Part shown: one piece after another, positions 1 to 64,000 of the stretch
Numbering within the stretch: the stretch's first letter is position 1
Layout of the letters: every line of letters begins with the position of its first letter
From: Chloroflexota bacterium
GTDB lineage: Bacteria > Chloroflexota > UBA6077 > SHYK01
NCBI GenBank assembly: GCA_035652535.1
Contig: DASRDP010000093.1
Span: forward strand, 1-64,000
DNA length: 64,000 bases
Direction: 5' to 3'
Notes under the pieces: generated by a model
The model's database searches: none
The model's input: only the letters and a program-made list of their open reading frames with translations
What the model was told of the DNA's origin: nothing
Made by a program: the position numbers and the translations under genes

Positions 1-2
1 AC

Positions 3-188
3 TATCGCACCCCGTATGCCGCCCTCAAAGCCGAACTGCCGAACATCGACGAGGCCATCCGCTTCCCTATCCCGTTCTTACTCGACGACGTCAGCGTCCG
101 CCTTGGCCCTTGGAGTGGATACCATCTGTTGGCGCATCACCTAACGTTGATTCGTCACGAAAAAGTCCGGTTTGGCCGCGCGGCCTGA
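3..188 (+). CDS. C-terminal end of an unidentified protein (5' truncated)
   Basis: An open frame runs into the window from its left edge and ends with TGA at 186-188, giving about 61 C-terminal residues. It contains the stretch IDEAIRFPIPFLLDD and ends HEKVRFGRAA. Strong third-position GC and the absence of stops argue for real coding sequence, with the start outside the window. It is followed after 54 bases by a Gfo/Idh/MocA dehydrogenase on the same strand, so the two may be cotranscribed. I do not recognise the family. Confidence 0.5.
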   Translation, partial: YRTPYAALKAELPNIDEAIRFPIPFLLDDVSVRLGPWSGYHLLAHHLTLIRHEKVRFGRAA

Positions 189-242
189 AAACACGGATTG
201 GAGTAGGATTCGCTGATCAACAGCAATGGGAGGAGGCCTACG

Positions 243-1463
243 ATGGCAGGCGACGTCCTGGTCCGCGTAGGGATCTGCGGCCTCGGTGTCGCGGCCCGGC
301 AAGTCCGCAGCAGCATCGATCGCACCCGGGGCGCGAAGCTGACAGCCGTGTGTGACGTCCGAAAAAGCGAGGTCGACGCGTGGACAGAGCGGTACGACCT
401 CGAAGGCTTCACCGACATCGCCGACCTGTGCCGGAGTAGCTCGGTCGACGCCATCTGGGTCGCCACCCCGAACAACTTGCACGCCGAGCACACGGTGATG
501 GCGGCGGACCACGGGAAGCACGTGATCTGCGAGAAGCCGATGGCGATCTCCATCGACGAGGCTACGCGGATGGTGGACGCGATCGAGCGCAACGGCGTGA
601 AGTACATCCAGGGGCATAGCCGCATTCACCGCCCCTACGTGCACAAGATGGGCGAGGTGATCGCCAGTGGCCGCTTGGGCCAGATCGTTCACATCAATAG
701 CTGGATGTACAACGACTGGATGCAGCGCCCATGGGAAGTTCACTCGGTCGACGAGCGATTGGGGGGCGGTGTGGTCTTTCGGCAGGGCCCGCACCAGATG
801 GACGTCGTCCGATATCTGGCCGGGGGGCTGGTGCGAAGCGTCCGGGGCACCGCCGGCTACTGGCACCCGCACTACCACGTGCCGGGCGACTACCACGCCT
901 TCATCGACTTCGAGGACGGACCGACGGCGATGATCAGCTTCGTGGGTTACGGGAACTTCGACATCCGGGAGCTGACCTGGAACATCGGCGAGGGGGGCGG
1001 CATCGCATCCGATGACGTCGTGCTGGGGCCGAAGCCGCGCGCCACCGGCGACATCCCCGCAGACCAGTTCTACGCCCTCGACCAGTACTCCCTTGATGCC
1101 TTCGATCGGCGGGACCAGGCTCGCCGCAAGCAGGACTTCTTCGGCCTCATCGTCGTGAGCTGTGAGCGGGGGGACATCCGCCAATCACCGGATGGGCTGT
1201 TCGTCTACACCGAGAAGGGGCGCGAGGAGGTACTGCTCTCCGAGGAGGAGCTTCGAGCGGGTGAGATCCAGGCCCTGGTCGACGCGGTGAAGCAGGACGG
1301 GCCCGGGTTTCCGGACGTGCGCTGGGGCCGCGCGACGCTCGAGGCGTGCATGGCGATCAAGGAGTCCGGTCAACAGCGTCGGGAGATCATGATGCAGCAC
1401 CAGGTCCCTTCCCCGCTTCGGCCGGCGCTCCAACGGATCGGAACGCGCGCGCCGCGCGGCTAG
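243..1463 (+). CDS. Gfo/Idh/MocA-family oxidoreductase, possibly phthalate-dihydrodiol dehydrogenase-like
   Basis: This is a 406-residue NAD(P)-dependent dehydrogenase, probably cytoplasmic. The Rossmann nucleotide motif GICGLGVAARQV is at residues 10-21. The family's EKP motif, whose lysine is catalytic, is at 97-99 within VICEKPMAIS. The C-terminal half carries the GGGVVFRQGPHQMDVVRYL substrate-domain segment. The start is well placed, with GGGAGG about 8 bases upstream of ATG. Length and layout match the Gfo/Idh/MocA enzymes that oxidise phthalate 4,5-cis-dihydrodiol (Pht4 type). The many phthalate-dioxygenase-family Rieske genes nearby make that role attractive, but sugar or inositol oxidation cannot be excluded. 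A second copy lies at 6287-7525. It converges with the binding lipoprotein gene, with only 4 bases between stops. Confidence 0.85.
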   Translation: MAGDVLVRVGICGLGVAARQVRSSIDRTRGAKLTAVCDVRKSEVDAWTERYDLEGFTDIADLCRSSSVDAIWVATPNNLHAEHTVMAADHGKHVICEKPMAISIDEATRMVDAIERNGVKYIQGHSRIHRPYVHKMGEVIASGRLGQIVHINSWMYNDWMQRPWEVHSVDERLGGGVVFRQGPHQMDVVRYLAGGLVRSVRGTAGYWHPHYHVPGDYHAFIDFEDGPTAMISFVGYGNFDIRELTWNIGEGGGIASDDVVLGPKPRATGDIPADQFYALDQYSLDAFDRRDQARRKQDFFGLIVVSCERGDIRQSPDGLFVYTEKGREEVLLSEEELRAGEIQALVDAVKQDGPGFPDVRWGRATLEACMAIKESGQQRREIMMQHQVPSPLRPALQRIGTRAPRG

Positions 1464-1467
1464 CGGA

Positions 1468-3192
1468 CTACCGCAGCTCCCAGGTGTGGACGTTCCACGT
1501 CGTCGAGCTGTCGGGCGAGGCCACCTGCGGCCCATGGAGGGCCGCCACGTACGCGGTGATTCCCGGATTGAAGTTGATGGCGATCGCGGGCAGCTCATCG
1601 CTGAATATGTGCACCATCTGCGCGATCTGATGGATGCGCTCGGTTCGGTCGAGCGTCGTATTGAACGCGTCTACGAGGCGATCGTACTCCGCGTTCGACC
1701 ACGAGCTTCGGTTCGTCCCGTTCCACCGGTTCTCCGGTCGCGGCGTTCCGGCCGTGCCGAGGTTCGGCAGCGAGTTCTCGCCGAGCGGTCCGCCGGTGGT
1801 GAACATCGACGGAAAGGTGGCGCGGATCTGCGGGTCCTGCGCCTGAGCCGCCGGCAGCACGGCCTCCTGGATATCGAACCCCGCCTGCCTCCACACTGAG
1901 GCCATGATCGATTGCTCCGCCTCGTTCTGCGAGTTCTGAATGACCTTCAGCTCGGGGGACAGCTTGCCTCCGGGCGGACTCGTGAAGAACCCGTCCGCGC
2001 CTTTCGTGAACCCTGCCTCGTTCATGAGCTGCTCGGTCCGTCTGACGTCGAACGGATACTTGACGGTGGCCGCGTCCACCTCGGCGTAGTAGTCCACGGT
2101 GGGCGGAATCACCGAATCGGAGTTGATCCCCTGCCCTTCGTAGATGCCATCGTCGATCGCCTGCTTGTCAACGGAATAGGCAAGGGCCTTGCGGACGCGG
2201 ATGTCGGTGAGAGCGCGCGGCGACACCCGCTCGGGATGAAGCTGGATCTGGGTGTATCGCCACAGCCCCGGCGTCACGAGGACGCTCCCGCCCTGGTTCG
2301 CGGCCCACTCGCGCTTGATGACGGTCGCCTGCTGGAAGTAGATGGCGTCGTCCATAAGGACCTGCACGGCGCCCGATAGGAGGCTCGCGAGCGCCGTGTT
2401 CGCGTCATTGATGAACAGCAGCTTGATTCGATCGATCTTGGACCGGCCGAGGGCGTGCCCCCCGAAGGCCGACGCCTCGATGTAGGCGCCGGGCTCCCAG
2501 TGCTCGATCTTGAATGGCCCCAGGCCGATGTAATCCGTGGTCCAGAACGGGAGCGCGACGAAGGCGTCTGAGCTATTTTGCTGGAGCGCCGCCTCGAGGA
2601 TGTGGCGCGGCAGTGGCGGCAGGTCTCCGTAACCGAGAATCCCGGCTCGCGGGTAGGGACGCTTCCATCGGATCGAGACGGTTCGGTCGTCCTGGGCAAC
2701 GACATCCTCGATGAGCCCCTGAGGCGCGGCGCTGGAGATCCCGAAATCCGGCGTGGTGTAGGTGCGCCACGCAAAGATCACGTCCTCGGGCGTCAGCGGC
2801 TCACCGTCCTGCCACGTCAGTCCCGGCCGGAGCCGGTACACGGTCTCCATGCGCCCGTCCGGCGCGACTTGCCAGCTCTCCGTGTTGAGCTGCGGAAGGG
2901 ACTCGGCCAGGTACGGCTGCGCCGCCCCGCGATCGTCGATGATGGCGAGCCCCGCGTTGAAGAGGCGGATCGTGGCGCCGAGCGTCAGGCCGGCCTGCTG
3001 AAGCCCCTTGCCGGCGACGTATGCCGGCTCGACGCGGATCGCGGCGGTGAGCGTTCGCGGCTGTTGGCCCGCGGTCGCCGCGCCCTGAACCGCACCACCG
3101 GCTGTCGCCTGCGGTCGGCTCGCCGGTGCACAGGCGACGAGGACCAGCACCCCCAGCACGACGCTCGATGCCACACGCTTCGATCCGATCAT
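1468..3192 (-). CDS. ABC transporter substrate-binding lipoprotein, family 5
   Basis: This 574-residue exported lipoprotein belongs to the SBP_bac_5 (oligopeptide/dipeptide/nickel) family. A short signal peptide ends in lipobox LVAC with the lipidated cysteine at residue 21, followed by a Pro/Ala/Gly-rich linker. The family segment GLTWQDGEPLTPEDVIFAWR is clear. The protein ends in WNVHTWELR, a terminal motif shared by most of the binding lipoproteins in this window. It should capture an organic solute at the outer face of the membrane for an ABC importer, but no permease or ATPase gene lies nearby. It is divergent from the Rieske gene at 3403 across a 210-base intergenic region. The ligand cannot be read from sequence. 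Confidence 0.92.
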   Translation of the reverse strand: MIGSKRVASSVVLGVLVLVACAPASRPQATAGGAVQGAATAGQQPRTLTAAIRVEPAYVAGKGLQQAGLTLGATIRLFNAGLAIIDDRGAAQPYLAESLPQLNTESWQVAPDGRMETVYRLRPGLTWQDGEPLTPEDVIFAWRTYTTPDFGISSAAPQGLIEDVVAQDDRTVSIRWKRPYPRAGILGYGDLPPLPRHILEAALQQNSSDAFVALPFWTTDYIGLGPFKIEHWEPGAYIEASAFGGHALGRSKIDRIKLLFINDANTALASLLSGAVQVLMDDAIYFQQATVIKREWAANQGGSVLVTPGLWRYTQIQLHPERVSPRALTDIRVRKALAYSVDKQAIDDGIYEGQGINSDSVIPPTVDYYAEVDAATVKYPFDVRRTEQLMNEAGFTKGADGFFTSPPGGKLSPELKVIQNSQNEAEQSIMASVWRQAGFDIQEAVLPAAQAQDPQIRATFPSMFTTGGPLGENSLPNLGTAGTPRPENRWNGTNRSSWSNAEYDRLVDAFNTTLDRTERIHQIAQMVHIFSDELPAIAINFNPGITAYVAALHGPQVASPDSSTTWNVHTWELR

Positions 3193-3298
3193 TCACGTCC
3201 CCCATTCGCGATCATCACGCCAACCGTGCCATCCATATTACGCGCTCAGCGGGAGACGATTCCCGTCGTCGATGGCCTACGCGTGTCGCGCCCAGCGA

Positions 3299-3304
3299 TA
3301 TACT
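3299..3304 (+). promoter_or_regulatory. Putative -10 box (TATACT)
   Basis: TATACT lies in the divergent gap between the lipoprotein gene and the Rieske gene, 98 bases before the Rieske ATG. I see no TTGACA-like hexamer 16-18 bases upstream. The same hexamer precedes the Rieske genes at 7644 and 13012, which is the main reason for the call. Confidence 0.3.
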
Positions 3305-3402
3305 GCCATCACAGTCGCCAGGAATCGTCGGACCAGCGGGCGGGAAGCTCGTCGAGCGAGCGCTCTTGCAGCAGGTCGGGCGCGATTCAGGGGGGAGGGT
3401 CC

Positions 3403-4668
3403 ATGCTCACGAAGGAAGAAAACGCGCTGCTGACCCAAATCGGACCAGGCACGCCCTGCGGCGAGCTGCTCCGACGTTACTGGCATCCAGTGGCCCTCAC
3501 GCGTGAGCTGACCGACGATCGGCCCATGCGGCGGGTCAAAATCCTCGGCGAGGAGCTGGTCCTTTTCCGCCAGCCCGACGGCGCGTTCGGGTTGGTGGGC
3601 GAGCACTGCTCGCATCGCGGGACGTCGCTATACTACGGCTTCCTTGAGGACGGCGGGATCCGCTGTCCATACCACGGCTGGCTTTACGACGCCGTGGGGC
3701 GCTGCGTCGAGCAGCCCTTCGAGCCAGCGCAATCGATGCTCAAGCACACCCTTCGCCACCCCGCGTACCCGGTCCAGGAGCTGGCCGGCATCCTGTTCGC
3801 CTATCTGGGGCCGCCCGAGCGCCAGCCGCTGCTTCCCCGATGGGACGTCCTGGTCTGGGAGGGCGGCATCAGGACGCTGCGCCGCCAGCAAACCCTCTCG
3901 TGCAACTGGCTGCAGGCGGAAGAGAACTCGGCGGACGTCACGCACACGTACTTCCTCCACGGCCACGCGATGAAGGCCAAGGGGCTGCAGGGCGGTCAGT
4001 ACTACTACCGGCCCATCGAGCGCTTCGGGTTCCAGCCCTTCGAGTTCGGCCTGCTGAAAAGCTGGCACTACCAGGACGGCGGCACCCGGTTCGGGGAGGA
4101 GCGCGGAGGCGGAAACCCGCTCATCTTCCCGAACATGCTGCGCGTCCGCGAGGGCGCCTGGCATGCGATCCACTGGCGGGTACCCATCGACGACGCCCAC
4201 ACCGAGATCTTCTGGGCGGGCTTCATGCGTGACGCGGACGTGGAGCGCGGCCGATGGCTCGCCGACGCGGACCGCGAGGGCGAGGTTCGTCTCACGGGAC
4301 CCAACGGCGAATACACGATGGACACCTTCCCCAGCCAGGACACGATGGCGTGGGAGACCCAGGGCGCGATCTTCGATCGCGGCCGCGAGCATCTCGGAGC
4401 GTCCGACCAGGGCATCGCGCTGTTCCGGCAGATGCTGCGCGACCAGATCGAGGCGGTCCAGCGGGGCGACGACCCGATGGCGCTCGTCCGCGATCCGGAG
4501 AGGAATCGCATCATCGAAGTGCCCGAGTGGGTCGCCGAGTTCGAGTCGCCCGACCTGACCGACCTAAGCGGCACGAGCCCCACGTTCACGTCCATGGCGG
4601 ACGTCTTCGACGAGCGGCACCAGGTGTTCGAGGTGCCGTTTGGCGCCGCGCGGCCGCGAGCGAGTTAG
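3403..4668 (+). CDS. Rieske aromatic ring-hydroxylating oxygenase, alpha subunit
   Basis: This 421-residue oxygenase belongs to the phthalate-dioxygenase/O-demethylase group of homo-oligomeric Rieske enzymes. The [2Fe-2S] ligands are C69-x-H71 and C88-x2-H91. The mononuclear iron motif is D178, H181, H186 in NSADVTHTYFLH, and a QGAIFDRGREHLGASDQGI block follows near the C-terminus. The ATG at 3403 is chosen because it follows GGGGGGAGGG and gives the MLTKEEN start seen in its paralogues. The open frame extends further upstream, but that part is not conserved. The enzyme needs an electron-donating reductase, and none is present here. It is followed after 10 bases by an EutA-like gene. The substrate is unknown; hydroxylation and O-demethylation are both possible. 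Confidence 0.93.
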   Translation: MLTKEENALLTQIGPGTPCGELLRRYWHPVALTRELTDDRPMRRVKILGEELVLFRQPDGAFGLVGEHCSHRGTSLYYGFLEDGGIRCPYHGWLYDAVGRCVEQPFEPAQSMLKHTLRHPAYPVQELAGILFAYLGPPERQPLLPRWDVLVWEGGIRTLRRQQTLSCNWLQAEENSADVTHTYFLHGHAMKAKGLQGGQYYYRPIERFGFQPFEFGLLKSWHYQDGGTRFGEERGGGNPLIFPNMLRVREGAWHAIHWRVPIDDAHTEIFWAGFMRDADVERGRWLADADREGEVRLTGPNGEYTMDTFPSQDTMAWETQGAIFDRGREHLGASDQGIALFRQMLRDQIEAVQRGDDPMALVRDPERNRIIEVPEWVAEFESPDLTDLSGTSPTFTSMADVFDERHQVFEVPFGAARPRAS

Positions 4669-4678
4669 TCCGGGCCGC

Positions 4679-6283
4679 ATGGTCAGCTCATTCACACACG
4701 AGCACGGCGGCGAGGGCGTCCACCGTCATGGGCCAGGTGAGTCCCACTCTCACGCGATCGAGAGCTTCGCCGAGCACGGCCACTTCCACGAGGAAGACCT
4801 GGTCGCCCTCATGGCGCAGGACACGACCATCGACGCCATCTCCACCGCGGGGATCAATCCAGGGTGGATGGTCCTCAACAGCGTTGGCATCGACATCGGG
4901 TCGTCGACCTCGCACCTTACCTTCTCGCGCCTCTTTCTCGAGCGTCAGGGGCTGGAGATGTCCAGCCGTTTCGTCACCGTCCGCCGGGACGTGCTCTATC
5001 GCTCACCGATCCAGCTCACCTCCTATCTGGACGTCGAGACTATCGACGTGGATCTCCTCTCCGCCTTCGTTCGCGAGAGCTACGAACGGGCCGGCGTCGA
5101 TCCGTCGGAGATCCACACCGGCGCGGTGATCTGCACGGGCGAGGCCGTTCGCAAGCGCAACGCCGAGGCGATCACGCGCCTCTTCTCCCACATGGGCGGA
5201 AAGTTCGTGTGCGCAACGGCCGGTCCTCGGCTGGAGGCGATCCTCGCCGCCCACGGCTCCGGATCGGTAGCCCGATCGCGGGATCGGCTCACCGTCATGA
5301 ACGTCGACGTCGGCGGGGGTACGACGAAGATCACGGTCGTTCGCGATGGCGCGATTCTGGAAACGGGGGCCATCAACGTCGGAGCGCGCCTCCTGGCCTG
5401 GGACCCGGCCACGGGACGTCTGAACCGAATCGAGGTGAGCGGGCGCCGCATCGCGGAGGCCATCGGCATCGCTCCCGAGATCGGCGGGACCCTGTCGGAG
5501 GACGAGAAGTGGCGCTTCGCGCGGTCCCTGGTCGACCGCCTGCTCGCCTACCTCGCCGGCGATTCGACGAGCCCGCTCATCGAGGCTCTGCTCATCACCG
5601 GGCCGCTGGTGTTCCGAGGGCGCGTCGACGAGGTGATTTTTTCCGGGGGCGTCGGCGAGTTCATCTACGATCGCGAGGCGGCCGACTACGGGGATTTTGG
5701 TCGCTACCTCGCCGCCGAGATCCAACGGCGGATCTCCGACTTCCCCGGTCCCGTCGCCGAGGGGGCCGAGGCGATCCGCGCGACCGTCATCGGCGCCTCC
5801 CAATACACCGTTCAGGTCTCCAGCAGCACCATTTTTCTATCGGATCCGTCGATGCTGCCCATGCGCGATTTCCAGGTCGTTGCGCCGCGATTTTCCGGCG
5901 CCGAGGCCGACGAGGGATCCGTCGCCCTGGCCATTACGGATGCGATGGCGCGCTACGATCTCCTGGACGCGGCCACGGCGCATCCGGTGGCGTTGTACCT
6001 CGCATGGCCGCACGAGACCTCGTACGCGAACCTCTCGATGCTCGCGGGCGGCATCGTTCGAGCGCTGGCGCCGGTCAACGACGGCAAGCCCCTGGTGCTT
6101 ATCTTCGACCGCGACATCGGCGCGCTGGTCGGGGCCCTCATCAAGGAGGACATGGAGGTCCCGAACGCAGTCGTCGCGGTCGACGAGGTCGAGGTGAAGG
6201 AGCTGGACTTCGTGGACGTGGGCCAGCCCCTGGGCAATCGATCGGCGGTGCCCGTCGTGGTGAAGTCGCTGATCTTCGAGTAG
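4679..6283 (+). CDS. EutA-like ASKHA ATPase with His-rich N-terminus
   Basis: This 534-residue protein resembles the ethanolamine ammonia-lyase reactivating factor EutA, which uses ATP to expel damaged cobalamin from its target. The ASKHA phosphate-1 motif VGIDIGSSTSHLTFSRL is at residues 69-85 and phosphate-2 MNVDVGGGTTKITV is near 207-220. The adenosine-type motif FSGGVGEFIY follows later. Residues 1-37 hold nine histidines in H-x-H pairs (7/9, 15/17, 23/25, 33/35/37), suggesting metal binding. The ATG at 4679 lies 10 bases after the Rieske stop, so the two genes are probably one operon. No eutB or eutC is present, so the partner is probably not ethanolamine ammonia-lyase. A second copy lies at 32900-34651. 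Confidence 0.85.
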   Translation: MVSSFTHEHGGEGVHRHGPGESHSHAIESFAEHGHFHEEDLVALMAQDTTIDAISTAGINPGWMVLNSVGIDIGSSTSHLTFSRLFLERQGLEMSSRFVTVRRDVLYRSPIQLTSYLDVETIDVDLLSAFVRESYERAGVDPSEIHTGAVICTGEAVRKRNAEAITRLFSHMGGKFVCATAGPRLEAILAAHGSGSVARSRDRLTVMNVDVGGGTTKITVVRDGAILETGAINVGARLLAWDPATGRLNRIEVSGRRIAEAIGIAPEIGGTLSEDEKWRFARSLVDRLLAYLAGDSTSPLIEALLITGPLVFRGRVDEVIFSGGVGEFIYDREAADYGDFGRYLAAEIQRRISDFPGPVAEGAEAIRATVIGASQYTVQVSSSTIFLSDPSMLPMRDFQVVAPRFSGAEADEGSVALAITDAMARYDLLDAATAHPVALYLAWPHETSYANLSMLAGGIVRALAPVNDGKPLVLIFDRDIGALVGALIKEDMEVPNAVVAVDEVEVKELDFVDVGQPLGNRSAVPVVVKSLIFE

Positions 6284-6286
6284 CGC

Positions 6287-7525
6287 TCAGTCCCGCGCCG
6301 GGCACTGGTGTGAGAGCAGCACCTCGCGCCGCTCCCGCCCCGACTGCATGATGGCGAGGCACACCTCGAGCGTCGCCATGCCCCAGTGCCCATCGTGGCT
6401 GATGGGCTTGCCCTCGACAACGGCGTCGTACAGCTCGCGCAGCTCCGCGTTGCCGGTCGACCGACCCCGCGCGACCGGTACCTCCCGGCGGCCGTCGTCG
6501 CCGTACACGTAGAGTCCCTCCGGCGACTGGCGCACGTCGCCGCGCTCGCACGAGGCCAGCGTGATGCCGAACCAGCTCCGGTCCGGCGGAAGCGGGCTCC
6601 CGTCGGCCGAGCTGTTGCCCCGCGGCGGCTCGCCCGACTGTGCGCCGAACCGCATCGCCTCTTTCTCGGCCTCGACGTTGACCGAGCCCGCGCGCAGGCC
6701 CTTGCGCACCGCGACGGCCTGCTCGTCCGAGTAGAGGCGGCTCCCGAACCCCCAGGTCAGCTCTGACGTGTAGAAGTACCCGTAGCCGCTGTAGGCGATC
6801 GTCGCCGACGCCCCGTCCTCGAACTCGAGGAAGGCCGAGTAGTTACCGGGCGCCGGCCGTTCCGGCAGCCACTGGCCCACGGCTGCCCGCACGCTGCGGA
6901 CCATCCCGCCGCCGAGCACGCGAATCGTGTCGATGAGGTGCGGACCGTGGCGATAGACAACGCCGCCGCCGAGGGTAACATCGATCTCCTCCGGCATGCG
7001 TGGCTTCAGGAGCCAATCGGTGTAGAGCCAGCAGTGCACGGCGTAGAGGTGGCCCAGCTCGCCCGAGCGCACGACCCGCTTCATGGCCTGGATCGTCGGG
7101 TGCAGGCTATAGGTGTGGCCGCACACCATCTTCACGTTGTTTCGCTCGGCCGTCTCCACCATCCGCTCGGCCTCGGCCATCGAGAGGGCCATCGGCTTCT
7201 CGCAGACGACGTGCTTCCCGCGCTCGGCCGCCATGACGATGTGCTGGCAGTGCCGATTATTGGGCGTGGCCACCCAGACCACGTCCACGTCCGGATCGTT
7301 GCACAGATCTTCGACGCTGGTGTAGACGTGGCCGCCATATTGCGTCTGGAAAGCCTGCAGCGCGCCGGTCCGGAGGTCGGCCGCCGCGGCGAGGCGAACC
7401 TCGGGCATCTTCGCGAGCCCGGGTATGACCTGCGACCCGCCGACGCCGAGGCCCGCGATGCCAACCCCGAGGGTTCGCTTGGGTGCTCCGCCCGTCTCGC
7501 GTGCCCGCTCGTCGACACTCGCCAC
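6287..7525 (-). CDS. Gfo/Idh/MocA-family oxidoreductase, second copy
   Basis: This 412-residue dehydrogenase is paralogous to the one at 243-1463. The Rossmann motif GIAGLGVGGSQV starts at residue 22, and EKP with its catalytic lysine is at 109-111. The substrate domain repeats the GGGVVYRHGPHLIDTIRVLGG pattern in shortened form. The GTG at 7525 is chosen because GAGGTGAAAC precedes it at good spacing; the longer open frame upstream has no family similarity. It is divergent from the Rieske gene at 7644 across 118 bases. In phthalate operons the 4,5-cis-dihydrodiol made by the Rieske enzyme is rearomatised by a dehydrogenase of this family. The same pairing is plausible here but unproven. Confidence 0.85.
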   Translation of the reverse strand: MASVDERARETGGAPKRTLGVGIAGLGVGGSQVIPGLAKMPEVRLAAAADLRTGALQAFQTQYGGHVYTSVEDLCNDPDVDVVWVATPNNRHCQHIVMAAERGKHVVCEKPMALSMAEAERMVETAERNNVKMVCGHTYSLHPTIQAMKRVVRSGELGHLYAVHCWLYTDWLLKPRMPEEIDVTLGGGVVYRHGPHLIDTIRVLGGGMVRSVRAAVGQWLPERPAPGNYSAFLEFEDGASATIAYSGYGYFYTSELTWGFGSRLYSDEQAVAVRKGLRAGSVNVEAEKEAMRFGAQSGEPPRGNSSADGSPLPPDRSWFGITLASCERGDVRQSPEGLYVYGDDGRREVPVARGRSTGNAELRELYDAVVEGKPISHDGHWGMATLEVCLAIMQSGRERREVLLSHQCPARD

Positions 7526-7574
7526 CGTTTCACCTCTCTGGCCGTGGGCCCACGGCGCCCGAATTGTTGAATGA

Positions 7575-7580
7575 TATACT
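7575..7580 (+). promoter_or_regulatory. Putative -10 box (TATACT)
   Basis: TATACT is 63 bases upstream of the GTG of the Rieske gene at 7644, in the divergent gap with the dehydrogenase gene. No convincing -35 hexamer is visible. The surrounding GATATACTG is identical to the one upstream of the Rieske gene at 3403. Confidence 0.3.
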
Positions 7581-7643
7581 GGGTCGCAAGCCATCGCCGG
7601 CCCGGCGCCCAGCGTCGGCAGGATCTTTGAGGGGGAATGTGCA

Positions 7644-8837
7644 GTGATCACGAAAGAAGAGAACGACCGCCTCACGCAGATCGGTCCCGGCACCCTCATG
7701 GGCAACCTGATGCGGCGATACTGGCACCCGGTCATCGCGACGGCCGCGCTGGACGAAGACCCGGTGCAGCCGATCCGGCTCCTCGGCGAGGACCTCGTGC
7801 TCTATCGCGACGAGGCGGGCAAGCTCGGGCTCGTGTCGCACCGATGCGCGCATCGCGGCATCTCCCTCGCCTACGGCATCCCGCAGACCAACGGCCTTCG
7901 TTGCGCCTACCACGGATGGGTCTACAACGAGCAGGGCCAGGTGGTGGACATGCCCTTCGAGCCGGCCTGCCTGCCCCTGAAGATCACGGCGTACCCGGTG
8001 CAGGAGCTGGGCGGTCTCATCTTCGCGTATCTCGGGCCCGCGCCGGCGCCACTGCTCCCCAGGCACGAGCTGTTCGTGCGGGAGGATTTCGACAAGTCCA
8101 TCGAGATGACGCCGTTGCCCTGCAACTGGCTGAACGCCATGGACAACTCGCTCGACCCGGTCCACTACGAGCATCTGCATGGGCATTACGGCAACTACGT
8201 CGCCAAGAAACAGGGGCGAAAGCCACCGATGAATCCGGTACGGCACCTCAAGATCGACTTCGACGTGTTCCGGTACGGAATCTATAAGCGGCGGCTGATG
8301 GAAGGCGAGCCCGAGGACATCGACGACTGGACGACCGGGCACCCGATCCTCTTCCCGAACACGCTGCTGGTCGGCGACGCGCGCGTGGCGCGCTATCAGA
8401 TCCGCGTGCCGATCGACGATACGCACACCATGCACTACAACTACAACGTGTTCTCCCGCGCGCCCGACGCCCCGCGGAAGTGGGAGGGCATTCCCGTCAA
8501 GCGTACGACGATCTACGAAGAAAACGGCGACATCGTGGCCGACACCGTGTTCAAGCAGGACGCGCTCGGCTGGGTGGGCCAGGGACCCGTCTCCGACCGG
8601 ACCGTGGAGCACCTGGTGACGTCCGACCGCGGGATCATCCTGTACCACAACATGCTCATCGAGCAGGCGGAGAAGGTGGCGCGGGGTGAGGACCCGATGG
8701 GGATCGTGCGCGACGAGGACGAGAACGAGCCGATGATCCGGATCCGGTGGGAGGAGCGCGCGAAGGAGGCCTACTGGCCGGGCGGTCGACCGGTCCAATA
8801 CTTCACGCCGGCCGCGGAGGCCCGCCCCGTCGGGTGA
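7644..8837 (+). CDS. Rieske aromatic ring-hydroxylating oxygenase, alpha subunit (tandem-family copy 1)
   Basis: This 397-residue protein is one of four close paralogues (with 11671, 13012 and 16719). The Rieske cluster ligands are C68, H70, C87 and H90. The mononuclear iron site is D171, H174, H179 in DNSLDPVHYEHLHG. The C-terminal block VGQGPVSDRTVEHL ends in TSDRGI, as in phthalate-type oxygenases. The GTG start at 7644 follows GAGGGGGAATGTGCA and gives MITKEEN, matching the paralogues. The ring after RCAHRG (ISLAYGIPQTNGLRCAYHGW) is almost invariant among the four copies. It is divergent from a dihydrodiol-dehydrogenase-like gene, a plausible next step in the pathway. Confidence 0.93.
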   Translation: MITKEENDRLTQIGPGTLMGNLMRRYWHPVIATAALDEDPVQPIRLLGEDLVLYRDEAGKLGLVSHRCAHRGISLAYGIPQTNGLRCAYHGWVYNEQGQVVDMPFEPACLPLKITAYPVQELGGLIFAYLGPAPAPLLPRHELFVREDFDKSIEMTPLPCNWLNAMDNSLDPVHYEHLHGHYGNYVAKKQGRKPPMNPVRHLKIDFDVFRYGIYKRRLMEGEPEDIDDWTTGHPILFPNTLLVGDARVARYQIRVPIDDTHTMHYNYNVFSRAPDAPRKWEGIPVKRTTIYEENGDIVADTVFKQDALGWVGQGPVSDRTVEHLVTSDRGIILYHNMLIEQAEKVARGEDPMGIVRDEDENEPMIRIRWEERAKEAYWPGGRPVQYFTPAAEARPVG

Positions 8838-8964
8838 CGATCGCGCGGGTTGCCGTATCCGCGGCCGCTCCGAGCGACATGAACGGCCGCGTTCCGTCTA
8901 TCTCGGGCCCTTGGCCTGTGCGAGCACACCTATCCGGTTCGATTCGCGCAACGCGTCCCGACCG

Positions 8965-9780
8965 TCACGCCGTCAGAAAATCGCGCACGATGGTGTTGAA
9001 GCGCTCGGCCTGGTCCCACTGGACCCAGTGCCCGCAGCGATCGAACACGTGCAGCTCCGCGTTCGGGATCTGCTGGAAGAGGAGCTGCGACCGCTCCAAC
9101 GCGACGCCGCTGTCGTTCGCGCCCCACAGCAGGAGCACCGGGATGCGCAGGTTTTTCAGATCCTCGTACACGGGCCGCGGCGGCTTCACGCCCCTGCGGA
9201 GCTGCTGCGTCTCGTAGTTCTTGCCGATGCTCATCTGGTAGCGCTCCGTCACCAGCTCCTCGGTCACGCGGTCCTGGTTGTAGAGCGTTCCCCGAGTGAG
9301 GGCCCAGCAGTTCTCGAGCGACGGCTCGTACGAGCCGGTGAAGTCGGCGTGCTGCCTCGCCAGCTCCTCGGCGGCCGGCGAGCCCCGGGGCGCCAGCGTC
9401 CCGCTCGACACGAGCACCAGCCGCCGGACCCTCGGGTCCTCCAGCGCGATTCGTGCGACGATGTAGGACCCCTGTGAGTTCCCCATCAGGTCGAAGCTGT
9501 CGAGCCGCAGGCCGTCGATGAAGGCCTTCGCGTGCGCGACCCGGTATTCCAGCGTGTAGTCCCCCGGCGCATCCGTTCGCCCGTATCCGGGCTGGTCATA
9601 CGCGTAGACGGAGAAGCCCGCCTCCGCGAAGAAGTCGACGTTGTTCCCCCAGTTCACGCGCGCGCACGCCCCGGGCGATCCGCCGTGGACCATGATCAGC
9701 GGATGCCCGACGCCTTTGTGAATCCAGTACGTCTTGAGTCCGTCGACGTCGCTAAAGGTGCCCGGCTCCGTCGTAATCAC
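8965..9780 (-). CDS. Alpha/beta hydrolase, meta-cleavage-product hydrolase type
   Basis: This 271-residue hydrolase would cleave a C-C bond in the product of extradiol ring opening. The oxyanion-hole segment VHGGSPG is at residues 31-37. The nucleophile is S102 in GNSQGS. The acid is in LLLWGANDSG, and the histidine is in CGHWVQWDQAERFN, a signature close to BphD/MhpC-type enzymes. The gene directly follows the LigB dioxygenase gene at 9785, whose stop is 4 bases before this GTG, so the two are probably translationally coupled. An ATG at 9813 would add 11 residues inside the upstream gene but has no good ribosome binding site. Ester hydrolysis remains an alternative. Confidence 0.85.
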   Translation of the reverse strand: MITTEPGTFSDVDGLKTYWIHKGVGHPLIMVHGGSPGACARVNWGNNVDFFAEAGFSVYAYDQPGYGRTDAPGDYTLEYRVAHAKAFIDGLRLDSFDLMGNSQGSYIVARIALEDPRVRRLVLVSSGTLAPRGSPAAEELARQHADFTGSYEPSLENCWALTRGTLYNQDRVTEELVTERYQMSIGKNYETQQLRRGVKPPRPVYEDLKNLRIPVLLLWGANDSGVALERSQLLFQQIPNAELHVFDRCGHWVQWDQAERFNTIVRDFLTA

Positions 9781-9784
9781 GCGG

Positions 9785-10774
9785 TCACCGCCAGTAGGCG
9801 AACGCCATCCCACACCCAGTGCCCGCGGGCGAGCGGTAGGCAGGGATGTAGTCGCCGATCAGGTGCACGTCCATCGGCTCCATGGCCCCGGCCACCGTGA
9901 TCCAGTTGCGGATCTCGGACGTGCCCAGATTCAGTCGCTCGCGCGGGAGATTGCGCAGGGCATCCGCGTCCTTTTCCATTACGCCGTCGAGCGTGGCGTG
10001 GTCGATCTCCTCGTCGAGGATCGTGTGGCTGAGACCCCCCGAGGCGACGACGGCGACCCGCTTGTCGCTCTCCCAGGACTCAATCGCCTCCCGCAGCCGC
10101 TGGCCCAGCGCGTAGCAGCGGGCGGGCGTGGGCTGGTTTGGCGGAAAGAAGGTGTTGATCATGAAGGGGACCATGGGAACGTCCCCGTTGGGCAGCATGA
10201 ACTCGTACAGGAAGGTGAAGGCGTGGCCCAGGCCCACCTCTTTCTTGAGTTGGTTGGAGCACGCGATGTCGAACCCGTCGTCGCGCAGGCGATCGATCAG
10301 GTGCTCGGCCAGCGCCGGCTCGCAGGGGTGGTCTCCCCACACGTTGAGCCGCTCCGCGATGGCCTCCTGGATCTCATCCAGCCGCGCGGCATTCCACATG
10401 CCCGAACCGGACCGCGCGTTATGCCCGCGCCGGGTCACCGCGACGGATTCCCCCCGGTAGACGCAGAACATCGGCATCAGCTCGTCGTGGAACTGCTCGT
10501 GCTGATCGTCGCCGACGACGACGAGAACGTCTGGAACCGCCTCGGCCAGGACCTGCGAGAGCTGCTTCAGGGACGTCTGGCACGCATCGTACCGCTCGCG
10601 CAGTCGGGCATCGGCTAGCTCGGAGTCCATGTCCGGCTTCGCGCGTTTCAACAAGTCCGCGTAGTTGATACGGCGATCCGTCTCGTCTTTCTCGCGCAGG
10701 GCATACCACCCCTCGAGGGGCAGGCGCAGCTGCGGCGCGTGTGGGGTCGCGATGCCAACAACGATTTCGGCCAT
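9785..10774 (-). CDS. Class III (LigB-type) extradiol ring-cleavage dioxygenase
   Basis: This 329-residue non-haem Fe(II) dioxygenase belongs to the protocatechuate 4,5-/gallate dioxygenase superfamily, which opens a catechol ring next to its hydroxyls. The first iron histidine is H12 in ATPHAPQL. The conserved GDDQHEQFHDELMP segment (about 88-101) and the GGLSHTILDEEIDH segment carry the other active-site residues. The ATG follows AAGGAGCGAGATC. A hydrolase gene overlaps its end, and a decayed binding-protein remnant lies just upstream. The copy at 22657-23643 sits next to an intact binding-protein gene in the same order. The catechol substrate is not predictable from sequence alone. Confidence 0.88.
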   Translation of the reverse strand: MAEIVVGIATPHAPQLRLPLEGWYALREKDETDRRINYADLLKRAKPDMDSELADARLRERYDACQTSLKQLSQVLAEAVPDVLVVVGDDQHEQFHDELMPMFCVYRGESVAVTRRGHNARSGSGMWNAARLDEIQEAIAERLNVWGDHPCEPALAEHLIDRLRDDGFDIACSNQLKKEVGLGHAFTFLYEFMLPNGDVPMVPFMINTFFPPNQPTPARCYALGQRLREAIESWESDKRVAVVASGGLSHTILDEEIDHATLDGVMEKDADALRNLPRERLNLGTSEIRNWITVAGAMEPMDVHLIGDYIPAYRSPAGTGCGMAFAYWR

Positions 10775-10787
10775 GATCTCGCTCCTT

Positions 10788-11190
10788 CTAGCTCAGCTCC
10801 CATTCGTAGACGTTCCAGTTCACCAGGGTGTCCAGGGCGTGCGGATCGGGCCCGTGCAGCGACGCCAGGTGGGCCGTGATGTTCGGATCCAGTACAGGCT
10901 CACGATCGGCAGCTCCTCGCTGATGATGCGGGCCATCTCGATGATCTGGCGCGTCCGTTCCGCGGGTTCCAACGTTGAGTTATACGCCTCCCACAGCCGA
11001 TCGTAATCGGGATTGGACCAGCCGGCAAAGTTCGACCCGCGCCAGCCGTTGTCCGCTTCAGACTTGATGTCGGCCGTCGTCCAGTTCGCCAGGTTGACGG
11101 CGCCGCCCTTCCAGGCGGGCGAAGCCGACGCCGTGAGGAGCGCGGGGAAGACGGCCCGGGCGGGTCCGTCGCGGATCTGGACCGACGGCA
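10788..11190 (-). pseudogene. Remnant of a family-5 substrate-binding protein (C-terminal part, frameshifted)
   Basis: Minus-strand translation gives PSVQIRDGPARAVFPALLT and then the SBP_bac_5 C-terminal pattern GWSNPDYDRLWEAYNSTLEP. Near 10888 a one-base deletion shifts frame: LYWIRTSRP in one frame should continue as PNITAHLASLHGPD in another. That second frame runs to the family ending WNVYEWELS and TAG at 10788. About 440 N-terminal residues, including the signal peptide and lipobox, are missing. The gene is therefore dead. It lies just upstream of the LigB gene, where the second LigB locus has an intact binding-protein gene. Confidence 0.8.
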
Positions 11191-11390
11191 GGCCTCGCGC
11201 GTGCGTCTCGAGGTCGCCCGCCTTGCGAACCATGTACACGCGCATCCCGAAGTCTGTCTCCTCGGGAACGATCTCCGGCGCTGCGCTCCCCATCATGCGG
11301 GGATCGCGCTCGAGAGGTCCCGATGGAGGAATGAGACGTGCGCGGGGTCGAGGGCGAGCCGTCGGAGCGCGTCCCGCGCCACTGTTCGAG
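11191..11390 (-). pseudogene. Remnant of a Rieske oxygenase catalytic domain
   Basis: One minus-strand frame reads LALDPAHVSFLHRDL (about 11313-11358), the iron-binding D-x2-H-x4-H motif of Rieske oxygenases. It compares with CDSSHLSFLHRSF in the intact enzyme at 34919. A second frame then continues with EIVPEETDFGMRVYMVRKAG, matching YETEDTDFGVRLIALRDA there. A frameshift separates the two parts, and the Rieske domain itself is gone. The second frame runs without interruption into the binding-protein remnant at about 11190, so a deletion has fused two formerly separate genes. Bases 11391-11670 hold no gene I can support. Confidence 0.65.
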
Positions 11391-11670
11391 GGAGAGACGC
11401 TGGTTCGCACCGTCGATGCAGAGGGGGACGAGCACACAGTCGAATCCCGCGCGCGCCGCGTTCTCGCGCACGCGGGGCCCAGCGGCGGTCGCGCTCCGCC
11501 AGCGAATAGCCTGGCCAGATCTCGCCGCTATCGTCGCCCGTGGAGGCCCAAGGATATCACGGCCCCGTCTGTGCATACACTTGGAAAGACGCCCCGCACA
11601 GCCGGCCGTTGACCGATCGCCGTCTTCCATGGTTCAATGACCCACTTCGAGCGAAACGAGGAGCGTGCAG

Positions 11671-12861
11671 ATGCTGACACAGGAAGAGAACGAGCGGCTT
11701 TCGCGCGTCGGACCGGGTACGCCAGTCGGCACCCTCTTGCGCCGGTACTGGCACCCCGTCGCACCGACCGCTGACCTCGACCAGGATCCGGTCCGCCCGG
11801 TGCGGCTCCTCGGCGAGGACCTCGTGCTCTACCGCGACGAGTCCGGGAAGCTCGGCCTCGTCGCAGAGCGCTGCGCGCACCGGGGCATCTCTCTCGCGTA
11901 TGGCATCCCCCAGGGCAACGGCCTCCGCTGCGCCTACCACGGCTGGACCTACGACGAGCAGGGGCACGTCGTCGATATGCCGTTCGAGCCGGCGTGCCTC
12001 CCCCTGAAGATCACGGCGTACCCGGTTGAGGAGCTGGGCGGGCTCGTGTGGACCTATATGGGGCCGGACCCGGCCCCGCTGCTTCCCCGCTGGGACATGC
12101 TGGTTCGGACCGACTTCAACAAAGAGATGCGCATCACCCCGCTCACCTGCAACTGGCTCCAGTGCATGGACAACTCCCTCGACCCCATTCACTTCGAGCA
12201 CCTCCACGGCGTCTACGGCAACTACACCATGAAGCGCATGGGGAAGCCGCCCATGCTGAACCCCGCGCGCCACGTCAAGATCGACTTCGATCTCTGGGAG
12301 TACGGCATCTACAAGCGGCGGCTCCTGGAAGGACGGCCGGAAGACGACCCGGACTGGACCGTTGGGCACCCGATCCTCTTCCCCTACATCCTCGCCCAGG
12401 GCGGGCCCGATCGCGGCAACTTCCAGATCCGCGTCCCCACCGACGATACCCACACGATGCACATCTGCCTCAACGGCTGGGCGCCGAGGAACGGCGAGGA
12501 GCTGCGCTCCGAGGTCCCCGTCGTCTACGATCCGCTCGTATACGACGACCTCGGCCGCGTCGTCGCCACGCACATCGTCCGCCAGGACGAGATGGCGTGG
12601 GTCGGTCAGGGCGGCATCACCGACCGGAGCACCGAGCACCTCGCCACGTCGGATCGGGGCATCCTCCTCTACCGCAAGCTGCTCCTCGAAAACATCGAGA
12701 AGGTGGAGCGCGGGGAGGACCCCATGGGCGTCATCCGCGATCCCGCCAGGAACACGCCGATGATCTCCATTGAGCGCGGCACCCGCTACGCCGCGTTCAA
12801 GACCGGCATCGACGAGGCGAACTACGGCGGGGTCCGCGACACCGTCGCGATGGCGCGCTGA
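11671..12861 (+). CDS. Rieske aromatic ring-hydroxylating oxygenase, alpha subunit (tandem-family copy 2)
   Basis: This 396-residue protein is a close paralogue of the products of 7644, 13012 and 16719. The [2Fe-2S] ligands are C68, H70, C87 and H90. The catalytic iron ligands are D171, H174 and H179 in DNSLDPIHFEHLHG, and the C-terminal block is [18 protein letters not shown]. The ATG at 11671 is preferred over a GTG two codons earlier because GAGGAG lies 7 bases before it and the resulting MLTQEEN matches the family start. It stands alone on the plus strand, downstream of the pseudogene region and 150 bases before the next paralogue. Most differences from its neighbours fall in the substrate-pocket half, so the copies may differ in substrate. 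Confidence 0.93.
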   Translation: MLTQEENERLSRVGPGTPVGTLLRRYWHPVAPTADLDQDPVRPVRLLGEDLVLYRDESGKLGLVAERCAHRGISLAYGIPQGNGLRCAYHGWTYDEQGHVVDMPFEPACLPLKITAYPVEELGGLVWTYMGPDPAPLLPRWDMLVRTDFNKEMRITPLTCNWLQCMDNSLDPIHFEHLHGVYGNYTMKRMGKPPMLNPARHVKIDFDLWEYGIYKRRLLEGRPEDDPDWTVGHPILFPYILAQGGPDRGNFQIRVPTDDTHTMHICLNGWAPRNGEELRSEVPVVYDPLVYDDLGRVVATHIVRQDEMAWVGQGGITDRSTEHLATSDRGILLYRKLLLENIEKVERGEDPMGVIRDPARNTPMISIERGTRYAAFKTGIDEANYGGVRDTVAMAR

Positions 12862-12910
12862 CACCCGGCGCTGGGGCAGCGGTTCCAGCAGGGTGCGAAA
12901 GGGCCGGTGC

Positions 12911-12916
12911 TATACT
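12911..12916 (+). promoter_or_regulatory. Putative -10 box (TATACT)
   Basis: TATACT in the 150-base gap between two Rieske genes, 95 bases before the ATG at 13012. It suggests that the second gene has its own promoter despite the tandem arrangement. No clear -35 hexamer is seen. Confidence 0.3.
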
Positions 12917-13011
12917 CGGGCAGAAGGCACGCGCGGTGCATTGGGAATCGTATCTATTGCGCACGGGCGCTCAGACTCCTGGGGCCCGCGGCGTGAGGAG
13001 ATGGGAAGACC

Positions 13012-14205
13012 ATGATTACGCAGGAAATGAACGACCGCCTGACCCACGTAGGCCCCGGAACGCCCATGGGCACCCTGCTCCGCTGCTACTGGCACCCGGT
13101 TGGCACGACCGCGGATCTCGACAAGGACCCTGTCCGTCCCGTTCGGCTGCTGGGGGAGGATCTCGTCCTGTACCGAGACGAGGCGGGGAAGCTCGGCCTC
13201 GTCGGCGAGCGATGCGCGCATCGCGGCATCTCCCTCGCCTACGGCATCCCGCAGACCAACGGCCTGCGCTGCGCCTACCACGGCTGGACGTACGACGAGC
13301 AGGGCCACGTCGTGGACATGCCCTTCGAGCCGGCCTGCCTACCGCTCAAGATCACCGCGTACCCAGTCGAGGAGCTCATGGGCATCGTCTGGGCCTACAT
13401 GGGCCCGCCCGAGAAGAAGCCCCTCCTCCCGCGCTGGGACATCCTGGTCCGCGACGATTTCAACAAATGGATCCGAATCACCCAGCTCGACTGCAACTGG
13501 CTCCAGTGCATGGACAACTCCCTTGACCCCACGCACTTCGAGCATCTGCACGGCGTCTACGGAAACTACGTCATGAAGAAGCTGGGCAGGCCGCCGATGA
13601 TGACGCCGGCGCGCCACGTCAAGATCGAGTTCGACGTCTTCGATTACGGGATCTACAAGCGGCGCTTGCTGGAGGGCGAGCCGGAGGACAACACCGACTG
13701 GACCGTCGGCCACCCCATCCTGTTCCCGTACATCCTGGCCCAGGGCGGCCCCAACCAGATGAGCTTCCAGATCCGCGTCCCAGCGGACGACACGCACACG
13801 ACGCACGTGGTCGTGATGGCCCAGCGGCCTAAGGACGGCGAAGCCGTGGATCCGGAAGTCAAGGTCACCCACGCAACCCTCGATCGCGACGAGCTGGGCC
13901 GCATTTTTGCACCCCAGATCGTCGTGCAGGACGAGATGGCGTGGATCGGGCAGGGGCCGATCACGGACCGCACGGCCGAGCACCTGGCGACGGGCGATAA
14001 GGGCATCCTCCTGTACCGGCAGCTTCTCCTCGACAACATCGCGAAGGCCGAGCGCGGCGAGGACCCGATGGGCGTCATCCGCGACCCGGAGATCAACGAG
14101 CCGTTCATCCAGATTCGGCGGGGAAGCACGTACGCCGCGTTCCGCGCAGGAGTCGCCGACGAGGACTTCGGCGGCGTGCGCGAGCCGGCCGGCGCGGCGG
14201 GGTAG
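13012..14205 (+). CDS. Rieske aromatic ring-hydroxylating oxygenase, alpha subunit (tandem-family copy 3)
   Basis: This 397-residue protein has [2Fe-2S] ligands C68, H70, C87 and H90. The iron ligands are D172, H175 and H180, shifted by one because GPPEKKPLLPR carries an extra residue relative to the other copies. The C-terminal block is QGPITDRTAEHLATGDKGI, with TGDKG where the others have TSDRG. The ATG follows GAGGAGATGGGAAGACC. It is followed after only 6 bases by a phosphoglycerate mutase gene, which looks cotranscribed. The arrangement suggests recent tandem duplication with divergence in the catalytic half. Confidence 0.93.
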   Translation: MITQEMNDRLTHVGPGTPMGTLLRCYWHPVGTTADLDKDPVRPVRLLGEDLVLYRDEAGKLGLVGERCAHRGISLAYGIPQTNGLRCAYHGWTYDEQGHVVDMPFEPACLPLKITAYPVEELMGIVWAYMGPPEKKPLLPRWDILVRDDFNKWIRITQLDCNWLQCMDNSLDPTHFEHLHGVYGNYVMKKLGRPPMMTPARHVKIEFDVFDYGIYKRRLLEGEPEDNTDWTVGHPILFPYILAQGGPNQMSFQIRVPADDTHTTHVVVMAQRPKDGEAVDPEVKVTHATLDRDELGRIFAPQIVVQDEMAWIGQGPITDRTAEHLATGDKGILLYRQLLLDNIAKAERGEDPMGVIRDPEINEPFIQIRRGSTYAAFRAGVADEDFGGVREPAGAAG

Positions 14206-14211
14206 AGGGCG

Positions 14212-14838
14212 ATGGCCAAGCTTGCGCTCCTCCGACACGGCCAGTCGGAGTACAACGCTAAAGGGCTCTGGACCGGTCTCACCGACATCTCGCTGAACGA
14301 GGATGGGATCGCGGAAGCCCACCGCGCCGCCGACGCGCTCCGCGACGTCTCGTTCGATGTGGCGTTCACGTCGATGCTGAAGCGCGCCCAGGAGACCCTC
14401 GACATCATCCTCGCCGATTTGCAGAACACGGCGATCCCCATTCATCGGAACGCCGCCCTCAACGAGCGAGACTACGGCGACCTCACCGGCAAGAACAAGT
14501 GGCAGGTCCGCGACGAATATGGCGAGGAACAGTTCCTCAAGTGGCGCCGAAGCTGGAACTATCCCGTGCCGGGGGGCGAGACCCTCGAGGACGTGTACGC
14601 CCGGGTCGTTCCGTATTACGAATCCCAGATCCTGCCGGAGCTGCGGGCGGGTCGGAGCGCCATCGTGGTGGCGCACGGGAACAGCCTGCGCGCGCTGGTG
14701 AAGCACCTGGAGTCCATCAGCGACGAAGACATTCCCAAGCTCGAGATCGGCACCGCCGAGGTGTACCTGTATGAGATCTCCGCCGACGGGAGAATCCAGT
14801 CAAAGGAGATCAGGGCGGCGAACCCCAATCTCGTTTGA
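14212..14838 (+). CDS. gpmA: 2,3-bisphosphoglycerate-dependent phosphoglycerate mutase
   Basis: This 208-residue histidine-phosphatase-fold enzyme interconverts 2- and 3-phosphoglycerate in glycolysis. The phosphorylated histidine is H9 in LLRHGQSEYN. The acid/base glutamate is E85 in ALNERDYGDLTGKNK, and the second histidine is H155 in VVAHGNSLRALVKHLE. The GLWTGLTDISLNE substrate loop and KWRRSWNYPVPGG segment are typical of GpmA rather than of a general phosphatase. It is shorter than the roughly 250-residue E. coli enzyme. Placed 6 bases after a Rieske gene, it may feed C3 products of ring degradation into glycolysis together with the glycerate kinase at 56383. Confidence 0.92.
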   Translation: MAKLALLRHGQSEYNAKGLWTGLTDISLNEDGIAEAHRAADALRDVSFDVAFTSMLKRAQETLDIILADLQNTAIPIHRNAALNERDYGDLTGKNKWQVRDEYGEEQFLKWRRSWNYPVPGGETLEDVYARVVPYYESQILPELRAGRSAIVVAHGNSLRALVKHLESISDEDIPKLEIGTAEVYLYEISADGRIQSKEIRAANPNLV

Positions 14839-14921
14839 GCGCGATCCCAGGCGCGCGTGGCTCATCGCGTGGAGCCATGCCATTCGCCGCCATTCACCCA
14901 GGAGCTGACGGAGGTCCCATC

Positions 14922-16646
14922 GTGAACTGGATGCGTGCGTTCCCCGTCGTTTTCGCAATGCTCATCCTCGCATGCGCGCAGCAGCCGGCGCGCCCCTCCT
15001 CCGGACCATCTGGCGGGCCCGTTCGGCCGCAGGCCACCGCGAGCCAGCCGAGCCGAACGCTGCGCGTCGTGATCCGGTCGGAGCCCGGGTCCGTCGCCGG
15101 CACGATCCTGATCCCCACCGGCATCACGACGGAGAACCAGCGGCGCATCTTCAACGCCAGCCTGGCGCTCCTCGATGGGGACAGTAAGCCACGACCGTAT
15201 CTCGCCGACAGCCTGCCCGCGCTGAACTCCGATAGCTGGCGCGTCGCCGCCGACGGAACGATGGAGACGACGTTCCACCTCAAGCCCAACCTCACCTGGC
15301 AGGACGGTACGCCTCTTACCGCCGACGACTTCGTGTTCGCGCGGCAGGTGTACGCCAACAAGAACTACGGTCTCGCGGGCACCGTGCCCCACTCCGTCAT
15401 GTCCGAAGTGGTAGCGCCCGATCCCCAGACGGTCCAGATTCGCTGGAAGGAGCCATATCCAAACGCGGCGGAGATGGACCTCGAGGCCTTCGCCCCGCTG
15501 CCCAGGCACCTCCTCCAGGCCTCGTTCGAGCGCGAGCCGGAGAACCTTCCGAATCTTCCCTTCTGGACGAGCGATTTCGTCGGCGCGGGTCCGTATCGCG
15601 TCGACAACTGGCAGCCCGGCGCCTTCATCGACGCGGCCGCCTTCGATGGCCACGCTCTCGGCAAGCCGAAGATCGATCGGCTGAAGATCACCTGGAGCGC
15701 CGACTTCAACGCCACGCTCGCCAGCCTGGTGTCGGGCGACGAGGACATGCCGCTGGACGACTCCATCCGCGTCGACCAGGGCCTCGTCCTCGAGCAGGAC
15801 TGGACCGCGCGAAACGCGGGCACCGTCCAGTACCGGCCGAACCTCCCCCGCTTCGTCCAGGTCCAGCATCGCGCGGAATACGCGAACCCTGCCGTCGTTC
15901 GCGACGCGCGGGTCCGGAAGGCGCTCGCCCACGCCATCGACAAGTCCGTCATCAACGATACGCTCTTCTCCGGTAAGGGGATCACGACGGACACGCTCAT
16001 CTACCCCACCCTCGACTACTACGCGGTCGTCGACGCCAAAGCCGTCAAGTATCCCTTTGACCTTCGTGCGAGCGAGCAGCTCATGAACGAGGCGGGCCTA
16101 TCGAAGGACGCCAGCGGCGCGTACACCCTTCCCGGTGGCGGACGCATCAACCTGGAAGTCCGCAATATTCAGTCCGCGCAAAACGACGCGGAGCGGTCGA
16201 TCATCGCGGATGGCTGGCGGAAGGCGGGCTTCGAGGTCGAGGAGAACGTCTTCACGCCCGTTCAAACGCAGGACGGCCAGGTGCTCGGCACGTTCCGGTC
16301 GCTGTCCATCACCAGCGCCGCCGCCGTGCACGAGGGTGAAGACGTGGGAGCGCTGACCACGAACTCCGTGTCGCGGCCCGAGACGCACTGGTTCGGGCAG
16401 AACCGGGGGGGCTGGTCCAATCCCGACTTCGACCGGGCTGCCACCGCCTTCGCCACGACCCTGGACCCCGACGCGCGCCACCAGGCGCTTGCCGATGCGA
16501 TCCACGCGCTCACGGACGACCTCGGCGTGATCCCGCTGCATTTCAACCCCGGCGTCATCGCCTGGGCAGCCGGGATGCAGGGAGTTTCGGTGAAGGCGCC
16601 GGACGCCGTGGTGAGCTGGAACATTCACGAGTGGACGTTCCGCTAG
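14922..16646 (+). CDS. ABC transporter substrate-binding lipoprotein, family 5
   Basis: This 574-residue exported lipoprotein has lipobox LILAC with C18, followed by a Pro/Ser/Gly linker. The family segment NLTWQDGTPLTADDFVFARQ and the terminal WNIHEWTFR are present. The GTG at 14922 is chosen because GGAGGT lies 6 bases upstream and it gives a compact signal peptide; an ATG three codons later is also possible. The gene lies 83 bases after phosphoglycerate mutase and 72 bases before the next Rieske gene on the same strand. The pair may form a capture-and-oxidise unit. No transporter partner is nearby. Confidence 0.92.
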   Translation: MNWMRAFPVVFAMLILACAQQPARPSSGPSGGPVRPQATASQPSRTLRVVIRSEPGSVAGTILIPTGITTENQRRIFNASLALLDGDSKPRPYLADSLPALNSDSWRVAADGTMETTFHLKPNLTWQDGTPLTADDFVFARQVYANKNYGLAGTVPHSVMSEVVAPDPQTVQIRWKEPYPNAAEMDLEAFAPLPRHLLQASFEREPENLPNLPFWTSDFVGAGPYRVDNWQPGAFIDAAAFDGHALGKPKIDRLKITWSADFNATLASLVSGDEDMPLDDSIRVDQGLVLEQDWTARNAGTVQYRPNLPRFVQVQHRAEYANPAVVRDARVRKALAHAIDKSVINDTLFSGKGITTDTLIYPTLDYYAVVDAKAVKYPFDLRASEQLMNEAGLSKDASGAYTLPGGGRINLEVRNIQSAQNDAERSIIADGWRKAGFEVEENVFTPVQTQDGQVLGTFRSLSITSAAAVHEGEDVGALTTNSVSRPETHWFGQNRGGWSNPDFDRAATAFATTLDPDARHQALADAIHALTDDLGVIPLHFNPGVIAWAAGMQGVSVKAPDAVVSWNIHEWTFR

Positions 16647-16718
16647 AGGCTAGAATACGCTGGAAGTCCACGCAGCGCTCAGGACGAACAACGAGCGGAC
16701 CATCGAAGGGGGCGACGA

Positions 16719-17906
16719 ATGCTGACGAAGGAAGAGCACGAACGACTCGCGCGCGTGGGACCTGGCACCCCCATGGGAGAGCTGCTCCGGCGCTACTGGC
16801 ACCCAGTGGCCGCGACGGCCGACCTGGACCAGGACCCGGTGCGTCCGGTCCGCCTGCTGGGCGAGAATCTGGTCCTGTACCGGGATGAGACGGGAACGAT
16901 CGGGCTGGTGGCGGAGCGATGCGCACATCGCGGCATCTCCCTCGCCTACGGCATCCCGCAGACGAAGGGCCTGCGTTGCGCCTACCACGGCTGGATCTAC
17001 GACGAGCAGGGCCACGTGGTGGACATGCCCTTCGAGCCCGCGTGCCTTCCCCTGAAGATCCAGGCGTACCGAGTCCAGGAGCTCGGCGGCCTGGTGTTCG
17101 CCTACCTCGGGCCGGAGCCGGCGCCCCTTTTGCCCCGCTATGATCTCTTCGTCCGCGACGACTTGAACCGAAACGTCGAGATCACGATGTTGCCCTGCAA
17201 CTGGCTCCAGTGTATGGACAACTCCCTTGACCCGATCCACTTCGAGCACCTTCACGGCGTCTACGGCAACTACGTGATGAAGCGGACCGGCAAGCCGCCG
17301 ATGCTCAACCCGGCCCGCCACCTGAAGATCGACTTCGACGTGTTCGAGTACGGCATCATCAAGCGTCGACTGGTGGAGGGAGAGCCCGAGGACTGCGACG
17401 ACTGGACGACGGGCCACCCCATCCTCTTCCCCAACATCCTGTCTGTCGGGGACGTCCGTCGGCCGAACTACCAGATCCGTGTCCCGGTCGACGACACTCA
17501 CACCCTCCACGTGCGATACCAGGGCATCCTCCGAAGGGACGGCGTCGACCCGCGCGATGACGTGCCCGTCCAGCATCTCTCGCTCTTCGACGAGGACGGC
17601 CACCTCAAGGGCTGGGCCGACGACATCCCCTCGCAGGACATGCTCGCGTGGGTTGGGCAGGGGCCCGTGTCCGATCGGACCGCCGAGCACCTGGCGACGT
17701 CGGACCGAGGCGTGGCGCTCTACCATAAGCTGCTTTTCGACAACATCGAGCGCATCGAGCGGGGCGAGGAGCCGATGGCCGTGGTGCGCGACGAGCGGAA
17801 GAACTTCCCCATGATCCAGCTTCCCCGCGAGAATCGCGGCTACCGCGCCTTCTTCACGGTGAACGGGGAGTACCGCGAGCCGGTCCGACCCGGCGCCCGC
17901 GGATAG
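16719..17906 (+). CDS. Rieske aromatic ring-hydroxylating oxygenase, alpha subunit (tandem-family copy 4)
   Basis: This 395-residue protein is the fourth of the closely similar set. The [2Fe-2S] ligands are C68, H70, C87 and H90. The catalytic iron ligands are D171, H174 and H179 in DNSLDPIHFEHLHG, and the C-terminal block is QGPVSDRTAEHLATSDRG. The ATG follows GGGGGCGACGA, and the MLTKEEH start fits the family. The gene is downstream of a binding lipoprotein on the same strand. It converges with purU, with 3 bases between their stops. All iron ligands are intact, so it should be active if supplied with electrons. Confidence 0.93.
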   Translation: MLTKEEHERLARVGPGTPMGELLRRYWHPVAATADLDQDPVRPVRLLGENLVLYRDETGTIGLVAERCAHRGISLAYGIPQTKGLRCAYHGWIYDEQGHVVDMPFEPACLPLKIQAYRVQELGGLVFAYLGPEPAPLLPRYDLFVRDDLNRNVEITMLPCNWLQCMDNSLDPIHFEHLHGVYGNYVMKRTGKPPMLNPARHLKIDFDVFEYGIIKRRLVEGEPEDCDDWTTGHPILFPNILSVGDVRRPNYQIRVPVDDTHTLHVRYQGILRRDGVDPRDDVPVQHLSLFDEDGHLKGWADDIPSQDMLAWVGQGPVSDRTAEHLATSDRGVALYHKLLFDNIERIERGEEPMAVVRDERKNFPMIQLPRENRGYRAFFTVNGEYREPVRPGARG

Positions 17907-17909
17907 CGT

Positions 17910-18782
17910 TCAATCGAAGACGACCGTCCGGCGCCCGTGGACGACCACGCGGTCTTCTGCATGGGCGCGAACCGCGCGTGCCAGCACGATGCGCTCCACG
18001 TCCCTGCCTTTCCGGATCAGATCATCGGCGGTATCTCGATGCGTCACGCGAATGACGTCCTGATCGATGATCGGCCCGTCGTCCAGCACGTTGGTCGCGT
18101 AGTGGCTGGTCGCGCCGATCATCTTCACTCCGCGCTCGAGCGCCTGATGGTACGCTCGCGCACCCGCGAACGCAGGGAGGAATCCATGGTGGATATTGAT
18201 GACGCGCAGCGGAAATGCGGCCAGAAACGTCGGGGTCAGCACCTGCATGTAGCGCGCGAGCACGACGAAGTCGCAGCCCGCCTCGCGCAAGTGCCGAAGC
18301 TGTTCCGCCTCCGCTTCGGATTTCGAATCCGGGGTAACGGGCACCACACGAAAAGGCACGTTGAAGGCGGCCGCGATCGGCTCAAGGTCCGCATGGTTGC
18401 TCAGGATCAAAGGGACACGAACGGCAAGCTCACCGATGCGATGCCGCGCGAGAAGATCGATGAGGCAATGGTCCAGTCGCGAGACCATGATCCCCATCGA
18501 AGGTGTTTCGGACGTGGCGCGAATGCGCCAGCGCATCCCAAACCGGTCCGCTACCTCCGCGAACGGCTTTCCGAACTCAGCGAGGCTGATGTCCAGCCGC
18601 GTGGCATCGAACCTGACGCGCATGAAGAACGTTTCATCCGAGCGATCGGTGTGCTGCTGGGCATCGAGAATGTTGGCCCCGTGCCCGAAAAGAAAGCCCG
18701 AGATTGCGGCGACGATCCCCTGCCGGTCGGGACAAACGACCGTCAAGATACCGGTGTCCGGGCGTTCTACTGCCGGCGCCAC
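17910..18782 (-). CDS. purU: Formyltetrahydrofolate deformylase
   Basis: This 290-residue cytoplasmic enzyme hydrolyses 10-formyl-tetrahydrofolate to formate and tetrahydrofolate, balancing the C1 pool. An N-terminal ACT domain (about 10-90, starting [18 protein letters not shown]) senses amino acids. The C-terminal formyltransferase fold has catalytic N196 and H198 in [11 protein letters not shown] and D235 in [15 protein letters not shown]. coli PurU has HHSFLP where this has HHGFLP, a small departure next to the active site. The start is GTG with only a weak upstream purine run. It lies 46 bases downstream of a Rieske gene on the same strand. Rieske O-demethylases release formaldehyde, so a C1-handling neighbour makes sense, but the link is inferred. 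Confidence 0.93.
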
Positions 18783-18828
18783 CCCATCACCAGGCGCGAC
18801 CCGCGGGGACCGAGAGGAGCAATGCCTC

Positions 18829-20007
18829 CTACCGCCGACCGGCAGCCGACGGCGGGAGCATGCCCACTTCGACGATCAATGAGCCCGTCAGGTTTGTATC
18901 GATCATCGGGTGACTCGGATCGCGGATGACACCCAGCGGGTCCAGCCCCGCCTGCACGCGCTCGATGTTCTCGCGCATCAGCTTGCGGAGCATGACGATG
19001 CCGCGGTCTGACGTCGCCAGCCGCTCGGTCGTGCGATCGAAGATGGGCCCCTGAGTCTCCCATGCCATGTAATCCTGCGCGTCCACCCGATCCATGCGAT
19101 ACCGGGCATGCGGGTGCCGCTGATCGGCGGGAGCCTTGTGCGAATCCTGCGGCACGAACTCGGGCTCTTCATCTTCGGGCACCAGCGAGCCGTCTTCCGT
19201 CGGGATGAACCGGATCTCATAGATCCACATGGCCGTGTCGTCCCGAGGGACGCGCACCTCCATGCCGTTCCCCTGGCGGAGGATGTTGGGGAAGATCAAC
19301 GGATGCTCGTCGACCCGCCCGTCCGTATACACTCGCCGCTTCATGATCCCGTACTCGGTCTGGTAGAAGTCGAAGCTGACCACTTCGTCGGTGAAGCCGC
19401 GCGTCGTGCTGCGCGCGCGACGGCCGCCCGCCACGTTGGCGCCCGCGTCCTGGTGCAGGATCTGGAGGTGCGCGGGATCAACCGAGTTCTCCATCGCCTG
19501 GAAGTAGTTCGCATCGACCTGGCCGCGGAGCTGCACCGTATGGTGGCCATCCCGGCGGACGAGGATGTCGTACGGCGGGATAACTGGGGCTGGGAGCGGC
19601 CCGAGATACCCCCAGTAGAGGCCCGCCAGCCGCCGTACCGGGTACGCCTTCGCCTTGACCGTCAGATAGAGCTTGCTGTCCGCCGGCTCGGCCGGCGTCT
19701 CCAAGCAGTTCCCCTTCGCGTCGTAGAGCCAGCCATGGTACGCGCAGGCGATCCCGCGCTCCTCGACGCGGCCGTACAGCAGCGACGCGCCCCGGTGGAC
19801 GCAATGATCCTGGATGAGGCCCACGTTCCCGCTCTTGTCCTTGAAGAGCACGAGGTCTTCACCGAGCACGCGCGTGAAGTGCGTTGGCCTTTCATCCGTC
19901 AGCTCGTGACAGAAGGCGACCGGGTACCAGTACCGGCGAAGCAGCTCGCCCGCTGGCGTTCCCGGTCCAACCCGCGTCAACAGCTCGTTCTCTTCCCGCG
20001 TGAGCAC
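18829..20007 (-). CDS. Rieske aromatic ring-hydroxylating oxygenase, alpha subunit
   Basis: This 392-residue oxygenase is paired in sequence with the one at 20920. The [2Fe-2S] ligands are C69, H71, C88 and H91 in DHCVHRG and CAYHGW. The iron ligands are D177, H180 and H185 in [13 protein letters not shown], and the C-terminal block is [20 protein letters not shown] Gly/Arg-rich insert, [12 protein letters not shown], follows the iron motif. The GTG at 20007 is supported by GGAGG 5 bases upstream. It sits at the end of a minus-strand set running from the lipoprotein gene at 25431 toward purU. A repeat-containing gap of 140 bases separates it from the class II aldolase gene. Confidence 0.93.
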
Positions 20008-20055
20008 GGCAACCTCCGGCTTTGAAGTGTGCTGTAAGACCGCTCGCTCCGAGTC

Positions 20056-20106
20056 AGTCGAAGGGCGCTGCGTGCTTCGACTGGCCTGCCCCGAGCGAAG
20101 TCGAAG
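20056..20106. repeat. REP-like interspersed repeat with AGTCGAAG/CTTCGACT arms
   Basis: Three 8-base arms, AGTCGAAG at 20056-20063, CTTCGACT at 20075-20082 and AGTCGAAG at 20099-20106, can form alternative hairpins. They are followed by GGGCTCAGCACGAACGG. This sequence type is a widespread intergenic repeat of high-GC bacterial genomes. It lies between the aldolase gene and the Rieske gene downstream of it and may act as a transcript stabiliser or attenuator. Confidence 0.55.
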
Positions 20107-20147
20107 GGCTCAGCACGAACGGTTTACGCACGTTCTTCAGCATCGTG

Positions 20148-20915
20148 TCAGAAATCGGCGGGGATCCCGACGGAGTCCTCCACGAGCTTCACGTAGTGGG
20201 CCCACACCCACTCCTCGCCGCGCGGGATATTCGCGCGCGTCGGCGCGCGTCCATCGACGTATCCGAACGCCTCCAGGTCCTCCTGGGAGATGCTCGGGGC
20301 CTCGCGGCCCAGGTGCGCAATCTCGAGGATCATCTCCGCGAGGCGCTCCAGACGCAGCGCCAGAAGCGTCGCCGCCTCCACACTCGGCCCGACCGCGGTG
20401 ATGCCGTGGCCCTTCATGAGGCAGCAGTCCCGCGGACCCATGGCAGCGACGAGATCCTGGCCCAGCTCCTGCCGATTGATCAGCACGGACCTAGGGTAGA
20501 CGGGCAGCCCCTTCGCGGCGATACCCATGGCGCCGGGATCGTACGCGCCGAAGATCGGCTTGAACTCGAGCCCGAGGATGCCGCACAGCACCGCCGCGTG
20601 CGGGTGCGCGTGGACCACGGCCGCGACCTCAGGGCGAGCCTTATAGTTCTCGCCGTGGATCGGCAGCTCCAGCGGGGCCATGAAGTCCGCTCCGAGCCCG
20701 TCGCCCTTCCCGTCGAAATCCAGCCGACGGATCTGCTGGACGTCGGTGTACATCAAGCCCCGCTCGTTGCCGCCTCGGCACCGAATGAACATCTCGTTCG
20801 TGCCCGGAATCCGGGCGCTCACGTGGCCGGTGATGTCCTTCACCAGCCCCTCCATGCCCAAGATGCGCATGGAGATCGCGACCTTCTGGCGAAGCAGGTC
20901 GAGAGAGTCAGGCAC
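20148..20915 (-). CDS. Class II aldolase/adducin-family protein
   Basis: This 255-residue zinc-dependent aldolase or decarboxylase belongs to the L-fuculose-phosphate aldolase fold. Zinc ligands are H102 and H104 in VHAHPHA and H170 in LMKGHGITAVG. The N-terminal phosphate/oxyanion region is DITGHVSARIPGTN. The start is 4 bases from the stop of the upstream Rieske gene, so the two are almost certainly cotranscribed. Flanked by two Rieske oxygenases and downstream of RidA and a LigB dioxygenase, it may cleave an open-chain ring-fission product such as a hydroxy-oxo acid. Members of this family also act on sugar phosphates, so the substrate is open. Confidence 0.87.
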   Translation of the reverse strand: MPDSLDLLRQKVAISMRILGMEGLVKDITGHVSARIPGTNEMFIRCRGGNERGLMYTDVQQIRRLDFDGKGDGLGADFMAPLELPIHGENYKARPEVAAVVHAHPHAAVLCGILGLEFKPIFGAYDPGAMGIAAKGLPVYPRSVLINRQELGQDLVAAMGPRDCCLMKGHGITAVGPSVEAATLLALRLERLAEMILEIAHLGREAPSISQEDLEAFGYVDGRAPTRANIPRGEEWVWAHYVKLVEDSVGIPADF

Positions 20916-20919
20916 CCCG

Positions 20920-22101
20920 CTACGCCTGGGCCGTGGTGGCCAACTGGCCGCTTCGGCCCCAGCCCTCCCGTACCTCGACGAGCGACTCCTGCAGCTTCGT
21001 GTCGATCAACCCGTGGTTTGGATCGCGGATCACGCCCTTCGGGTCGAGCCCCATCTGCACGCGCTCGATCTCGCGCTTCAGGACCTCGCGCAGCAAGACG
21101 ATTCCCCGGTCGGTCGTCGAGAGCCGCTCGATGCTGCGATCGGCGATCGGGCCCTGCGTCTCCCACGCCATATGGTCCTGCGCCTGGACGTCGAGGGACA
21201 TATCGAACCAGGTGTAGGGGTGGAGCTGGTCGGCAGGCTGCTTGTAGGAGTTGATGAAGGTAACCGGCGGGTCCCCCTCCTCCACGATGCTGCCATCCGG
21301 GCTGGGCTTGAACCGGACGAAGAAGATCTTGGTGTGGGTGTCGTCGATGGGAACGCGGATCTGCGTGGCGTCGCCCTGGCGCAGGATGTTCGGAAAGATA
21401 ACCGGGTGCTCGTCCACGTGCCCGTTCTTATAAGTCCGCTTCTTGATTAATCCGTAGTCGACTTCGTAGAACTCGAACTTCTCCACGTCGTCCGTGAAGC
21501 CGCGGGTCGTGCTGGCGGGCGTCCGGCCGCGGAACGCGATCGTCTGGTGGAGGATCTGGAGGTGAGCCGGGTCCATGGAGTTCTCCATGGGCTGCAGCCA
21601 GTTGGCGTCGAGGCGCGGCTGCAGATACAGCTCGCGGTGGCCATCCTTGCGCGCCCACACGTCGTACTGTGGGATCTCCGGCGCCGGCAGCGGCCCCAGG
21701 TACGCCCAGTACATCCCGATGAACTTCTTCACCGGGTACGCCTTCGCCTTCACCGTCAGATAGAACTTGCTGTCCGCCGGCTCGGCCGGGGTTTCCAGGC
21801 AGTTCCCCTTCGTGTCGTAGAGCCAGCCATGGTACGCGCAGGCGATCCCCCGCTCCTCGACGCGCCCGTAGAGCATGGAAGCGCCGCGGTGGACGCAATG
21901 GTCCTGCATGAGGCCCACGTTGCCGCTCTTGTCCTTGAAGAGCACCAGATCCTCGCCCAAGATCCGCACGAACTGGGTGGGTTTCTCGTCCGTCAGCTCC
22001 TGCACGTAGCCTACAGGCATCCAATAGCGTCGAAGCAGCTCGCCTGCCGGGGTACCCGGCCCGACGCGCGTCAGGAACTCATTTTCTTCCTTCGTGAGCA
22101 T
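20920..22101 (-). CDS. Rieske aromatic ring-hydroxylating oxygenase, alpha subunit
   Basis: This 393-residue paralogue of the 18829 product has [2Fe-2S] ligands C69, H71, C88 and H91. The iron ligands are D177, H180 and H185 in [13 protein letters not shown], and the C-terminal block is QGPIADRSIERLSTTDRGI. The ATG at 22101 follows GAGGAGGAACTG, an excellent ribosome binding site. The two paralogues bracket the aldolase gene, as if a Rieske-aldolase unit had gained a duplicate Rieske copy. The catalytic-domain difference TIAFRGRTPASTT versus the Gly/Arg-rich insert of its partner is the clearest local divergence. Confidence 0.93.
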   Translation of the reverse strand: MLTKEENEFLTRVGPGTPAGELLRRYWMPVGYVQELTDEKPTQFVRILGEDLVLFKDKSGNVGLMQDHCVHRGASMLYGRVEERGIACAYHGWLYDTKGNCLETPAEPADSKFYLTVKAKAYPVKKFIGMYWAYLGPLPAPEIPQYDVWARKDGHRELYLQPRLDANWLQPMENSMDPAHLQILHQTIAFRGRTPASTTRGFTDDVEKFEFYEVDYGLIKKRTYKNGHVDEHPVIFPNILRQGDATQIRVPIDDTHTKIFFVRFKPSPDGSIVEEGDPPVTFINSYKQPADQLHPYTWFDMSLDVQAQDHMAWETQGPIADRSIERLSTTDRGIVLLREVLKREIERVQMGLDPKGVIRDPNHGLIDTKLQESLVEVREGWGRSGQLATTAQA

Positions 22102-22182
22102 CAGTTCCTCCTCATGAGCTTCACTGGCCCATTATCGCACAGCATTTTGGACGAAGGGGACGAGCGGTCCTCTCGCGCGTCA

Positions 22183-22566
22183 TTAGGAGGGCAGTATGGC
22201 CACGATCTCGGCCTGGAAGAAACCCTGGCGTACGTCCGTCGTCAGCGCGTGGCGCGCGGGGCGGCTGTGCTCGTCGGGGAACATCTTCTGCCACTCGGGG
22301 TCGATGTACTTGCGCAAGTCCGGGTCCTTCATCAGCAGGCGAACGTGGATGATGTCGTCCGGCGAGCCGCCGGCGATCTCCATGAATTGCTTGATGTTCT
22401 TGAACATGCAGACAGCCTGCTCAGCCGGGTCGCTGGGCATCACGTTCTTCTCCTGGTCCCTACCAGCGATGCCGGATGAGTACACGACGTTGCCGATCTT
22501 CGATCCCATGGGGATCGGCGCGCCGTGCGCCATGCCGGGAAGGTTAATGGATTCGCGCTTCGCCAT
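22183..22566 (-). CDS. RidA/YjgF-family protein
   Basis: This 127-residue protein belongs to the RidA/L-PSP family, whose best-known members hydrolyse reactive enamines and imines. The N-terminal part has the YSSGIAGRDQ segment, the middle has AEQAVCMFKNIKQFMEIAGG, and a VRLLMKD strand follows. The ATG at 22566 is chosen because GGAGGACTC precedes it; an upstream ATG lacks family similarity. The typical catalytic arginine region near the C-terminus is replaced by PARHALTTDVRQGFFQAEIVA, so it may be a non-canonical member. It lies between the LigB dioxygenase and a Rieske gene. Some catabolic-operon relatives instead act on aminomuconate-type intermediates. Confidence 0.82.
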   Translation of the reverse strand: MAKRESINLPGMAHGAPIPMGSKIGNVVYSSGIAGRDQEKNVMPSDPAEQAVCMFKNIKQFMEIAGGSPDDIIHVRLLMKDPDLRKYIDPEWQKMFPDEHSRPARHALTTDVRQGFFQAEIVAILPS

Positions 22567-22656
22567 GAGTCCTCCAACGTCAATCAAATCTGGAGATCGG
22601 GCAACCATGGGCGCGGACGAACGTCATCATACTACGGCCACGAAGGGCGACTCGTC

Positions 22657-23643
22657 CTACTTCCAATATGCGAAGGTCATCCCGCACCCCGTCGCGGCCG
22701 GTGAGCGGTAAGTCGGCACATAGTCGACCAGCGTCATGTCGAGCCCCTCGAGCGCTGCCCCCGCGATGATCCAGTTCCGAATCTCTGATGTCCCGTGGAC
22801 CATCTTCTCAACCGGCAGGGCACGGAGGCGATCCGGGTCCCGCTCCATCAGCCCATCGATGGTGCGCCGGTCCAGATCCTCGTCGATGATCGTGTGGCTG
22901 AGACCGCCGGACGCGATGACGGCGACGCGCGCGTTCGAGTCCCAGCGCTCGATGGCTGCGCGGACGGACTGGCCCAGCGCATAGCAGCGCTTCGGTGTGG
23001 GCGCGTTCGGCGGATAAAACGTGTTGACCATAAAGGGGACCATCGGAATGTCGCCCTCGGGCAGGAGCCGTCGATAGACGAAGCTGAAAGCGTGCCCGAT
23101 CCCGACACCGTCGCGCATATGGTTCGACCGCGCGATGTCGAACCCGTCGTCGCACAGCTCGCGGAGCAGATGGTCGGCGAGAGCCGGATCGGCGCGGAAC
23201 TCTTTGCCCTCTTCGGCTTGGTCGCGGCCGCCCTCCACCGAGCGCCATTCCGTGCTCGTGCTGACCGGCGGCGCGCCCGCCCGCCTTCCGCGGTGGATGG
23301 CCATTGTCTCGCCATTGTAGATGCACAGCATCGGCATGAGGTCGTCGAGGAACTGCTCGTGCTGATCATCGCCGAAGACGAGCATAACGTCCGGGCGCGT
23401 ATCGCGCAGCAGCTCCCCAAGGGCGCCGATGGCGCGCTGGCATGCCTCATCGCGCTCCCGGAACTTCTCGATCGTCAGCTCTTTTTCGAAGCCGGGCCGT
23501 GTCTGCCGAACACGCTCGGCCAGCTCCCGATAGTTCATCCGCGAGTCGCCTTCGTCCTTCGCCTGAAGAACCCGCCACTGTTCGCCGGGGATCCCGAGCT
23601 GCGGACTGTGCGACGTCCCAATGCCGAGAACGACCTCTGCCAT
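22657..23643 (-). CDS. Class III (LigB-type) extradiol ring-cleavage dioxygenase, second copy
   Basis: This 328-residue paralogue of the protein at 9785 has iron histidine H12 in GTSHSPQL, the GDDQHEQFLDDLMP segment and GGLSHTIIDEDLDRR. An insert of Gly/Arg/Ala after MAIHRG distinguishes the two copies. The ATG follows AGGAGGTGAATT, one of the strongest ribosome binding sites in the window. It lies between a binding-lipoprotein gene (70 bases upstream) and the RidA gene on the same strand. With the two Rieske genes, the RidA gene and the aldolase gene downstream, it forms a set able in principle to oxidise and cleave an aromatic ring. Confidence 0.88.
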   Translation of the reverse strand: MAEVVLGIGTSHSPQLGIPGEQWRVLQAKDEGDSRMNYRELAERVRQTRPGFEKELTIEKFRERDEACQRAIGALGELLRDTRPDVMLVFGDDQHEQFLDDLMPMLCIYNGETMAIHRGRRAGAPPVSTSTEWRSVEGGRDQAEEGKEFRADPALADHLLRELCDDGFDIARSNHMRDGVGIGHAFSFVYRRLLPEGDIPMVPFMVNTFYPPNAPTPKRCYALGQSVRAAIERWDSNARVAVIASGGLSHTIIDEDLDRRTIDGLMERDPDRLRALPVEKMVHGTSEIRNWIIAGAALEGLDMTLVDYVPTYRSPAATGCGMTFAYWK

Positions 23644-23712
23644 AATTCACCTCCTGTGAGCCCTCGCGATGCGCATCCAGTGTAGCGCGGGTCCGTCGGC
23701 CGCGCGAGCGCG

Positions 23713-25431
23713 CTATCCCACCCACGTCCAGCGGTAGATGTCCCAGCTGATATTGCCTTTCGGTGAAACCAGCCGCGGACCGGTGAGGCCGGACACGTAG
23801 GCCATGACACCGGGGTCGAAATAGAGCGGAATCTCCGGCAGATCCTCGGTAAAGATTCGCGCCATCTCGACGACCTGGCGCCTGCGCTCGGTGGGATCGA
23901 GCGTCGTGTTGAAGGCCTCGACCAAGCGGTCGTACTCCGGGTTGATCCATGCCACCCGATTTCGACCCACCCAACGGTTTTCGGGGCCCGGGATATTCGC
24001 ACTGCTGTAGGCCCGGAGCAGGTCTTCGCCCAGAGGACCGCTCGAAGAGAAGACGCCGGTAAAAGTGGAGCGCACCTCGCCGTCCTGTGCCAGCGCGGCC
24101 GGGTTTACGGACTCGCGGAAGTCGAAGCCTGCATCGCGCCACCCGGCCGCCAAGATGGACATTTCCTCCTCGTATTGCGCTCCGCCGTTTACCTTCAGCT
24201 CGGCTGAGAACCGACCCTCGCTCAGATTCGCGTACGTGCCATCGGGCGCCCTGCTCCACCCAGCCTGGCTCATGAGCGCTTCGCTCTGTTTGGGGTCAAA
24301 CGGATACTTACGAATGCTTCGCTCCACGTTGTCAATGTTCGGATCCGTAGGCGGAATCATGCTGCCGGTGACGATGCCCTGACCTTCGAACAACGCGTCG
24401 TTCAGCGCGGCCTTGTCGATCGCGTGCGCCAGCGCACGCCGCACCCGGACGTCGAGGAGCGCGCGCGGGCTCGCGAGCTCCGGTCGCAGTTGGACCTGCG
24501 CGGCGCGCCAGAGGGTCGGCGTCAGGAGGACGGACCCTGCCGAGCGAGGCGTCCACTCCCGGCGCAGAAGCGACGCCTGGCTGAACTGGAGCGAATCGTC
24601 GGCTGCGATGTTGACCTCGCCCGCGAGCAGGTTCGCCACCACGGTGTTCGGATCGCTGTTCCAGCGCACCTGTATGCGGCCAATCAATGGGCGACCGAGC
24701 GCATACCCGTCGAAAGCGGAAGCCTCAATGGACGAGCCGGGCTCCCAGCGCTCCAGGCGGTACGGGCCCAGACCGACGTAGCGGCTGGTCCAGAATGGGC
24801 TTGCCAGAAAGGTTTCCGGCGAGTCCTGCTGGAAGCTTTGCTCGAGGAGATGGCGCGGGAGGACCGGAAAATCGGTTGCCTGCAGCGAGCCGGCGTCGGG
24901 ATACGGCCGTTTCCATTCGATTTCGACGGTGTGATCATCGGTCGCACGAACATTGTCGATGAGCCCGAACGGGAGGGACGCAGCCTGTCCCATCGCCGGA
25001 GTCGAATACACCTGCCAGGTGAACACGACGTCGTCAGCAGAGAGCCGGGTCCCGTCGTGCCACCTGAGGTCGGGCTTGAGCACATACGTCGTCTGCATGT
25101 GCCCGTCGGCGGACACGCGCCACGCATCCGTGTCGAGCGCCGGCACGCGCTCAACGAGATCCGGCTGAGGATCGCCATGCTGGTCGCGGATGACGAACCC
25201 GGCATTGAAAAGCCGTACGAGTGTCGCCGTCGTGACCCCGCCCGTGCGTACGAGCGGCCGCGACGACAGGGTGGGCGGCTCGACGCGGATCATCATGACC
25301 AAGGCTCGCCCCGAGGCGCCCGGCTGGGACGGGGACGGCGACCCCAATGAGCGGGATGGCACAGCAGGCTGCGCGCACGCCGTGAGGGCAAGCAGCGCAA
25401 GAACAGTCGTGGCGAATGGGTTCATCGTCAT
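23713..25431 (-). CDS. ABC transporter substrate-binding lipoprotein, family 5
   Basis: This 572-residue exported lipoprotein has lipobox LTAC at residues 16-19. The family segment DLRWHDGTRLSADDVVFTWQ is present, and the ending WDIYRWTWVG is a variant of the window's common terminus. The start is placed at ATG 25431 (MTMNPF) because upstream codons give no signal peptide; an ATG two codons later is equally possible. The ribosome binding site is weak. It heads the minus-strand set containing LigB dioxygenase, RidA, Rieske oxygenases and aldolase, which suggests that it captures their substrate. The 280-base gap upstream holds no gene I can support. Confidence 0.9.
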   Translation of the reverse strand: MTMNPFATTVLALLALTACAQPAVPSRSLGSPSPSQPGASGRALVMMIRVEPPTLSSRPLVRTGGVTTATLVRLFNAGFVIRDQHGDPQPDLVERVPALDTDAWRVSADGHMQTTYVLKPDLRWHDGTRLSADDVVFTWQVYSTPAMGQAASLPFGLIDNVRATDDHTVEIEWKRPYPDAGSLQATDFPVLPRHLLEQSFQQDSPETFLASPFWTSRYVGLGPYRLERWEPGSSIEASAFDGYALGRPLIGRIQVRWNSDPNTVVANLLAGEVNIAADDSLQFSQASLLRREWTPRSAGSVLLTPTLWRAAQVQLRPELASPRALLDVRVRRALAHAIDKAALNDALFEGQGIVTGSMIPPTDPNIDNVERSIRKYPFDPKQSEALMSQAGWSRAPDGTYANLSEGRFSAELKVNGGAQYEEEMSILAAGWRDAGFDFRESVNPAALAQDGEVRSTFTGVFSSSGPLGEDLLRAYSSANIPGPENRWVGRNRVAWINPEYDRLVEAFNTTLDPTERRRQVVEMARIFTEDLPEIPLYFDPGVMAYVSGLTGPRLVSPKGNISWDIYRWTWVG

Positions 25432-25711
25432 GGGGCTGGCAACGGCTCCACGGCCGCGTATCGAGGACCAAATCCTATCACAGTCTGTCGTCGACGACGC
25501 AGGCGGCAAGGAGGCCGTCGACGATGCCGATGCGACCGACAATCATCGTCCCTGACCAACGCGCACGCGTCGCGCCCGGAGCCCAAGATGTTCGACGGTC
25601 CGTATCGTGGCGCCGGTTGCGAGCACAGTCGCCGTCGTCAAGCGTAGCCCGTGAACAGGATTGCCACTCCGAGTGGGTCAATTCCCTCCATGGTGCCCTT
25701 AGGGCTCTGGG

Positions 25712-27514
25712 CTAATCGAGGTCCCAGAGGTATGCGTTGCGCGTGTACGAGCCGTACGGCGCCCCAGCCCCAGCGCCGCCGGCGAAATCGGCGAAGGCCT
25801 GCACGCCCTTGCGCATGCCGATGTTGTCCGCCTCGAACATCGTCACGAGGTAGGGCATCTCCGCGACGATGAAGTCGCTGATCGCTCGAACGGCTTGCCG
25901 CTGGTCCCCGGGCTTCATGCTGTGGTAGTAGGCGTCCACGAGACGGACGGCCCGGGAATCGTCGTAGCCGGCCCGATTGGCACCCGCCCAGCGCGTCTCC
26001 GGGCCCGAGGGGTCCTTGAGACGGCCAAAGGTCGAGTCGTCGTAGTTGGCCGTCGTCTCCCATCCGGGGTAGCTGGCGCGATACTGATTGTCCCGCGTGA
26101 ATGCCGCCGGCACGATGGTCTCCTCCACCTCGAGCCCGACGCGCCGCCAGTAGTCGGCGATGGCGGCGATCTCCTTGTCCGAGCCGGGCGTGGACCAGAT
26201 GGATGTCTGGAACCGACGTCCATCCGCGTTTCTCAGCAATCCGTCCGGCCCGGGCGTCCAGCCTGCCTCGGCCAGGAGGGTTTTCGCTCGGTCCGGATCG
26301 AACGCGAATGGCTTGAGCCCATCGCGCACGGCCTCGTAGTTGCGGTCCTCGGGGGGCAGGATCGAGGTCGCCGCCAGCTCGGCATGGCCGTCCTGTAGCG
26401 CGGCGGATAGCGCGGGCCGGTCCAGGGCAACGTACAGGGCTTGCCGCACCGTTGGGTCGAGGTTCGCCGGCTCCTTCTGGAACTGCGCTCGATACTGAGG
26501 GATCAACATCCGCACGTACCCGGTTGTCAGGAGCACCGTTCCCTGGCCCGACTTGTCCCATTGGTCCTTTAACTGAAATCCGACGTCGGGGCTCATGGCG
26601 AGGTCCATGAACACGTCCACCGCGCCCGCGAGCAGGTTGGCCAGGAGCGTATTCTCGTCGCCGAAGGTCTTGAGGTAGACGACGTCGATCTTCGGTCGAC
26701 CAAGGAAGTAGTTCTCGTACGCCTCGAACTTCAGGCCCTCTCCCGGATCAAACGAGGTGAGCCGGAACGGTCCAAGGTTGACGTAGCCGCTCGTGAAGTA
26801 GGGCTGGTTGATGAAGTCGTCGGCGTTTTTTGTGCTCACGTATTGGTCGTAGCTGTCCTGGAGCAGGTGCTGGGGATAGGGCCAGAAGAGTCGAAGCCCC
26901 AGGGAGTCGGCCAGGTAGTACGGGCTGCTGAAGACGAACACGAACGTCTGGTCGTCCGGCGCCTCGGTCGTGGTCACGAGCTTCATGGCGTCACGATTCA
27001 CGAAGGGCAGGCCTGGGTCGGTGTTCACCTGATAGGAGAAGGCGAGGTCGCGCGACGTGAACGGCGCGCCGTCTTGCCACGTCACACCCGTCCGCAGGTG
27101 GTACGTCGCCCGCATGGTGCCGTCGGGCTGGACCACGATGGAGCCATCGTCGAAGGACGGCGCGCGCTCGGCAAGCCGGCCCACCGGAGTCCGCGAGCTG
27201 GTGTCGGAGGTCACCAGACCCTGCGAATGCAGCTCACCCGCGGACATCCACCCGCCGGCCGTGGTCGTCGTTCCTGCGAGCCCGAAGGCCCGGACGGTGC
27301 TGGTGATGCCGACGGTCAGGGTCTTCACGCGGTGCGAGCCCGGCGTCGCAGGCGCCACACCTTCGCCGGGGCGCTGGGGGGATGGCGCGCCCGTGGTACA
27401 CGCCGTCATCAGGAGCGCGACGGCTACGAGAAGTGTGTGGCGTCCAATGAGCTGCCCGTGCGACGGAGGCGCGCACCCCGCTCGCCTCGCCCACCGCGAG
27501 GAGCCCAGCGCCAC
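25712..27514 (-). CDS. ABC transporter substrate-binding lipoprotein, family 5, start uncertain
   Basis: This binding lipoprotein of about 600 residues has lipobox LMTAC. Family segments are GVTWQDGAPFTSRDLAFSYQ and the late VDAYYHSMKPGDQRQAV. Its end, NAYLWDLD, departs from the common terminus, and it is the most divergent member here. No ATG lies close to the signal peptide. GTG codons sit inside a 39-base tandem repeat (27476-27578), and the one at 27514 is taken as start, giving a 25-residue basic leader before the hydrophobic core. Repeat copy number could therefore change the leader length. The upstream Rieske gene ends at 27685 on the same strand. Confidence 0.85.
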   Translation of the reverse strand: MALGSSRWARRAGCAPPSHGQLIGRHTLLVAVALLMTACTTGAPSPQRPGEGVAPATPGSHRVKTLTVGITSTVRAFGLAGTTTTAGGWMSAGELHSQGLVTSDTSSRTPVGRLAERAPSFDDGSIVVQPDGTMRATYHLRTGVTWQDGAPFTSRDLAFSYQVNTDPGLPFVNRDAMKLVTTTEAPDDQTFVFVFSSPYYLADSLGLRLFWPYPQHLLQDSYDQYVSTKNADDFINQPYFTSGYVNLGPFRLTSFDPGEGLKFEAYENYFLGRPKIDVVYLKTFGDENTLLANLLAGAVDVFMDLAMSPDVGFQLKDQWDKSGQGTVLLTTGYVRMLIPQYRAQFQKEPANLDPTVRQALYVALDRPALSAALQDGHAELAATSILPPEDRNYEAVRDGLKPFAFDPDRAKTLLAEAGWTPGPDGLLRNADGRRFQTSIWSTPGSDKEIAAIADYWRRVGLEVEETIVPAAFTRDNQYRASYPGWETTANYDDSTFGRLKDPSGPETRWAGANRAGYDDSRAVRLVDAYYHSMKPGDQRQAVRAISDFIVAEMPYLVTMFEADNIGMRKGVQAFADFAGGAGAGAPYGSYTRNAYLWDLD

Positions 27515-27578
27515 CCCCGCTCGCCTCGCCCACCGCGAGGTGCCCAGCGCCACTCCCGCTCGTCTCGCCCACCGCGGT
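27476..27578. repeat. 39-base tandem repeat, about 2.6 copies
   Basis: A 39-base unit containing CCCGCTCGCCTCGCCCACCG repeats with starts offset by exactly 39 bases (for example the G at 27480, 27519 and 27558). There are only a few substitutions between copies. On the minus strand it encodes a 13-residue unit (RWARRAGVALG plus two residues). It spans the probable start of the lipoprotein gene, and a whole number of codons per unit keeps the frame open. Confidence 0.85.
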
Positions 27579-27583
27579 GGGCG
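27566..27583. other. 18-base perfect palindrome at the end of the tandem repeat
   Basis: CGCCCACCGCGGTGGGCG reads identically on both strands. It is followed by GGCCGGCCGCCGGCC, another self-complementary run. It lies in the 170-base gap between the upstream Rieske stop and the lipoprotein start. It could be a hairpin that stops transcription or controls translation, or a dyad operator; no regulator gene is adjacent. Confidence 0.55.
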
Positions 27584-27684
27584 AGGCCGGCCGCCGGCCG
27601 CCGCAGGGGGCCGCGACCGGGTGAGGGCAACCCGGGCCCTCCACCACGACCGGAGCAACGCTGTCCACCGGGATCCTTGCCAGC

Positions 27685-28833
27685 TCATACGCGCGCCCGA
27701 CCCACGCTCAACCGCCTCGTGCGTCGCCATTCCTTCAAGGGGCGCCCTTCGGCCAGGTTCCGCAACTCGCGCTGCCACAGGTTGCGCAGCATGATGACGG
27801 TCACATCCTCATAGCCCTGGTGCCACTGGCTGCGATCCGGAAGCGCCCCCTGTCCGACCTGAGAGACGTAGTCCTGCATATTGAACAGCCGGTCGGGATG
27901 CTTGTGCCGGTCCTCAATGTCCTCGATCCTCATCTCACCGCGCAGCACCGCTTCGGCGATTTCGGCATAGGGAGGGAGCGTTGCTGCCTCCGCCGCCCGC
28001 GTCGCCCGCCGCTCCAAATAGGATGGGCGCGCTTCTTTGGGCATATGGGTGAAGTTGACGCCAAATGTCGTGCAGTGCTCGTCGTCAATGGGCACGCGGA
28101 ATGCGAGAGCTTCACGCCACGCCTCCGGACCCAGCTCGGGCGCGGTCCGCGTCGCGTAGCTGCCCAGCGGCATGAGGTAGTGCGTTTGGGACTCGGGCCA
28201 GAGGGTGGCGCCCTCTGGGAGGGTCACGAACGTCGTGTACCCATATTCGGTCTCCTCGCACCGGACCCGCGGGATCCCGATGCGCCCGGCCGCGATGTAC
28301 GACTCGCGATGGACCCAGGCGCCGTGGAAGGGATCGTTCTCCAGCGAACTGAAGACGTTCATCGGCCAGGGCGTTGGGTACGTGTAGTTCTCGCGGATTC
28401 CCTCTTCATCGTCCTCGAACTCCGGGAAACGCGGAAGGTCGGGCGGCTCCCCTTCGCCCAGGTACGCGAACACGAGGCCGAGGTAGTCTTGGGCCGGATA
28501 CGAGCGAATTCGGATCCGGCCGCAAAATGGCTCGGGCTCGGCGGGCTGCTCGGTGCATTGTCCGTCGGGACCGTACTTCCAGCCGTGATAGAAGCAGCGG
28601 ATCTGGTCTCCCTCGACCCAGCCGGTCGAGAGCTGCGTACCTCGATGGGCGCAGCGGAACGCGACCGCGTGAGCGTCACCGCCCTCACCGCGGTAGAGGG
28701 TGAAGTCCTCGCCGGCGATACGGACGGGCTTGGCTCGCCCGGCGATCAAATCCTCCGAGCGATGGATGGGGATCCAGAAACGCCGCAGGTAGCGGCCCGC
28801 CAGCGTCCCTGGCCCGGTCCGCCAGAATTCCAT
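27685..28833 (-). CDS. Rieske aromatic ring-hydroxylating oxygenase, alpha subunit
   Basis: This 382-residue protein forms a distinct pair with the one at 44894. The [2Fe-2S] ligands are C61, H63, C80 and H83, and the iron ligands are D167, H170 and H175 in ENDPFHGAWVHRE. The C-terminal block differs from the other groups, ending with SQVGQGALPDRSQWHQGYED and then VTVIMLRNLWQREL. The ATG at 28833 follows AGGAG with 5-base spacing; an ATG at 28869 is an alternative with a poorer site. The downstream neighbour on the same strand is a binding lipoprotein. The region upstream is a 209-base divergent gap to the LLM flavoprotein gene. Confidence 0.92.
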   Translation of the reverse strand: MEFWRTGPGTLAGRYLRRFWIPIHRSEDLIAGRAKPVRIAGEDFTLYRGEGGDAHAVAFRCAHRGTQLSTGWVEGDQIRCFYHGWKYGPDGQCTEQPAEPEPFCGRIRIRSYPAQDYLGLVFAYLGEGEPPDLPRFPEFEDDEEGIRENYTYPTPWPMNVFSSLENDPFHGAWVHRESYIAAGRIGIPRVRCEETEYGYTTFVTLPEGATLWPESQTHYLMPLGSYATRTAPELGPEAWREALAFRVPIDDEHCTTFGVNFTHMPKEARPSYLERRATRAAEAATLPPYAEIAEAVLRGEMRIEDIEDRHKHPDRLFNMQDYVSQVGQGALPDRSQWHQGYEDVTVIMLRNLWQRELRNLAEGRPLKEWRRTRRLSVGRARV

Positions 28834-29042
28834 CCATTCTCCTGTGGCCGCGCTGTGCTCGTTGGGCATCCGACACACCCCGTGAACTGGTTTCTGTCCC
28901 GCGCCCCGGGCAGGAGCGGGTGCTTCTCGCCGTAATAATAGTCGCGGCGACCTCGAGCCGAGGGGTCGAGTGGCTGCTCGACCGACGGTCCCACCAGCAG
29001 GCAGGCCACGCGCGGTAGAATCGCCGCACAAGGAGGCGGTGC

Positions 29043-30110
29043 GTGGAGTTCGGGATCTTCTCCAACGGCGAGCGCCGAAACGCGGTGGCGGCCGATAGCT
29101 ACGACGAGGATCTGTACGAGATCCAGCTCGTTGACCGCGCTGGCTTTCGTGAGGCCTGGATCAGCGAGCACCTCCGCGGGGTGCAGTACACGAGGCCGGA
29201 CGCCCTGTCGGCAGCCGACCTTTTCATCTGCAAGGCTGCGGCCCTCACGAAGCAGATTCGGCTCGGGCCGGGCGTTCGGCCCATTGCCCTTTATCACCCG
29301 ATCCAGGTCGCGCTCGAGGCCGCGGTTTGCGACCACCTCACTCGCGGGCGCTACCTCTTCGGGTTGGGCGTCGGGCTGCCCAACGACAACGGCATGGCCC
29401 AGCGCGGCATTGGCGACGATAGCATGCCGTTGCGCCGTGCCCGAATGCACGAGGCGGTCGACCTGATCCTCAAATGCTGGTCATGTGACGAGCCGTTCGA
29501 CTACCAGGGCGAGTTCTGGCACGGAAAGAACATCCAGGTGATGCCGAAGCCCTACACCCGGCCCCACATGCCCGTCGGCGTGGCCAGTAGCACGACCCAG
29601 GGCACCGTGGAGCTGGCCGCGCGGAACGGCTTCATCCCGATCCTGAGCCAGTACGACAACACGGAGCACATGCGCGCCCACGCCGACGCGTACGTGGCGG
29701 CGGCGCGGGCGGCCGGACGCGTCGCCCGACGCCGCGACATTCGCGCATGCCGCCTGGTGTACGTCTCGGACAGCGTGAGGAAAGCGAAGGACGAGCTGCG
29801 CGAATCGATCGCGCCGACGATCGCCGAGCACGTTCGCCAGTTCCCGCGCTACTACGAGAAGTTCCTGCCACCCAGCGGCAGACTCGAGGACATCACCTGG
29901 GACCACCTCGTGGACTCCGGCTTCTACTTCGTCGGCGACCCGGACACGGTCTACGAGCGGATCGTCGAGCACTATCAGGCAAGCGGAGGATACGGCGTGC
30001 TGCTGCTGGTGATGGGGAAGGACTATGGCACGCGGCGCCTTCGGACCCGCTCCCTGCGTCTATTCGCGCGCGAAGTGGCACCGCGGCTACAACACCTCTC
30101 GCCCGACTGA
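29043..30110 (+). CDS. LLM-class flavin-dependent oxidoreductase (luciferase-like)
   Basis: This 355-residue TIM-barrel enzyme uses FMN or F420. The N-terminal strand MEFGIFSNGE, the AWISEHLRG segment and IRLGPGVRPIALYHPIQVA are typical of bacterial-luciferase-like monooxygenases. GRYLFGLGVGLP and the C-terminal GDPDTVYERI segment complete the family pattern. GTG at 29043 follows AGGAGG at 6-base spacing. It is followed after 3 bases by an alpha/beta hydrolase, so the two are an operon. Oxidation of an alkyl, sulfonate or terpene-like side chain followed by hydrolysis is one reading. Expansions of this family are reported in SAR202 Chloroflexota. Confidence 0.88.
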   Translation: MEFGIFSNGERRNAVAADSYDEDLYEIQLVDRAGFREAWISEHLRGVQYTRPDALSAADLFICKAAALTKQIRLGPGVRPIALYHPIQVALEAAVCDHLTRGRYLFGLGVGLPNDNGMAQRGIGDDSMPLRRARMHEAVDLILKCWSCDEPFDYQGEFWHGKNIQVMPKPYTRPHMPVGVASSTTQGTVELAARNGFIPILSQYDNTEHMRAHADAYVAAARAAGRVARRRDIRACRLVYVSDSVRKAKDELRESIAPTIAEHVRQFPRYYEKFLPPSGRLEDITWDHLVDSGFYFVGDPDTVYERIVEHYQASGGYGVLLLVMGKDYGTRRLRTRSLRLFAREVAPRLQHLSPD

Positions 30111-30113
30111 CGC

Positions 30114-30977
30114 GTGCGCAGTGTCTTCATCACGACCGCGGACGGGGTCCGACTCCCGTTCGATTGGTACCCCACAGACGGCCCGGAGCGCGCGGCGCTC
30201 CTCGTTATCCACGGGTATGCGGACCATGGCCTCCGCTATCGCGCCGTCGCCGAGCGCTTTGCGTCGGAGGGTTTCGCCGTGGCGACGTACGACTTTCGCG
30301 GGCACGGTCGCGCCGAGGGCCAGCGCGGCCACTGTCAGTCCTTCGACGAATATCTCACCGATCTGGAATGCGCGCTGGCCGCGGTGCGAGCGACGGACCC
30401 GCAAGCGCCGATCTGCCTCCTGGGGCAGAGCCTGGGATCGCTGATCGCCCTGCGGTATCTCTCCAGCTCAGAGCGAGAATCCGGCCAGGTGTTCGCCGCG
30501 ATTCTGACCTCGCCCTACATCGCCCTGGCGATGCCGGTCTCGCCCATCAAAGTCGCGCTGGCGCGCCTCCTGAGTGGACCGTTCCCGCGCCTCACCATGA
30601 GCAACGGGCTGCGCGGCGAGGTCATCAGCAGCGACTCGAACCTCGGGCGCGACTTCGACTCGGACCCGCTCGTCCACCATGCGGCCACCGCGCGCTGGTT
30701 CACCGAGACGGCGGCGGCCCAGGGCGCCATTCTCGACGCGGTAGGCCGGCTGTCCGTGCCGACCCTCTGGCTGGCTGGAGACGCGGACCGGATCGCAGAT
30801 GTCGCCGCGACGCGCGCGGCTTACGCCCGGGCGGGCGGGTCGAAGCGCCTCATCGTGTACGACGGTCGGTCGCACGAGCTGTGGAACGAGGCGGACGGCG
30901 ACGCCGTTTTTCGGGACGCGCTCCGGTGGCTCGATGGCGAACTCCGGGAGGGTGGGATGCCCGCGTCCCCGGGGTGA
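30114..30977 (+). CDS. Alpha/beta hydrolase, monoacylglycerol-lipase-like
   Basis: This 287-residue serine hydrolase of the Hydrolase_4 group has oxyanion segment VIHGYADHGLRY. The nucleophile serine is in LLGQSLGSLIALRY, the acid in LWLAGDADRI and the histidine in DGRSHELWNE. The YDFRGHGRAEGQRGH segment is characteristic of monoacylglycerol and lysophospholipid lipase-like proteins. The GTG start lies 3 bases after the LLM oxidoreductase stop, so translation is probably coupled. It has no signal peptide and is probably cytoplasmic. A role hydrolysing an ester made by the upstream flavoprotein (a Baeyer-Villiger-type product) is an inference. Confidence 0.85.
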   Translation: MRSVFITTADGVRLPFDWYPTDGPERAALLVIHGYADHGLRYRAVAERFASEGFAVATYDFRGHGRAEGQRGHCQSFDEYLTDLECALAAVRATDPQAPICLLGQSLGSLIALRYLSSSERESGQVFAAILTSPYIALAMPVSPIKVALARLLSGPFPRLTMSNGLRGEVISSDSNLGRDFDSDPLVHHAATARWFTETAAAQGAILDAVGRLSVPTLWLAGDADRIADVAATRAAYARAGGSKRLIVYDGRSHELWNEADGDAVFRDALRWLDGELREGGMPASPG

Positions 30978-31173
30978 CCTTGCCACCCCCGCACCGACCC
31001 GCCCCCGTCGACGTCGAGGGAGAGGGAGGGATCCTTCCCCCCTTTTCTGGGGCGGGAGGGCTCCCTCCACCCTTGCGAGGAAATGGCCTGGCTTGAGCGC
31101 GCCGAAGGGCTGCGATTGGGAGGGTCGCTCACGCCCTCCGGGGCCATTGCCCGGGCGGAGGGGCGAGCGCGGG

Positions 31174-32883
31174 TCAGCTCCCGCCGGCCGTCCAGCGGTG
31201 CGCATCCCACACGTCGCCCGGTGAGCTGACGTTTTTCAGGCGGCTGGACACCACCGTCGGTGAGATGTCCCAGAACATGCCAAGCACGACGAGCTGGCTC
31301 GTCATGATCTGAACGATCCGGCCCAGCACCTGCATTCGCTCGGCCACCGGCACGGTGACAAAGTATCGATCGATAAGCGAATCCAGCTCCTCGTTCTTGT
31401 AGCGCGGCCGGTTGATGCCCGTGTAGTTGTTCTCCGGCAGCGGCGTGTAGCCGCCATAGAAGCGCTCGACGTTCTTCGCGCCTCCGGGCTGGCGCACGAC
31501 CTCGAACGCTGGCCGCGTCGCGCGATACTCGCGGTCCGACTCGCGCTGCTGCGGCACCGCTACCTGGTCCACCCCCACGCCCACCTGCTGCCAATCGTCC
31601 GCAAGCGCGTACATCGTCTTCATCTGCGTGTCGTCGGTGGCCGTGCTGCGAATCTCGACCGTCAGACGCTGGCCGGTCGCGTCGCGGAACGTTCCGTCCG
31701 ACCCGCGAACGTAGCCAAGCCCCTCGATCGTCTGCGCGGCCGCCGGTGGATCGTAGGCGTACTTGACGATACTCGACTCGATGGCGCTCCTCTCGCTGGC
31801 GGACTCGTTTACGATGCAGTCGGCAATAGGGGCGAGCCCGCCCAGCAGACTGTCGATGAGCTGTCGGCGATTCGCGCCCTGCATCAGCGCCCGGCGGAAC
31901 TGGACGTCGGCGACGACGGCCGGATTGGGGTTGATGAACTGCGGATACGCGCCGAGGTACGTGGTCGGCGTGCTGTGCTCCACCTTTCCATCGCGCCACT
32001 GGTCCGCGAGCTGCGCTCCCCACTCATAGGACAAGCGGCCGCCCAGGGTCAGGTCCACGCCGCCGGAAAGCACGTTCGCCGCCATCGCCGAGGGGTCGGG
32101 AATAAACTTCACCTCGATCTGGTCGATCTGAGGCCTCCCCAGGACGAACGCATCGTTCGCGTCGAGGATCACGTGGGTCCCCGCTTCCCATTCACGAAGC
32201 TTGAATGGGCCAGTTCCGACAAACTCGCGGTTCCAGTAGGGGAGGTTGACGAAGTCTTCCTTGTCGGTCGTGTAGGTCTTCTCGAGCAGATGTCGCGGCA
32301 GCGGGAGGGCGCGAGCGTTGGTGAACATCGTGTCCGCTTCGATGAACGGCCGCTTCCAGTGGATCGTGATGGTCTGCGTATCCGGCGCCTCGACCCGGTC
32401 GACCGAGCTGTATGCGACGTTGCGAAAGATCGGCAGCTCGGCATCCTGTTCCACGCTGGCGGTGAAAAGCAGATCCGCTGATGTGAAGGGCGTCCCGTCG
32501 TGCCAGGCGGCGCCTGATCGAATCTTCCACGTCGTCTGCATCGTACCGTCGGGATAGACGACCCAGAGCCCGTTCTCCACGGACGGCACCGCTTCCGCGA
32601 GCTGCGCGTGGAGTGCATCCGTCGAGTCCTGGATCGCGAGGCCGGCGTTCAGCAGCGTCTCGGTCTCCGAGACGCCGGGCACGCCTCCGGCGCCTGCCGC
32701 CGAGTTGAGCTTCGCACTCAGCGTCTTCGGGTCGCCGCGAATGCCGATGGCGATCCGCTTCGGGCCCGCCGTGGGCTGGGCAGGCGCTGGGCCACCGGGC
32801 GCCGAGCGCGTCCCGTCCGGCGCGGTGCAGCCGAGGACCACGAGCACGAGGGCAGCGCCAACGACGCGGGTGAGCGCCCCCAT
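31174..32883 (-). CDS. ABC transporter substrate-binding lipoprotein, family 5
   Basis: This 569-residue exported lipoprotein has lipobox VLGC with C19. The family segment GAAWHDGTPFTSADLLFTAS is clear, and the end WDAHRWTAGGS is a degenerate version of the common terminal motif. The ATG is close to the hydrophobic core, giving a compact signal peptide. It lies only 16 bases downstream of the EutA-like gene on the same strand, so the two are very likely cotranscribed. This associates an extracytoplasmic ligand-binding protein with a cytoplasmic His-rich ATPase. The 196-base convergent gap downstream has GC-rich hairpins but no gene. Confidence 0.92.
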   Translation of the reverse strand: MGALTRVVGAALVLVVLGCTAPDGTRSAPGGPAPAQPTAGPKRIAIGIRGDPKTLSAKLNSAAGAGGVPGVSETETLLNAGLAIQDSTDALHAQLAEAVPSVENGLWVVYPDGTMQTTWKIRSGAAWHDGTPFTSADLLFTASVEQDAELPIFRNVAYSSVDRVEAPDTQTITIHWKRPFIEADTMFTNARALPLPRHLLEKTYTTDKEDFVNLPYWNREFVGTGPFKLREWEAGTHVILDANDAFVLGRPQIDQIEVKFIPDPSAMAANVLSGGVDLTLGGRLSYEWGAQLADQWRDGKVEHSTPTTYLGAYPQFINPNPAVVADVQFRRALMQGANRRQLIDSLLGGLAPIADCIVNESASERSAIESSIVKYAYDPPAAAQTIEGLGYVRGSDGTFRDATGQRLTVEIRSTATDDTQMKTMYALADDWQQVGVGVDQVAVPQQRESDREYRATRPAFEVVRQPGGAKNVERFYGGYTPLPENNYTGINRPRYKNEELDSLIDRYFVTVPVAERMQVLGRIVQIMTSQLVVLGMFWDISPTVVSSRLKNVSSPGDVWDAHRWTAGGS

Positions 32884-32899
32884 GGTTTACGTGGGCAAG

Positions 32900-34651
32900 T
32901 CAGTGGGTGTGCGGGTGATCATGGTCGTGGTGATGGTCGTGATCGTGATCGTGATCGTGATCGTGATGATGATCGTGGTCGTGCTCGTGGTCGTGCGCAT
33001 GGGCGAGGGCACCCGCCCCGCGGACGAGGCCGGACTCGCGCTCGCGGGCCGTGCTGAATACGAGAGACTTCACCACGACCGGCACCGCGTGCACGTCCTC
33101 CAGCTCCTCGCCCAGATCGATGAAGTCCAGATCGCCGAGGGTCACCTCGTCGATGGAGACGATGTCGTAGTCCGGCAGCAGCTCGCGGGTCAGCAGGCTG
33201 CCGACCGCGCCCCCGATGTCCGTGTCGAACACGATGGTGAGGGGGATTTTCGCCGCGATGGTGTTCGGCATGGCGGCCACGATCGCCTCGGCGAGGGTCT
33301 TGACCCGGTCGTACGAGGGCTCCATTCGCCAGCGGAAGGAGAGGGCGACGGGTCGATCCCCCTCCTCGATGTCGAGGCGCTGCATCGCCTGCTCGATGGC
33401 CACCCTGGCCGACTCGACCGTATAGGTCCCATCGGGCATGACGGGCGCCACGACCTGGAGGTTTCGATGCGGCAGGAGCTCGGGCCGCGTGATGTAGATG
33501 GTGCTGCCGCTGACCTGCAGCGTGTATTGGCCAGCGCCGATGACGGTCGCGCGGATCATCTGCTCCGAGGTGTCCATGGGCACGCCGAGGCGTACGACGC
33601 GGTCGGCGACGGCCTTCCCCAGAAGGATGCCGAGATCGCCAAAGTTTCGCGGCTCGTTGCCGTACACGTACTCAGAGACTCCACCTGAGAAGCTCACGGA
33701 GTCAATGGGCCCCGTGTACGTGAGCGGCCCAGTGATCATGAGGCGATTGGCCAGCCGGCCGAGCGGGCGCCGCTCCGCCACGTTGTAGAGGCACTCGGCG
33801 AGCAGCTCGGCCATGGCCTTCTGGTGCTCGGGTGAGAGGGGCGCGCCCACGACGAGGGGGATGCCCAGCTCGTCAGCGATGATCTGCCCTGCCAGCTCGA
33901 TGCGACTCACCAGGCCCTTTTCATCCATCGCCACGAGCCGCGCACCGACGTTGATGGCCGCCGTCTCGAGGACCTCGCCGTCGCGACAGATGGCGAGCTT
34001 GGCGGTGCCGCCGCCCATGTCGATGTTCATCACCGTGTGCGACTGTCCATCGCGCCGGGCGGAGCGCGCGCAGGCGCCCGAGCCGTAGGCGGCCATGACC
34101 GCCTCCAGGTTCGGGCCGGCCACGGCGCACACGAACTTGCCCGCGTGCTCGGCGAACAACGCGGAGATCGCCTCGGCGTTGCTCTTCTTCGCCGCCTCGC
34201 CGGTGAAGATCGTGGCGCCCGTCTCCACGTCGTCGACGGTCATCTGGGCGTCCTTGTACACACCCTGGATGAAGCGCTCAAGCTCTTCTGTGTCGATCGT
34301 CGTTTCGTCGACGTACGGGGTGAGGAGGATGGGCGAGCGGAAGGTGATGCCTCGCTCCACGACCTTGAAGCGGCTCGAGAGGGCGATGCCCTGCCGCTCG
34401 AGGACGAGGCGGGAAAACATCAGGTGGGAGGTGGAGGACCCGACGTCGATGCCCACGCTGGTGAGGGTGATCCGGTTCCCCGCCTCCTCTGGCGTGAGGA
34501 TCACCATCTCCTCTTCGCCGGGATGGGTATGGAAGAAGGGGTCGTCGTGGATGTGCCCGAACATCCCCTCGGCATGGTCATGGGCGCCCCAGTGCCCGTG
34601 CTCGTGCATCTGGTCGGCCGTTGTCGGGTTTCCGGCTTCCGTTGGTTCCAT
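32900..34651 (-). CDS. EutA-like ASKHA ATPase with His-rich N-terminus and poly-(His-Asp) C-terminal tail
   Basis: This 583-residue protein is a paralogue of the protein at 4679. ASKHA motifs are TSVGIDVGSSTSHLMFSRL near the N-terminus, MNIDMGGGTAKLAICRDG in the middle and FSGGVSEYVYG after it. Residues 16-43 carry nine histidines. The final 34 residues alternate His with Asp, with 19 histidines in total. Such tails are known in nickel/zinc/cobalt handling proteins (HypB, CooJ, ZnuA-type loops), so metal binding is likely. EutA itself lacks such a tail. The ATG follows GAGGAGT. It is divergent from a Rieske gene and cotranscribed with a binding lipoprotein. With no ammonia-lyase genes present, reactivation or metal loading of another metalloenzyme is the likelier role. 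Confidence 0.87.
   Translation of the reverse strand: MEPTEAGNPTTADQMHEHGHWGAHDHAEGMFGHIHDDPFFHTHPGEEEMVILTPEEAGNRITLTSVGIDVGSSTSHLMFSRLVLERQGIALSSRFKVVERGITFRSPILLTPYVDETTIDTEELERFIQGVYKDAQMTVDDVETGATIFTGEAAKKSNAEAISALFAEHAGKFVCAVAGPNLEAVMAAYGSGACARSARRDGQSHTVMNIDMGGGTAKLAICRDGEVLETAAINVGARLVAMDEKGLVSRIELAGQIIADELGIPLVVGAPLSPEHQKAMAELLAECLYNVAERRPLGRLANRLMITGPLTYTGPIDSVSFSGGVSEYVYGNEPRNFGDLGILLGKAVADRVVRLGVPMDTSEQMIRATVIGAGQYTLQVSGSTIYITRPELLPHRNLQVVAPVMPDGTYTVESARVAIEQAMQRLDIEEGDRPVALSFRWRMEPSYDRVKTLAEAIVAAMPNTIAAKIPLTIVFDTDIGGAVGSLLTRELLPDYDIVSIDEVTLGDLDFIDLGEELEDVHAVPVVVKSLVFSTARERESGLVRGAGALAHAHDHEHDHDHHHDHDHDHDHDHHHDHDHPHTH
32905..33004. repeat. Low-complexity GATCGT-rich tract encoding the His-Asp tail
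   Basis: On the plus strand the sequence is dominated by repeats of GATCGT and GGTCGT, including at least four consecutive GATCGT units near 32940-32965. On the minus strand these read as alternating CAC/CAT and GAT/GAC codons. Slippage in such a tract would change tail length in steps of two codons without frameshift. Confidence 0.8.
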
Positions 34652-34918
34652 ACTCCTCTACGGTCCTCCGAGCTGAAAATCTCTGCCGTCACGGAACTGC
34701 GCAACGTGGGTCAGGCGCGACGTTACCGGCTCCATCCCGCCGATCGGGGGCCCGACGCGACGGAAGTCCTCGCACTCGGAGGCGGAGTCATTGGGTTCGT
34801 GATCCGCGAGGCTATTCTGGTGGTACGAGTGTATCTGCAATTGATGGCGATCACAAGAAAATCCAGGGCTTGACGGGAAGGCCGCCGGCGGGCCAGGATG
34901 GCATCATCGGAGGGGAGG

Positions 34919-36217
34919 ATGCTGAGCAAAGAACAGAACCAGCTATTGACCCAGACGGACCGGGGAACACCGATGGGCGAATTGATGCGCCGATACTGGC
35001 TGCCGGCGCTGCTCAGCGAGGAGATCCCTGCGCCGGATTGCCCGCCCGTCCAGGTGCGGCTGCTCGGCGAGGACCTGGTCGCCTTTCGCGACACGAACGG
35101 CCGAATCGGACTGCTCGCCGAAGCGTGCTCGCACCGGGGGACCAGCCTCTTCTACGGACGCAACGAGGAGGGCGGGCTTCGGTGCATCTATCACGGGTGG
35201 AAATACGACGCGGAGGGGCGCGTGCTCGACACGCCGGCCGAGCCGGCCGGCAGCACCTTCAGGCAGCGCGTGAGCCATCCCGCGTACCCAACACGCGAGG
35301 TGGGCGGGATGGTGTTCGCCTACATGGGACCGCCCGAGCGCGAGCCGCTCTTCCCCGCGTACGAGTGGGCCGGCCTCCCCGCGGAGCAGTGCTACGCGAC
35401 GAAGGCGATCCAGGACTGCAACTACCTCCAGGGGCTGGAGGGCGAGTGCGACTCGTCCCACCTCTCGTTCCTGCACCGCAGCTTCCGATTCGAGCTTCCC
35501 TCCGACACCGCGCCACGCTACGAAACGGAGGACACCGACTTCGGCGTCCGACTCATCGCCCTGCGCGACGCGCCCGGTGGCGCGACGTACGTCCGCGTGT
35601 CGTCGTTCATCCTCCCGGTCGCGTGCGCCGTCCCGGTCGGGCGCGGGGGCACGAGCCTCGATACCTCTGAGGGGTACGAGGTGCACTTCTATACGCCGAT
35701 CGACGATACACACTCGGCGCGATTCGACTTCGGGTTCAATCGGCGGCGGCCCATCGAGCCCGACGAGCCCGTGCGCCGGCGGGCCATCGGTCCCGGCTAC
35801 CGCCGCTTCGCCAACGCCGCGAACCACTATCTGCAGGACCGAGAGAAGCAGCGGACCGAGAACTACACGGGGATGACGGACTTCGGGTTCGGTAGCTTCC
35901 TCGCCCACGATTCCTGCGCGACGGAGAGCATGGGTCCGCTCTACGATCGGAGCCGCGAGCACCTGGGGGTCAGCGACCTAGGCGTCATCTCCGTGCGCAG
36001 GCGGCTGCTGGACGTGGTCCAGGCCTTCCAGCGAGGCGAGCAGCCGGCCCACGTGGTGACCGAGCCCGCCCGCAACGTGATGACCCACGTCACATCCTTC
36101 GCGGAGATCTCCGATGCGGCCAATTGGCGCGCCGAATATCCGGGCCTCGCGTCGTCGGCCGAGGAGGCGCGAGCGGACGTTCCCGGGCACGCGCGCGTTT
36201 CGGTGGCTTCCCGGTAG
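34919..36217 (+). CDS. Rieske aromatic ring-hydroxylating oxygenase, alpha subunit
   Basis: This 432-residue protein has [2Fe-2S] ligands C70, H72, C89 and H92. The iron ligands are D178, H181 and H186 in EGECDSSHLSFLHRSF. The C-terminal block SMGPLYDRSREHLGVSDLGV is typical of the larger phthalate-type oxygenases. The ATG at 34919 directly follows GGAGGGGAGG and gives MLSKEQN; an in-frame ATG seven codons upstream is less well placed. It is divergent from the EutA-like gene across 267 bases and is the closest visible relative of the Rieske remnant near 11300. It repeats the Rieske/EutA-like/binding-protein association of the 1.5-6.3 kb region. Confidence 0.93.
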   Translation: MLSKEQNQLLTQTDRGTPMGELMRRYWLPALLSEEIPAPDCPPVQVRLLGEDLVAFRDTNGRIGLLAEACSHRGTSLFYGRNEEGGLRCIYHGWKYDAEGRVLDTPAEPAGSTFRQRVSHPAYPTREVGGMVFAYMGPPEREPLFPAYEWAGLPAEQCYATKAIQDCNYLQGLEGECDSSHLSFLHRSFRFELPSDTAPRYETEDTDFGVRLIALRDAPGGATYVRVSSFILPVACAVPVGRGGTSLDTSEGYEVHFYTPIDDTHSARFDFGFNRRRPIEPDEPVRRRAIGPGYRRFANAANHYLQDREKQRTENYTGMTDFGFGSFLAHDSCATESMGPLYDRSREHLGVSDLGVISVRRRLLDVVQAFQRGEQPAHVVTEPARNVMTHVTSFAEISDAANWRAEYPGLASSAEEARADVPGHARVSVASR

Positions 36218-36293
36218 ACTGCGCGCGGGTCGAGGGGGTGCGCGGCAGCGATACGAGTTCCAATGTCACTCGAAGCTCTGAACGGAGCGAGAG

Positions 36294-36719
36294 ATGCGCA
36301 CGGTCGTTAGCCTCCGGCTCAAGGCCGATCAGGTACAGCGGCTGAGGCGAGCCAGCAGAGCAGTGGGGAAAACACCGTCGGAGACGGCCGCGTTCCTCCT
36401 CGGAGAGGCGCTGCGCCGACGCGATTTTCCGTTGATCGACTTCCGCGACTCGCCCGCCGGACGACAAGCGTATATCCTGGGCTCGCGTACGGCCGTGTGG
36501 CACGTTGCGAAGCTCGCCCGCGAATTCGGAGGCGACTCCGCCGCGATGGCCGCGTTCCTCGAGATACCGGAGGTGCGCGTTCGGGCTGCGCTCGCGTACG
36601 CGCAGTCCTTTCCTCGGGAGATCGAAGCGGCCATTGCCGACAACGAGTGGATCGAAGAGCACGTGTTGCCGCTGACTCCGGGCTCCGAGACGCTCACCGT
36701 CAAGATGACGGGCAGATAG
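36294..36719 (+). CDS. DUF433-type antitoxin with N-terminal ribbon-helix-helix-like segment
   Basis: This 141-residue protein begins VVSLRLKADQVQRLRRAS, a CopG/RHH-like DNA-binding strand and helix. It continues into a DUF433 domain ending EIPEVRVRAALAYAQSFPRE and IEAAI. This layout is that of VapB45-type antitoxins, which repress their operon and neutralise a DUF5615 PIN-like toxin. The ATG follows GGAGCGAGAG. The expected toxin gene directly downstream survives only as a C-terminal fragment (36752-36952), so the antitoxin is probably an orphan. Confidence 0.75.
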   Translation: MRTVVSLRLKADQVQRLRRASRAVGKTPSETAAFLLGEALRRRDFPLIDFRDSPAGRQAYILGSRTAVWHVAKLAREFGGDSAAMAAFLEIPEVRVRAALAYAQSFPREIEAAIADNEWIEEHVLPLTPGSETLTVKMTGR

Positions 36720-36751
36720 CCGGGGCGGGGTTCTGGGCTCCGGGAAGCCCC

Positions 36752-36952
36752 GTGCGGACGATCCAACCGCTTGCGAAGCGCTGGGCCGTGACACGACTCC
36801 ATCACGCGGGAATCGCCATCGTCAGCACGCGGACCGTTCAGCAGAACGACCTCAGCGCATTCGTTCGTGGACTCGCCACCTTGGCGGAAGGCGCGGCCGA
36901 AGAGTCGTGGACGGACCGCCTAATCTACCTGACCAGCTTGACAGCGACGTAG
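36752..36952 (+). pseudogene. C-terminal fragment of a DUF5615 PIN-like toxin
   Basis: This 66-codon frame contains PLAKRWAVTRLHHAGIAIVS and ends WTDRLIYLTSLTAT. That matches the second half of DUF5615/VapC45-type toxins, which have an R/H-H-A-G-I core and a terminal D-R-V/L strand. The N-terminal half with the acidic catalytic residues and the FDxDF-type motif is missing. Only 32 bases separate it from the antitoxin stop. An internal deletion at the antitoxin-toxin junction is the simplest explanation. Confidence 0.6.
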
Positions 36953-37021
36953 CGTTGCCGTCAGGATGTGAGGCTGGCGCGCCACGGGACCCGGAGAGCG
37001 CGAGCGAATGGAGGACCGGAC

Positions 37022-37918
37022 ATGGCTGCAGTATCCCAGCTCGGTTACGTGGGGATCGGCGTGAGCGACGCCGGCGGGTGGAAGAAGCTCGCCACCGAGA
37101 TTTACGGCATGGAAATCGTCCCCGGCGACGATTCCCGTACCACCTACTTACGGATGGACGACCAACCCCACCGCATCCAGATCCAGGAGAACGGCCGCGA
37201 CGACATCGAGTTCCTCGGCTGGCAGGTGCCGGACTCGGCGGCGTTTCACGCGGTCGCCCAGCAGCTCGAGGGGGGCGGCGTCAAGGTGACCGCCGGTACC
37301 CAGGGCGAGGCCGATGAGCGCCGCGTGGTCGAGCTGTTCCGCTGCGAGGACCCGAACGGCGTGCGGACCGAGGTGTTCTACGGGCGACCGGTCAATCAGC
37401 GGCCGTTCCGTCCCAGCCGGGCGATCAGCGGCTTCAAGACGGGCGCGCTGGGGCTCGGCCACGCGCTCATGTTCACGACGGAGCTGGACCGAAGCGTGGC
37501 CTTCTACCGCGATCTCCTGGGATTTCGAATCTCCGATTACGTCAACCTGAAGACGCCGGACGGACGGATTCGCGCCGCGTTCCTCCACTGCAACCCACGC
37601 CACCATTCCATCGCCTTCATCGAGGCGCCGGCGCCCAAGAAGATCAACCACCTCATGTTCGAGGCCGAAGACCTGGACGACGTCGGCTCCGGCCGCGACC
37701 TGGCGCAGCAGCAGGGCGTGCCGGTCATCATCGACCTCGGCCGCCACATGAACGACCGGGTCGTCTCCTTTTATATGGGCAACCCCTCGCAGTGGGCGCT
37801 GGAATACGGCTGGGGCGGCCGGCTCATCGACGACGCGACGTGGCAGGTCGAGCAGTACACCGCGATCGATAGCCTCTGGGGGCACCCGCAGCTCATCAAT
37901 CTCATCCCCCACGACTGA
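37022..37918 (+). CDS. Type I (VOC-fold) extradiol dioxygenase, BphC-like
   Basis: This 298-residue two-domain vicinal-oxygen-chelate enzyme cleaves catechols next to the hydroxyls using Fe(II). Residues match the numbering of 2,3-dihydroxybiphenyl 1,2-dioxygenase almost exactly. The iron ligands are H147 (GLGHALMFTTELD), H210 (INHLMFEAEDLDDVG) and E261 (WALEYGWGG). Second-sphere residues are H195, H242 and Y251. The ATG follows GGAGG at 7-base spacing. It stands alone between the broken toxin system and a convergent signal-less binding-protein-like gene. The complete active site supports true ring cleavage rather than glyoxalase activity. Confidence 0.92.
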   Translation: MAAVSQLGYVGIGVSDAGGWKKLATEIYGMEIVPGDDSRTTYLRMDDQPHRIQIQENGRDDIEFLGWQVPDSAAFHAVAQQLEGGGVKVTAGTQGEADERRVVELFRCEDPNGVRTEVFYGRPVNQRPFRPSRAISGFKTGALGLGHALMFTTELDRSVAFYRDLLGFRISDYVNLKTPDGRIRAAFLHCNPRHHSIAFIEAPAPKKINHLMFEAEDLDDVGSGRDLAQQQGVPVIIDLGRHMNDRVVSFYMGNPSQWALEYGWGGRLIDDATWQVEQYTAIDSLWGHPQLINLIPHD

Positions 37919-38024
37919 GCGGTTACCGGCGATCGCATCGGGCCCGCCATCAAGGTCGCGTTGTCCGCGTGGCGGCCGCGCGCTCCGGGGGGAGCGCCGA
38001 TGAGAAGCGGCTCCGCTTGCGCGA

Positions 38025-38915
38025 TCAGAGCGCGACCGCCACCTCGTACGGCGCCTGACCGAGCTGCCCGTCGGGGAAGAGCTGAAGGCTCTCCATCCAC
38101 CGATGGGTCTGCTCGTACATCTCCCGCGTGTAGTCCTCGAACACGATACGCTCGCCCGGGCCAAAGCCGGTGACGTCCACGATGCTGTGGAGTCGCTCGG
38201 GGATGGCCTTGAGAAGGTAGTGCTTGTACCGCTCAGGCTCGAGGTCGATCGCCTTCTGCGCGCGCTTCATGGCTCGGAAGAACTTTTCCACGTCCTCGAT
38301 TCGCGCCTCATTACTCACCATGTGGCCGATCATGAACGTCGTATCCACGATATTCCGAAAGCCCTGCTGCGACAGAATGGAGAAATCGACGCTGAAGACG
38401 TTGACCGCCGGCACTTTGCGGTCGAGCGCCGCGGCCAGGCGGTCCTGCGTCCCGCCGATGAAGCTCAGCTCGATCTCCTCCGGCCGCAGGATCTTGTGGA
38501 GGGCCTGCAACGCCGAAAAGTGGCTGCCGGAGTGGTAGCCAACCCCGATGGGTACGCCGATCAGATCGGCGGGCTTCCGAATCGGGGATTCTGGCGGAAC
38601 GAGGATGCCGGCCGGCGCGACGGAATACGCGTGGCCCCACATGCGACCATGCCGGGCGGACGAAGCCATGTTCACCGCCCAGTGGCAGGCGGAGTTGATC
38701 TCGCACGCGCTCCCCTGCTCCATGGACTCGAAGGCGCCCGAACGCACCTGGGGCGCCCCGCCGTCCACCGTCTGCACGCTCGCGTAGCCGCCGCGGGAGA
38801 CCATCATGGAATCGGTGACGAACTCGTAGTCGAGACCCTCGTCCCGAAAGTAGCCATTCTCTTCAGCAACCCATTCGTGCAGTCGGCTGTGGGGCTGAAT
38901 GCGGAACCTGCTCAT
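38025..38915 (-). CDS. NMT1/THI5-like periplasmic-binding-fold protein without signal peptide
   Basis: This 296-residue protein begins MSRFRIQPHSRLHEWVAEEN, already in the mature fold. It has the typical RKPADLIGVPIGVGYHSGSH domain-crossover segment of nitrate/sulfonate/thiamine-precursor binding proteins. Neither this start (ATG after GAGGGGGCGCCGATC) nor the longer frame upstream carries a signal peptide or lipobox. It is therefore probably cytoplasmic. Cytoplasmic members of this fold include 4,5-dihydroxyphthalate decarboxylase and pyrimidine-precursor enzymes, so an enzymatic role is possible. It converges with the BphC-like gene and is divergent from the diguanylate cyclase gene. Confidence 0.75.
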   Translation of the reverse strand: MSRFRIQPHSRLHEWVAEENGYFRDEGLDYEFVTDSMMVSRGGYASVQTVDGGAPQVRSGAFESMEQGSACEINSACHWAVNMASSARHGRMWGHAYSVAPAGILVPPESPIRKPADLIGVPIGVGYHSGSHFSALQALHKILRPEEIELSFIGGTQDRLAAALDRKVPAVNVFSVDFSILSQQGFRNIVDTTFMIGHMVSNEARIEDVEKFFRAMKRAQKAIDLEPERYKHYLLKAIPERLHSIVDVTGFGPGERIVFEDYTREMYEQTHRWMESLQLFPDGQLGQAPYEVAVAL

Positions 38916-38987
38916 GATCGGCGCCCCCTCTTGCTCGGAATACCCGACTGTAGGCAACGGCGCCGCGATGTGTCAATGACAGCGTGA

Positions 38988-38993
38988 TACACT
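38988..38993 (+). promoter_or_regulatory. Putative -10 box (TACACT)
   Basis: GATACACTGG lies 50 bases before the GTG of the diguanylate cyclase gene in a 127-base divergent gap. It resembles the GATATACTG sequences upstream of two Rieske genes. No good -35 element is visible. Confidence 0.25.
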
Positions 38994-39042
38994 GGCCGCC
39001 AACGAATCTCCGTCGAGACGCTTATCCAACGAGGACGGCCGC

Positions 39043-40548
39043 GTGTCGATCGAAATCCCACAGCACAGACAGGAGATCGATGACCGCGACCGGGCGCTTC
39101 GCACGCTCGCCGAAATTGGCTCGGCCGTCCTCGAGGCGTTCGACTCCGGCGCTGTCGTCGATCTCGTCCTCGACAAGGCAATGGTCGTCGGACACTTTGA
39201 CTTGGGCATCCTCCACATGGTTCGTGGCGACCGCCTCGAGGCGGTCGCAGCACGGGGCTTGAATGATCCCAGTCACGCCCAGTCGTACAGCCGGTCCGCC
39301 GAGGCCGGAGGCAGAGAAGCGATGTTCAACGTGATCGCCAGACGGGAGCCGCTCGTCGTGGAGGACGTGCAATCCTTCGACGGACTGCGGGTCTTCAAGG
39401 CTGAGGATGCTCGATCAGCGATCGTCGTTCCAATTCAGGCAAGAGCCGAGGTGCTCGGAGTGATCGCCCTGGGGAGCCGTGAGTCCAGGCGTTTCCCTCC
39501 ACCCACGGTGGAGCTGCTCGCGGCTATCGGGAGCCAGCTCGGCCTCGCAATCCAGAAGGCGCGGCTCTACGAAGAGATGCAGGTCGCCTTTGCCGAGCTG
39601 AGGCGCACCGAAGAACAGCATGCGCGCCTCGCCGCCATACTGGAAGCGACGCCTGACCTCGTCGCCATAGCCGACGCGGCCGGGCGCCGGCTCTATCTCA
39701 ATCCGGCCGGGCGTCGGCTTCTGGGTATCACGGCCAGCGACGATATCTCATCCGGCCGGCTCGACGACGACCGACCCGATTGGGCCAGGCAGCAATTCCT
39801 CCGCGAGATACTCCCGGCTGTTACACGCAATGGCGTGTGGTACGGCGAGAGCGCTTACCGCGATCGGGAAGGGACAGAGATCCCGGTATCGAAGGTGGTG
39901 CTCGCGCACAGGGCTGAGGACGGCACGCTCGCCTACTACTCCACCATCGCCCGCGACATCAGTGGACGCAAACGAATGGAACGGGAGCTCGAGGAGCGCG
40001 CGCGCGAGCTCGCTGAAGCGAACGTCCTGCTCGCGGAGCGGGCTTCTACGGACACCCTCACGGGGCTGTCGAATCGCGACCATGGGGTAGAGCTTCTGCA
40101 GAAGCTCATCGCGCTCGCCCGTCGTCAGGGCATGCCCCTCGCGTTCGCATTTCTCGACATCGATCACTTCAAAGACGTGAACGACCGATACGGCCACCCC
40201 GTCGGCGACGAGGTGCTCCGCCAGCTCGGATTGCTGCTGAACGCATCATTCCGGGGAGAAGATGTGGTAGCGCGGTGGGGCGGCGAGGAGTTCCTGGTCG
40301 CCATGTTTGGGACCGGCAAGGCGCAGGCCGTGAAGCGCCTCACAGCCGTGCTCAGCGATTTCCGCGACTTTCCGTTTGCCTCGTCCGATGAAAGGCTCTT
40401 CCACGTCACGTGTAGCGCGGGCGTGGCTGAATTCCCGCGCGACGGGACCGATCCCAAAGCCCTGCACCTCGTGGCCGACGAAGCGCTGTACGCGGCCAAG
40501 ACGGCCGGCCGCGACCGAGTCGTCGCCGCGCCCGACGCGAGGTGCTGA
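39043..40548 (+). CDS. GAF-PAS-GGDEF diguanylate cyclase
   Basis: This 501-residue signalling protein makes c-di-GMP from GTP. A GAF domain occupies about residues 17-175, a PAS domain about 195-310 and a short coiled linker 310-335. The GGDEF domain (335-498) starts DTLTGLSNRDHG and has the catalytic GGEEF at 413-417. The inhibitory I-site RGED is at 404-407, so product feedback is expected. It has no transmembrane segment and is cytoplasmic. GTG follows GAGGACGGCCGC. The GAF and PAS domains could sense a small aromatic molecule, which would suit the surroundings, but nothing in the sequence names the ligand. Confidence 0.93.
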   Translation: MSIEIPQHRQEIDDRDRALRTLAEIGSAVLEAFDSGAVVDLVLDKAMVVGHFDLGILHMVRGDRLEAVAARGLNDPSHAQSYSRSAEAGGREAMFNVIARREPLVVEDVQSFDGLRVFKAEDARSAIVVPIQARAEVLGVIALGSRESRRFPPPTVELLAAIGSQLGLAIQKARLYEEMQVAFAELRRTEEQHARLAAILEATPDLVAIADAAGRRLYLNPAGRRLLGITASDDISSGRLDDDRPDWARQQFLREILPAVTRNGVWYGESAYRDREGTEIPVSKVVLAHRAEDGTLAYYSTIARDISGRKRMERELEERARELAEANVLLAERASTDTLTGLSNRDHGVELLQKLIALARRQGMPLAFAFLDIDHFKDVNDRYGHPVGDEVLRQLGLLLNASFRGEDVVARWGGEEFLVAMFGTGKAQAVKRLTAVLSDFRDFPFASSDERLFHVTCSAGVAEFPRDGTDPKALHLVADEALYAAKTAGRDRVVAAPDARC

Positions 40549-40615
40549 CGGATGAGTCGACCGCGCTGCCGTTGAGGGCAGCGCCTGCGCCGGGCACCTC
40601 AGCCGAAGTCGTGTG

Positions 40616-41222
40616 CTCAGCGCAAGCGAGGGGCTGCTCGCTCAGGTCGCGCGCATCGTTGAGGACTTCATCCGCGCGGGACGCTGGGCGAGAGCAAGCA
40701 CGCTCAGAACGTCGTCAGCGCCGTCACGTCGGGCTCCACAAACGACCTGGTGCCGGTGTCCGATCCGGAGCGGCCCGTCCGTAGCACGGGCGACATGGCG
40801 CCGTGCTACACGGGCAGGCCGTGCGGCGCGACCAGCCATTCCCAGGTGAACTTCTGCGTCTACGACAGCACGTCGGAGGCTCGGAGGCGTTCCAGCGCGA
40901 CCGCGGCCCGCTGGTGGCCGCGGGGGTGAAGAACGACCATCTGGGGTTCGACGTGACCTACGTCTTCAACAGCGTCGACCACCGATACGTGCCGGACTTT
41001 CTGGTGCGCCTTGCCGGCGGCGCGACCCTCGTGCTAGAGGTCAAAGACAGGGACAGCCAGCAGAATCAGACGAAGCGCGATGCACTGGCCGAGTGGGTCG
41101 GGGCGGTCAACCGGCACGGCAGCTTCGGCCGCTGGACATGGGACGTCTCGCCGGGACGCGGCCGACGCGCTCGACATCCTCGCGAAGCACGCCGAGGCAG
41201 TTGATCAGATCCGGCCGGGGTG
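40616..41222 (+). pseudogene. C-terminal remnant of a type III-like restriction endonuclease/helicase
   Basis: Homology to the C-terminal end of Res-type restriction helicases is spread over successive frames. These are EGLLAQVARIVEDFIRAGRW (about 40630), SHSQVNFCVYDSTSEA (about 40834), then FDVTYVFNSVDHRYVPDFLV and LVLEVKDRDSQQNQTKRDAL (40947-41090). After WTWDVS another shift gives DAADALDILAKHAEAVDQIR and a stop at 41222. PDFLVRL plus LEVK is the PD-(D/E)xK-like core of these enzymes. At least three frameshifts and loss of the helicase domains make it nonfunctional. Confidence 0.75.
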
Positions 41223-41250
41223 AGGAGCGCGTTGCCGCCCTTTGACCTGG

Positions 41251-41394
41251 TCAATCATGAGGCTTCTCTTGCGCCGGGGGCGCGGCTCCGTTACGCGCGT
41301 CTGGCTTGGGTTCGGTATGAGGCGTGATTTTTTCGCCAATGTCGGCCAGCTTCTCAACGACGGCCGTGGCCAGTTTGTTGAGCGCCTCCTCCAT
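41251..41394 (-). CDS. Small protein of unknown function (47 residues)
   Basis: A short frame reads MEEALNKLATAVVEKLADIG followed by a Pro/Ala/Lys-rich tail ending EKPHD. The N-terminal half is an amphipathic helix. It starts inside the 3' end of the larger frame at 41354-41692, with AGGAAGGGG 7 bases before its ATG, as in translationally coupled pairs. I do not recognise a family. Charge pattern and overlap suggest a real small gene. Confidence 0.4.
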   Translation of the reverse strand: MEEALNKLATAVVEKLADIGEKITPHTEPKPDARNGAAPPAQEKPHD

Positions 41395-41692
41395 CGGACA
41401 TCCCCTTCCTGTCTCTGATTAAGTCTATTGCATAGACGTAGGCTGTGAGTTTAGCCAAAGGCGCCCACGTGGTAGCCTCACCGGTCACGAACCATGGCCA
41501 TAACGTTTCTGCGAATACGGCCTTCCCAATTGGTGCGCTGGCCACGGCTGGACCAAAGAGCAGGCCCGCGGCAACGGTTAGTCCATGCGTGAAGTGCCCG
41601 CGGCGCAGCTCGAGGACAAAATAGGCAAACGGCGTTAGCGCCAGCACCCCCATGAGCGCTCCAACGATTAACGAACCCCATGTAGGTGGCAT
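41354..41692 (-). CDS. Small membrane protein of unknown function
   Basis: This 112-residue frame has hydrophobic segments at about 7-27 (SLIVGALMGVLALTPFAYFV) and 35-55 (HGLTVAAGLLFGPAVA). A weaker third lies around WFVTGEATTWAPLAKLTAYV. The ribosome binding site is poor, but the hydrophobic pattern is consistent over the whole length. Its last 14 codons overlap the 47-residue gene. Together they resemble a small membrane protein plus soluble partner of phage or mobile origin, but there are no phage genes nearby. Confidence 0.45.
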   Translation of the reverse strand: MPPTWGSLIVGALMGVLALTPFAYFVLELRRGHFTHGLTVAAGLLFGPAVASAPIGKAVFAETLWPWFVTGEATTWAPLAKLTAYVYAIDLIRDRKGMSDGGGAQQTGHGRR

Positions 41693-42136
41693 CGGGGGTA
41701 GGATACCGCAACTAGGCGTCTGTCAAGCAGCGCCCGTCGTCGGTTGTGCCAGTCAATCCACACCTAGCCCGTGCGCGAGCACCTCGTCTTGTCAGCAATC
41801 GAGAGGTCGGGCATGCTGGAAGGCGTGTGCCGTAGCTTCGAGGGAGCGGCGATGGGAGGTCCAAACGGCCAGGTCGTCGCTGGCGAAGAGTCGAGCGGGC
41901 TCGCCCGTTCGGGACGCCGGCCTCTGATGCCAGAAGGTCGGTTGTGTCGATCTCCCAATTCTGGTACGCGCCGCGGCCCTGGGTTCCCTCCATCCGATGA
42001 GCCATTTCCGGAGAGCATCGACTCGACGTCCCAGACGGACCGACGATTGTAGAGGTGCCGCACCCGATCGCGGTCCGGGCGCGGCCCGCGCGAGGCCGGC
42101 GGCCCATCCACCGCTCCTCCCCCTCGTGACCGGCGT
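41693..42136. other. 444-base gap without a recognisable gene
   Basis: Open frames exist on both strands but show no family similarity, no plausible ribosome binding site and mixed codon use. It follows the restriction-enzyme remnant and small membrane gene, so it may be the eroded edge of the same former insertion. Confidence 0.5.
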
Positions 42137-43861
42137 CTACCGCATCTCCCACTCGTGGATGTTCCAGAAGTTCGTCGACGTGTTGGCGATGCCAAGCGCC
42201 GGGCCCGTCACCGTCGCCAGGTTGGCCATCACGTTGAAGTCCCAGTAGATGGGCCACGCGGGCAGCTCATCGCTCACCATCTTCAGCATCTGCGCGGCGA
42301 TGCGATCGCGCTCGGCGCGGTCGAGGGTCACGTTGTACGCGTCCCACAACCGGTCGTAGTCGGGATTCGACCATGCGCCGCGGTTCGCGCCGGTCCACCC
42401 ATTCTCCGGCTTCCCGATCTGGCGGCTCGTCAAGTATTCCAGCGTTCCTCGCTCGCTTCCGCCCGCCGCCCCGGGCGTCGAGATGCCGGGAAACGCGTCG
42501 CGCACTTCGTTCTGCCGCACCTGCACGGCCGGCAGGATCGAGAGTTGCACGTCGATGCCGGCGCGCTGCCACGTGTCGGCCATGATGGCGCCACCCCGCT
42601 CAAACTGCGTCCCCGTGAGGACCTGGAAGTCGGGGCGAAAGCGCTCGCCCGCTGGATTGGCGAAGTACCCATCGCGATCCTTCGCGAACCCGGCCTCGCT
42701 CATGTCCTGCTCGGTCAGACGCGGATCAAACGGATACTTGGTCACGGTCCGGTCGATGAGATCGTAGTTCGGCGTGCCCGGCAGGGCGAAGTGCTGCGGA
42801 TTGATGCTCTGGCCCTCGAAAAGGGCGTCGTTCAGTCCCTGGAGGTCGAGGGAGTGCACCAGCGCGCGCCGCACCCGCACGTCGAACAGCGCTGGCGTGC
42901 GCTGGAACTCCGGCCGAAACTGCACCAGATTGTTCACGAGCCGCGATGGCGCCATCGACACGACGCCGCGCTTCGTCGCGCCCCACTCACGCTGGAGCAC
43001 CAGCGCATGCTCGAAGCGCAGCGTGATCCCGGTCGCGACCTGGATCGACTCGGACAGGACGGCCGAGAGCACCGTGTTTTCGCTGTCCATGATGCGCGCG
43101 ACCACCCGATCGACCTTGGGTCGGCCCAGCGCGTATCCCGCGAACGCGGAGCCTTCCAGCTCGGAGCCCGGCTCCAGGCGCTCCAGCCGATACGGGCCAG
43201 CGCCGACGTAACCGTCGTTCCAAAAGCGGTGGTTCACGAAAGCGTCCCGCGCGCCCGCGTCCTGTTGGAACGCTTCGAAGGCGTTGGAGAGGATGTGGCG
43301 CGGCAGCGGCGGGAATTCGTCCTCGGTGAGCTTGTCGGCGTCGGGATACAGCGCGCTCCAGTGAAGGACGACCGTCTGCGGGTCGGGCGCGGTCACCTGG
43401 TCGATGTGGTCCTGGGGCGCGGGCGAGAAGATCCCGAGCCCTGGTGCGGTGTAGGCGCGCCAGGCGAAAACGAAGTCGTCGGCCGTCAGCGGCTCGCCAT
43501 CGTGCCACGTGAGGCCCGGTTTTAGCCTCCAGGTCGTTTCCATCCCGTCCGGGAAAACGCGCCAGCTCTCCGTGTTGAGCTGGGGGACCTCCACCGCGAG
43601 CTGCGGCTTCAGCGCGCCGGAGCCATCGACGAGCGCCAGCCCCGCGTTGAAGAGCGGGCGGTACTCCTGCCCGGCCTGGGTAAGCGTCTTCGTGCATAGG
43701 TCGTTTTTCTCGTAGCGGAACGCGAGGATCATGGTGCGCGGCTCACTCCGCGTCGCCCCGGTGGACGCCGGAGACGAAGCCGCTCCGCCCTGGCGCGCGG
43801 TCGGCTGCGCGCACGCGCCGACGAGCACAATCAGTCCGACGATCGCTGCCGCTCGATGCAT
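42137..43861 (-). CDS. ABC transporter substrate-binding lipoprotein, family 5
   Basis: This 574-residue exported lipoprotein has lipobox VGAC with C17. The family segment GLTWHDGEPLTADDFVFAWR and terminal WNIHEWEMR are both present. The ATG at 43861 is preferred to a TTG five codons earlier; GGGCGGAACTGAC precedes it. The gene is isolated: its upstream neighbour is a HIBADH-family gene 151 bases away, and downstream is the gene-poor gap. The early segment RYEKNDLCTKTLTQAGQEYR is specific to this copy, suggesting a different ligand from its paralogues. Confidence 0.92.
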   Translation of the reverse strand: MHRAAAIVGLIVLVGACAQPTARQGGAASSPASTGATRSEPRTMILAFRYEKNDLCTKTLTQAGQEYRPLFNAGLALVDGSGALKPQLAVEVPQLNTESWRVFPDGMETTWRLKPGLTWHDGEPLTADDFVFAWRAYTAPGLGIFSPAPQDHIDQVTAPDPQTVVLHWSALYPDADKLTEDEFPPLPRHILSNAFEAFQQDAGARDAFVNHRFWNDGYVGAGPYRLERLEPGSELEGSAFAGYALGRPKVDRVVARIMDSENTVLSAVLSESIQVATGITLRFEHALVLQREWGATKRGVVSMAPSRLVNNLVQFRPEFQRTPALFDVRVRRALVHSLDLQGLNDALFEGQSINPQHFALPGTPNYDLIDRTVTKYPFDPRLTEQDMSEAGFAKDRDGYFANPAGERFRPDFQVLTGTQFERGGAIMADTWQRAGIDVQLSILPAVQVRQNEVRDAFPGISTPGAAGGSERGTLEYLTSRQIGKPENGWTGANRGAWSNPDYDRLWDAYNVTLDRAERDRIAAQMLKMVSDELPAWPIYWDFNVMANLATVTGPALGIANTSTNFWNIHEWEMR

Positions 43862-44012
43862 GTCAGTTCCGCCCAATCCGCCCCGTTTTCAATTCCGATC
43901 ACCCTGGCCCTGTCGAAGGGTGCGGTGACACTTCGCGCTGACCTCGTCGAAGCGCGCCGCGCAGCCCTCCGCCCGATGCCGAGAGCGGACGACATCTTAC
44001 CCTGGAGGGCGA

Positions 44013-44825
44013 TCACTGCTCCATCAGGGCCCACGGGATGACCTGCTGCGCCAGCGCCGTCGCGGGCGCGGGGACGTCGAGGTCGAAGGCGAGCCCCAAC
44101 ACAGCGCGGAGCCCCCGGTAAAAGGGGCGCGGGTCCGTCGTCGCCATGGGACGATAGTGCTGCAGCCAGCGGTCCGTCATGTAGCTCTGGCCCGCGCTCA
44201 CCGCCAGCAGCTTCTGGAACGACTCGAGGTCCACGCCGGCCGTCTCGGCGATCCGGAACCCTTCGACGGCGGCGAGGATGTTCACGACGGTGATGGCCTG
44301 CTGCGCCGCCTTGGCCGCCGCCCCCATGCCGAGGTCGCCCATGTGAAAGATGTTCTCTCCGGAGGCCTCCAGCACGGGGCGACAGCGCTCGAACGCGTCC
44401 CTCGGTCCGCCCACCATGAAGCAGAGGGTGCGCGCCCGGGCCCCGGTCTGGCCGCCGCTCATCTGCGCATCGATGACCTCGACGCCGCGCTGACGCCCGC
44501 GCGCGGCGAGGCGGCGCGCCGTGTCCGGGTGGATGGTGCTGTGGATGGCGACGACGGTTCCCGACACTGCGGCGTCGAGGGCGCCGTGTTTGCCGACCAG
44601 CGCCTCCTCCACAGCCCGATCGTCCGGCACAGCGAGAGCGATGATCTCGCTGCGCGCACCCAACTCGCGCGGGGACGCGGCCGCCACGGCGCCGAGGCGG
44701 ACAAGCTCGTCCATCGGCTCCTGGCGAACGTCGTAGACGGCGAGGTCAAACCCCGCGTTCTGAATGTTGGTCGCGATGGGTTTGCCCATCTGGCCGAGGC
44801 CGATGAACCCGACTCGAGTCGGCAC
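44013..44825 (-). CDS. 3-hydroxyisobutyrate-dehydrogenase-family oxidoreductase
   Basis: This 270-residue beta-hydroxyacid dehydrogenase starts with the NAD(P) motif VGFIGLGQMGKPIATN. It has the substrate segment DAQMSGGQTGARARTLCFMV and the catalytic-lysine helix GMGAAAKAAQQAITVVNIL. The GTG at 44825 follows AAGGAG at 8 bases; longer upstream codons overlap the preceding Rieske region and lack conservation. It is the third gene of a minus-strand operon after a binding lipoprotein and a Rieske oxygenase. A role in oxidising or reducing a hydroxy-acid formed after ring cleavage is an inference. Confidence 0.87.
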   Translation of the reverse strand: MPTRVGFIGLGQMGKPIATNIQNAGFDLAVYDVRQEPMDELVRLGAVAAASPRELGARSEIIALAVPDDRAVEEALVGKHGALDAAVSGTVVAIHSTIHPDTARRLAARGRQRGVEVIDAQMSGGQTGARARTLCFMVGGPRDAFERCRPVLEASGENIFHMGDLGMGAAAKAAQQAITVVNILAAVEGFRIAETAGVDLESFQKLLAVSAGQSYMTDRWLQHYRPMATTDPRPFYRGLRAVLGLAFDLDVPAPATALAQQVIPWALMEQ

Positions 44826-44893
44826 TCCCGTCACTCCTTCATGATTCGAATTCGGATGCCCACGATCAGGCCGAACGGAACAGGGGCGGGACT

Positions 44894-46057
44894 TCACCCG
44901 CCGACGCTGCTCATGTCCGCAAGGCCCGCCGGCTCGGTCCACTCCTTCAGCGGTCGTCCGTCGGCCAACGCCTTCAGCTCCCGCTCCCAGATGGCCCGCT
45001 TGAGGATCACCGTCTGGTCGATGCTGGCGAGCCGCTCAGGCGGACGCTCGCGCGACGGGCCCTGGCCGACCTGCGTGACGTAGTCCTCGATCCAGAACAG
45101 CTTGTACATGCTCGTCTCGGGCGCCACATCCTCCACGCGCAGGTTCCCGCGAAGGATCGCCTCCCCGATTTCGTTCGGCGATGGGCCCTCGGCCTCCTCC
45201 GACCTCTGGCGACGCTGCGCGTACGCCTGTGCCTCCTCGCCCGTCAGATGCAGGAAGTCCACAACAAAGCTGATGCAGCGATCGTCGTTGATGGGGACGC
45301 GCCAGAAGAGCCGGTCGACGAACAGCCGCTGCGCGTCTTCCATAGTCCCCTCCACGCGCACGACGGACCGCGTCTGGTTGATATTGGGCATATGGAAGTG
45401 GATGTAGAAAGGCGGCCGCCCGGGGGCGAGCACGGCGCTCCGCACGCCGTACTCCGTTTCCGTCACCGTCGTGGAGCGGTCGCCGATCTGCGCCGAGCGG
45501 CCGGCCCGGAGCTGCGACTCCCGGTGCGTGTACGGGACGTGGCCCGGATCGTTGTCGATGCGGCTGAAGTAGCTGCACGGCCAGATCTCCGGCACGCCCG
45601 TCTCGACGAGCCCCGGGCGCTCGAAGTCGGGGAAGCGGCGCAGGGGTGGCGGATCGCCCTCGCCCAGGTAGGCGAAGACGAGCCCCAAATACTCGCAAAC
45701 GGGGTACGTGCGAATCGTGACCCGGGCCGCGTACGCCTCGTCCTCTCCGGGCATCTCTACGCACTGGCCGGACCCGTCGTACATCCAGCCGTGGTAACGG
45801 CAGCGGATGCAGTCGCCCTCGACCCAGCCCACAGAAAGCTGGGTGCCCCGATGCGCACAGCGGAACGCGACCAGGTGGGGGTCGCCGCCCTCCCCGCGAT
45901 ACAGGGTGAAGCGCTCGCCCATCAGCTCGATGGGCTGCGCATAACCGGGCTTCAGGTCCTTGACGCGGGAAACCGGCTGCCAAAACCGGCGCAGATAGCG
46001 GCCGGCGAGGGTTCCCGGGCCGACCCGCTCGAAATCGGCGTAGGTGATCTCGGTCAT
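44894..46057 (-). CDS. Rieske aromatic ring-hydroxylating oxygenase, alpha subunit
   Basis: This 387-residue enzyme is a paralogue of the one at 27685. The [2Fe-2S] ligands are C67, H69, C86 and H89, and the iron ligands are D170, H173 and H178 in DNDPGHVPYTHRES. The C-terminal block has TQVGQGPSRERPPERL in place of the usual DRxxE. The ATG at 46057 overlaps the TGA of the upstream lipoprotein in an ATGA arrangement, which fixes the start and indicates translational coupling. This is the tightest binding-protein/Rieske link in the window. The next gene is a hydroxy-acid dehydrogenase. Confidence 0.93.
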   Translation of the reverse strand: MTEITYADFERVGPGTLAGRYLRRFWQPVSRVKDLKPGYAQPIELMGERFTLYRGEGGDPHLVAFRCAHRGTQLSVGWVEGDCIRCRYHGWMYDGSGQCVEMPGEDEAYAARVTIRTYPVCEYLGLVFAYLGEGDPPPLRRFPDFERPGLVETGVPEIWPCSYFSRIDNDPGHVPYTHRESQLRAGRSAQIGDRSTTVTETEYGVRSAVLAPGRPPFYIHFHMPNINQTRSVVRVEGTMEDAQRLFVDRLFWRVPINDDRCISFVVDFLHLTGEEAQAYAQRRQRSEEAEGPSPNEIGEAILRGNLRVEDVAPETSMYKLFWIEDYVTQVGQGPSRERPPERLASIDQTVILKRAIWERELKALADGRPLKEWTEPAGLADMSSVGG

Positions 46058-47763
46058 TTCCACGCCCACTCGTGGATGTTCCCGAACCGGGTGCTGTCCG
46101 GCGTGATCGGCTCCGGTCCGGTGATCGCGCCCGAGTACGCGACGATCTGGAAATTGTAGTAGAGCGGGAGCGAGGGTAGCTCGTCGCTTAGCCGCTTCAT
46201 CATCTGCACCATGAGCCGGTTCGACTCCGCGCGGTCCAGGGTCGTGGTCCACTGGTCGTAGATCCGGTCAAACTCCGGGTCCGACCAGCCCATTCGGTTC
46301 CCGCCGACCCAGTTGTCGTCCGGTCCGCCGATGTTGGTCGTGAGCCACTTGTTGAGGCCGAGCCCGATCTGGAGCGTGTTGTTGTTCAGCGTCAGCGCCG
46401 GAAAGGTCCCCTTGGTCTTGTCGTCGACGGCCCGCGTGGACGAGGGCAGCAGCATGATCGCGGGATCGAAACCACCGTCGTGAAGGTTCCCGGCGACGAT
46501 GGTCGTGTCCTGCTCTTCCTGACCCCCAGACACGCCACGAACCTCGAGGTGCATCCGGCCATCGGTTGGGCTCACGTACACGCCGTCTGGTCCTTTCGTG
46601 AAGCCGGCCTGGGCCATGTTCTGCTCGGCCGCGCGCAGGTCGTACGGGTACTTGGTGATGGCCTTACTCACGTCGGGGAAATAGGGCTCGCTCGGCGGGG
46701 GGATCGTATCGGCAACCATGGAGCTATCGTCCAGCATCGTCTCAGCCAACGCGGATCGGTCGATGGATTGCAGGACCGCGCGCCGGACGCGCACGTCGAG
46801 CAGCGCCTTCGGGTTCACGTAGTCGGGCCGCGCCTGGACCTGGATGTAGCGAAGACTGGTCGGGTTCAGCAGCAGGGTCCCGTTCGTCTGTGGGACCCAC
46901 TGCTCCTTCAGCGTTCGGGCTTGATCGAAGCGCAGCGAGCCATCGAGGGCAACGTCCGCGTCGCCCGCCATGAGGCGTGTGACGGTCACGTTGGGATCGT
47001 TGTTCCACGTGAGGCGCACCCGGCCGATCTTCGGCTTGCCGAGGGCGAACTTGTCAAACGCGACTCCCTCGATAAACGCGCCGCGCTCCCAGTGCTCCAC
47101 ACGGAACGGCCCCGCGCCGACGTAGTCGGTGGTCCAGTAGGCAAGGTTGCCGAAGGCGTCGCCGTCTCCCTGATCGAGCGACGCCTGCAGCATCGCGCGC
47201 GGGAATGGCAAGAGGTCAGGGGCCGCGGCGAGCATATATGGACGCTTCCACCGAATGACGACCGTTTGAGTATCCGGCGCGACTACCTCGTCCGTCTGGC
47301 GGAGCTCCGCGCTCGTCTGGTCGAGCCCCCAGTCGACCCGCGCCACCTCGACGCGCCAGCCGAAGGCGAAATCCTCGGCCGTGAGGGGCGTTCCGTCGTG
47401 CCAGGTGAGGTCACGCCGCAGGCGGTACGTCGTCTCCATCTTCCCATCGGGCGTCACCTTCCACGTGTCGGTGTTCAAGGTGGGAAGCTTCTCGGCGAGG
47501 ACCGGGTACGGCTCATTCTGGAGGTTCCAGTAGCCGAGCCCGGCGCTGAAGAGCGGCTTGTGCACGGCGCTCCGGTCAACGGCGGAGTCCATCATGGTCG
47601 GCGGCTCGACCCGCATGATGATGCCGAGGGTGCGGCTCGACGGATCGCCGGCGGTCCCCGAATCCCCGCGCGGCGCGCCGCCGGTCGTGGGCGCCGGCCC
47701 CGGTCCACACGCTGCCAGACCCAGGGCGATCAGCAACACGATGGATGTCAGATCGAGTCTCAC
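46054..47763 (-). CDS. ABC transporter substrate-binding lipoprotein, family 5
   Basis: This 569-residue exported lipoprotein has lipobox LAAC with C19 and then a Gly/Pro/Thr linker. The family segment DLTWHDGTPLTAEDFAFGWR and the end GNIHEWAWK are present. The GTG at 47763 follows GGGAGG at 8 bases and gives a compact signal peptide; the upstream extension is rich in Arg/Pro and implausible. Its TGA overlaps the ATG of the Rieske gene. This is strong evidence that the ligand captured here is related to the substrate oxidised by that enzyme. Confidence 0.92.
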   Translation of the reverse strand: MRLDLTSIVLLIALGLAACGPGPAPTTGGAPRGDSGTAGDPSSRTLGIIMRVEPPTMMDSAVDRSAVHKPLFSAGLGYWNLQNEPYPVLAEKLPTLNTDTWKVTPDGKMETTYRLRRDLTWHDGTPLTAEDFAFGWRVEVARVDWGLDQTSAELRQTDEVVAPDTQTVVIRWKRPYMLAAAPDLLPFPRAMLQASLDQGDGDAFGNLAYWTTDYVGAGPFRVEHWERGAFIEGVAFDKFALGKPKIGRVRLTWNNDPNVTVTRLMAGDADVALDGSLRFDQARTLKEQWVPQTNGTLLLNPTSLRYIQVQARPDYVNPKALLDVRVRRAVLQSIDRSALAETMLDDSSMVADTIPPPSEPYFPDVSKAITKYPYDLRAAEQNMAQAGFTKGPDGVYVSPTDGRMHLEVRGVSGGQEEQDTTIVAGNLHDGGFDPAIMLLPSSTRAVDDKTKGTFPALTLNNNTLQIGLGLNKWLTTNIGGPDDNWVGGNRMGWSDPEFDRIYDQWTTTLDRAESNRLMVQMMKRLSDELPSLPLYYNFQIVAYSGAITGPEPITPDSTRFGNIHEWAWK

Positions 47764-47962
47764 AGCGCAGACCTCCCGGCGGGCCGTTCGCGTCGGAGCG
47801 AGACGTCGCGTCGGCGGACTCGGAGGCAACCGTCGGACCAGCTGACCTCACGCATCTTCGCCACGTCGATCTCCTCTCATACGATGCCTGTATATCCCTG
47901 TGCAGCGAGCGCCGTCAAACCCCGGTCCGGTCCCTCGGGCCCCAACGCCCGGACGTCCGGGT

Positions 47963-49138
47963 CTACGGCTCGCCGAAGAACCGCACCGCGTTGTCCCAGA
48001 GGAGCTTCCGTAGCTGATCTGGAGTGAGGCCCCTCCATTCGAATGGGATCTCGGCCGAGTTGGGAAAGCGCGATTCCGGGTGCGAGTAGTCTGATCCGAA
48101 GGTCAGGATGTGGTCGCCCAGCAGCTCGGTGACCATCCGCACCATCCGCTCGCCCTCGTGCAGCACGGTCGCGGCGAAAAATCGCCCGCCGGTCATGTAC
48201 TCGCTCATCGTGTGCTCGAGGCCTTCAGCGACGTACCCCATATAGACAGCCTGGTCGTCCATCCGCTGGGCCCAGAATGGGAGCCAGCCGATGCCCGATT
48301 CCAGGATGCCGAATCGGAGATTCGGGAAGCGGTCCATGATGCCCGCCCCGAAGAACGCGGCGACCGCGCGCATGGCCCCCCACGGGTGCGACGCCAACCG
48401 CCCCAGGAAGGGATTGGACCACAGGTCGCGGTGGCCAGGATACCCGGCCGAAAAACTGTGGTGGATTACGGCCAGGTTCTCGTCCTGCGCGGCTGCCCAG
48501 ATCGGATTGAGATCCGGGTGGTCGAGCGGGTAGTTGAGGGGCAGGTGGGGCTCCACGGCGACGCACCAGCGGCTGCGCCCCCATCGCCTGATCTCCTCGA
48601 CGGACTGCTCCACGGCCGCTGGGGTGACCGTGAGCCCGGCTTTCAGGCGGTGCTCGTCGGCGGCGCAAAAATCGTTCAGAAACCGGTGTCCGGCGCGGAG
48701 AAACTCCATGGCGATGTCGGGCTCGGGGTGGGTGGGAGCCCCGCCCACCATGAAATGCGCGTCCACGCCCTCGGCATCCATGTCGCGGAGGCGCGCCTGC
48801 GGATCGTCGTCGTCGCTTCCATCTGTCGGGTAGATCTCGGCCATGTTTTTCCCGTACGCGCGCGTGACGCCAGGCCGCGGTTCCGACTCTCCCAAGTACC
48901 GCGGGGGGTCGGTCCCCCAACCGCCGCCTTCGTCCATGCCCGCGCCGCGGAAGCGGTACCAGTGTCGGTACGGGGGCTGCATGGTCTTCCCAGCACGGGT
49001 GATGCGGATGGGCACGCGGTGCTCGTCCAGGTCCGGAATGCGCTCCAGAACGCTGCTCGGCAGGTAGGGGCGAAGCGCCTCGGCGGATGGCGCGATGTGA
49101 GTATCCGTGTCAAACACCTGCAGCCCGTGCTTCATCAT
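47963..49138 (-). CDS. Amidohydrolase-2-family metal-dependent hydrolase/decarboxylase
   Basis: This 391-residue TIM-barrel protein belongs to the ACMSD-like group. The metal site begins VFDTDTHIAP (D12, H14). Further ligands are in AVIHHSFSAGYPGH and the aspartate in TFGSDYSHPESRFP. The active-site arrangement and length fit non-hydrolytic decarboxylases and hydratases of aromatic and muconate acids as well as simple hydrolases. The ATG at 49138 begins MMKHG after GGGGGCTGC. It is divergent from a second amidohydrolase at 49283. In a ring-cleavage context, decarboxylation of an aromatic acid or of a semialdehyde intermediate is plausible. Confidence 0.85.
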   Translation of the reverse strand: MMKHGLQVFDTDTHIAPSAEALRPYLPSSVLERIPDLDEHRVPIRITRAGKTMQPPYRHWYRFRGAGMDEGGGWGTDPPRYLGESEPRPGVTRAYGKNMAEIYPTDGSDDDDPQARLRDMDAEGVDAHFMVGGAPTHPEPDIAMEFLRAGHRFLNDFCAADEHRLKAGLTVTPAAVEQSVEEIRRWGRSRWCVAVEPHLPLNYPLDHPDLNPIWAAAQDENLAVIHHSFSAGYPGHRDLWSNPFLGRLASHPWGAMRAVAAFFGAGIMDRFPNLRFGILESGIGWLPFWAQRMDDQAVYMGYVAEGLEHTMSEYMTGGRFFAATVLHEGERMVRMVTELLGDHILTFGSDYSHPESRFPNSAEIPFEWRGLTPDQLRKLLWDNAVRFFGEP

Positions 49139-49242
49139 GCAGCCCCCTGGCGACCGGCCCATTCCTGCAGTCTGGGCTCGTGGCGGCAATCACGCTGAGT
49201 ATAAGGGGAGGGCACGTGGCGACCCTCGCCGCCCGCGTCACG

Positions 49243-49248
49243 TACAAT
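49243..49248 (+). promoter_or_regulatory. Putative -10 box (TACAAT)
   Basis: TACAAT is 35 bases before the GTG of the LigJ-like gene in the divergent gap between two amidohydrolases. No clear -35 hexamer is seen at the expected distance. Confidence 0.25.
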
Positions 49249-49282
49249 GGCCCCTGCGCGTACAGCTCATGAGGAGGCGTCC

Positions 49283-50407
49283 GTGTTCAACGGGGTCAAA
49301 GTCCTGGACGTCCACAGCCACATCCACGACATTCCCATGATCGATCGCAGCCAGGCTCCTCGCCTGAGCTATCAGTTCTGGCACGACCTCTGGTACATCC
49401 AGGGCCTCGGCGCGGCCAAGCCATTGCCGAGCCCCATCGCCCCGGGTAAGCACTCCGACCGTCCCGGCAACCGAGATGAGGATTTCCAGGCGGTGGCGGC
49501 TGCGCTCGCCAAGTATCTCGAGGTCCGAAAGATCGACGCCCAGATCATCAGCCCGCATCCGCTCCAGTTCCACGGCTGGATGGAAGACGACATCCAGTTC
49601 AAAAGCTGGATTGCCTACCAGAACGACCTGGCGTTCAAAATCGTCCAGGCCAAGCCGGACGTGTTCCTGGGATCGTGTCAGCTCCCACAGCGCGCCAACC
49701 AGAAGGACACGGAGCACTGCCTGGAGGAGCTGGACCGCTGCGTTACCGAGCTCGGCTTCGTGGCTGCCTACGTGTCGCCCGACCCGAACGGGAAGGGCAA
49801 CACGCCGCCCATGCACTCACCCTACTGGTTCCCGCTGTACCAGCGGTGCCAGGACCTGGGTGTGCCGATCATCGTGCACGGAACGGACGTCGTCGATCCG
49901 AAGTTTCACGCCTGGGAGATGAACCGCTACTTCGAATTCGGCTTCATGGTTCCGCAGTCCATCGCGATGGCGACGCTGCGACAGCATCCCGAGGTGTTCG
50001 AGCGATTTCCCGGCCTCCGCATCATCATTTGCCACTGCGGCGGCTTCATCGACCGCCTCGGCGAGAACGCGGCGTTCCGAGCGAAGGAGCATCGGGATCG
50101 CGTGGCGGGCGGACTGTTCTTTGATACCGCCGCCTACGATACGGACTTCCTCGCGCTGGCCATCAAGCAGCGCGGCTTCACGCAGTTCACCTTTGGGACC
50201 GAGGCCCCGGGCTCCGGTGTCGAGATCAGGCCCGGCACCAACCGCACCGCGGACGACCTCGTCCCGATGTTCGAGAGCGATCCTGCCCTGAGCTTCCTGA
50301 CCGACGAGCAGAAGAAAGACATCCTGCACAGCACTCCCGCCAGGCTTGCGCCCGGGCTGGCTGACGCCGCCGCACAGAACGCGAAGGCCAGAGCAAAGGC
50401 GTACTGA
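49283..50407 (+). CDS. Amidohydrolase-2-family protein resembling 4-oxalomesaconate hydratase (LigJ)
   Basis: This 374-residue protein has the HxH metal site at H11/H13 in VLDVHSHIHD. A later segment reads VSPDPNGKGNTPPMHSPYWF, followed by VPIIVHGTDVVD. It corresponds to the NPDPSG...PPL...W.P.YE region and V-P-A-M-I-H strand I associate with LigJ. LigJ hydrates 4-oxalomesaconate in the protocatechuate 4,5-cleavage and gallate pathways. GTG at 49283 follows GAGGAGGCGTCC. Two LigB-type dioxygenases in the window could make the ring-opened substrate. Assignment rests on remembered family patterns, so decarboxylase or hydrolase activity stays possible. Confidence 0.75.
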   Translation: MFNGVKVLDVHSHIHDIPMIDRSQAPRLSYQFWHDLWYIQGLGAAKPLPSPIAPGKHSDRPGNRDEDFQAVAAALAKYLEVRKIDAQIISPHPLQFHGWMEDDIQFKSWIAYQNDLAFKIVQAKPDVFLGSCQLPQRANQKDTEHCLEELDRCVTELGFVAAYVSPDPNGKGNTPPMHSPYWFPLYQRCQDLGVPIIVHGTDVVDPKFHAWEMNRYFEFGFMVPQSIAMATLRQHPEVFERFPGLRIIICHCGGFIDRLGENAAFRAKEHRDRVAGGLFFDTAAYDTDFLALAIKQRGFTQFTFGTEAPGSGVEIRPGTNRTADDLVPMFESDPALSFLTDEQKKDILHSTPARLAPGLADAAAQNAKARAKAY

Positions 50408-50451
50408 GCGGAAGCAGCCGCGCCGCCAACTTCACGTGCCGCGGACCGGTG

Positions 50452-50546
50452 TCGGTCGCCTTCCTTTGCGCGCGGGCTCAGAACGAGCGCGGCCCGCTGC
50501 TTGCCCGTCATGCTCGGCGTCTTCCCTTGCGCGCAGGCTCAGAACG
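50452..50546. repeat. Imperfect direct repeat, two copies of about 33 bases
   Basis: Bases 50452-50485 and 50514-50546 share TTGCGCGC(G/A)GGCTCAGAACG preceded by TCGG...CTTCC. They are separated by 28 bases in the convergent gap after the LigJ-like gene. No transposase or other mobile feature accompanies them. Confidence 0.5.
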
Positions 50547-50566
50547 CTGACCATGCCTCCCTGCCC

Positions 50567-53329
50567 TCAGCGAGCTGTTGGGCGCCGCCTGGCGACGAGC
50601 TTCTCCAACTCAACGGCCCAAAACACCAGCATGCCGAGCCCAGCCGCCAGGGCGCAGTCCCGCAGAGTGAGCGGCGCCACGTTGAGCACGTGCCGCATGG
50701 CGGGCGTGGAAACGGCCCCGAGCTGCAATCCAAGGGTCAACACGACCGCGCCCAGCAGGGCGAGGTTCGTGTGCAGACCGATGCGGAACACGGATTCACG
50801 CTCGGACCGCACTGCGATGACGTGCGCCATCTGGGCCACCACGAGCGTCGTGAAAAGCATGCTCTGCCATTGCGGCTGACCCGAGCGCCAGTAGCCATAG
50901 CCGACCCCGAGGACGATCAGGGCCATGAGGAGCCCGACCCATGCGATGTGGCCGCCCAGTCCTCGCGCCAGGATGCTCTCCCCGGGACGGTAGGGTGGAC
51001 GACGCATCGTTCCGCGCTCCGGCGGCTCGAGGTCGAGCGCGAGCGCCGGTAGCCCGTCGGTCACAAGGTTCACCCAGAGAATCTGCAGCGGCAACAGGGG
51101 CAACGGCATTCCCATGAGCGGGCCGATCAGCATGACCCACAGCTCGGCCGAGTTCGCGGTCATCAAGAAGCGGACGAACTTTCGAATATTGTCATAGATG
51201 ACCCGGCCCTCCTCGACCGCGGCCACGATGGTAGAAAAGTTGTCATCCAACAGGACGATGTCGGCGGCTTCCTTCGCGACGTCGGTGCCGGCAGCGCCCA
51301 TCGCCACGCCGACATCCGCCGCCCTGAGCGCCGGCGCATCGTTGACGCCGTCGCCCGTCATCGCCACGACATGGCCCCGCGTCTGGAGCGCGCGCACGAT
51401 CCGCAGCTTGTGCTCGGGCGCTACCCGCGCAAACACCGGTACCCGTTCCACCGCGGCGCGCAGCTCGTCGGGCGACAGCCGGTCGAGATCCGAGGCGCTC
51501 AACATCTGTCCATCGCGCGCGATGCCCACCGCGCGAGCGATCGCCAACGCCGTGAGGGGGTGATCTCCGGTGATCAGGATGGGGAGGACCCCGGCCTCCC
51601 GGCAGGTCTCGACCGCCGCCCGCGCCTCAGGGCGGGGTGGATCGATGATGCCGACGAGACCCAGGAATACCAGATCTCGCTCGAGCGATGCCGGCTCCCG
51701 GAAGTCTGTCGCGCCGTCGATAGGCCGCGCCGCCACCCCGAGCACGCGCATGCCCCGCTGTGCCATGCGGCTGCTGGATAACTCGAACCGAGCGCGCAAG
51801 TCCGGTTCCAGCGGCTGCGCGCGAGACCCCACCAATACGTGCGTGGCGATGGGGAGGACTTGCTCGACCGCGCCCTTGGCGAAGGCGACGTAGGCCGTGT
51901 CCGCCCCGCTGCGCCACGCCCGCCACGCTGGCAGGAGCGCAGCGGGAACCGTGTGCCCGACGGTGGGGACCGCGTGCACCGTCGTCATTCGCTTGCGTAC
52001 CGCGTCGAACGGGGCCTCGGCGATCCGCGGGAAGGCCCGGTCGAGTGCTGGCTTTTCCAGACCGAGCGCCGCCGCCGCGACACTCAGGGCGACCTCCGTG
52101 GGGTCGCCGAGCTGCTGCACGTCTCCCGACCCCGAACCAACGGGCTCGACGACCGCGTCGTTGCACAGCGCACCTGCCGCGAGAAGGAGAGCGATGGGCG
52201 TGCTCGAAGGCTGGTCCTGCAGCGCTGGCGGCGGCCCGGCCGCCTCCGCCCACCTCGCGACGAGCGCGCGGAAGTCGGTGACCTCGCCCGAGACCTCGAT
52301 CTCGGCCACCTCCATCCGGTTTTGCGTGAGTGTGCCGGTCTTGTCGGTACAGATGACGGTGACCGAGCCGAGGCTCTCCACCGCGGACAGCGTACGCACG
52401 AGGGCTCGCCGTTTGAGCATGCGCTGGGCGCCCAAAGCGAGGGCGATGGTCACGACCGCGGGCAGGCCCTCGGGAACGGCAGCGACGCCGAGGCTTATGG
52501 CGGTCAGGAACAGAAGGCGGGGCTCCTCATGGCGCAAGAGCCCGATTCCAAACATCATGCCGATCAGCACGAGCACGATCCCCACGAGCACGCGGCCGAG
52601 CTGGTCCATGCGCCGTTGGAGCGGTGTTGGCTCCCGCTCGACAGACGCCAGCATGGACGCGACACGGCCGATCGCTGTTGCTGTTCCCACCGCTGTCACG
52701 ACGCCTGTTCCCCGCCCGGCGACCACGCTCGTCCCCATGAAGGCCATGTTGGCGCGGTCCGCCAGCGGAAGATCGGCCTGGTCGATCGCGGCGGTGTGCT
52801 TGTCCACTGGCGCCGACTCGCCGGTCAGGCTCGACTCCTGAACGCGCAGGCCCGCCACCTCGAGCAGCCGACAGTCCGCGGGCACGGCGGTGCCCGCGTC
52901 CAGGAGCACGACGTCGCCCGGGACGAGGTCGCGCGCGGCGATCTCGCGAACCCGTCCCTCTCGTCGCACTCGAACCGTCGGAGCCGAGACGCGCCGCAGC
53001 TCGGCCATCGCGCGCTCGGCGCGGTACTCCTGCCCGAAACCCAAGAAGGTGTTCAGGACCACGATGGCGAGGATTACCAGCGCATCGCCGACGTCACCTG
53101 TCAACAGGGAGATCGCGATCGCACCCAACAAGACGACGACCGTGAGCGATTTGACCTGGCTCCCGAGTATCAGCGCTGCGGTGCGCCGCTCCCGCTCGAC
53201 CAGCTCGTTCGGGCCATGGGTGGCAAGGCGCCGGCGCGCCTCGGCGTCGGTGAGGCCGCGCGCCGGGTCGGACCCCAGCGAGCGGACGGCAACCGCGGGA
53301 TCGAGCCGGTACCAATCGTCCACGGCCAT
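50567..53329 (-). CDS. P-type Ca2+-transporting ATPase (SERCA/P2A type)
   Basis: This 920-residue membrane pump has an N-terminal cation-ATPase domain, the actuator TGES at 169-172 and the phosphorylated D329 in CTDKTGTLTQN. The hinge is MTGDGVNDAPALRAADVGVA. M4 carries E287 in AAVPEGLPAVV. M5 has N-S-A-E and M6 WVNLVTDGLPALAL, the calcium-coordinating pattern of SERCA. Soluble and membrane domains are complete. ATG at 53329 is preceded by AAGGT with a GTG immediately before it. It is divergent from a methyltransferase gene. It keeps cytoplasmic Ca2+ (possibly Mn2+) low and has no obvious link to the catabolic genes. Confidence 0.93.
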   Translation of the reverse strand: MAVDDWYRLDPAVAVRSLGSDPARGLTDAEARRRLATHGPNELVERERRTAALILGSQVKSLTVVVLLGAIAISLLTGDVGDALVILAIVVLNTFLGFGQEYRAERAMAELRRVSAPTVRVRREGRVREIAARDLVPGDVVLLDAGTAVPADCRLLEVAGLRVQESSLTGESAPVDKHTAAIDQADLPLADRANMAFMGTSVVAGRGTGVVTAVGTATAIGRVASMLASVEREPTPLQRRMDQLGRVLVGIVLVLIGMMFGIGLLRHEEPRLLFLTAISLGVAAVPEGLPAVVTIALALGAQRMLKRRALVRTLSAVESLGSVTVICTDKTGTLTQNRMEVAEIEVSGEVTDFRALVARWAEAAGPPPALQDQPSSTPIALLLAAGALCNDAVVEPVGSGSGDVQQLGDPTEVALSVAAAALGLEKPALDRAFPRIAEAPFDAVRKRMTTVHAVPTVGHTVPAALLPAWRAWRSGADTAYVAFAKGAVEQVLPIATHVLVGSRAQPLEPDLRARFELSSSRMAQRGMRVLGVAARPIDGATDFREPASLERDLVFLGLVGIIDPPRPEARAAVETCREAGVLPILITGDHPLTALAIARAVGIARDGQMLSASDLDRLSPDELRAAVERVPVFARVAPEHKLRIVRALQTRGHVVAMTGDGVNDAPALRAADVGVAMGAAGTDVAKEAADIVLLDDNFSTIVAAVEEGRVIYDNIRKFVRFLMTANSAELWVMLIGPLMGMPLPLLPLQILWVNLVTDGLPALALDLEPPERGTMRRPPYRPGESILARGLGGHIAWVGLLMALIVLGVGYGYWRSGQPQWQSMLFTTLVVAQMAHVIAVRSERESVFRIGLHTNLALLGAVVLTLGLQLGAVSTPAMRHVLNVAPLTLRDCALAAGLGMLVFWAVELEKLVARRRPTAR

Positions 53330-53430
53330 CACACCTTCACACTATGGTGCCAACGCGGAATCGTACTGACGCGCGGACGTCGCGGCGATATAACCGATCC
53401 ATCGATGCGCAAGAGAGAGGAGGCGGCAGC

Positions 53431-54210
53431 GTGACACAGTCGGATCCTCGGGGGATGCACGACTGGCACTCCCCGACGTACGTCCAGGAGTGGATCGGCG
53501 GCTACACCAGCGACGAGCGCAAGCGATCGCTCCGGCGCATCCCGTACCTGGTCCCCTTCGATCCTGGAGAGCGGATTCGCGTTCTGGACGTCGGCGGCGG
53601 GTGGGGGCCGGTGACCACGGAAGTCCTCGAGGTGTTTCCCAACGCTGAGGTGGTCCTTCATGACTTCTCCGAGCCGATGCTGAGGGAAGCGGCATCGCGC
53701 CTGGCTCGCTTCGGCGATGCCGTCCGCTACGTCCGCGGCGACCTGCTCTCCGCCGAATGGAAGGACGAGATCGTCGGGCAGTTCAACGCCGTGGTCTCGT
53801 CGCTCGCCATCCACAACGTTCGCTTCCCGGATCGCATCCGCGCGATCTACGGCGAAATCTTTTCGCTGGTGGCGCCGGGCGGCTGCTTCATCAACCTGGA
53901 CCAGGTGGCCACGGGGAGCCTCGCAGCCAATGCGAGTCGCCACGCGCAGCAGATGGAGCGGCGGCAGCATCTCTACGACGAGACGGGGCAGTGGGCAACG
54001 CTGGAGGAGATCGGCGAGCAGGGCGGGCACGGTCGACCTGCCCACGCGACCGCGCAGCCCGATCCCGAGACGCTCCGCCGCATCGCCGCGGCCGAGCCAG
54101 CCACGCTGGCCAATCAGCTCCGCTGGCTCCGTGAGGTGGGCTTCGATGACGTCGACTGCTTTGGCCGCGAGCGCACCAGCGCGTTGATCGGCGCGTTTCG
54201 AGCACCGTGA
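53431..54210 (+). CDS. Class I SAM-dependent methyltransferase
   Basis: This 259-residue protein has SAM motif I VLDVGGGWGPVTTEVLEVFP at residues 51-70 and the acidic loop VVLHDFSEPML. A later strand is APGGCFINLDQVA. GTG at 53431 follows GAGGCGGCAGC; the longer upstream frame lacks conservation. The acceptor is not predictable; small molecules are typical for this domain layout. It ends just before a strong bidirectional hairpin. Confidence 0.85.
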   Translation: MTQSDPRGMHDWHSPTYVQEWIGGYTSDERKRSLRRIPYLVPFDPGERIRVLDVGGGWGPVTTEVLEVFPNAEVVLHDFSEPMLREAASRLARFGDAVRYVRGDLLSAEWKDEIVGQFNAVVSSLAIHNVRFPDRIRAIYGEIFSLVAPGGCFINLDQVATGSLAANASRHAQQMERRQHLYDETGQWATLEEIGEQGGHGRPAHATAQPDPETLRRIAAAEPATLANQLRWLREVGFDDVDCFGRERTSALIGAFRAP

Positions 54211-54213
54211 ATC

Positions 54214-54253
54214 AATGCAGGAGCGGTCCGGTGATTCGGACCGCTCCTGCATT
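54214..54253. terminator. Strong hairpin between convergent genes, probable bidirectional terminator
   Basis: A perfect 17-base stem (54214-54230 with 54237-54253) is joined by a 6-base loop, GTGATT. The left arm is AATGCAGGAGCGGTCCG. It lies 3 bases after the methyltransferase stop and 44 bases from the bicupin stop. The trailing T-tract is weak on the plus strand, so termination may be partly factor-assisted. Confidence 0.8.
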
Positions 54254-54297
54254 GTGTCTATTCGCGCTCACAGCCCATCAGCCTGGGCGCGGGCGTC

Positions 54298-55395
54298 CTA
54301 TGCGCGAGCTCGGCGCCGCGGATGGTCCATCGTGACCTCCGCGCCGTTCTTCCGACACTCGGACTCGAAGCGATCAAAGACGTCCGGGTCCTCATCCTCG
54401 TACTCGATCTGCCAGCCGCCCTCTTTCTCGCTCAGGTCGGCTCCCTGGTGGTTCGCCATCGTGTTGCCGACGTAGAGGCCGCCGAAGGTGTACGCCAGAT
54501 AGCGCGCCGGCTCCGGGCCGCTGTTGAAGTGCTGATGGTACTGGCCATCCATCGGTGAGAAGATGGAGCCCTCTTTCCACGGCACCATCTGCTTTTCCTT
54601 GTCGCCCTTGAACCAGAGCAGCGAGTAGCCGATGCCGCTCAAGATGATGATCTCCGCGCCCGGGCCGTGATGGTGCGCCTTCTTGTAGCTCCCCGGAGGA
54701 AATTCGCTCATGTGGGCCGACATTGCATTGCCCGACATGACGAAGAACATGTTCGTGCCGCCGGCGCCCCGCTCCTTCCAACTCTCGAGCTTGAAGGAGC
54801 GCGTGTCGGGAATGAAGTTCGTCTGCCACCGGCGAATGCCGATCTTCTTGCCCGGATCGGTGAAGTAGTCGTCCTCGCCGCTGTATCGATCCTTGAACAC
54901 GTAGTCGGTGTTGAAGGGGAACTCCTGGTCCCGAACCGCGTTCATCTGCAGCGGGCACGTCGTCGCGGTGAAGAGTCGGGCCGGCTTCTGTCCATCGAGG
55001 TTGAAGTGCTGATAGTAGCAATTCAGGGGCGGGGAGAAGAGGCTACCGGCCTGCCACTCCACCGTCTGCTTCTTGGTCGATCCGGGCTGCCAGATGGTGG
55101 TGGCGCCGCGCCCATCGACCACGTAGTAGGTGGACTCGAAGAGGTGGTGCAGCTCCTTGGTCTGTCCGCCCGGGGCGATCTCCATCAGCCAGCCGTCGTT
55201 CTGCTCCTGGGCGGCGAGGTTGATGATGGCGCCCTTCTGCCCGATCCGCTCCCACGGCTTGACATCCGCGGTATGGAGATCCGAAACGTGGGAGCCCTCA
55301 TAGACGGGCACGCCCTCTTCGGCCTTCCAGAGCGAGTAGGCCGTGGGGCCCCGGGTCCAATTCGCGCGGGTGCTACCGTTTTCCTGCTCGGTCAC
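54298..55395 (-). CDS. Bicupin protein
   Basis: This 365-residue protein has two cupin domains. The C-terminal one has a full metal site: H241, H243 and E248 in KAHHHGPGAEIIILSG, then H287 in SPMDGQYHQHFN. The N-terminal one has LHHLFESTYYVVDGRG and SPPLNCYYQHFN, a less canonical site. GTG at 55395 follows GGAGGATCGATC. Bicupins include gentisate-type ring-cleaving dioxygenases and oxalate decarboxylases. The surroundings favour an oxygenase, but the C-terminal site alone does not decide it. It may cooperate with no neighbour: the next gene on this strand is 113 bases away. Confidence 0.8.
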   Translation of the reverse strand: MTEQENGSTRANWTRGPTAYSLWKAEEGVPVYEGSHVSDLHTADVKPWERIGQKGAIINLAAQEQNDGWLMEIAPGGQTKELHHLFESTYYVVDGRGATTIWQPGSTKKQTVEWQAGSLFSPPLNCYYQHFNLDGQKPARLFTATTCPLQMNAVRDQEFPFNTDYVFKDRYSGEDDYFTDPGKKIGIRRWQTNFIPDTRSFKLESWKERGAGGTNMFFVMSGNAMSAHMSEFPPGSYKKAHHHGPGAEIIILSGIGYSLLWFKGDKEKQMVPWKEGSIFSPMDGQYHQHFNSGPEPARYLAYTFGGLYVGNTMANHQGADLSEKEGGWQIEYEDEDPDVFDRFESECRKNGAEVTMDHPRRRARA

Positions 55396-55508
55396 GATCG
55401 ATCCTCCGAACATTCTGTTCCGCCGCCGCCGTTTGGGAGCCAGACAGCCCGAGCAGCGGCGCGCCGGTGGGGTGGTCTAACCGATGATACAAGAATGAGA
55501 CCCGGCAG

Positions 55509-56381
55509 TCACTCGCCATCCGCGACGGGCGCCTCGTCCCATAGGCGCACGAGCGCCGCCATGTCCTCCTGCGCGAGGCCGCGGGCGCTGGCCTCGAGGA
55601 ATCGCTGCTCGACGAGCGCGCCCAGGAGAAGCGGCACTCCCGACCGCATCCCTTCTCCGTGAATAAGCCCCAGGTCTTTGAGGATGAGCCCGACCGGCGT
55701 GGCCGGCGTGTAGTCGTTGGCGATGATGCGCGGGAGGTTGCGACGGAGCATCGTCGACGACCCGAAGGATGTCCCGACCAGGTCGAGGACGACCTGGAGA
55801 TCCGCGCCCAGCTTCGCGCCAAACACCGCCGCTTCTGAGGCGGCCGCCGTGTGAATCGCGACCAGGAGCTGATTGACCAGCTTGATCACCTGGCCCGCGC
55901 CCACGGGGCCGCACAGGCGGACGTTCTCCCCGAAGGCGCGAAACACGGGCTCGGCGGCGACGAAGGTGTCGGCCTCGCCGCCGACCATCACCGTCAGCGT
56001 GCCTGCCTGCGCGCCCGCGGGTCCACCGGACATCGGGGCGTCCAGAAACGTGGCGCCGCGCTCGGCGAGGCGCTGGGCGCAGCGGCGGTTCAGCTCGGGA
56101 CTCACGGTCGAGTGGTCTGCGAAAATTTGCCCGCGATGTGCCGCGCCGACGAGCTGGCTGTACACGTCCTCCACGCTCTCTGGCGTCGGGAGGGCCGTCA
56201 TCACCATCTCGGCCCGTGCCGCCACGTCCGACGCCGAGCTGCCGATGCGCGCGCCGCGCTCCGCAAGCGCGTCCATGGGGCCGCGGGATCGATTGAACAC
56301 GTGCACGACGTGGCCAGCGGCAAGCAATCGCTCCACCATTGGACGCCCCATCTTGCCGAGGCCAACGAAGCCCAGCTCCAT
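55509..56381 (-). CDS. Probable tartronate semialdehyde reductase (HIBADH family)
   Basis: This 290-residue beta-hydroxyacid dehydrogenase has nucleotide motif GFVGLGKMGRPM at residues 4-15. The substrate segment is DAPMSGGPAGAQAGTLTVMV. The catalytic lysine is in GAGQVIKLVNQLLVAIHT. The ATG is one base after the glycerate kinase TGA, so the genes form an operon. Tartronate semialdehyde reductase and glycerate kinase are consecutive steps from glyoxylate to 2-phosphoglycerate, which supports this specific role over hydroxyisobutyrate oxidation. It is distinct from the paralogue at 44013. Confidence 0.85.
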   Translation of the reverse strand: MELGFVGLGKMGRPMVERLLAAGHVVHVFNRSRGPMDALAERGARIGSSASDVAARAEMVMTALPTPESVEDVYSQLVGAAHRGQIFADHSTVSPELNRRCAQRLAERGATFLDAPMSGGPAGAQAGTLTVMVGGEADTFVAAEPVFRAFGENVRLCGPVGAGQVIKLVNQLLVAIHTAAASEAAVFGAKLGADLQVVLDLVGTSFGSSTMLRRNLPRIIANDYTPATPVGLILKDLGLIHGEGMRSGVPLLLGALVEQRFLEASARGLAQEDMAALVRLWDEAPVADGE

Positions 56382-56382
56382 G

Positions 56383-57597
56383 TCACGCGCCTCCCTCAGC
56401 ACGCTGCGGGGCCAACCGCTCCAGCTCCTCCGCGACGACCGCCATCGCCGTCTGCCGTAACAACGTTCCCGCCTCCGCGACCGCGCGCTCTTCGCCGTAC
56501 CGCTCGGTCAGGCTGACGATCCGGCACACGTAGCCGCCCTTCGAGGGGTCGGTGCAATCGGCGGCACCGGCTCCGGTCCCGCCGACGATGGCGATGGTTG
56601 GGACCCCCGCGCGACGCGCCGCGGCCGCCACACCGGCGACCGCCTTGCCCTGTAGCGTCTGGCGGTCGAGCCGCCCTTCGCCCGTCAGCACGAGCGTCGC
56701 GCGGCGACTACGCGCGGCGAAGCCGACAGCGTCGAGCACCAGGTCGATCCCCGGCGCGAGCCGCGCGCCGCACAACGCGGCGAGCCCGAAGGCGGCGCCG
56801 CCCGCCGCGCCGGCCCCCGGCGTCCGAGAGTCGAAGTCGACGAGGCCTGCCAGGTTGGCGAGGCCGTGCTCCAACGCGCGCACCTGGTCCGGCGTCGCCC
56901 CCTTCTGCGGACCGTACAGGGCCGCGGCGCCCTCGGGCCCGAGGAGCGGGCTCTGGACATCGCACGCGACATCGATGGCTGGTAGGCCCCGGGGAGGAAC
57001 GACCTGGCGCACGAGCGACAGCATCTCGCCGGTCATCGGCCATCGCACAGGCCGACCGTTCGCGTCCAGGAACATCGCGCCGAGGGCCTGCGCCAGTCCC
57101 GCTCCTCCGTCGCACGTCGCGCTTCCGCCGACGCAGACGATGACCCGGGCGCAGCCCAAGTCGGCCGCGCGCCGAATGAGCTGGCCGGTGCCGTAGGTCG
57201 TGGTGCGCGTTGGGTCCCGTCGGTGCAGCGGGACGAGCCCCAGTCCGGCGGTCTCGGCCAGCTCGACGATGCCAATGGTCCCTCCGGCAGCCAGACCGAA
57301 TCGCGCGCTGACCGGGCTCCCGAGCGGACCCGTCACCACGGCCCTCTCGATTCGCCCGCCCATCGCGTCAATGAGCGCATCGAGGGAGCCTTCGCCGCCG
57401 TCGGCGACGGGGCAGACATCTACGGCGATTTCTGACCCGAGAGAGCGGACGCCAGCTGCCATGGCCTGCGCGGCGGCCCGCGCGGACAGAGTCTCTTTGA
57501 AGCTCGCGGGCGCGCAGAGGACGCGGAGGCCGCCGTCGTTAAGCGGCGACGCCACGGCCTGAGCGGTTGCGCCACGGTTGGTCGTAGCGCTATGCAT
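56383..57597 (-). CDS. Glycerate 2-kinase (GarK/GlxK family)
   Basis: This 404-residue kinase phosphorylates D-glycerate to 2-phosphoglycerate. Family signatures are APASFKETLSARAAAQAMAA near residue 29, CPVADGGEGSLDALIDA, GGSATCDGGAGLAQALGAMF and GEGRLDRQTLQGKAVAGVA. It overlaps the ABM monooxygenase gene by 8 bases and abuts the reductase gene. The three form a tight minus-strand operon. The N-terminal 22 residues before LRVLCAPASFK are extra, so a later start is possible. With the mutase at 14212, its product enters glycolysis. Confidence 0.92.
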   Translation of the reverse strand: MHSATTNRGATAQAVASPLNDGGLRVLCAPASFKETLSARAAAQAMAAGVRSLGSEIAVDVCPVADGGEGSLDALIDAMGGRIERAVVTGPLGSPVSARFGLAAGGTIGIVELAETAGLGLVPLHRRDPTRTTTYGTGQLIRRAADLGCARVIVCVGGSATCDGGAGLAQALGAMFLDANGRPVRWPMTGEMLSLVRQVVPPRGLPAIDVACDVQSPLLGPEGAAALYGPQKGATPDQVRALEHGLANLAGLVDFDSRTPGAGAAGGAAFGLAALCGARLAPGIDLVLDAVGFAARSRRATLVLTGEGRLDRQTLQGKAVAGVAAAARRAGVPTIAIVGGTGAGAADCTDPSKGGYVCRIVSLTERYGEERAVAEAGTLLRQTAMAVVAEELERLAPQRAEGGA

Positions 57598-57883
57598 CCA
57601 TCTTCACGAAGAAGGAGACGTCGCGCGACTCGAGCTGTGGAATCGCCTCGCCCACGACGTACCGCTGAAAATGCTCCGTCGCGCGGTGGGCCTCGTATCC
57701 CGCGGCGTCGACGTACACCTCGTAGAGGAAGAAGAGCCGCGGGTCCGCGAGCGCGCGATGCGGCTCGTACGTGAGGCAGCCCGGCTCGGCGCGCGAGAGC
57801 GGCGTCATCCTCTCGATCACGCGCGCCACCGCGTCTTCACTCCCCGGCTTCGCTCGCCACATGGCTGCGACGACATACGCCAC
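57590..57883 (-). CDS. Antibiotic-biosynthesis-monooxygenase (ABM) domain protein
   Basis: This 97-residue ferredoxin-like alpha/beta protein has VVAAMWRAKPGSEDAV at the start. The middle has SRAEPGCLTYEPHRALADP followed by FFLYEVYVDAAGYEAHRAT, the standard ABM layout. GTG at 57883 follows GGGAGGGCGC. Members include quinol monooxygenases (YgiN), haem-degrading enzymes and dimeric domains without known activity. It is the first gene of the glycerate kinase operon. A role in oxidising or isomerising a small intermediate is possible. Confidence 0.85.
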   Translation of the reverse strand: MAYVVAAMWRAKPGSEDAVARVIERMTPLSRAEPGCLTYEPHRALADPRLFFLYEVYVDAAGYEAHRATEHFQRYVVGEAIPQLESRDVSFFVKMDA

Positions 57884-58032
57884 GCGCCCTCCCGTATCGC
57901 TGTCTCTCGGGGTTCGCTTGTTTCAAGTATGGACACGCGAGACCCCGGCATCAACCGGCCGTTCGCCAGGCGTGCGAAATGCGACGCATGGTATGGTTCT
58001 GCAAGATTCCCTGTGGATTGAGATCCCGAGGT

Positions 58033-59763
58033 ATGCTCACGTTGCGCCTGTCCTGCACACTCCCTATCGTCCTTGTCTGTCTCACGATCGTGGCCGCATG
58101 CGCACCGGGCGGCCCTGGGCAAACGGGCGCTGCGCCAAGCGCTCCAGCCTCTGGCGCGCCTTCGGCGCGAACCCTCGTGGCAGCCGTGCGGGTCGAGCCG
58201 GAGAGCCTCGCCACACGACCGCCCCAGGAGGCCGGCGTCGCCCTGTACCTGACGAAGGGCATGTTCAACGCCGAGCTGGCAGTGCTCGACACCCATGAAG
58301 TCGCGCAGCCGAACCTCGCGGAGTCGCTCCCGCAGCTCAACACGGACACGTGGCGCGTGTTCCCCGACGGGCGAATGCAGACCACATATCGCCTTAAACC
58401 CAACCTGACCTGGCACGACGGCGCGCCCCTCACCGCCGACGACTTCGTCTTCGCGTGGCAAACGTACACCCTGCCACAGCTTGGTCAGGCACGGCTGCAG
58501 CCGTGGAACGCCATCGAGGACGTGTCCGCCGCCGATGATCGAACCGTCGTGGTCCGCTGGAGCCGCCCATACCCGGATGCCGGCTCGCTGACGGGCCGCA
58601 ATCGCGCCTTTCCGCCCCTCCCGCGTCACCTCCTACAGGAGATCGCTCAGCCCGATCAGGTGGATGCGCTCGTCAACTCGTCATACTGGACGCGCGACTT
58701 CGTCGGGCTGGGACCGTTCAAGCTGGATCGCTGGGAGCCCGGCGCGTTCATCGATGCGTCCGCATTCGACGGTTATGCGCGTGGGAGGGCCAAGATCGAA
58801 CGCATCCATATGTTGTTCATGAGCGACGCCAGCACGGTTCTCGCAAACCTGTTGGGCGGCCAGGTCCATCTCTCCGCCGACACGTCGCTGCGCCTCGAAG
58901 AGGCGCAGACGCTCAAGGGGGAGTGGGGACCTCGAGGTCTCGGTACGGTGCTTGAGCACCCGAACCAGTGGCGCGCCACCAACTTCCAGTTTCGCCCCGA
59001 GATTGTGAGCCCGCGCGCGCTCCTGGACGTCCGCGTGCGGAAAGCCCTTGCCTATGCCGTCGATAAGGACGCGATCAATGACGCGCTCTACCACGGCTCC
59101 GGCGTCACATCAGACTTCATCATCTCCCCGGCGTCGGAATGGGGACCGGCGGTGGTGCGGGAAATGGTCAAGTACCCCTTCGATCTTCGCCAGTCGGACC
59201 GGCTCATGACCGAGGCGGGCTTCACGCGGGGACCGGATGGAACGTACGCGAACCCGTCCGGCGGCCGCTTCACCGCCGAGATCCAGACGAACGGCGCAGC
59301 CGACAACTCCGCCGAGCAGTCGATCCTGGCGAGCGGCTGGCGGCAGGCTGGCTTTGACGTCCAGGAATCGATCCTGCCGGCTGCCCTCGCTCAGGATGGG
59401 CAGGCCCGCGCGTCCTTCTCGTCGATGTTCACCAACAACACGAACTCCGGCGAGGCGAGCCTCCTGGCGTTCACGTCGCGAGGAATTCCGACCGCCGATA
59501 ACCACTGGACCGGCGGCAACCGGGGCGGGTGGTCCAACGCCGACTACGACCGCTTGGCTCGCGAGTTCGACACCACGCTGGATCACGATGAGCGGATGGC
59601 GCAGATCGGGCAGATGGCAAAGCTGTTCACAGATGACGTGGCGTCGATTTCGCTCTTCTTCCGGACCCAGCCGTGGGCGTTCGTGTCAAGCCTCAGCGGG
59701 CTCGAGGTCGTAGGCCCCGAGGCCAGCATGGCGTGGAACATTAACGCGTGGGAGTTCCGCTAG
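58033..59763 (+). CDS. ABC transporter substrate-binding lipoprotein, family 5
   Basis: This 576-residue exported lipoprotein has lipobox VAAC with C23. The family segment NLTWHDGAPLTADDFVFAWQ and terminal WNINAWEFR are present. The ATG at 58033 gives a short positively charged leader; an earlier ATG would add 18 residues of unlikely sequence. The ribosome binding site is too close (GAGG one base before ATG), so the start is not certain. It is divergent from the ABM/glycerate-kinase operon across 149 bases and converges with the helical protein gene, their ends adjoining. Confidence 0.9.
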   Translation: MLTLRLSCTLPIVLVCLTIVAACAPGGPGQTGAAPSAPASGAPSARTLVAAVRVEPESLATRPPQEAGVALYLTKGMFNAELAVLDTHEVAQPNLAESLPQLNTDTWRVFPDGRMQTTYRLKPNLTWHDGAPLTADDFVFAWQTYTLPQLGQARLQPWNAIEDVSAADDRTVVVRWSRPYPDAGSLTGRNRAFPPLPRHLLQEIAQPDQVDALVNSSYWTRDFVGLGPFKLDRWEPGAFIDASAFDGYARGRAKIERIHMLFMSDASTVLANLLGGQVHLSADTSLRLEEAQTLKGEWGPRGLGTVLEHPNQWRATNFQFRPEIVSPRALLDVRVRKALAYAVDKDAINDALYHGSGVTSDFIISPASEWGPAVVREMVKYPFDLRQSDRLMTEAGFTRGPDGTYANPSGGRFTAEIQTNGAADNSAEQSILASGWRQAGFDVQESILPAALAQDGQARASFSSMFTNNTNSGEASLLAFTSRGIPTADNHWTGGNRGGWSNADYDRLAREFDTTLDHDERMAQIGQMAKLFTDDVASISLFFRTQPWAFVSSLSGLEVVGPEASMAWNINAWEFR

Positions 59764-61049
59764 GGTCGCCGTCCCGGCGGTATGCGAAATCTGCGGGTGG
59801 CCACGGCCGGCCGCTTGCGCATCGTCCGCGCTTCGAGCCACTCGAGATAGCTCCTCGCAGCGTTCTCCGCATACTCGAGAAATCGAAGGAGATTGATACG
59901 CGCGTCGTCCAGGGAGGAGACCGATCGCCGGGTCTCTGCCTCGGCCAGCCGCTCGCCTTCGCCCGTCGCGTGGGCCACGTACGCGAGAAATGTCACGGGC
60001 CCGACCAGCTCGGTGATCGCTTCGCGGACGAGTCCAGACTTGAACCGGGCCATCGGAAAATCGTCGACGTTGGTCAGCGTCGTCGCCAGAGCCTCGATCT
60101 GCTTCAGATAGGCCTGGATCGTGTTCACGTGGACGACGCAGGGGTCCTGCTCGATCTCGCGATAGATGAAGATGGTCTCGATCACGCTGGCGATGATCGA
60201 GAAAGCCTCGGAATTACTTTGGATCGGATCCTCCGCCCACGAAGCCTCGGAATCCAGCTGGTCCGACATCGCCAGCTGTTTGCCCTTCACAAAGCGCAGC
60301 CATCGCACCTGCTCGAGGCTCGAGACGACTCGCTCGTCGTCGATTCCCAGGGCATCCGGTCCGTCCGCGCGGGCGAGTGCGGACTCGATCCGCCAGACCA
60401 GCACGCGTTCGGCCAGACGGAGGAAGGGACCGGCAGTTAGCCGCTGCTTTCCGGCGTGGACCCGGAGCGCCTGTTCGTAGAGATCCCGCAGGTTCTCTTC
60501 CCCGAACGCCATAGCGAGCTCGCCGTCGCGGCTATCGGGATGGATGATCCGCAGCACCGTATCGGCAAGATCGCGGATGTCCGGGTTCCAGAAGAGGGCG
60601 GAGTAGCGCTGCATCCGCGCGACGAGCTGGTTGCCCTGAGCCAGCGTGGCCGCCACATCCCGTTCCCACTGCTTGGCCCGATTGATTCGGCTCGACTCGG
60701 CGAGATTGACGATCTGCATGATGATGTTGAGCGGCGTCGATCGCTGCAGATCGGTCGCCACCTGAATCGCAAGTCGAGTCTGGTACCAGGATGCTTCCTG
60801 GGGCTCGTCCGCCTCGAACATCCAGGAGCTGACTGGCGCAGCCAGGGGGTCGTCCACCACCCGGCTCGCCTCGATCACCACCATCGCGCAGCGTGCCCCG
60901 AGCGGCATGACCCCCGACGGGACCAGCGCCATGCGCGGCCTGCTTGGCGCTGGCGTCGGCGCTGCCGCGACCTGGCTGGCCCGAATGCGACCCTCGAGCG
61001 TCTTCCTGTTGAGCGCCATCCCCACTCTCAGCGAACCCGTCGAATCCAT
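59760..61049 (-). CDS. Helix-rich protein of unknown function
   Basis: This protein of about 429 residues matches no family I recognise. It is predicted mostly alpha-helical, with heptad-like segments such as WERDVAATLAQGNQLVARM and EQALRVHAGKQRLTAGPFL. It has no signal peptide or long hydrophobic segment. A conserved-looking tail has LEYAENAARSYLEWLEARTM and a basic end. The start is uncertain: ATG at 61049 follows GGAAAGAG, ATG 61019 follows GAGAGTGGGG, and ATG 61124 lacks a binding site. The upstream codons have lower third-position GC. It is divergent from a methyltransferase gene. Confidence 0.75.
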   Translation of the reverse strand: MDSTGSLRVGMALNRKTLEGRIRASQVAAAPTPAPSRPRMALVPSGVMPLGARCAMVVIEASRVVDDPLAAPVSSWMFEADEPQEASWYQTRLAIQVATDLQRSTPLNIIMQIVNLAESSRINRAKQWERDVAATLAQGNQLVARMQRYSALFWNPDIRDLADTVLRIIHPDSRDGELAMAFGEENLRDLYEQALRVHAGKQRLTAGPFLRLAERVLVWRIESALARADGPDALGIDDERVVSSLEQVRWLRFVKGKQLAMSDQLDSEASWAEDPIQSNSEAFSIIASVIETIFIYREIEQDPCVVHVNTIQAYLKQIEALATTLTNVDDFPMARFKSGLVREAITELVGPVTFLAYVAHATGEGERLAEAETRRSVSSLDDARINLLRFLEYAENAARSYLEWLEARTMRKRPAVATRRFRIPPGRRP

Positions 61050-61176
61050 CCAGTTTACTCTTTCCGTCCCGCTTGCATCGTCCATAGGCGGCGCGAACCG
61101 GACGCGCATGTTGGGGAGCGCCATGGACGCGCTGCGCCATAATCAGGAGAGCCACGTACGATGACAGGGAGACGGC

Positions 61177-61956
61177 ATGGAGCAGACAGTCCCGGGGGCG
61201 GTCGACTGGGAGGCTTGGGCGCGTCGATGGGAAGATCAACAGCAATGGCACATCCCCCGTCGCGAGCAACGGTTTCGCATCATGCTGGAGATGGTCGCTG
61301 AGATCGCCGGCCCGGAACCGCGGACGATCCTCGATCTGGCGTGTGGCCCGGGATCGATCAGTCGCAGAGTGCTGGAGCGGTTCCCACAGGCTCGCGTCGT
61401 CGCTCTCGACGCCGACCCATTCCTTCTCGAGATCGGGCGCCAAACGCTTGGAGACGCTGGTGGGCGCCTCCAGTGGGTGCGTGCCGACTTGCGCGATCCC
61501 GCCTGGCACGAATCCGTGGCAGGCCACGCGCCATTCGACGCCGTACTCACCGCAACTGCGCTGCACTGGCTCGCGCCGGGCGACCTCGTACGGGTCTATG
61601 GCGCGCTGGCGGACCTGATCCGGGAGGCCGGCGTGTTCTTCAACGCCGAGCACATTCTCGTGGCGCCCTCGAGCACACGGCTGGGGCGCCAGACGCAGGA
61701 GCTGCGCGGACGCTTGTGGCGCGCGGAGCGACCCGACGGCGAATCGTGGGATGAGTGGTGGAACGCGGCGCGGGATGAGCAGGCATTCGGCAGACTCCTG
61801 GCGGAGCGCGACACCGTCTTCAACGAGCTGCACCCGCGACACGACGAGTGTTTGACGAGCGCGTTCCACGTAGAGGCGCTGAGCGTGTCCGGATTCTCCG
61901 AAGCCGCTGTTGTATGGCGATTTCTGGACGACACGATCGTCGGCGCAATTCGCTGA
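61177..61956 (+). CDS. Class I SAM-dependent methyltransferase
   Basis: This 259-residue protein has SAM motif I ILDLACGPGSISRRVLERFP at residues 51-70, the acidic VVALDADPFLLEIG and later TATALHWLAPGDLV. The ATG follows GGGAGACGGC. Domain layout resembles trans-aconitate/ubiquinone-type small-molecule methyltransferases. It shows no close similarity to the methyltransferase at 53431. It converges with a membrane-protein gene, with 8 bases between stops. Confidence 0.87.
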   Translation: MEQTVPGAVDWEAWARRWEDQQQWHIPRREQRFRIMLEMVAEIAGPEPRTILDLACGPGSISRRVLERFPQARVVALDADPFLLEIGRQTLGDAGGRLQWVRADLRDPAWHESVAGHAPFDAVLTATALHWLAPGDLVRVYGALADLIREAGVFFNAEHILVAPSSTRLGRQTQELRGRLWRAERPDGESWDEWWNAARDEQAFGRLLAERDTVFNELHPRHDECLTSAFHVEALSVSGFSEAAVVWRFLDDTIVGAIR

Positions 61957-61964
61957 AGCGCTCC

Positions 61965-62672
61965 TCAGCGCCGCCGTCGCCGGGCCCGTCTGGGCGCGGT
62001 GGAACGCGCGGCCATCACGCGTTGGGCGGCGGCAGGAACGGCGATGGGCGCAGCGGCTGGCGCGGGCCCGAATGCACGCGCGCCACTGCGCATTCGTCGG
62101 AGCAGCAGCGGGAGCACCCAGGTCACGCCGAGCATCAATCCGATGGTGAGACGCTGATCGCCGAGGACGCTGCTGAGCCACAGCGTGGACGCCATGATCA
62201 GCGCGAAGTAGCCCATGTCGCCGGTGATAGCGAGGGCCCATCCCGGAATGAATCCGTGCCCGGCCGCAGCCGCCGCCGCCCGCCCGGTCGACGGCGACAC
62301 GGCAAAGCTGACGAGAATGAGCCCCAATGGGCCACGAGCGCCTTCATCGCGCAGTCCGACGCCCGCCGTAATCCGCGTCAGCCAGGCTCCCACGCGCCCG
62401 AGGGGAGGCACCAGTCTCCCAAGCCAGCGGAAGAATATGAGCACCGGCTCCGCGGTGAACGCAAGCACGACGTCCGACAGGAAGTAGAGAACCGCGGTTC
62501 CCCACGCGGGCACACCACCGTTCTGGGCCATGAGCACGCCGACCGGAATCCCGCCTCCGACGGGAAACAGGAACAGGAGGAACGCGCCCCACCCACCGGA
62601 TGGCCATCCGGCGGGGACTGGTGCCGTCGGGTCTAAGAGCGCCTGCAGGAGATCTGGAGGGATGGGGGTCAC
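61965..62672 (-). CDS. Integral membrane protein, small multidrug-export-like
   Basis: This 235-residue protein has about five hydrophobic segments: GAFLLFLFPVGGGIPVGVLM (about 29-48), AVLYFLSDVVLAFTAEPVLI (59-78), LGLILVSFAV, ALAITGDMGYFALIMASTLW and TIGLMLGVTWVLPLLL. The C-terminus is Ala-rich and ends in a run of arginines. The PVGGGIPVGVLMAQ segment resembles the P-x-x-G-I-P segment of the small multidrug-export family, but that is a weak match. GTG start at 62672 has a poor ribosome binding site. Confidence 0.7.
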   Translation of the reverse strand: MTPIPPDLLQALLDPTAPVPAGWPSGGWGAFLLFLFPVGGGIPVGVLMAQNGGVPAWGTAVLYFLSDVVLAFTAEPVLIFFRWLGRLVPPLGRVGAWLTRITAGVGLRDEGARGPLGLILVSFAVSPSTGRAAAAAAGHGFIPGWALAITGDMGYFALIMASTLWLSSVLGDQRLTIGLMLGVTWVLPLLLRRMRSGARAFGPAPAAAPIAVPAAAQRVMAARSTAPRRARRRRR

Positions 62673-62786
62673 TCAGCACGATGCTTCTGGGCCGTGTCGC
62701 GATCGCGGGGTGCGGACAACGCGCCGCCGGCACCCACAAGTGTACCAGGCAGGTCGGCCGAACGTGACCCTGGCTCGAGTCTGCCG

Positions 62787-63842
62787 TTATTCTCCGCCTT
62801 CGTCGCTTGGGGCCGACTCTTCTTCGTCGTACACGGGGACGAGATGGTAGTGGATGACGAATCCCTTATCGCCGACCACCCACCCGTGCTCTGAATCGGG
62901 GAAGCTGATACCGCGCACATTCGAGCTGGCTCCGAGCCTCCCGATCTCCTGCCACGTTGCGCCGCCGTCCGCCGTCATCACGACGATGCCGCTGTCAGAG
63001 TTGATGAGGACGTATCCGACCACTTCATTGAGAAACACCATGTCCTGGAGCGAGGAGGACGCGCGGACCCCGGTGAACTGACCGGTCCACGTCTGGCCGC
63101 CATCGGCCGTCGAGAGGATGGTGGCGGCATCCTGCCCAAAGGTCCACCCGGTGCTTGGATTGACAAACTGAATCTTCGACCGTCCGCAGCAGTAGAGATT
63201 CTGCTGCACTTCCTGCCACGTCGTGCCCCCGTCGACGGTGAGGGCGAGGCCGCCACGACCGCGGCGGGCGAGCCATCCGTGGCTGCTGTCGGTGAAGAAG
63301 GTGACCTCATAATCGTTGTGGGCGAGCTGGCCCGGGAGCGCGGTCCACGTTCGGCCGCCGTCATCGGATCGATAGACGTGGACCAGGCTCGTCTGGAACC
63401 GGGTCGATCCCACCGACGAGCCGGACCCGAATCCCGATACACCGCGCGCAAGCTCATTCGCTGGCTGCCAGCTATCGCCGCCGTTCGTGGTGTGGAGCAG
63501 CGTGCCGCGCGCCCCCACCCATCCGTCAGTCGCGCTGGTGAACTGGACATCCGTGAACTCCGGTCCGTTCGGTCGTCGGTCTACCAGCCGCTGCCAGCTC
63601 TGGCCGCCGTCTCGGGTGCGCAAAATCGTGTTGTTGGACCCCACGGCCCAACCGGTCAAGCTATCCACGAACTGGACCGCGCGTAAATCGTCGTCGACTC
63701 CGCTGTTTTGGAGGTCCCAACGCGGTACGTAGTGGACCTCTCCCTGCGCCGACGCTGTGCTCGTGTCCACGGGTTGACCGCGGAGCAGCGCCAAACACGT
63801 GGCCGCCGTGACTGCGAGGAGCGCAACAAAACGAAGACCCAT
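62787..63842 (-). CDS. Exported BNR-repeat (Ycf48-like) protein
   Basis: This 351-residue protein starts with the signal peptide MGLRFVALLAVTAATCLALL. Six Asp-box/BNR turns follow: DGGQSW, NGGDSW, DGGRTW, DGGTTW, DGGQTW and DGGATW. Each is preceded by a strand with a GW(V/A/L)xG-type motif. It should fold as a beta-propeller outside the membrane. Ycf48-like members assist photosystem assembly, but many non-photosynthetic bacteria have such propellers of unknown role. ATG at 63842 follows GGAGGGATTC. An acidic tail, DEEESAPSDEGGE, ends the protein. The remaining 158 bases to the window edge hold no gene I can support. Confidence 0.88.
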   Translation of the reverse strand: MGLRFVALLAVTAATCLALLRGQPVDTSTASAQGEVHYVPRWDLQNSGVDDDLRAVQFVDSLTGWAVGSNNTILRTRDGGQSWQRLVDRRPNGPEFTDVQFTSATDGWVGARGTLLHTTNGGDSWQPANELARGVSGFGSGSSVGSTRFQTSLVHVYRSDDGGRTWTALPGQLAHNDYEVTFFTDSSHGWLARRGRGGLALTVDGGTTWQEVQQNLYCCGRSKIQFVNPSTGWTFGQDAATILSTADGGQTWTGQFTGVRASSSLQDMVFLNEVVGYVLINSDSGIVVMTADGGATWQEIGRLGASSNVRGISFPDSEHGWVVGDKGFVIHYHLVPVYDEEESAPSDEGGE

Positions 63843-64000
63843 GAATCCCTCCAATCGATGGCCTGAAGGCAGACGGAACTGGATGGCGGATGCGTAGCTG
63901 AGCCCGAAGTATGGCACTCGAGGGCCGCGTCCGGCCAGAGGGTGACCCGCCGCCCGCCTGGAGGGCCGGACGGAAACCGTCATTCTGAGCCTGCAGACGA

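Follow-up and report, generated by a model that had tools for sequence, protein, structure and literature searches.

EutA, the reactivating factor of ethanolamine ammonia-lyase, reactivates EutBC, its usually neighboring client, with ATP and is the model for how EutA-like proteins might act. Among the nickel chaperones, HypB is a P-loop GTPase and UreE has the UreE fold. In the salicylate and gentisate dioxygenases the three-His iron site lies in the N-terminal barrel. The EutQ family, encoded like EutA in the eut operon, lacks metal-binding histidines (PMC3483176). In SAR202 group VII, ring-hydroxylating dioxygenases are massively expanded (PMC6946804). A literature search found no paper tying EutA to bicupins or Rieske oxygenases.

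The window analyzed here, 64,000 nucleotides of a Chloroflexota contig, comes from a 4.45 Mb genome in 168 contigs. Two loci in it carry the same three gene types, an SBP_bac_5 family substrate-binding lipoprotein, a Rieske oxygenase, and a EutA-like ATPase. The coordinates and orientations given for the two trios in the original prediction were confirmed.

1468-3192, - strand: SBP_bac_5 family substrate-binding lipoprotein, 574 aa, locus 1 (PF00496, E 5.7e-53)
3403-4668, + strand: Rieske oxygenase of the LigXa_C type, 421 aa, locus 1 (PF00355 and PF19301)
4679-6283, + strand: EutA-like ASKHA ATPase, 534 aa, locus 1 (PF06277, E 1.7e-115; ASKHA fold model, pLDDT 81.9)
4679-4872, + strand: His-rich disordered N-terminal tail of the locus-1 EutA-like protein, ~65 aa with 9 His (pLDDT <50 over residues 1-58)
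6287-7525, - strand: GFO_IDH_MocA oxidoreductase, neighbor of locus 1 (PF01408)
7644-8837, + strand: second Rieske oxygenase, two genes from the locus-1 EutA-like gene (PF00355, PF19301)
31174-32883, - strand: SBP_bac_5 family lipoprotein, 569 aa, locus 2 (PF00496, E 2.5e-48)
32900-34651, - strand: EutA-like ASKHA ATPase, 583 aa, locus 2, with a His-rich N-terminal tail and a poly-His/Asp C-terminal tail (PF06277, E 1.3e-126)
34919-36217 (or from the ATG at 34898), + strand: Rieske oxygenase with a full LigXa_C domain, locus 2 (PF19301, E 3.4e-32; PF00355)
54298-55395, - strand: bicupin of the EutA-associated family, without a EutA-like gene next door (match C93:54301-55365, E 1.4e-131, cupin profile A2)

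The EutA-like gene is on the + strand in locus 1 and on the - strand in locus 2, as predicted. Also as predicted, 10 bases separate the Rieske stop codon from the EutA-like ATG in locus 1 and 16 bases lie between the EutA-like and SBP genes in locus 2. The Rieske motifs of the window trios are intact (CxH..CxxH and DxxHxxxxH in the locus-1 Rieske), and the CxH/CxxH motif, the mononuclear-iron motif, and the LigXa_C domain together place these proteins with the LigXa-type Rieske oxygenases. PADLOC gave no match, and a defence-system reading was rejected.

PF06277 matches both window EutA-like proteins over their whole length. At 320.6 and 357.3 bits, they fall below the NCBIfam equivalog cut-off of 598, and they are under the cut-offs of other EutA models as well. 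True EutA proteins, at 536-562 bits, stand apart from full-length EutA-like proteins, at 300-432. A search of 12 EutA-like carriers, this genome (G000) among them, found no EutB; in G054 it is present beside a true EutA. Judged by sequence, the EutA-like genes are a EutA subfamily found in genomes without ethanolamine ammonia-lyase. A EutA-like protein that still reactivates an adenosylcobalamin enzyme encoded elsewhere would fit the PF06277 membership and the retained ASKHA motifs. We regard this as highly improbable given the lack of EutB in the carriers searched, the consistent pairing with a cupin described below, and the lack of an Rfam match, and thus of a cobalamin riboswitch, near the cassettes in 11 sources. 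The diol dehydratase large subunit also had no match in 12 carriers, with control genomes equally silent.

The EutA-like proteins retain the ASKHA motifs (GIDIGSSTSH, DVGGGT, FSGGVSEY), and their phosphate-binding motifs are invariant. No solved EutA structure was found by sequence. The fold of the EutA-like model best matches exopolyphosphatase/GppA (Z 15-17), and with FtsA and the dehydratase activators included the range is Z 13-17. Fold and phosphate-binding motifs together mark the proteins as ASKHA members. Those best matches would suit a pathway enzyme or sensor, a kinase or phosphatase of the PPX/GppA or sugar-kinase kind, and not a chaperone. This is very unlikely, as the EutA match is full-length (E 1e-115 to 1e-126) and the fold is common to ASKHA members whatever their function.

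Many EutA-like proteins also carry a tail rich in histidine. At least three His are present in the N-terminal tail in 59 of 91 sequences, and His makes up 8.8% of the tail versus 1.8% of the core. A poly-His/Asp C-terminal tail is found in a few EutA-like proteins as well, including that of locus 2, where it has 19 His of 51 residues. One large EutA-like clade is without His-rich tails.

We surveyed the neighbors of 79 EutA-like genes taken from loci of several phyla. Gene calling, with a script written for this analysis, and clustering identified a bicupin family as the commonest neighbor (82 proteins in 52 loci). In 35 cases among the 79 genes the bicupin lies directly upstream on the same strand, often overlapping or no more than 13 bases away. 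Among 301 Chloroflexota genomes, several of the compared genomes being incomplete drafts, 19 of the 20 with a EutA-like gene encode the bicupin while only 2 of the other 281 do (Fisher p 7e-27). Five of the 301 encode a true EutA (>530 bits) and none of these has the bicupin. A bicupin adjoins 12 of the 15 EutA-like genes in a set of eight low-copy genomes, where 0.025 would be expected; this and the other expected neighbor numbers rest on a density of roughly one gene per 1000 bases. The two families also co-vary, with correlated pair distances (mirror-tree r 0.70, p 2e-4). Of 144 within-genome re-pairings the true one ranks first, and because it beats the other 143, the species tree is removed as the cause of the co-variation. 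By co-occurrence, adjacency, and co-variation, the bicupin is a well-supported partner of the EutA-like proteins, and this link is far stronger than that with Rieske oxygenases. Three of the four EutA-like genes in this genome are without an adjacent bicupin. In a delta/Binatia clade, the EutA-like genes have MoxR/TPR/DUF4175 as neighbors and no cupin next door.

The bicupin is a two-domain cupin of ~375 aa. Its AlphaFold2 model (pLDDT 89.6) best matches gentisate/salicylate 1,2-dioxygenases (3bu7, Z 21.4, rmsd 4.3, 273 aligned; 2phd, Z 21.3), with oxalate decarboxylases as the next-best fold (Z 19). Across 60 sequences, four His of the C-terminal barrel are 97-100% conserved, while the site in the N-terminal barrel is degenerate (His 53-77% conserved), and a three-His iron site was not found there. 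None of the curated families matched the bicupin above its cut-off. Its Pfam matches are to generic cupin families with PF06249 (EutQ) not among them, and this together with the four conserved His rules out the bicupin being EutQ. The modeled fold suggests the bicupin family members are oxygenases, with a likely role in the degradation of resistant aromatic compounds.

This genome encodes 4 full EutA-like genes and 132 Rieske genes. Its SBP_bac_5 genes number at least 133, from 199 candidates, and its bicupin genes at least 32, from 86-87 candidates. With so many Rieske and SBP_bac_5 genes, the recurrence of the trio is partly crowding. Among the matches listed, a Rieske gene adjoins 26 of 133 SBP genes (20%) and 7 of 32 bicupins, which we used as an island-matched null; as the SBP_bac_5 count is a minimum, SBP adjacency is underestimated. 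A Rieske gene adjoins three of the four EutA-like genes (p 0.026-0.035 against the SBP and bicupin rates, 8e-4 against a uniform 6%). Rieske adjacency is therefore slightly above what crowding predicts, while an SBP gene near a EutA-like gene is no surprise at this gene density.

The original prediction saw in the two loci rearranged yet retained neighbors, which implied a functional link. We examined the kinship of the parts. In a tree of 66 Rieske sequences, 40 of them further samples from this genome, those next to EutA-like genes form no clade and are spread over the tree (5 changes for 6 genes versus a mean of 5.8 on shuffling). The nearest kin of the locus-1 Rieske is L185 (65%), a paralogue adjoining a bicupin gene on contig C139. 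The two trio SBPs are of different subfamilies and 28% identical; the closest window paralogue of the locus-1 SBP is that at 58186-59763 (51%). The Rieske tree and the SBP identities rule out the trio as a duplicated unit. Sister-genus orthologues of the locus-2 and contig-C66 EutA-like genes, L124_6 (79%) and L125_7 (70%), are without an adjacent Rieske. In L013_8, the nearest relative of the locus-1 EutA-like protein (53%), a bicupin occupies the slot held by the Rieske in the window. The locus-2 SBP is the reciprocal best match of the SBP beside the orthologous EutA-like gene in G002 (47%), so this EutA-SBP pair predates the genus. The claim of retained neighbors holds for this pair in another genus and not for the Rieske genes or for the SBPs of the two loci. 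With Rieske genes not kept beside EutA-like orthologues and the SBP kept in one orthologous locus, a dedicated three-gene system was not found. The predicted Rieske enrichment is also unclear in Chloroflexota outside this genome, where 2 of 22 EutA-like genes have an adjacent Rieske (0.66 expected, p 0.14) and 5 have one within five genes (3.3 expected, p 0.24).

The trio might then be only a chance product of catabolic islands, with the EutA-like gene unlinked to Rieske or SBP. We consider this quite possible, at somewhat less than an even chance. The gene counts in this genome, the 20% of listed SBP genes with an adjacent Rieske, the scattered Rieske tree, and the unclear enrichment in other Chloroflexota are all consistent with it. 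The Rieske adjacency of three in four (p ~0.03), the EutA-SBP pair conserved in G002, and a cassette conserved in Alphaproteobacteria argue against it.

That cassette consists of a LigXa-type Rieske (75-90% identical), a ferredoxin, one or more bicupins, and a EutA-like gene. It is found on Phyllobacterium zundukense and Sinorhizobium mexicanum plasmids, in L049, L072, L086, and L081, and is conserved across Phyllobacterium, Sinorhizobium, and Xanthobacteraceae-type loci. The ferredoxin was not seen in L081, whose contig begins within the Rieske gene. Some cassettes include a class II aldolase or an amidohydrolase, and uptake receptors are encoded in these alphaproteobacterial clusters. The Rieskes of L049, L072, and L086 group with the locus-2 Rieske in one clade (support 99). 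These are a set of related cassettes and not an independent count. The looser link of Rieske to EutA-like genes is real. The cassette supports a shared pathway, with Rieske hydroxylation or demethylation and ring opening by the bicupin. The original prediction is not refuted by a lack of Rieske or SBP genes around EutA-like genes outside this genome, given the G002 pair and the alphaproteobacterial cassette, though it had missed the main partner, the bicupin.

It is also conceivable that the EutA-like protein is a dedicated partner, a reactivase, of the Rieske oxygenase, with the SBP feeding substrate. The 10-base and 16-base gaps in the window, the Rieske-adjacent copies (3/4 here, 2/9 in G040, and L079), and the alphaproteobacterial cassettes are in its favor. 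Given the far stronger bicupin link, and adjacent Rieskes that differ from one another and are not retained in orthologous loci, this is quite unlikely. The best interpretation of the window trios is that their genes came to lie side by side in a common catabolic setting and do not form a dedicated three-gene machine. Oxygenase and transporter families are hugely expanded in this genome, as reported for the ring-hydroxylating dioxygenases of SAR202 group VII, and with such numbers a Rieske or SBP gene often lands beside a EutA-like gene.

We give about an even chance to the reading that an ASKHA ATPase derived from EutA serves bicupin oxygenases of aromatic-acid gene clusters by reactivating them or supplying their metal. 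Both the mechanism and the metal of the EutA-like/bicupin system are inferred, the mechanism by analogy with EutA acting on EutBC. An aromatic acid would be taken up by the pathway, hydroxylated or demethylated by the Rieske oxygenase, and its ring opened by the bicupin. The EutA-like ATPase would keep the metal-dependent oxygenase working through ATP-driven opening and exchange of metal or cofactor, with the His-rich tail possibly holding metal. With at least 32 bicupins and four EutA-like genes in this genome, a single ATPase may act in trans on many bicupins.

Nickel as the metal is suggested, and only suggested, by neighboring genes too few for a firm statistic. NikR and a HoxN/NixA permease are encoded beside the Phyllobacterium cassette and HupE-like permeases in three other EutA-like loci. 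A motif and BLAST search placed nickel genes near EutA-like loci in L049, L072, L086, L064/L067, and L193. The HupE/NixA genes sit with the His-less EutA clade. A more specific proposal is that the EutA-derived ATPases with His-rich tails are dedicated chaperones of bicupins, perhaps of Rieskes too, which they would reactivate and load with nickel, cobalt, or iron. They would then form a class of metallochaperones with no kinship to the P-loop GTPases HypB and UreG. This we think possible and on the unlikely side.

In many soil and marine genomes, the genes annotated as ethanolamine ammonia-lyase reactivating factor are probably unrelated to ethanolamine. The EutA-like/bicupin pairing suggests a protein that uses ATP to assist metal-dependent oxygenases of aromatic degradation and not vitamin-B12 enzymes. 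If EutA-like proteins serve bicupin oxygenases, reactivating ATPases extend beyond B12 enzymes, and a large bicupin family, with at least 32 copies in one genome, becomes testable via its partner.

Compared with known systems, the EutA-like proteins share with EutA the full-length PF06277 match and the ASKHA motifs and differ in the genomes lacking EutB, the below-cut-off scores, the His-rich tails, and the bicupin partner. Like LigXa-type O-demethylases and phthalate-type oxygenases, the window Rieskes have a Rieske domain and LigXa_C with intact motifs, while the Rieskes of this genome are massively expanded. The bicupin has the two-barrel fold of the gentisate/salicylate 1,2-dioxygenases (Z ~21 over ~260 residues) and, like them, a His metal site without the usual Glu, but is 12-14% identical to them and has its conserved four-His site in the C-terminal barrel. 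The oxalate decarboxylase and MncA bicupins have the same two-barrel fold (Z ~19) at 14-15% identity, and differ from this bicupin, whose N-terminal barrel is without a conserved canonical site. EutQ is likewise a cupin encoded in an operon with a EutA gene, but has one barrel and no metal-binding His where the bicupin has two barrels and four conserved His. The nickel chaperones HypB and UreE are unrelated to the EutA-like proteins, yet their nucleotide-driven or His-rich metal delivery offers a working analogy for how these ATPases may act.

Paralogue expansion of the catabolic families is extreme in the genome holding the window (G000). Across its 4.45 Mb there are 132 Rieske oxygenase genes, at least 133 genes for SBP_bac_5 substrate-binding lipoproteins (199 candidates) and at least 32 for bicupins (86-87 candidates), the two-domain cupins that are the main neighbour family of EutA-like genes. 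Two bicupin reading frames in this genome contain a stop codon:

G000:C73:5715-6767, bicupin frame with one in-frame TGA
G000:C37:5227-6261, bicupin frame with one in-frame TGA

Bicupin copies in four compared genomes (G001, G002, G007 and G040) contain comparable single stops. The in-frame stops possibly reflect a stop adjoining the matched stretch, paralogues in decay, or assembly errors.

Within the window, two adjoining genes lie among Rieske genes:

8965-9780, HsaD/BphD-like hydrolase
9785-10774, LigB-type ring-opening dioxygenase

Positions 22657-23643 hold a gene of similar appearance to the dioxygenase gene.

EutA-like genes from five of the compared loci (L020, L030, L033, L034 and L044) belong to a delta/Binatia clade. 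They adjoin genes for a DUF4175 protein, a MoxR-type AAA ATPase and a TPR/peptidase protein, and none has a cupin beside it. The Asgard archaeal EutA-like genes (L056 and L088), which fall outside the bacterial ones in the tree, likewise have no neighbouring cupin. Two further loci encode a His-rich form, with 23-29 His in the C-terminal 60 residues:

L080:6616-8376, His-rich EutA-like protein
L085:6574-8376, the same

At both, a bicupin lies between this gene and a second, divergently oriented EutA-like gene of the His-less type. In Phyllobacterium zundukense (L193:6911-11293) an EutA-like/bicupin pair has NikR and a HoxN/NixA nickel permease immediately next to it, and HupE-like permeases adjoin EutA-like genes at L049, L072 and L086.

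Follow-up and report, generated by a model that had tools for sequence, protein, structure and literature searches.

Gene organization

Seven genes lie close together on the minus strand of the window, that is, the whole 64,000-nucleotide stretch of DNA analysed, which belongs to a 4.45 Mb Chloroflexota metagenome-assembled genome (MAG) that is 98.3% complete. From the lipoprotein to PurU, followed by two upstream genes that may extend the set, they are:

23713-25431, minus strand: family-5 solute-binding (SBP_bac_5) lipoprotein; PF00496, 188 bits; lipobox-like LTAC after a hydrophobic stretch
22657-23643, minus strand: protein of the LigB/DesB fold, probably a ring-fission dioxygenase, its metal site altered; PF02900, 71 bits
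22183-22608, minus strand: RidA-family protein; PF01042, 47 bits
20920-22101, minus strand: Rieske oxygenase, phthalate 4,5-dioxygenase-like, single-subunit type; PF00355 and PF19301
20148-20915, minus strand: PhtC-type aromatic decarboxylase (earlier "class II aldolase"); NF053537, 226.5 bits
18829-20007, minus strand: second Rieske oxygenase; PF00355 and PF19301
17910-18782, minus strand: formyltetrahydrofolate deformylase PurU; TIGR00655, 358 bits (cut-off 286)
25712-27445 (start not fixed), minus strand: upstream SBP_bac_5 protein, possible extension of the set; PF00496, 189 bits
27685-28869 (start proposed from the translation), minus strand: upstream Rieske oxygenase, possible extension; PF00355, 73.5 bits

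A profile scan and the open reading frame coordinates across 17.9-25.4 kb placed all seven genes on this strand and in this order, as the initial annotation had it, and the short gaps it described were found as well (69, 48, 81, 4, 140 and 46 bases from the lipoprotein to PurU). The lipoprotein has an in-frame Met exactly at 25431, and the coding frames of the seven genes agree with GC content by codon position. The minus-strand run continues upstream past the range first considered, with an SBP_bac_5 and a Rieske gene between 25712 and about 28869. Scanning the set for promoters was uninformative (none found, 1.6 expected by shuffling), the terminator scan returned four against 5.0 expected by shuffling, and neither Rfam nor tRNA scanning gave a match in the window. 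Taken together, the gene content indicates that the set is probably an aromatic-acid catabolic module, with ring cleavage as a putative step.

The probable decarboxylase

The product of the gene at 20148-20915 had been called a class II aldolase and assigned to chain cleavage. Curated NCBI cut-offs rule this name out: the protein exceeds the 200-bit cut-off of NF053537 (3,4-dihydroxyphthalate decarboxylase, PhtC) and falls far below those of the other class II aldolase-type NCBI models listed, which argues that ring decarboxylation is likelier than aldol cleavage of a chain. For comparison, NF053537 scores are 403.6 bits for the Arthrobacter keyseri protein and 299.9 bits for a Peribacillus plasmid homologue that lies near a Rieske gene, while two copies elsewhere in the same genome stay under the cut-off (190.2 bits on C59 and 143.9 bits on C36). 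The best match of solved structure is 2z7b, Mlr6791, a pyridine-dicarboxylate decarboxylase (42.7 bits).

The Rieske oxygenases and their genome-wide expansion

The two Rieske proteins of the module are 65% identical to one another; the closest solved relatives of the one encoded at 20920-22101 are 7fhr and 7fjl. Both carry the CxH...CxxH cluster motif and the D/E-x2-H-x3-5-H iron motif, as do 102 of the 109 long Rieske genes in a 1.0 Mb sample of the genome. The MAG as a whole yields 132 Rieske-domain matches. Neither recent duplication nor an assembly artefact accounts for the 109 long genes in this number: all 5882 pairs are at most 80% identical, and identity to the nearest neighbour has a median of 62%.

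Family membership still makes hydroxylation or demethylation, as initially proposed, the best reading of the Rieske step. The two reductase families covered genome-wide, PF00175 (FNR-type) and PF14759 (GR-type), have no match in the MAG, and the step is therefore short of a classical electron donor. The Fer2 domain has 13 matches; nine of the ten inspected look like CoxS-type small subunits and one like an NADH-dehydrogenase or hydrogenase subunit, assignments presumed from motifs, so that these proteins were set aside as Rieske reductase parts. The 1.0 Mb sample was also queried with proteins from three plasmids. No match came from their Pyr_redox_2, GR-type or VanB-type reductases, and the ferredoxins found one small ferredoxin (L101:16935-17180, Fer4_15/Fer4_13), a second match being discarded at E 0.18. 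The match to an Aminobacter FAD enzyme, L136:3295-4656, is a FAD_binding_3 protein and not a reductase of the Rieske-partner kind. Among related genomes, G001 and G002 have weak PF00175 matches (frames of 271 and 266 aa), probably PyrK, and G011, G013 and G015 have stronger ones.

Binding proteins and transport

At least 133 family-5 binding proteins (SBP5, PF00496) are encoded in the MAG. In the 1.0 Mb sample, 41 of the 109 long Rieske genes have an SBP5 gene within 500 bp, against 3.2 to 4.8 expected. Searched with two permeases and an ATPase from Aminobacter, this sample gave a single dipeptide-type permease pair, to be set against 104 binding-protein features, and six ATPase matches. The initial annotation gave the set a role in uptake; the lipoprotein for capture is present, but the profile scan found no permease or ATPase gene within the seven-gene set, so uptake is not possible by the set alone.

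The LigB-like protein

The predicted structure of the LigB-like protein (pLDDT 85.8) matches DesB (Z 29.8) and LigAB (Z 28.5) best among PDB folds, and by sequence and fold its closest matches are protocatechuate and gallate enzymes. In DesB/LigB, His12 and Glu239 are Fe ligands and His192 is the base (PMC3962378). Equivalents of all three are kept in the window protein and in each of the 18 LigB sequences of its genome. The site differs, however, at the equivalents of Asn57 and His59, which are Asp and Gln: in a motif alignment the window protein reads GDDQ where LigB and DesB have NDH, and its Gln94 aligns with the DesB Fe ligand His59 (His61 of LigB), with moderate local alignment confidence and a mean pLDDT of 70 over residues 91-100. 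The LigB counterpart of the second catalytic histidine of DesB, His124, faces a non-His residue in the window protein, with an invariant His184 a few residues on. The LigA partner found in LigAB is absent among the seven genes of the window.

Ring opening is still the best reading of this protein, given its fold, yet it is less certain than first thought because one iron ligand is replaced. The replacement is widespread: Asp-Asp-Gln (DDQ) stands in place of Asn-Asp-His in 14 of the 18 LigB-family genes of the genome and in 13 of 17 rows from relatives, DDQ or NDQ occurs in all five further LigB proteins (four plasmid records and one Burkholderiales MAG), and the genome also has one canonical NDH copy, on C126. 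Such a pattern, with the remaining His12, His192 and Glu239 equivalents still present, is what one might see if the protein were no ring cleaver and the DDQ metal site served another reaction (e.g. hydrolysis, tautomerisation or chemistry with a different metal), in which case the module would modify an aromatic or enol acid and extradiol cleavage would not take place. We consider this unlikely in view of the fold shared with DesB and of the neighbourhoods on plasmids: in each of the four plasmid records inspected for LigB matches, LigB has RraA-family and amidohydrolase genes in its vicinity (two of the four annotate an RraA-family gene as CHA aldolase), a setting that suits 4,5-cleavage of gallate or protocatechuate. 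The Gln-substituted clade spans several phyla, and Bradyrhizobium records name it extradiol ring-cleavage dioxygenase.

RidA and PurU

Each of the three RidA-type NCBIfam models listed has a cut-off that the window RidA fails to reach. Aligned with 1qu9, the protein retains the PAR-motif Arg, which corresponds to R105 of E. coli RidA and has a role in imine/enamine deaminase function. RidA lies near LigB in two of the four plasmid records, at two of the 18 LigB genes of the genome itself and at three of 14 genome-contig loci; the places where it adjoins a LigB include L009, L013 and L022. It was seen in none of 16 stretches, some of them short, around LigB genes of relatives. The pairing is not universal.

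The earlier scheme leaves cleavage of the ring-fission product to a class II aldolase and hydrolysis of an imine to RidA; an aromatic that contains nitrogen, for instance an aminophenol, could be the source of such an imine. The retained Arg fits this scheme, 2-aminomuconate deaminase is a relative of RidA, and the fold matches of the LigB model include 2-aminophenol 1,6-dioxygenase, although at a lower Z (22.6 to 23.0) than DesB. The scheme is nonetheless quite improbable: the decarboxylase model passes its cut-off where the other aldolase-type models listed fail, the LigB protein is closest to protocatechuate and gallate enzymes, and the semialdehyde dehydrogenase family was not found among the seven genes.

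A second cluster

Contig C124 carries, in the order SBP5, Rieske, LigB, class II aldolase-family gene, Rieske, SBP5 and RidA, counterparts of six of the seven window genes (five of six families, Rieske twice) in reshuffled order. PurU was not seen in the 16-kb stretch around this cluster, and its class II aldolase-family gene carries an in-frame TAG and shares 39% identity with the window decarboxylase. Independent paralogues might adjoin by mere crowding of Rieske, SBP5 and LigB genes, since the 4.45 Mb hold 132 matches for Rieske and no fewer than 133 for SBP5. Chance grouping of this kind appears very unlikely, however, because the six counterparts recur together on C124; the seven window genes share a strand and short gaps, and adjacency is far above a simple density expectation (10 of 18 LigB genes within 2 kb of a Rieske gene, 2.0 expected, P 6e-6; 11 of 18, P 5e-7, if a 177-aa Rieske-like fragment on L054 without the cluster motif is counted). 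The C124 cluster thus supports the view that the window genes form one putative functional unit.

Model for the module

The data presented above have led us to propose, with slightly more confidence than doubt, a module for breaking down a carboxylated aromatic acid that may also be methoxylated. The orphan binding lipoprotein would capture the compound and pass it to a shared permease, and one or both Rieske oxygenases would hydroxylate or O-demethylate it. The PhtC-type enzyme may then remove a ring carboxylate beside a hydroxyl, allowing the LigB-fold enzyme, with its altered metal site, to open the resulting catechol- or gallate-like ring. RidA may then act on the reactive product, an enol or imine, and PurU would dispose of one-carbon units if demethylation happens. 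Capture, hydroxylation or demethylation, and ring opening thus stand from the pathway first proposed, without its aldol step. RidA and Rieske enzymes are known also in detoxification and tailoring, and the cluster might serve such a purpose instead of growth; we regard this as highly improbable, as a binding lipoprotein, a PhtC-type decarboxylase and a LigB-fold protein together indicate degradation.

The module may represent one case of a genome-wide pattern in which many SBP/Rieske front ends share a common central transporter and electron supply. A bolder proposal, possible but doubtful in our view, is hub-and-spoke catabolism with more than 100 diversified Rieske oxygenases, many with their own orphan SBP, one undescribed ferredoxin/reductase route and one or a few shared permeases, together with a new His/Gln/Glu (Asp-assisted) metal site in the LigB-family enzymes, which would make these an unrecognised enzyme class.

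Comparison with known systems

In the pht region of A. keyseri 12B plasmid pRE1, as in the window, a PhtC-family decarboxylase (37% identical) is encoded with a Rieske oxygenase. There, genes for a dioxygenase beta subunit, a ferredoxin and an FAD-dependent oxidoreductase adjoin PhtC, whereas the window has single-subunit Rieske genes and a LigB/RidA pair; two-subunit oxygenase, ferredoxin and reductase genes were absent from the nine minus-strand genes scanned (17.9-29.0 kb). The closest Rieske/PhtC pair in the plasmid collection, on plasmid pA of Peribacillus sp. R9-11, a member of the Bacillota (Rieske 42%, decarboxylase 53% identical), is accompanied by a Pyr_redox_2 protein, a Fer4-type ferredoxin and an intradiol-type dioxygenase, while none of the genes in the 24.7 kb viewed is annotated as LigB-like, RidA or PurU.

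Searches of the open-licence literature listed no report of SBP5-Rieske coupling or of a comparable expansion, papers on SAR202 being the nearest. Passages of these describe SAR202 group VII Chloroflexi, like the present MAG, as rich in ring-hydroxylating oxygenase paralogues, with up to 62 COG4638 copies, and give 25 ring-cleaving dioxygenases for SAR202-VII-2 (PMC6946804, PMC6123686). The 132 Rieske-domain matches of the present MAG, which is placed to phylum only, come from a different counting method; it differs also from those descriptions in its orphan SBP5 coupling and its lack of a PF00175 or PF14759 reductase. The placement comes from G011 and G005, relatives at order level, which match the Chloroflexota MAG contigs L017 and L018. 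The module is probably a variant of this known, SAR202-like oxygenase expansion of the Chloroflexi.

A further parallel involves VanA1B1, a Rieske system. In syringic acid catabolism by Pseudomonas sp. NGC7, O-demethylation by VanA1B1, LigB-type ring fission and formaldehyde disposal resemble the steps suggested for the window, but that pathway has the VanB1 reductase, a two-subunit MgaAB dioxygenase and GalD/GalB/GalC, unlike the window, and RidA does not occur in the main text of that paper (PMC12314914).

If the proposal is true, one genome would hold a natural collection of Rieske oxygenases that is very large and runs on a common power supply. In biocatalysis it is often hard to find a reductase that works, and such a set would bear on that field as well as on the turnover of recalcitrant aromatic matter. 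Knowledge of whether the Gln-substituted LigB clade cleaves rings would confirm or correct extradiol annotations such as those in Bradyrhizobium.

Gene content of the module

The initial annotation had proposed a closely spaced minus-strand gene set, and open reading frame and Pfam analysis places all seven genes at 17910-25431, on that strand and in the order described, with 4 to 140 bases between successive genes. The families also held up in Pfam: an SBP_bac_5 (SBP5) lipoprotein, LigB, RidA, a Rieske protein (20920), Aldolase_II, a second Rieske protein (18829) and a formyl transferase, the last identified as PurU by NCBIfam. The exception is the class II aldolase label, as this protein passes the model for 3,4-dihydroxyphthalate decarboxylase (PhtC; NF053537) with 226.5 bits versus a cut-off of 200 and falls far under the cut-offs of the other class II aldolase-type NCBIfam models listed. 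Upstream of the module, the minus-strand run continues with a further SBP_bac_5 gene and a further Rieske gene, both assigned by Pfam.

A PhtC-type protein with 53% identity to that of the window is encoded on plasmid pA of Peribacillus sp. R9-11. There the PhtC-type gene comes after a Rieske gene and a short hypothetical one, and is followed by genes for Gfo, a Pyr_redox_2-family protein, a Fer4-type ferredoxin and a dioxygenase of the intradiol type. Homologues of the window LigB-like protein at 35-38% identity are found on plasmids of Rhodococcus, Bradyrhizobium, Aminobacter and Polymorphobacter; RraA-family and amidohydrolase genes lie near LigB in all four plasmid records opened, and RidA is present in two of the four. 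RidA directly follows LigB in stretches L009 and L022 (a Burkholderiales MAG) and stands beside a second LigB in stretch L013. Across stretches of which several were short, RidA was not detected near LigB in 11 of 14 loci from genome contigs, for 16 of the genome's own 18 LigB genes or in the 16 stretches that surround LigB genes of relatives.

The LigB-like protein

The AlphaFold model of the window LigB-like protein (pLDDT 85.8) resembles DesB in fold, with Z 29.8 across 255 residues, and LigAB, with Z 28.5. DesB has His12, Asn57, His59 and Glu239 as iron ligands and His192 as the probable base, with His124 needed as well (PMC3962378). Aligned both to PDB LigB/MhpB sequences, where posterior support around Gln94 is moderate, and to the genome's own canonical-motif LigB, the window protein has Asp92 in the Asn57 column and Gln94 in the His59/61 column; the alignments concur. 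This DDQ pattern recurs in 14 of the 18 own LigB genes, the others reading NDH (contig C126), AEH, NPH and SNQ, the last in a protein reading SNQH whose gap placement is ambiguous. It is also present in 13 of 17 relatives' rows (the rest being DDT, DDH, SNPH and SNTH), and DDQ or NDQ occurs in five further LigB proteins, four of them from the plasmid records and one from the Burkholderiales MAG. His95 follows Gln94 in 15/15 sequences of the close clade and is not retained in the wider alignment. Since equivalents of His12, His192 and Glu239 are retained in all 18 own sequences but the Asn57 and His59 columns are changed, ring cleavage by the window protein is plausible only as judged by context. 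The sole canonical NDH protein among the 18 (C126:16977-17765), whose gene adjoins a Gfo-family gene, is possibly a true protocatechuate 4,5-dioxygenase.

Second and third loci in the same genome

Two other contigs carry related gene sets:

C124 (stretch L053), minus strand: SBP5
C124 (stretch L053), plus strand, in order: Rieske, LigB, class II aldolase-family, Rieske, SBP5, RidA, luciferase-like, PrpD
C36 (stretch L110), in transcription order: Gfo, Rieske, then a gap of about 1.1 kb and a class II aldolase-family gene

Identities of 40% (LigB), 39% (aldolase-family protein) and 44% (RidA) to the window proteins identify the C124 cluster, at the level of sequence, as an old paralogous module of the window set. 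No PurU was seen in the 16-kb stretch holding it, and its decarboxylase-like, aldolase-family gene is broken by an in-frame TAG around position 9053 of L053, which may be a true lesion or an assembly error. The C36 Rieske protein is 75% identical to that of the window's 20920 gene; the C36 aldolase-family protein scores 143.9 to NF053537, under the cut-off.

Rieske genes and their neighbors

The genome (G000) contains 132 PF00355 matches, 123 of them with E<=1e-12, along with 133 or more SBP_bac_5 matches (of 199 candidates, 133 were scored), 19 LigB matches in 18 frames, 13 Aldolase_II matches and 10 RidA matches. At the same PF00355 threshold, four other members of its family gave at least 127 (G001), 89 (G002), 9 (G003) and 0 (G004), so that G001 and G002 are similar to it in Rieske number and G003 and G004 are not; five genomes from the order's other families gave 46, 1, 8, 2 and 13. 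Neither PF00175 (FNR-type) nor PF14759 (GR-type) reductases had a single match in G000. PF00175 matched in five of the 16 genomes searched, weakly in G001 and G002 and more strongly in G011, G013 and G015, with none in G005, which has 46 Rieske matches. G011 and G005, related to G000 at the order level, have contigs in which a 3-kb probe is identical to the Chloroflexota MAG records L017 and L018, which puts the window in Chloroflexota.

Coupling was assessed in a sample of 1,001,296 bases (77 loci) around Rieske and LigB genes. Among 109 long Rieske genes, an SBP5 gene lies within 500 bp of 41, in 32 cases on the same strand, versus 3.2 to 4.8 expected. A Rieske gene lies within 2 kb of 10 of 18 LigB genes versus 2.0 expected (11 counting a fragment lacking the cluster motif). 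Both expectations come from a simple uniform-placement null that takes no account of contig ends. Both the Rieske cluster and iron motifs are present in 102 of the 109; some of the seven without them are, by their coordinates, cut by stretch ends. No pair of long Rieske proteins exceeds 80% identity. A lipobox-like motif is present in 58 of 83 long SBP5 proteins. Two Aminobacter permease queries recovered one permease pair, adjoining one SBP5 gene, versus 104 SBP5 features in the sample, and an Aminobacter ATPase query gave six matches. A small Fer4_15/Fer4_13 ferredoxin within a Rieske-rich stretch (L101:16935-17180), the sole significant match in the sample of two plasmid ferredoxin queries, is a candidate shared electron carrier.

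Further features accompany Rieske genes in the window and on contig C66:

4640-6283, plus strand: EutA-like (PF06277) gene
7644-8837, 11665-12861, 13012-14205 and 16719-17906, plus strand: four further Rieske genes, a series facing the module
32900-34651, minus strand: EutA-like (PF06277) gene
36968-37918, plus strand: BphC-type extradiol dioxygenase
Contig C66 (stretch L120): EutA-like (PF06277) gene

Within the plus-strand series, each Rieske gene has its closest relative in the series itself (64-73% identity). The BphC-type gene, with 330 bits to TIGR03213 (under the cut-off of 366), adjoins a LigXa-like Rieske gene. EutA uses ATP to reactivate ethanolamine ammonia-lyase. The genome has four strong EutA-like genes: the three listed are separated from a Rieske gene by 55 to 268 bases, and the fourth is on C124.

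Proposed pathway

Expansion of oxygenases in Chloroflexi is already known: two reports describe up to 62 copies of the ring-hydroxylating alpha-subunit in SAR202 group VII (PMC6946804) and 25 ring-cleaving dioxygenases in SAR202-VII-2 (PMC6123686). Compared with the group VII figure, the oxygenase count of G000 is larger, though obtained by a different method. The open-licence literature searched, as far as its accessible text goes, yielded no report of SBP5-Rieske coupling or of the missing reductases. For Pseudomonas sp. NGC7, a pathway is described in which O-demethylation precedes ring fission of the LigB type and formaldehyde is disposed of (PMC12314914).

Beyond what was observed directly (the families and the order of their genes, the second cluster, the statistics on coupling, the fold of the LigB-like protein and the absence of two reductase families), we propose a model whereby the binding lipoprotein would capture the substrate, the Rieske step would be a hydroxylation or demethylation, decarboxylation and ring opening would be further steps, RidA would act in clean-up and PurU would serve in formate release. 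Relatives of the cupin gene at window 54298-55413 account for 21 features of the 77-locus sample. Another family there, with a UbiD-like representative, comprises 11 frames, eight of which lie near Rieske genes; these two families suggest additional ring-cleavage and decarboxylation routes.

Follow-up and report, generated by a model that had tools for sequence, protein, structure and literature searches.

What does a EutA-family ATPase with histidine-rich ends do in a genome without ethanolamine ammonia-lyase? Genes of this family are automatically annotated as ethanolamine ammonia-lyase reactivases, and the one considered here lies at 32900..34651 of a stretch of 64,000 nucleotides (hereafter the window). 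The window (1-64000) is a dense catabolic island in which Rieske oxygenases number about ten and SBP_bac_5 binding proteins about nine. It also encodes amidohydrolases, luciferase-like monooxygenases and three ring-cleavage dioxygenases (two LigB-type, one BphC-like), and it contains two EutA-like genes.

An ASKHA core with His/Asp-rich ends

The open reading frame runs from 34651 to 32900 on the minus strand, which the original prediction left unstated, begins with ATG and encodes 583 amino acids. Its identification as a EutA-like ASKHA ATPase rests on its placement in a tree, an AF2 model (pLDDT 82, pTM 0.80) and a match to PF06277 (Pfam EutA) of 423.7 bits (cut-off 27), which takes in residues 62-532 and profile positions 2-474 of 475, placing the ASKHA/EutA core at 33056..34468 on the minus strand. 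The complete set of ASKHA motifs named in the original prediction was found (DVGSST at residues 69-74, DMGGGT at 211-216 and FSGGVSEY at 321-328), with G67, G71, D211, G213-215, G323 and G324 invariant, and D69 nearly so, in an alignment of 74 homologues. Foldseek with the model retrieved ASKHA folds, headed by 1hux, while a sequence search of the PDB returned no EutA structure, its matches (CbiX and PA4063, for example) being confined to low-complexity His stretches. Pfam detected EutA alone, with no P-loop GTPase domain of the G3E type (PF02492; HypB/UreG/CobW).

Both ends of the protein are rich in His and Asp, and recounting gave the same numbers as originally reported, namely nine His within residues 16-43 (34523..34606, minus strand; positions 16, 18, 20, 24, 26, 33, 35, 41 and 43) and 19 His, together with 10 Asp, in the last 34 residues (550-583; 32903..33004, minus strand). 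Structure prediction places disorder at residues 12-42 and 535-564, and the two ends are potentially metal-binding segments, judging from their composition. At the DNA level, the tail is a 6-bp GAY-CAY array (TRF period 6, 13.5 copies), and the number of (CAYGAY)n matches expected in shuffled windows is zero. A sequence artefact was ruled out as its source, as the tail is in frame before the stop and is partly retained in an orthologue.

Conservation of the tail among close orthologues is mixed, with 13 His retained in L043 (80% identical to the window protein) but only three in L044 (~70% identical). Across the family, at least eight His occur in the last 35 residues of 12/125 EutA-like proteins versus 1/711 neighbouring reference genes, and in 78 of the 125 the 45 residues preceding the core include at least three His. 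C-tails with at least four His are present in just 17 of the 125 homologues and require eight changes on the tree, suggesting that the tail is labile but recurrent, and its recurrence includes a clearly nickel-linked homologue from the Comamonadaceae (G108). In many members the N terminus is short or poor in His, and a C-tail is absent from most. Of the two ends, the N-terminal His/Asp segment is found more often and the C-tail is a labile ornament, a pattern that fits an optional metal store with no part in core catalysis. Long His tails are weakly associated with nickel genes (Fisher p ~0.03), a result that is not relied upon here.

Variation at the ends takes other forms elsewhere. For example, several EutA-like proteins of a Binatia/deltaproteobacterial clade (L045, L049-L056, L059) end in a run of His such as RGHHHHHHH; in this clade the EutA-like gene is divergent from a gene for a DUF4175 protein, with TPR genes nearby. 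Some Rhizobiales loci (L100, L109, L114) carry bicupin genes (see below) and two EutA-like genes each, of which one copy has both His-rich ends and the other has neither, a hint of specialised pairs.

A EutBC-free clade and its probable bicupin partner

The original prediction placed this ATPase away from any ethanolamine ammonia-lyase and would be contradicted by co-regulated eutB/eutC elsewhere in the genome. A profile search of the window genome (98.3% complete) for EutB (PF06751) found none, and EutB was also absent in 11 relatives with strong EutA hits (12 genomes counting the window's own) and in 47/50 other genomes that hold EutA-like loci. In the sole EutB-bearing relative, EutB lies ~180 bp from a canonical EutA. 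The tree agrees with this division: it comprises 131 proteins and is a quick LG+G4 reconstruction with some long branches, so only its main split is relied on, which separates the proteins linked to EutBC (from E. coli, C. difficile, two haloarchaea and G054) from 125 EutA-like rows with an SH-aLRT of 99. The window protein falls among the latter. A long-branched row whose gene context is not known (L169) clusters with the canonical side.

The window genome itself encodes four full-length PF06277 proteins, three of which had been overlooked. The second copy (4679..6283, plus strand) is 45% identical to the first, lacks a C-tail but is rich in His at the N terminus, and lies directly downstream of a Rieske oxygenase gene (3394..4668, plus strand); the third and fourth are at L007:11899-13563 and L008:9752-11437. 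In the 20-kb stretches examined around these genes, a Rieske oxygenase borders three of the four, while the fourth overlaps a gene for a two-cupin protein. Copy number ranges from four to about ten in some genomes.

An ordinary EutA whose eutBC partner has been lost or was left unassembled would explain why the best NCBIfam family is 'ethanolamine ammonia-lyase reactivating factor EutA'. However, that match (357 bits) is under the equivalog cut-off of 598, and the separate clade, the multiple copies per genome and the absence of EutB from so many genomes make this explanation highly improbable; it was discarded.

The chief partner, missed in the original prediction, emerged from an all-against-all comparison of the open reading frames around 112 distinct EutA-like homologues. 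The dominant neighbour is a protein of 370-410 amino acids with two cupin domains (hereafter bicupin), encoded within 1.5 kb of the EutA-like gene in 78/125 tree rows and, in the 112-locus set, on the same strand within 30 bp at 26 loci and within 150 bp at 45. To test for co-inheritance, whole genomes were searched with a profile built from the bicupins at EutA-like loci, which helps detection at those loci but does not explain absences elsewhere. Among relatives (n = 61), bicupins were present in 12/12 genomes with EutA-like genes versus 2/49 others (Fisher p 5e-11), and among 297 Rhizobiales genomes in 7/7 versus 0/290 (p 3e-14); these p-values are inflated by relatedness, although the pattern is seen in several phyla. 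An eighth Rhizobiales genome with EutA holds the canonical-side member L169 and has no bicupin; the family is missing from the genomes with canonical-clade EutA (G054, G348). Of the further genomes with EutA-like genes, 47/50 encode bicupins, the three exceptions being Thorarchaeota. In the Binatia no bicupin lies beside the EutA-like gene, yet each genome has 4-33 elsewhere. Similarly, the EutA-like gene at 32900..34651 has no adjacent bicupin, the nearest in the window being ~20 kb away (54298..55413, minus strand), one of at least 32 in its genome. No EutA-bicupin fusion proteins were found. Taken together, adjacency and co-inheritance identify the bicupin, rather than EutBC, as very probably the partner of the EutA-like branch.

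Two lineages differ in gene content. The Thorarchaeota (L069, L085, L092, L093, L103, L107, L111) form a deep EutA-like branch without His-rich ends, and the three genomes searched encode neither EutB nor bicupin. Rhodospirillaceae-type loci (L077, L079, L084, L105) keep the order UbiD decarboxylase, EutA-like, NicO and have no bicupin nearby, but the genomes searched encode bicupins elsewhere; at these loci UbiD may be a second client.

The bicupin is likely a metal enzyme. An alignment of 55 sequences shows no variation at H248, H302 or H304, and H250 is shared by 54/55; all four fall in the second cupin (motifs YxKxHxH and HQHF), and no His is fully conserved in the first. The exception at H250 is the bicupin that overlaps the fourth EutA-like paralogue (L008:11434-12597), in which Asp replaces the second His of HxH, with a local insertion. 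No specific family describes these proteins: Pfam reports only Cupin_2, NCBIfam gives only weak hits to gentisate and 5-aminosalicylate dioxygenases, and a PDB sequence search found nothing useful. A confident AlphaFold model (pLDDT 88, pTM 0.85) has a double-cupin fold, and the nearest solved folds are oxalate decarboxylase OxdC and MncA, with gentisate dioxygenase lower; the TM-scores are only ~0.46, indicating that the two domains are arranged differently or that their arrangement is uncertain.

Oxygenase neighbours, nickel genes and alternative clients

In the window, the EutA-like gene is followed at 16 bp by a gene for an SBP_bac_5 ABC-transporter binding protein (31174..32883, minus strand; Pfam match), which is probably co-transcribed with it in one operon; L043 retains this gene order. 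The divergent neighbour of the EutA-like gene encodes a Rieske oxygenase of the LigXa_C type (34898..36217, plus strand; Pfam match), which is 38-46% identical to Rieske oxygenases beside EutA-like loci in other phyla versus about 35% to its best paralogue in the window. This closer resemblance to oxygenases at distant EutA loci suggests that EutA, bicupin and this Rieske type recur together, and from the sequences the three probably act in one aromatic-compound pathway.

The adjacent oxygenases had been suggested as a possible client, in which case the ATPase would reactivate LigXa-type oxygenases or load iron into their mononuclear site. The shared gene neighbourhood is real, as three of the four paralogues in the window genome border Rieske genes and the same subfamily occurs at EutA-like loci of Alphaproteobacteria, Betaproteobacteria and one Firmicute. 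However, a Rieske gene lies within 1.5 kb in only 9/125 homologues, far fewer than for the bicupin, and adjacency is scattered over the tree (six changes for six rows). An iron oxygenase is also a poor fit to the nickel genes described below, and Rieske oxygenases as a group often occur where EutA does not. The Rieske oxygenase was therefore downgraded as a general partner on the adjacency counts; it is unlikely to be what the ATPase serves and is probably a pathway companion of the bicupin rather than the sole client.

Evidence on the metal comes from other genomes. On a plasmid of Phyllobacterium zundukense, genes for NikR, a HoxN/NixA transporter, EutA, cupin, a class II aldolase and a Rieske oxygenase are adjacent. 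In two Comamonadaceae (G103 and G108), the gene for a EutA-like protein that is His-rich at both ends, with seven His among the first 50 residues, precedes NicO and a convergent NikR, and further along comes a Rieske oxygenase of the window's type; in G108, the EutA-like protein has 26 His in its last 75 residues and a CobW GTPase gene comes next after NicO and NikR. In the cultured Firmicute Cohnella kolymensis, the genome's only NikR forms one group with CbiM, CbiQ and an ABC ATPase. It lies ~20 kb from the bicupin, also the only one in the genome, and its EutA (L096:8720-9910 and 9932-11500, respectively), and the interval holds a Rieske oxygenase that shares 40% identity with that of the window. 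NicO also occurs at Rhizobiales loci (L158, L161, L162) and at the Rhodospirillaceae loci with UbiD, and in five genomes the NicO of the EutA locus is the only PF03824 gene found, though several genomes in this survey were picked because NicO had already been seen and the counts give no unbiased rate. In C. kolymensis, a gene ~2.4 kb from the bicupin-EutA pair (L096:13915-14400) encodes a rhodanese-like protein whose N terminus is a long poly-His/Asp stretch.

The predicted role as a metal-handling ATPase thus fits the links to NikR, NicO/NixA, ECF Ni/Co transport and CobW in other genomes, but a search of the window genome found neither NicO nor NikR, so nickel is extrapolated there from other phyla. 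NicO and CbiM also transport cobalt. On balance nickel is somewhat favoured as the metal, with cobalt possible in the window genome.

Cobalt transport would also suit a reactivase for some other B12 enzyme, with NicO and CbiM supplying the metal, and this reading draws on membership of the EutA family, whose canonical member exchanges cobalamin on ethanolamine ammonia-lyase (PMC9426561). It is nonetheless distinctly unlikely, given the missing EutB, the lack of any corrinoid protein among the scanned representatives of neighbour clusters, a NikR that is nickel-specific by family definition and a co-inherited protein that is a cupin. A further possibility is that the protein is a regulatory or small-molecule kinase-like member of the catabolic cluster with His segments that are incidental or buffer metal, as the ASKHA fold includes kinases and sensors and the tails are low-complexity and labile. 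This too is quite unlikely: strict co-inheritance with one metalloprotein family and the nickel linkage are better suited to maintenance of a client, and the EutA core is conserved at full length, including its C-terminal part.

Proposed role and relation to known systems

We favour a role for the EutA-like protein as an ATP-dependent insertase or reactivase of a metal, probably nickel, for bicupin enzymes in aromatic catabolism, and give this reading a probability of roughly 0.55. The family would then serve bicupin metalloproteins, not ethanolamine ammonia-lyase, and the bicupin client would work with the LigXa-type Rieske oxygenase on aromatic compounds. By analogy with the cobalamin exchange of canonical EutA, binding and hydrolysis of ATP would open the bicupin, which would eject a dead or mis-metallated centre, after which metal, probably Ni(II), would be inserted; the disordered His/Asp N terminus, and in some lineages also the C-tail, would hold the metal. 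The observations behind this reading are genomic. ATP-driven insertion or reactivation stands at about even odds, whereas the more specific proposal, in which a dedicated EutA-like ASKHA ATPase stores nickel in its own His-rich segments and maintains the metallation of a nickel-dependent bicupin family, is tentative and falls somewhat short of that.

If the bicupin pairing and the nickel link hold, they would correct a common misannotation, as a whole clade named for ethanolamine ammonia-lyase is tied instead to bicupins, and would add a metallocentre-maintenance system and a probable new class of metal-dependent enzymes of aromatic degradation. If the nickel-bicupin/ATPase pair is real, its ATPase would be the first EutA-type reactivase known on a non-B12 enzyme. 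Bicupin paralogues number in the tens in some genomes of Chloroflexota and Binatia, and a SAR202 group VII genome has 17; the family has expanded strongly among soil and marine organisms that degrade recalcitrant organic matter. Cultured hosts exist in C. kolymensis, P. zundukense and Sinorhizobium mexicanum. The full text of 5.39 million open papers, a scope outside which most subscription-journal papers and all bioRxiv preprints fall, contained no description of a EutA-cupin or EutA-Rieske link, and the SAR202 pangenome paper that describes an expansion of Rieske proteins is silent on both cupin and EutA. In papers on ectoine, the name EutA presumably denotes a different protein.

Among known systems, the bicupin shares the double-cupin fold with OxdC, MncA and gentisate 1,2-dioxygenase, but at 10-15% identity and with a four-His site that, unlike theirs, has no conserved Glu in the second cupin. 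HypB, UreE and CooJ are His-rich nickel metallochaperones, and the EutA-like proteins resemble them in their poly-His/Asp segments, in the nickel-uptake genes nearby in several genomes and in the involvement of an NTPase. The NTPase here is of the ASKHA fold rather than a G3E GTPase, and G108 has a separate CobW/G3E GTPase close by. HgdC/BadF (1hux), the best structural match, is likewise an ASKHA ATPase that activates a metalloenzyme, as proposed for the EutA-like protein, although the folds overlap only partially and HgdC, an electron-injecting Fe-S protein, is shorter. Canonical EutA shares homology over the full 475-position model, the ATPase motifs and, presumably, a common principle of ATP-driven rescue of a metal-cofactor enzyme, but the EutA-like family differs from it in forming a separate clade without EutBC and in its His/Asp-rich ends, bicupin partner, and Rieske and nickel-transport neighbours.
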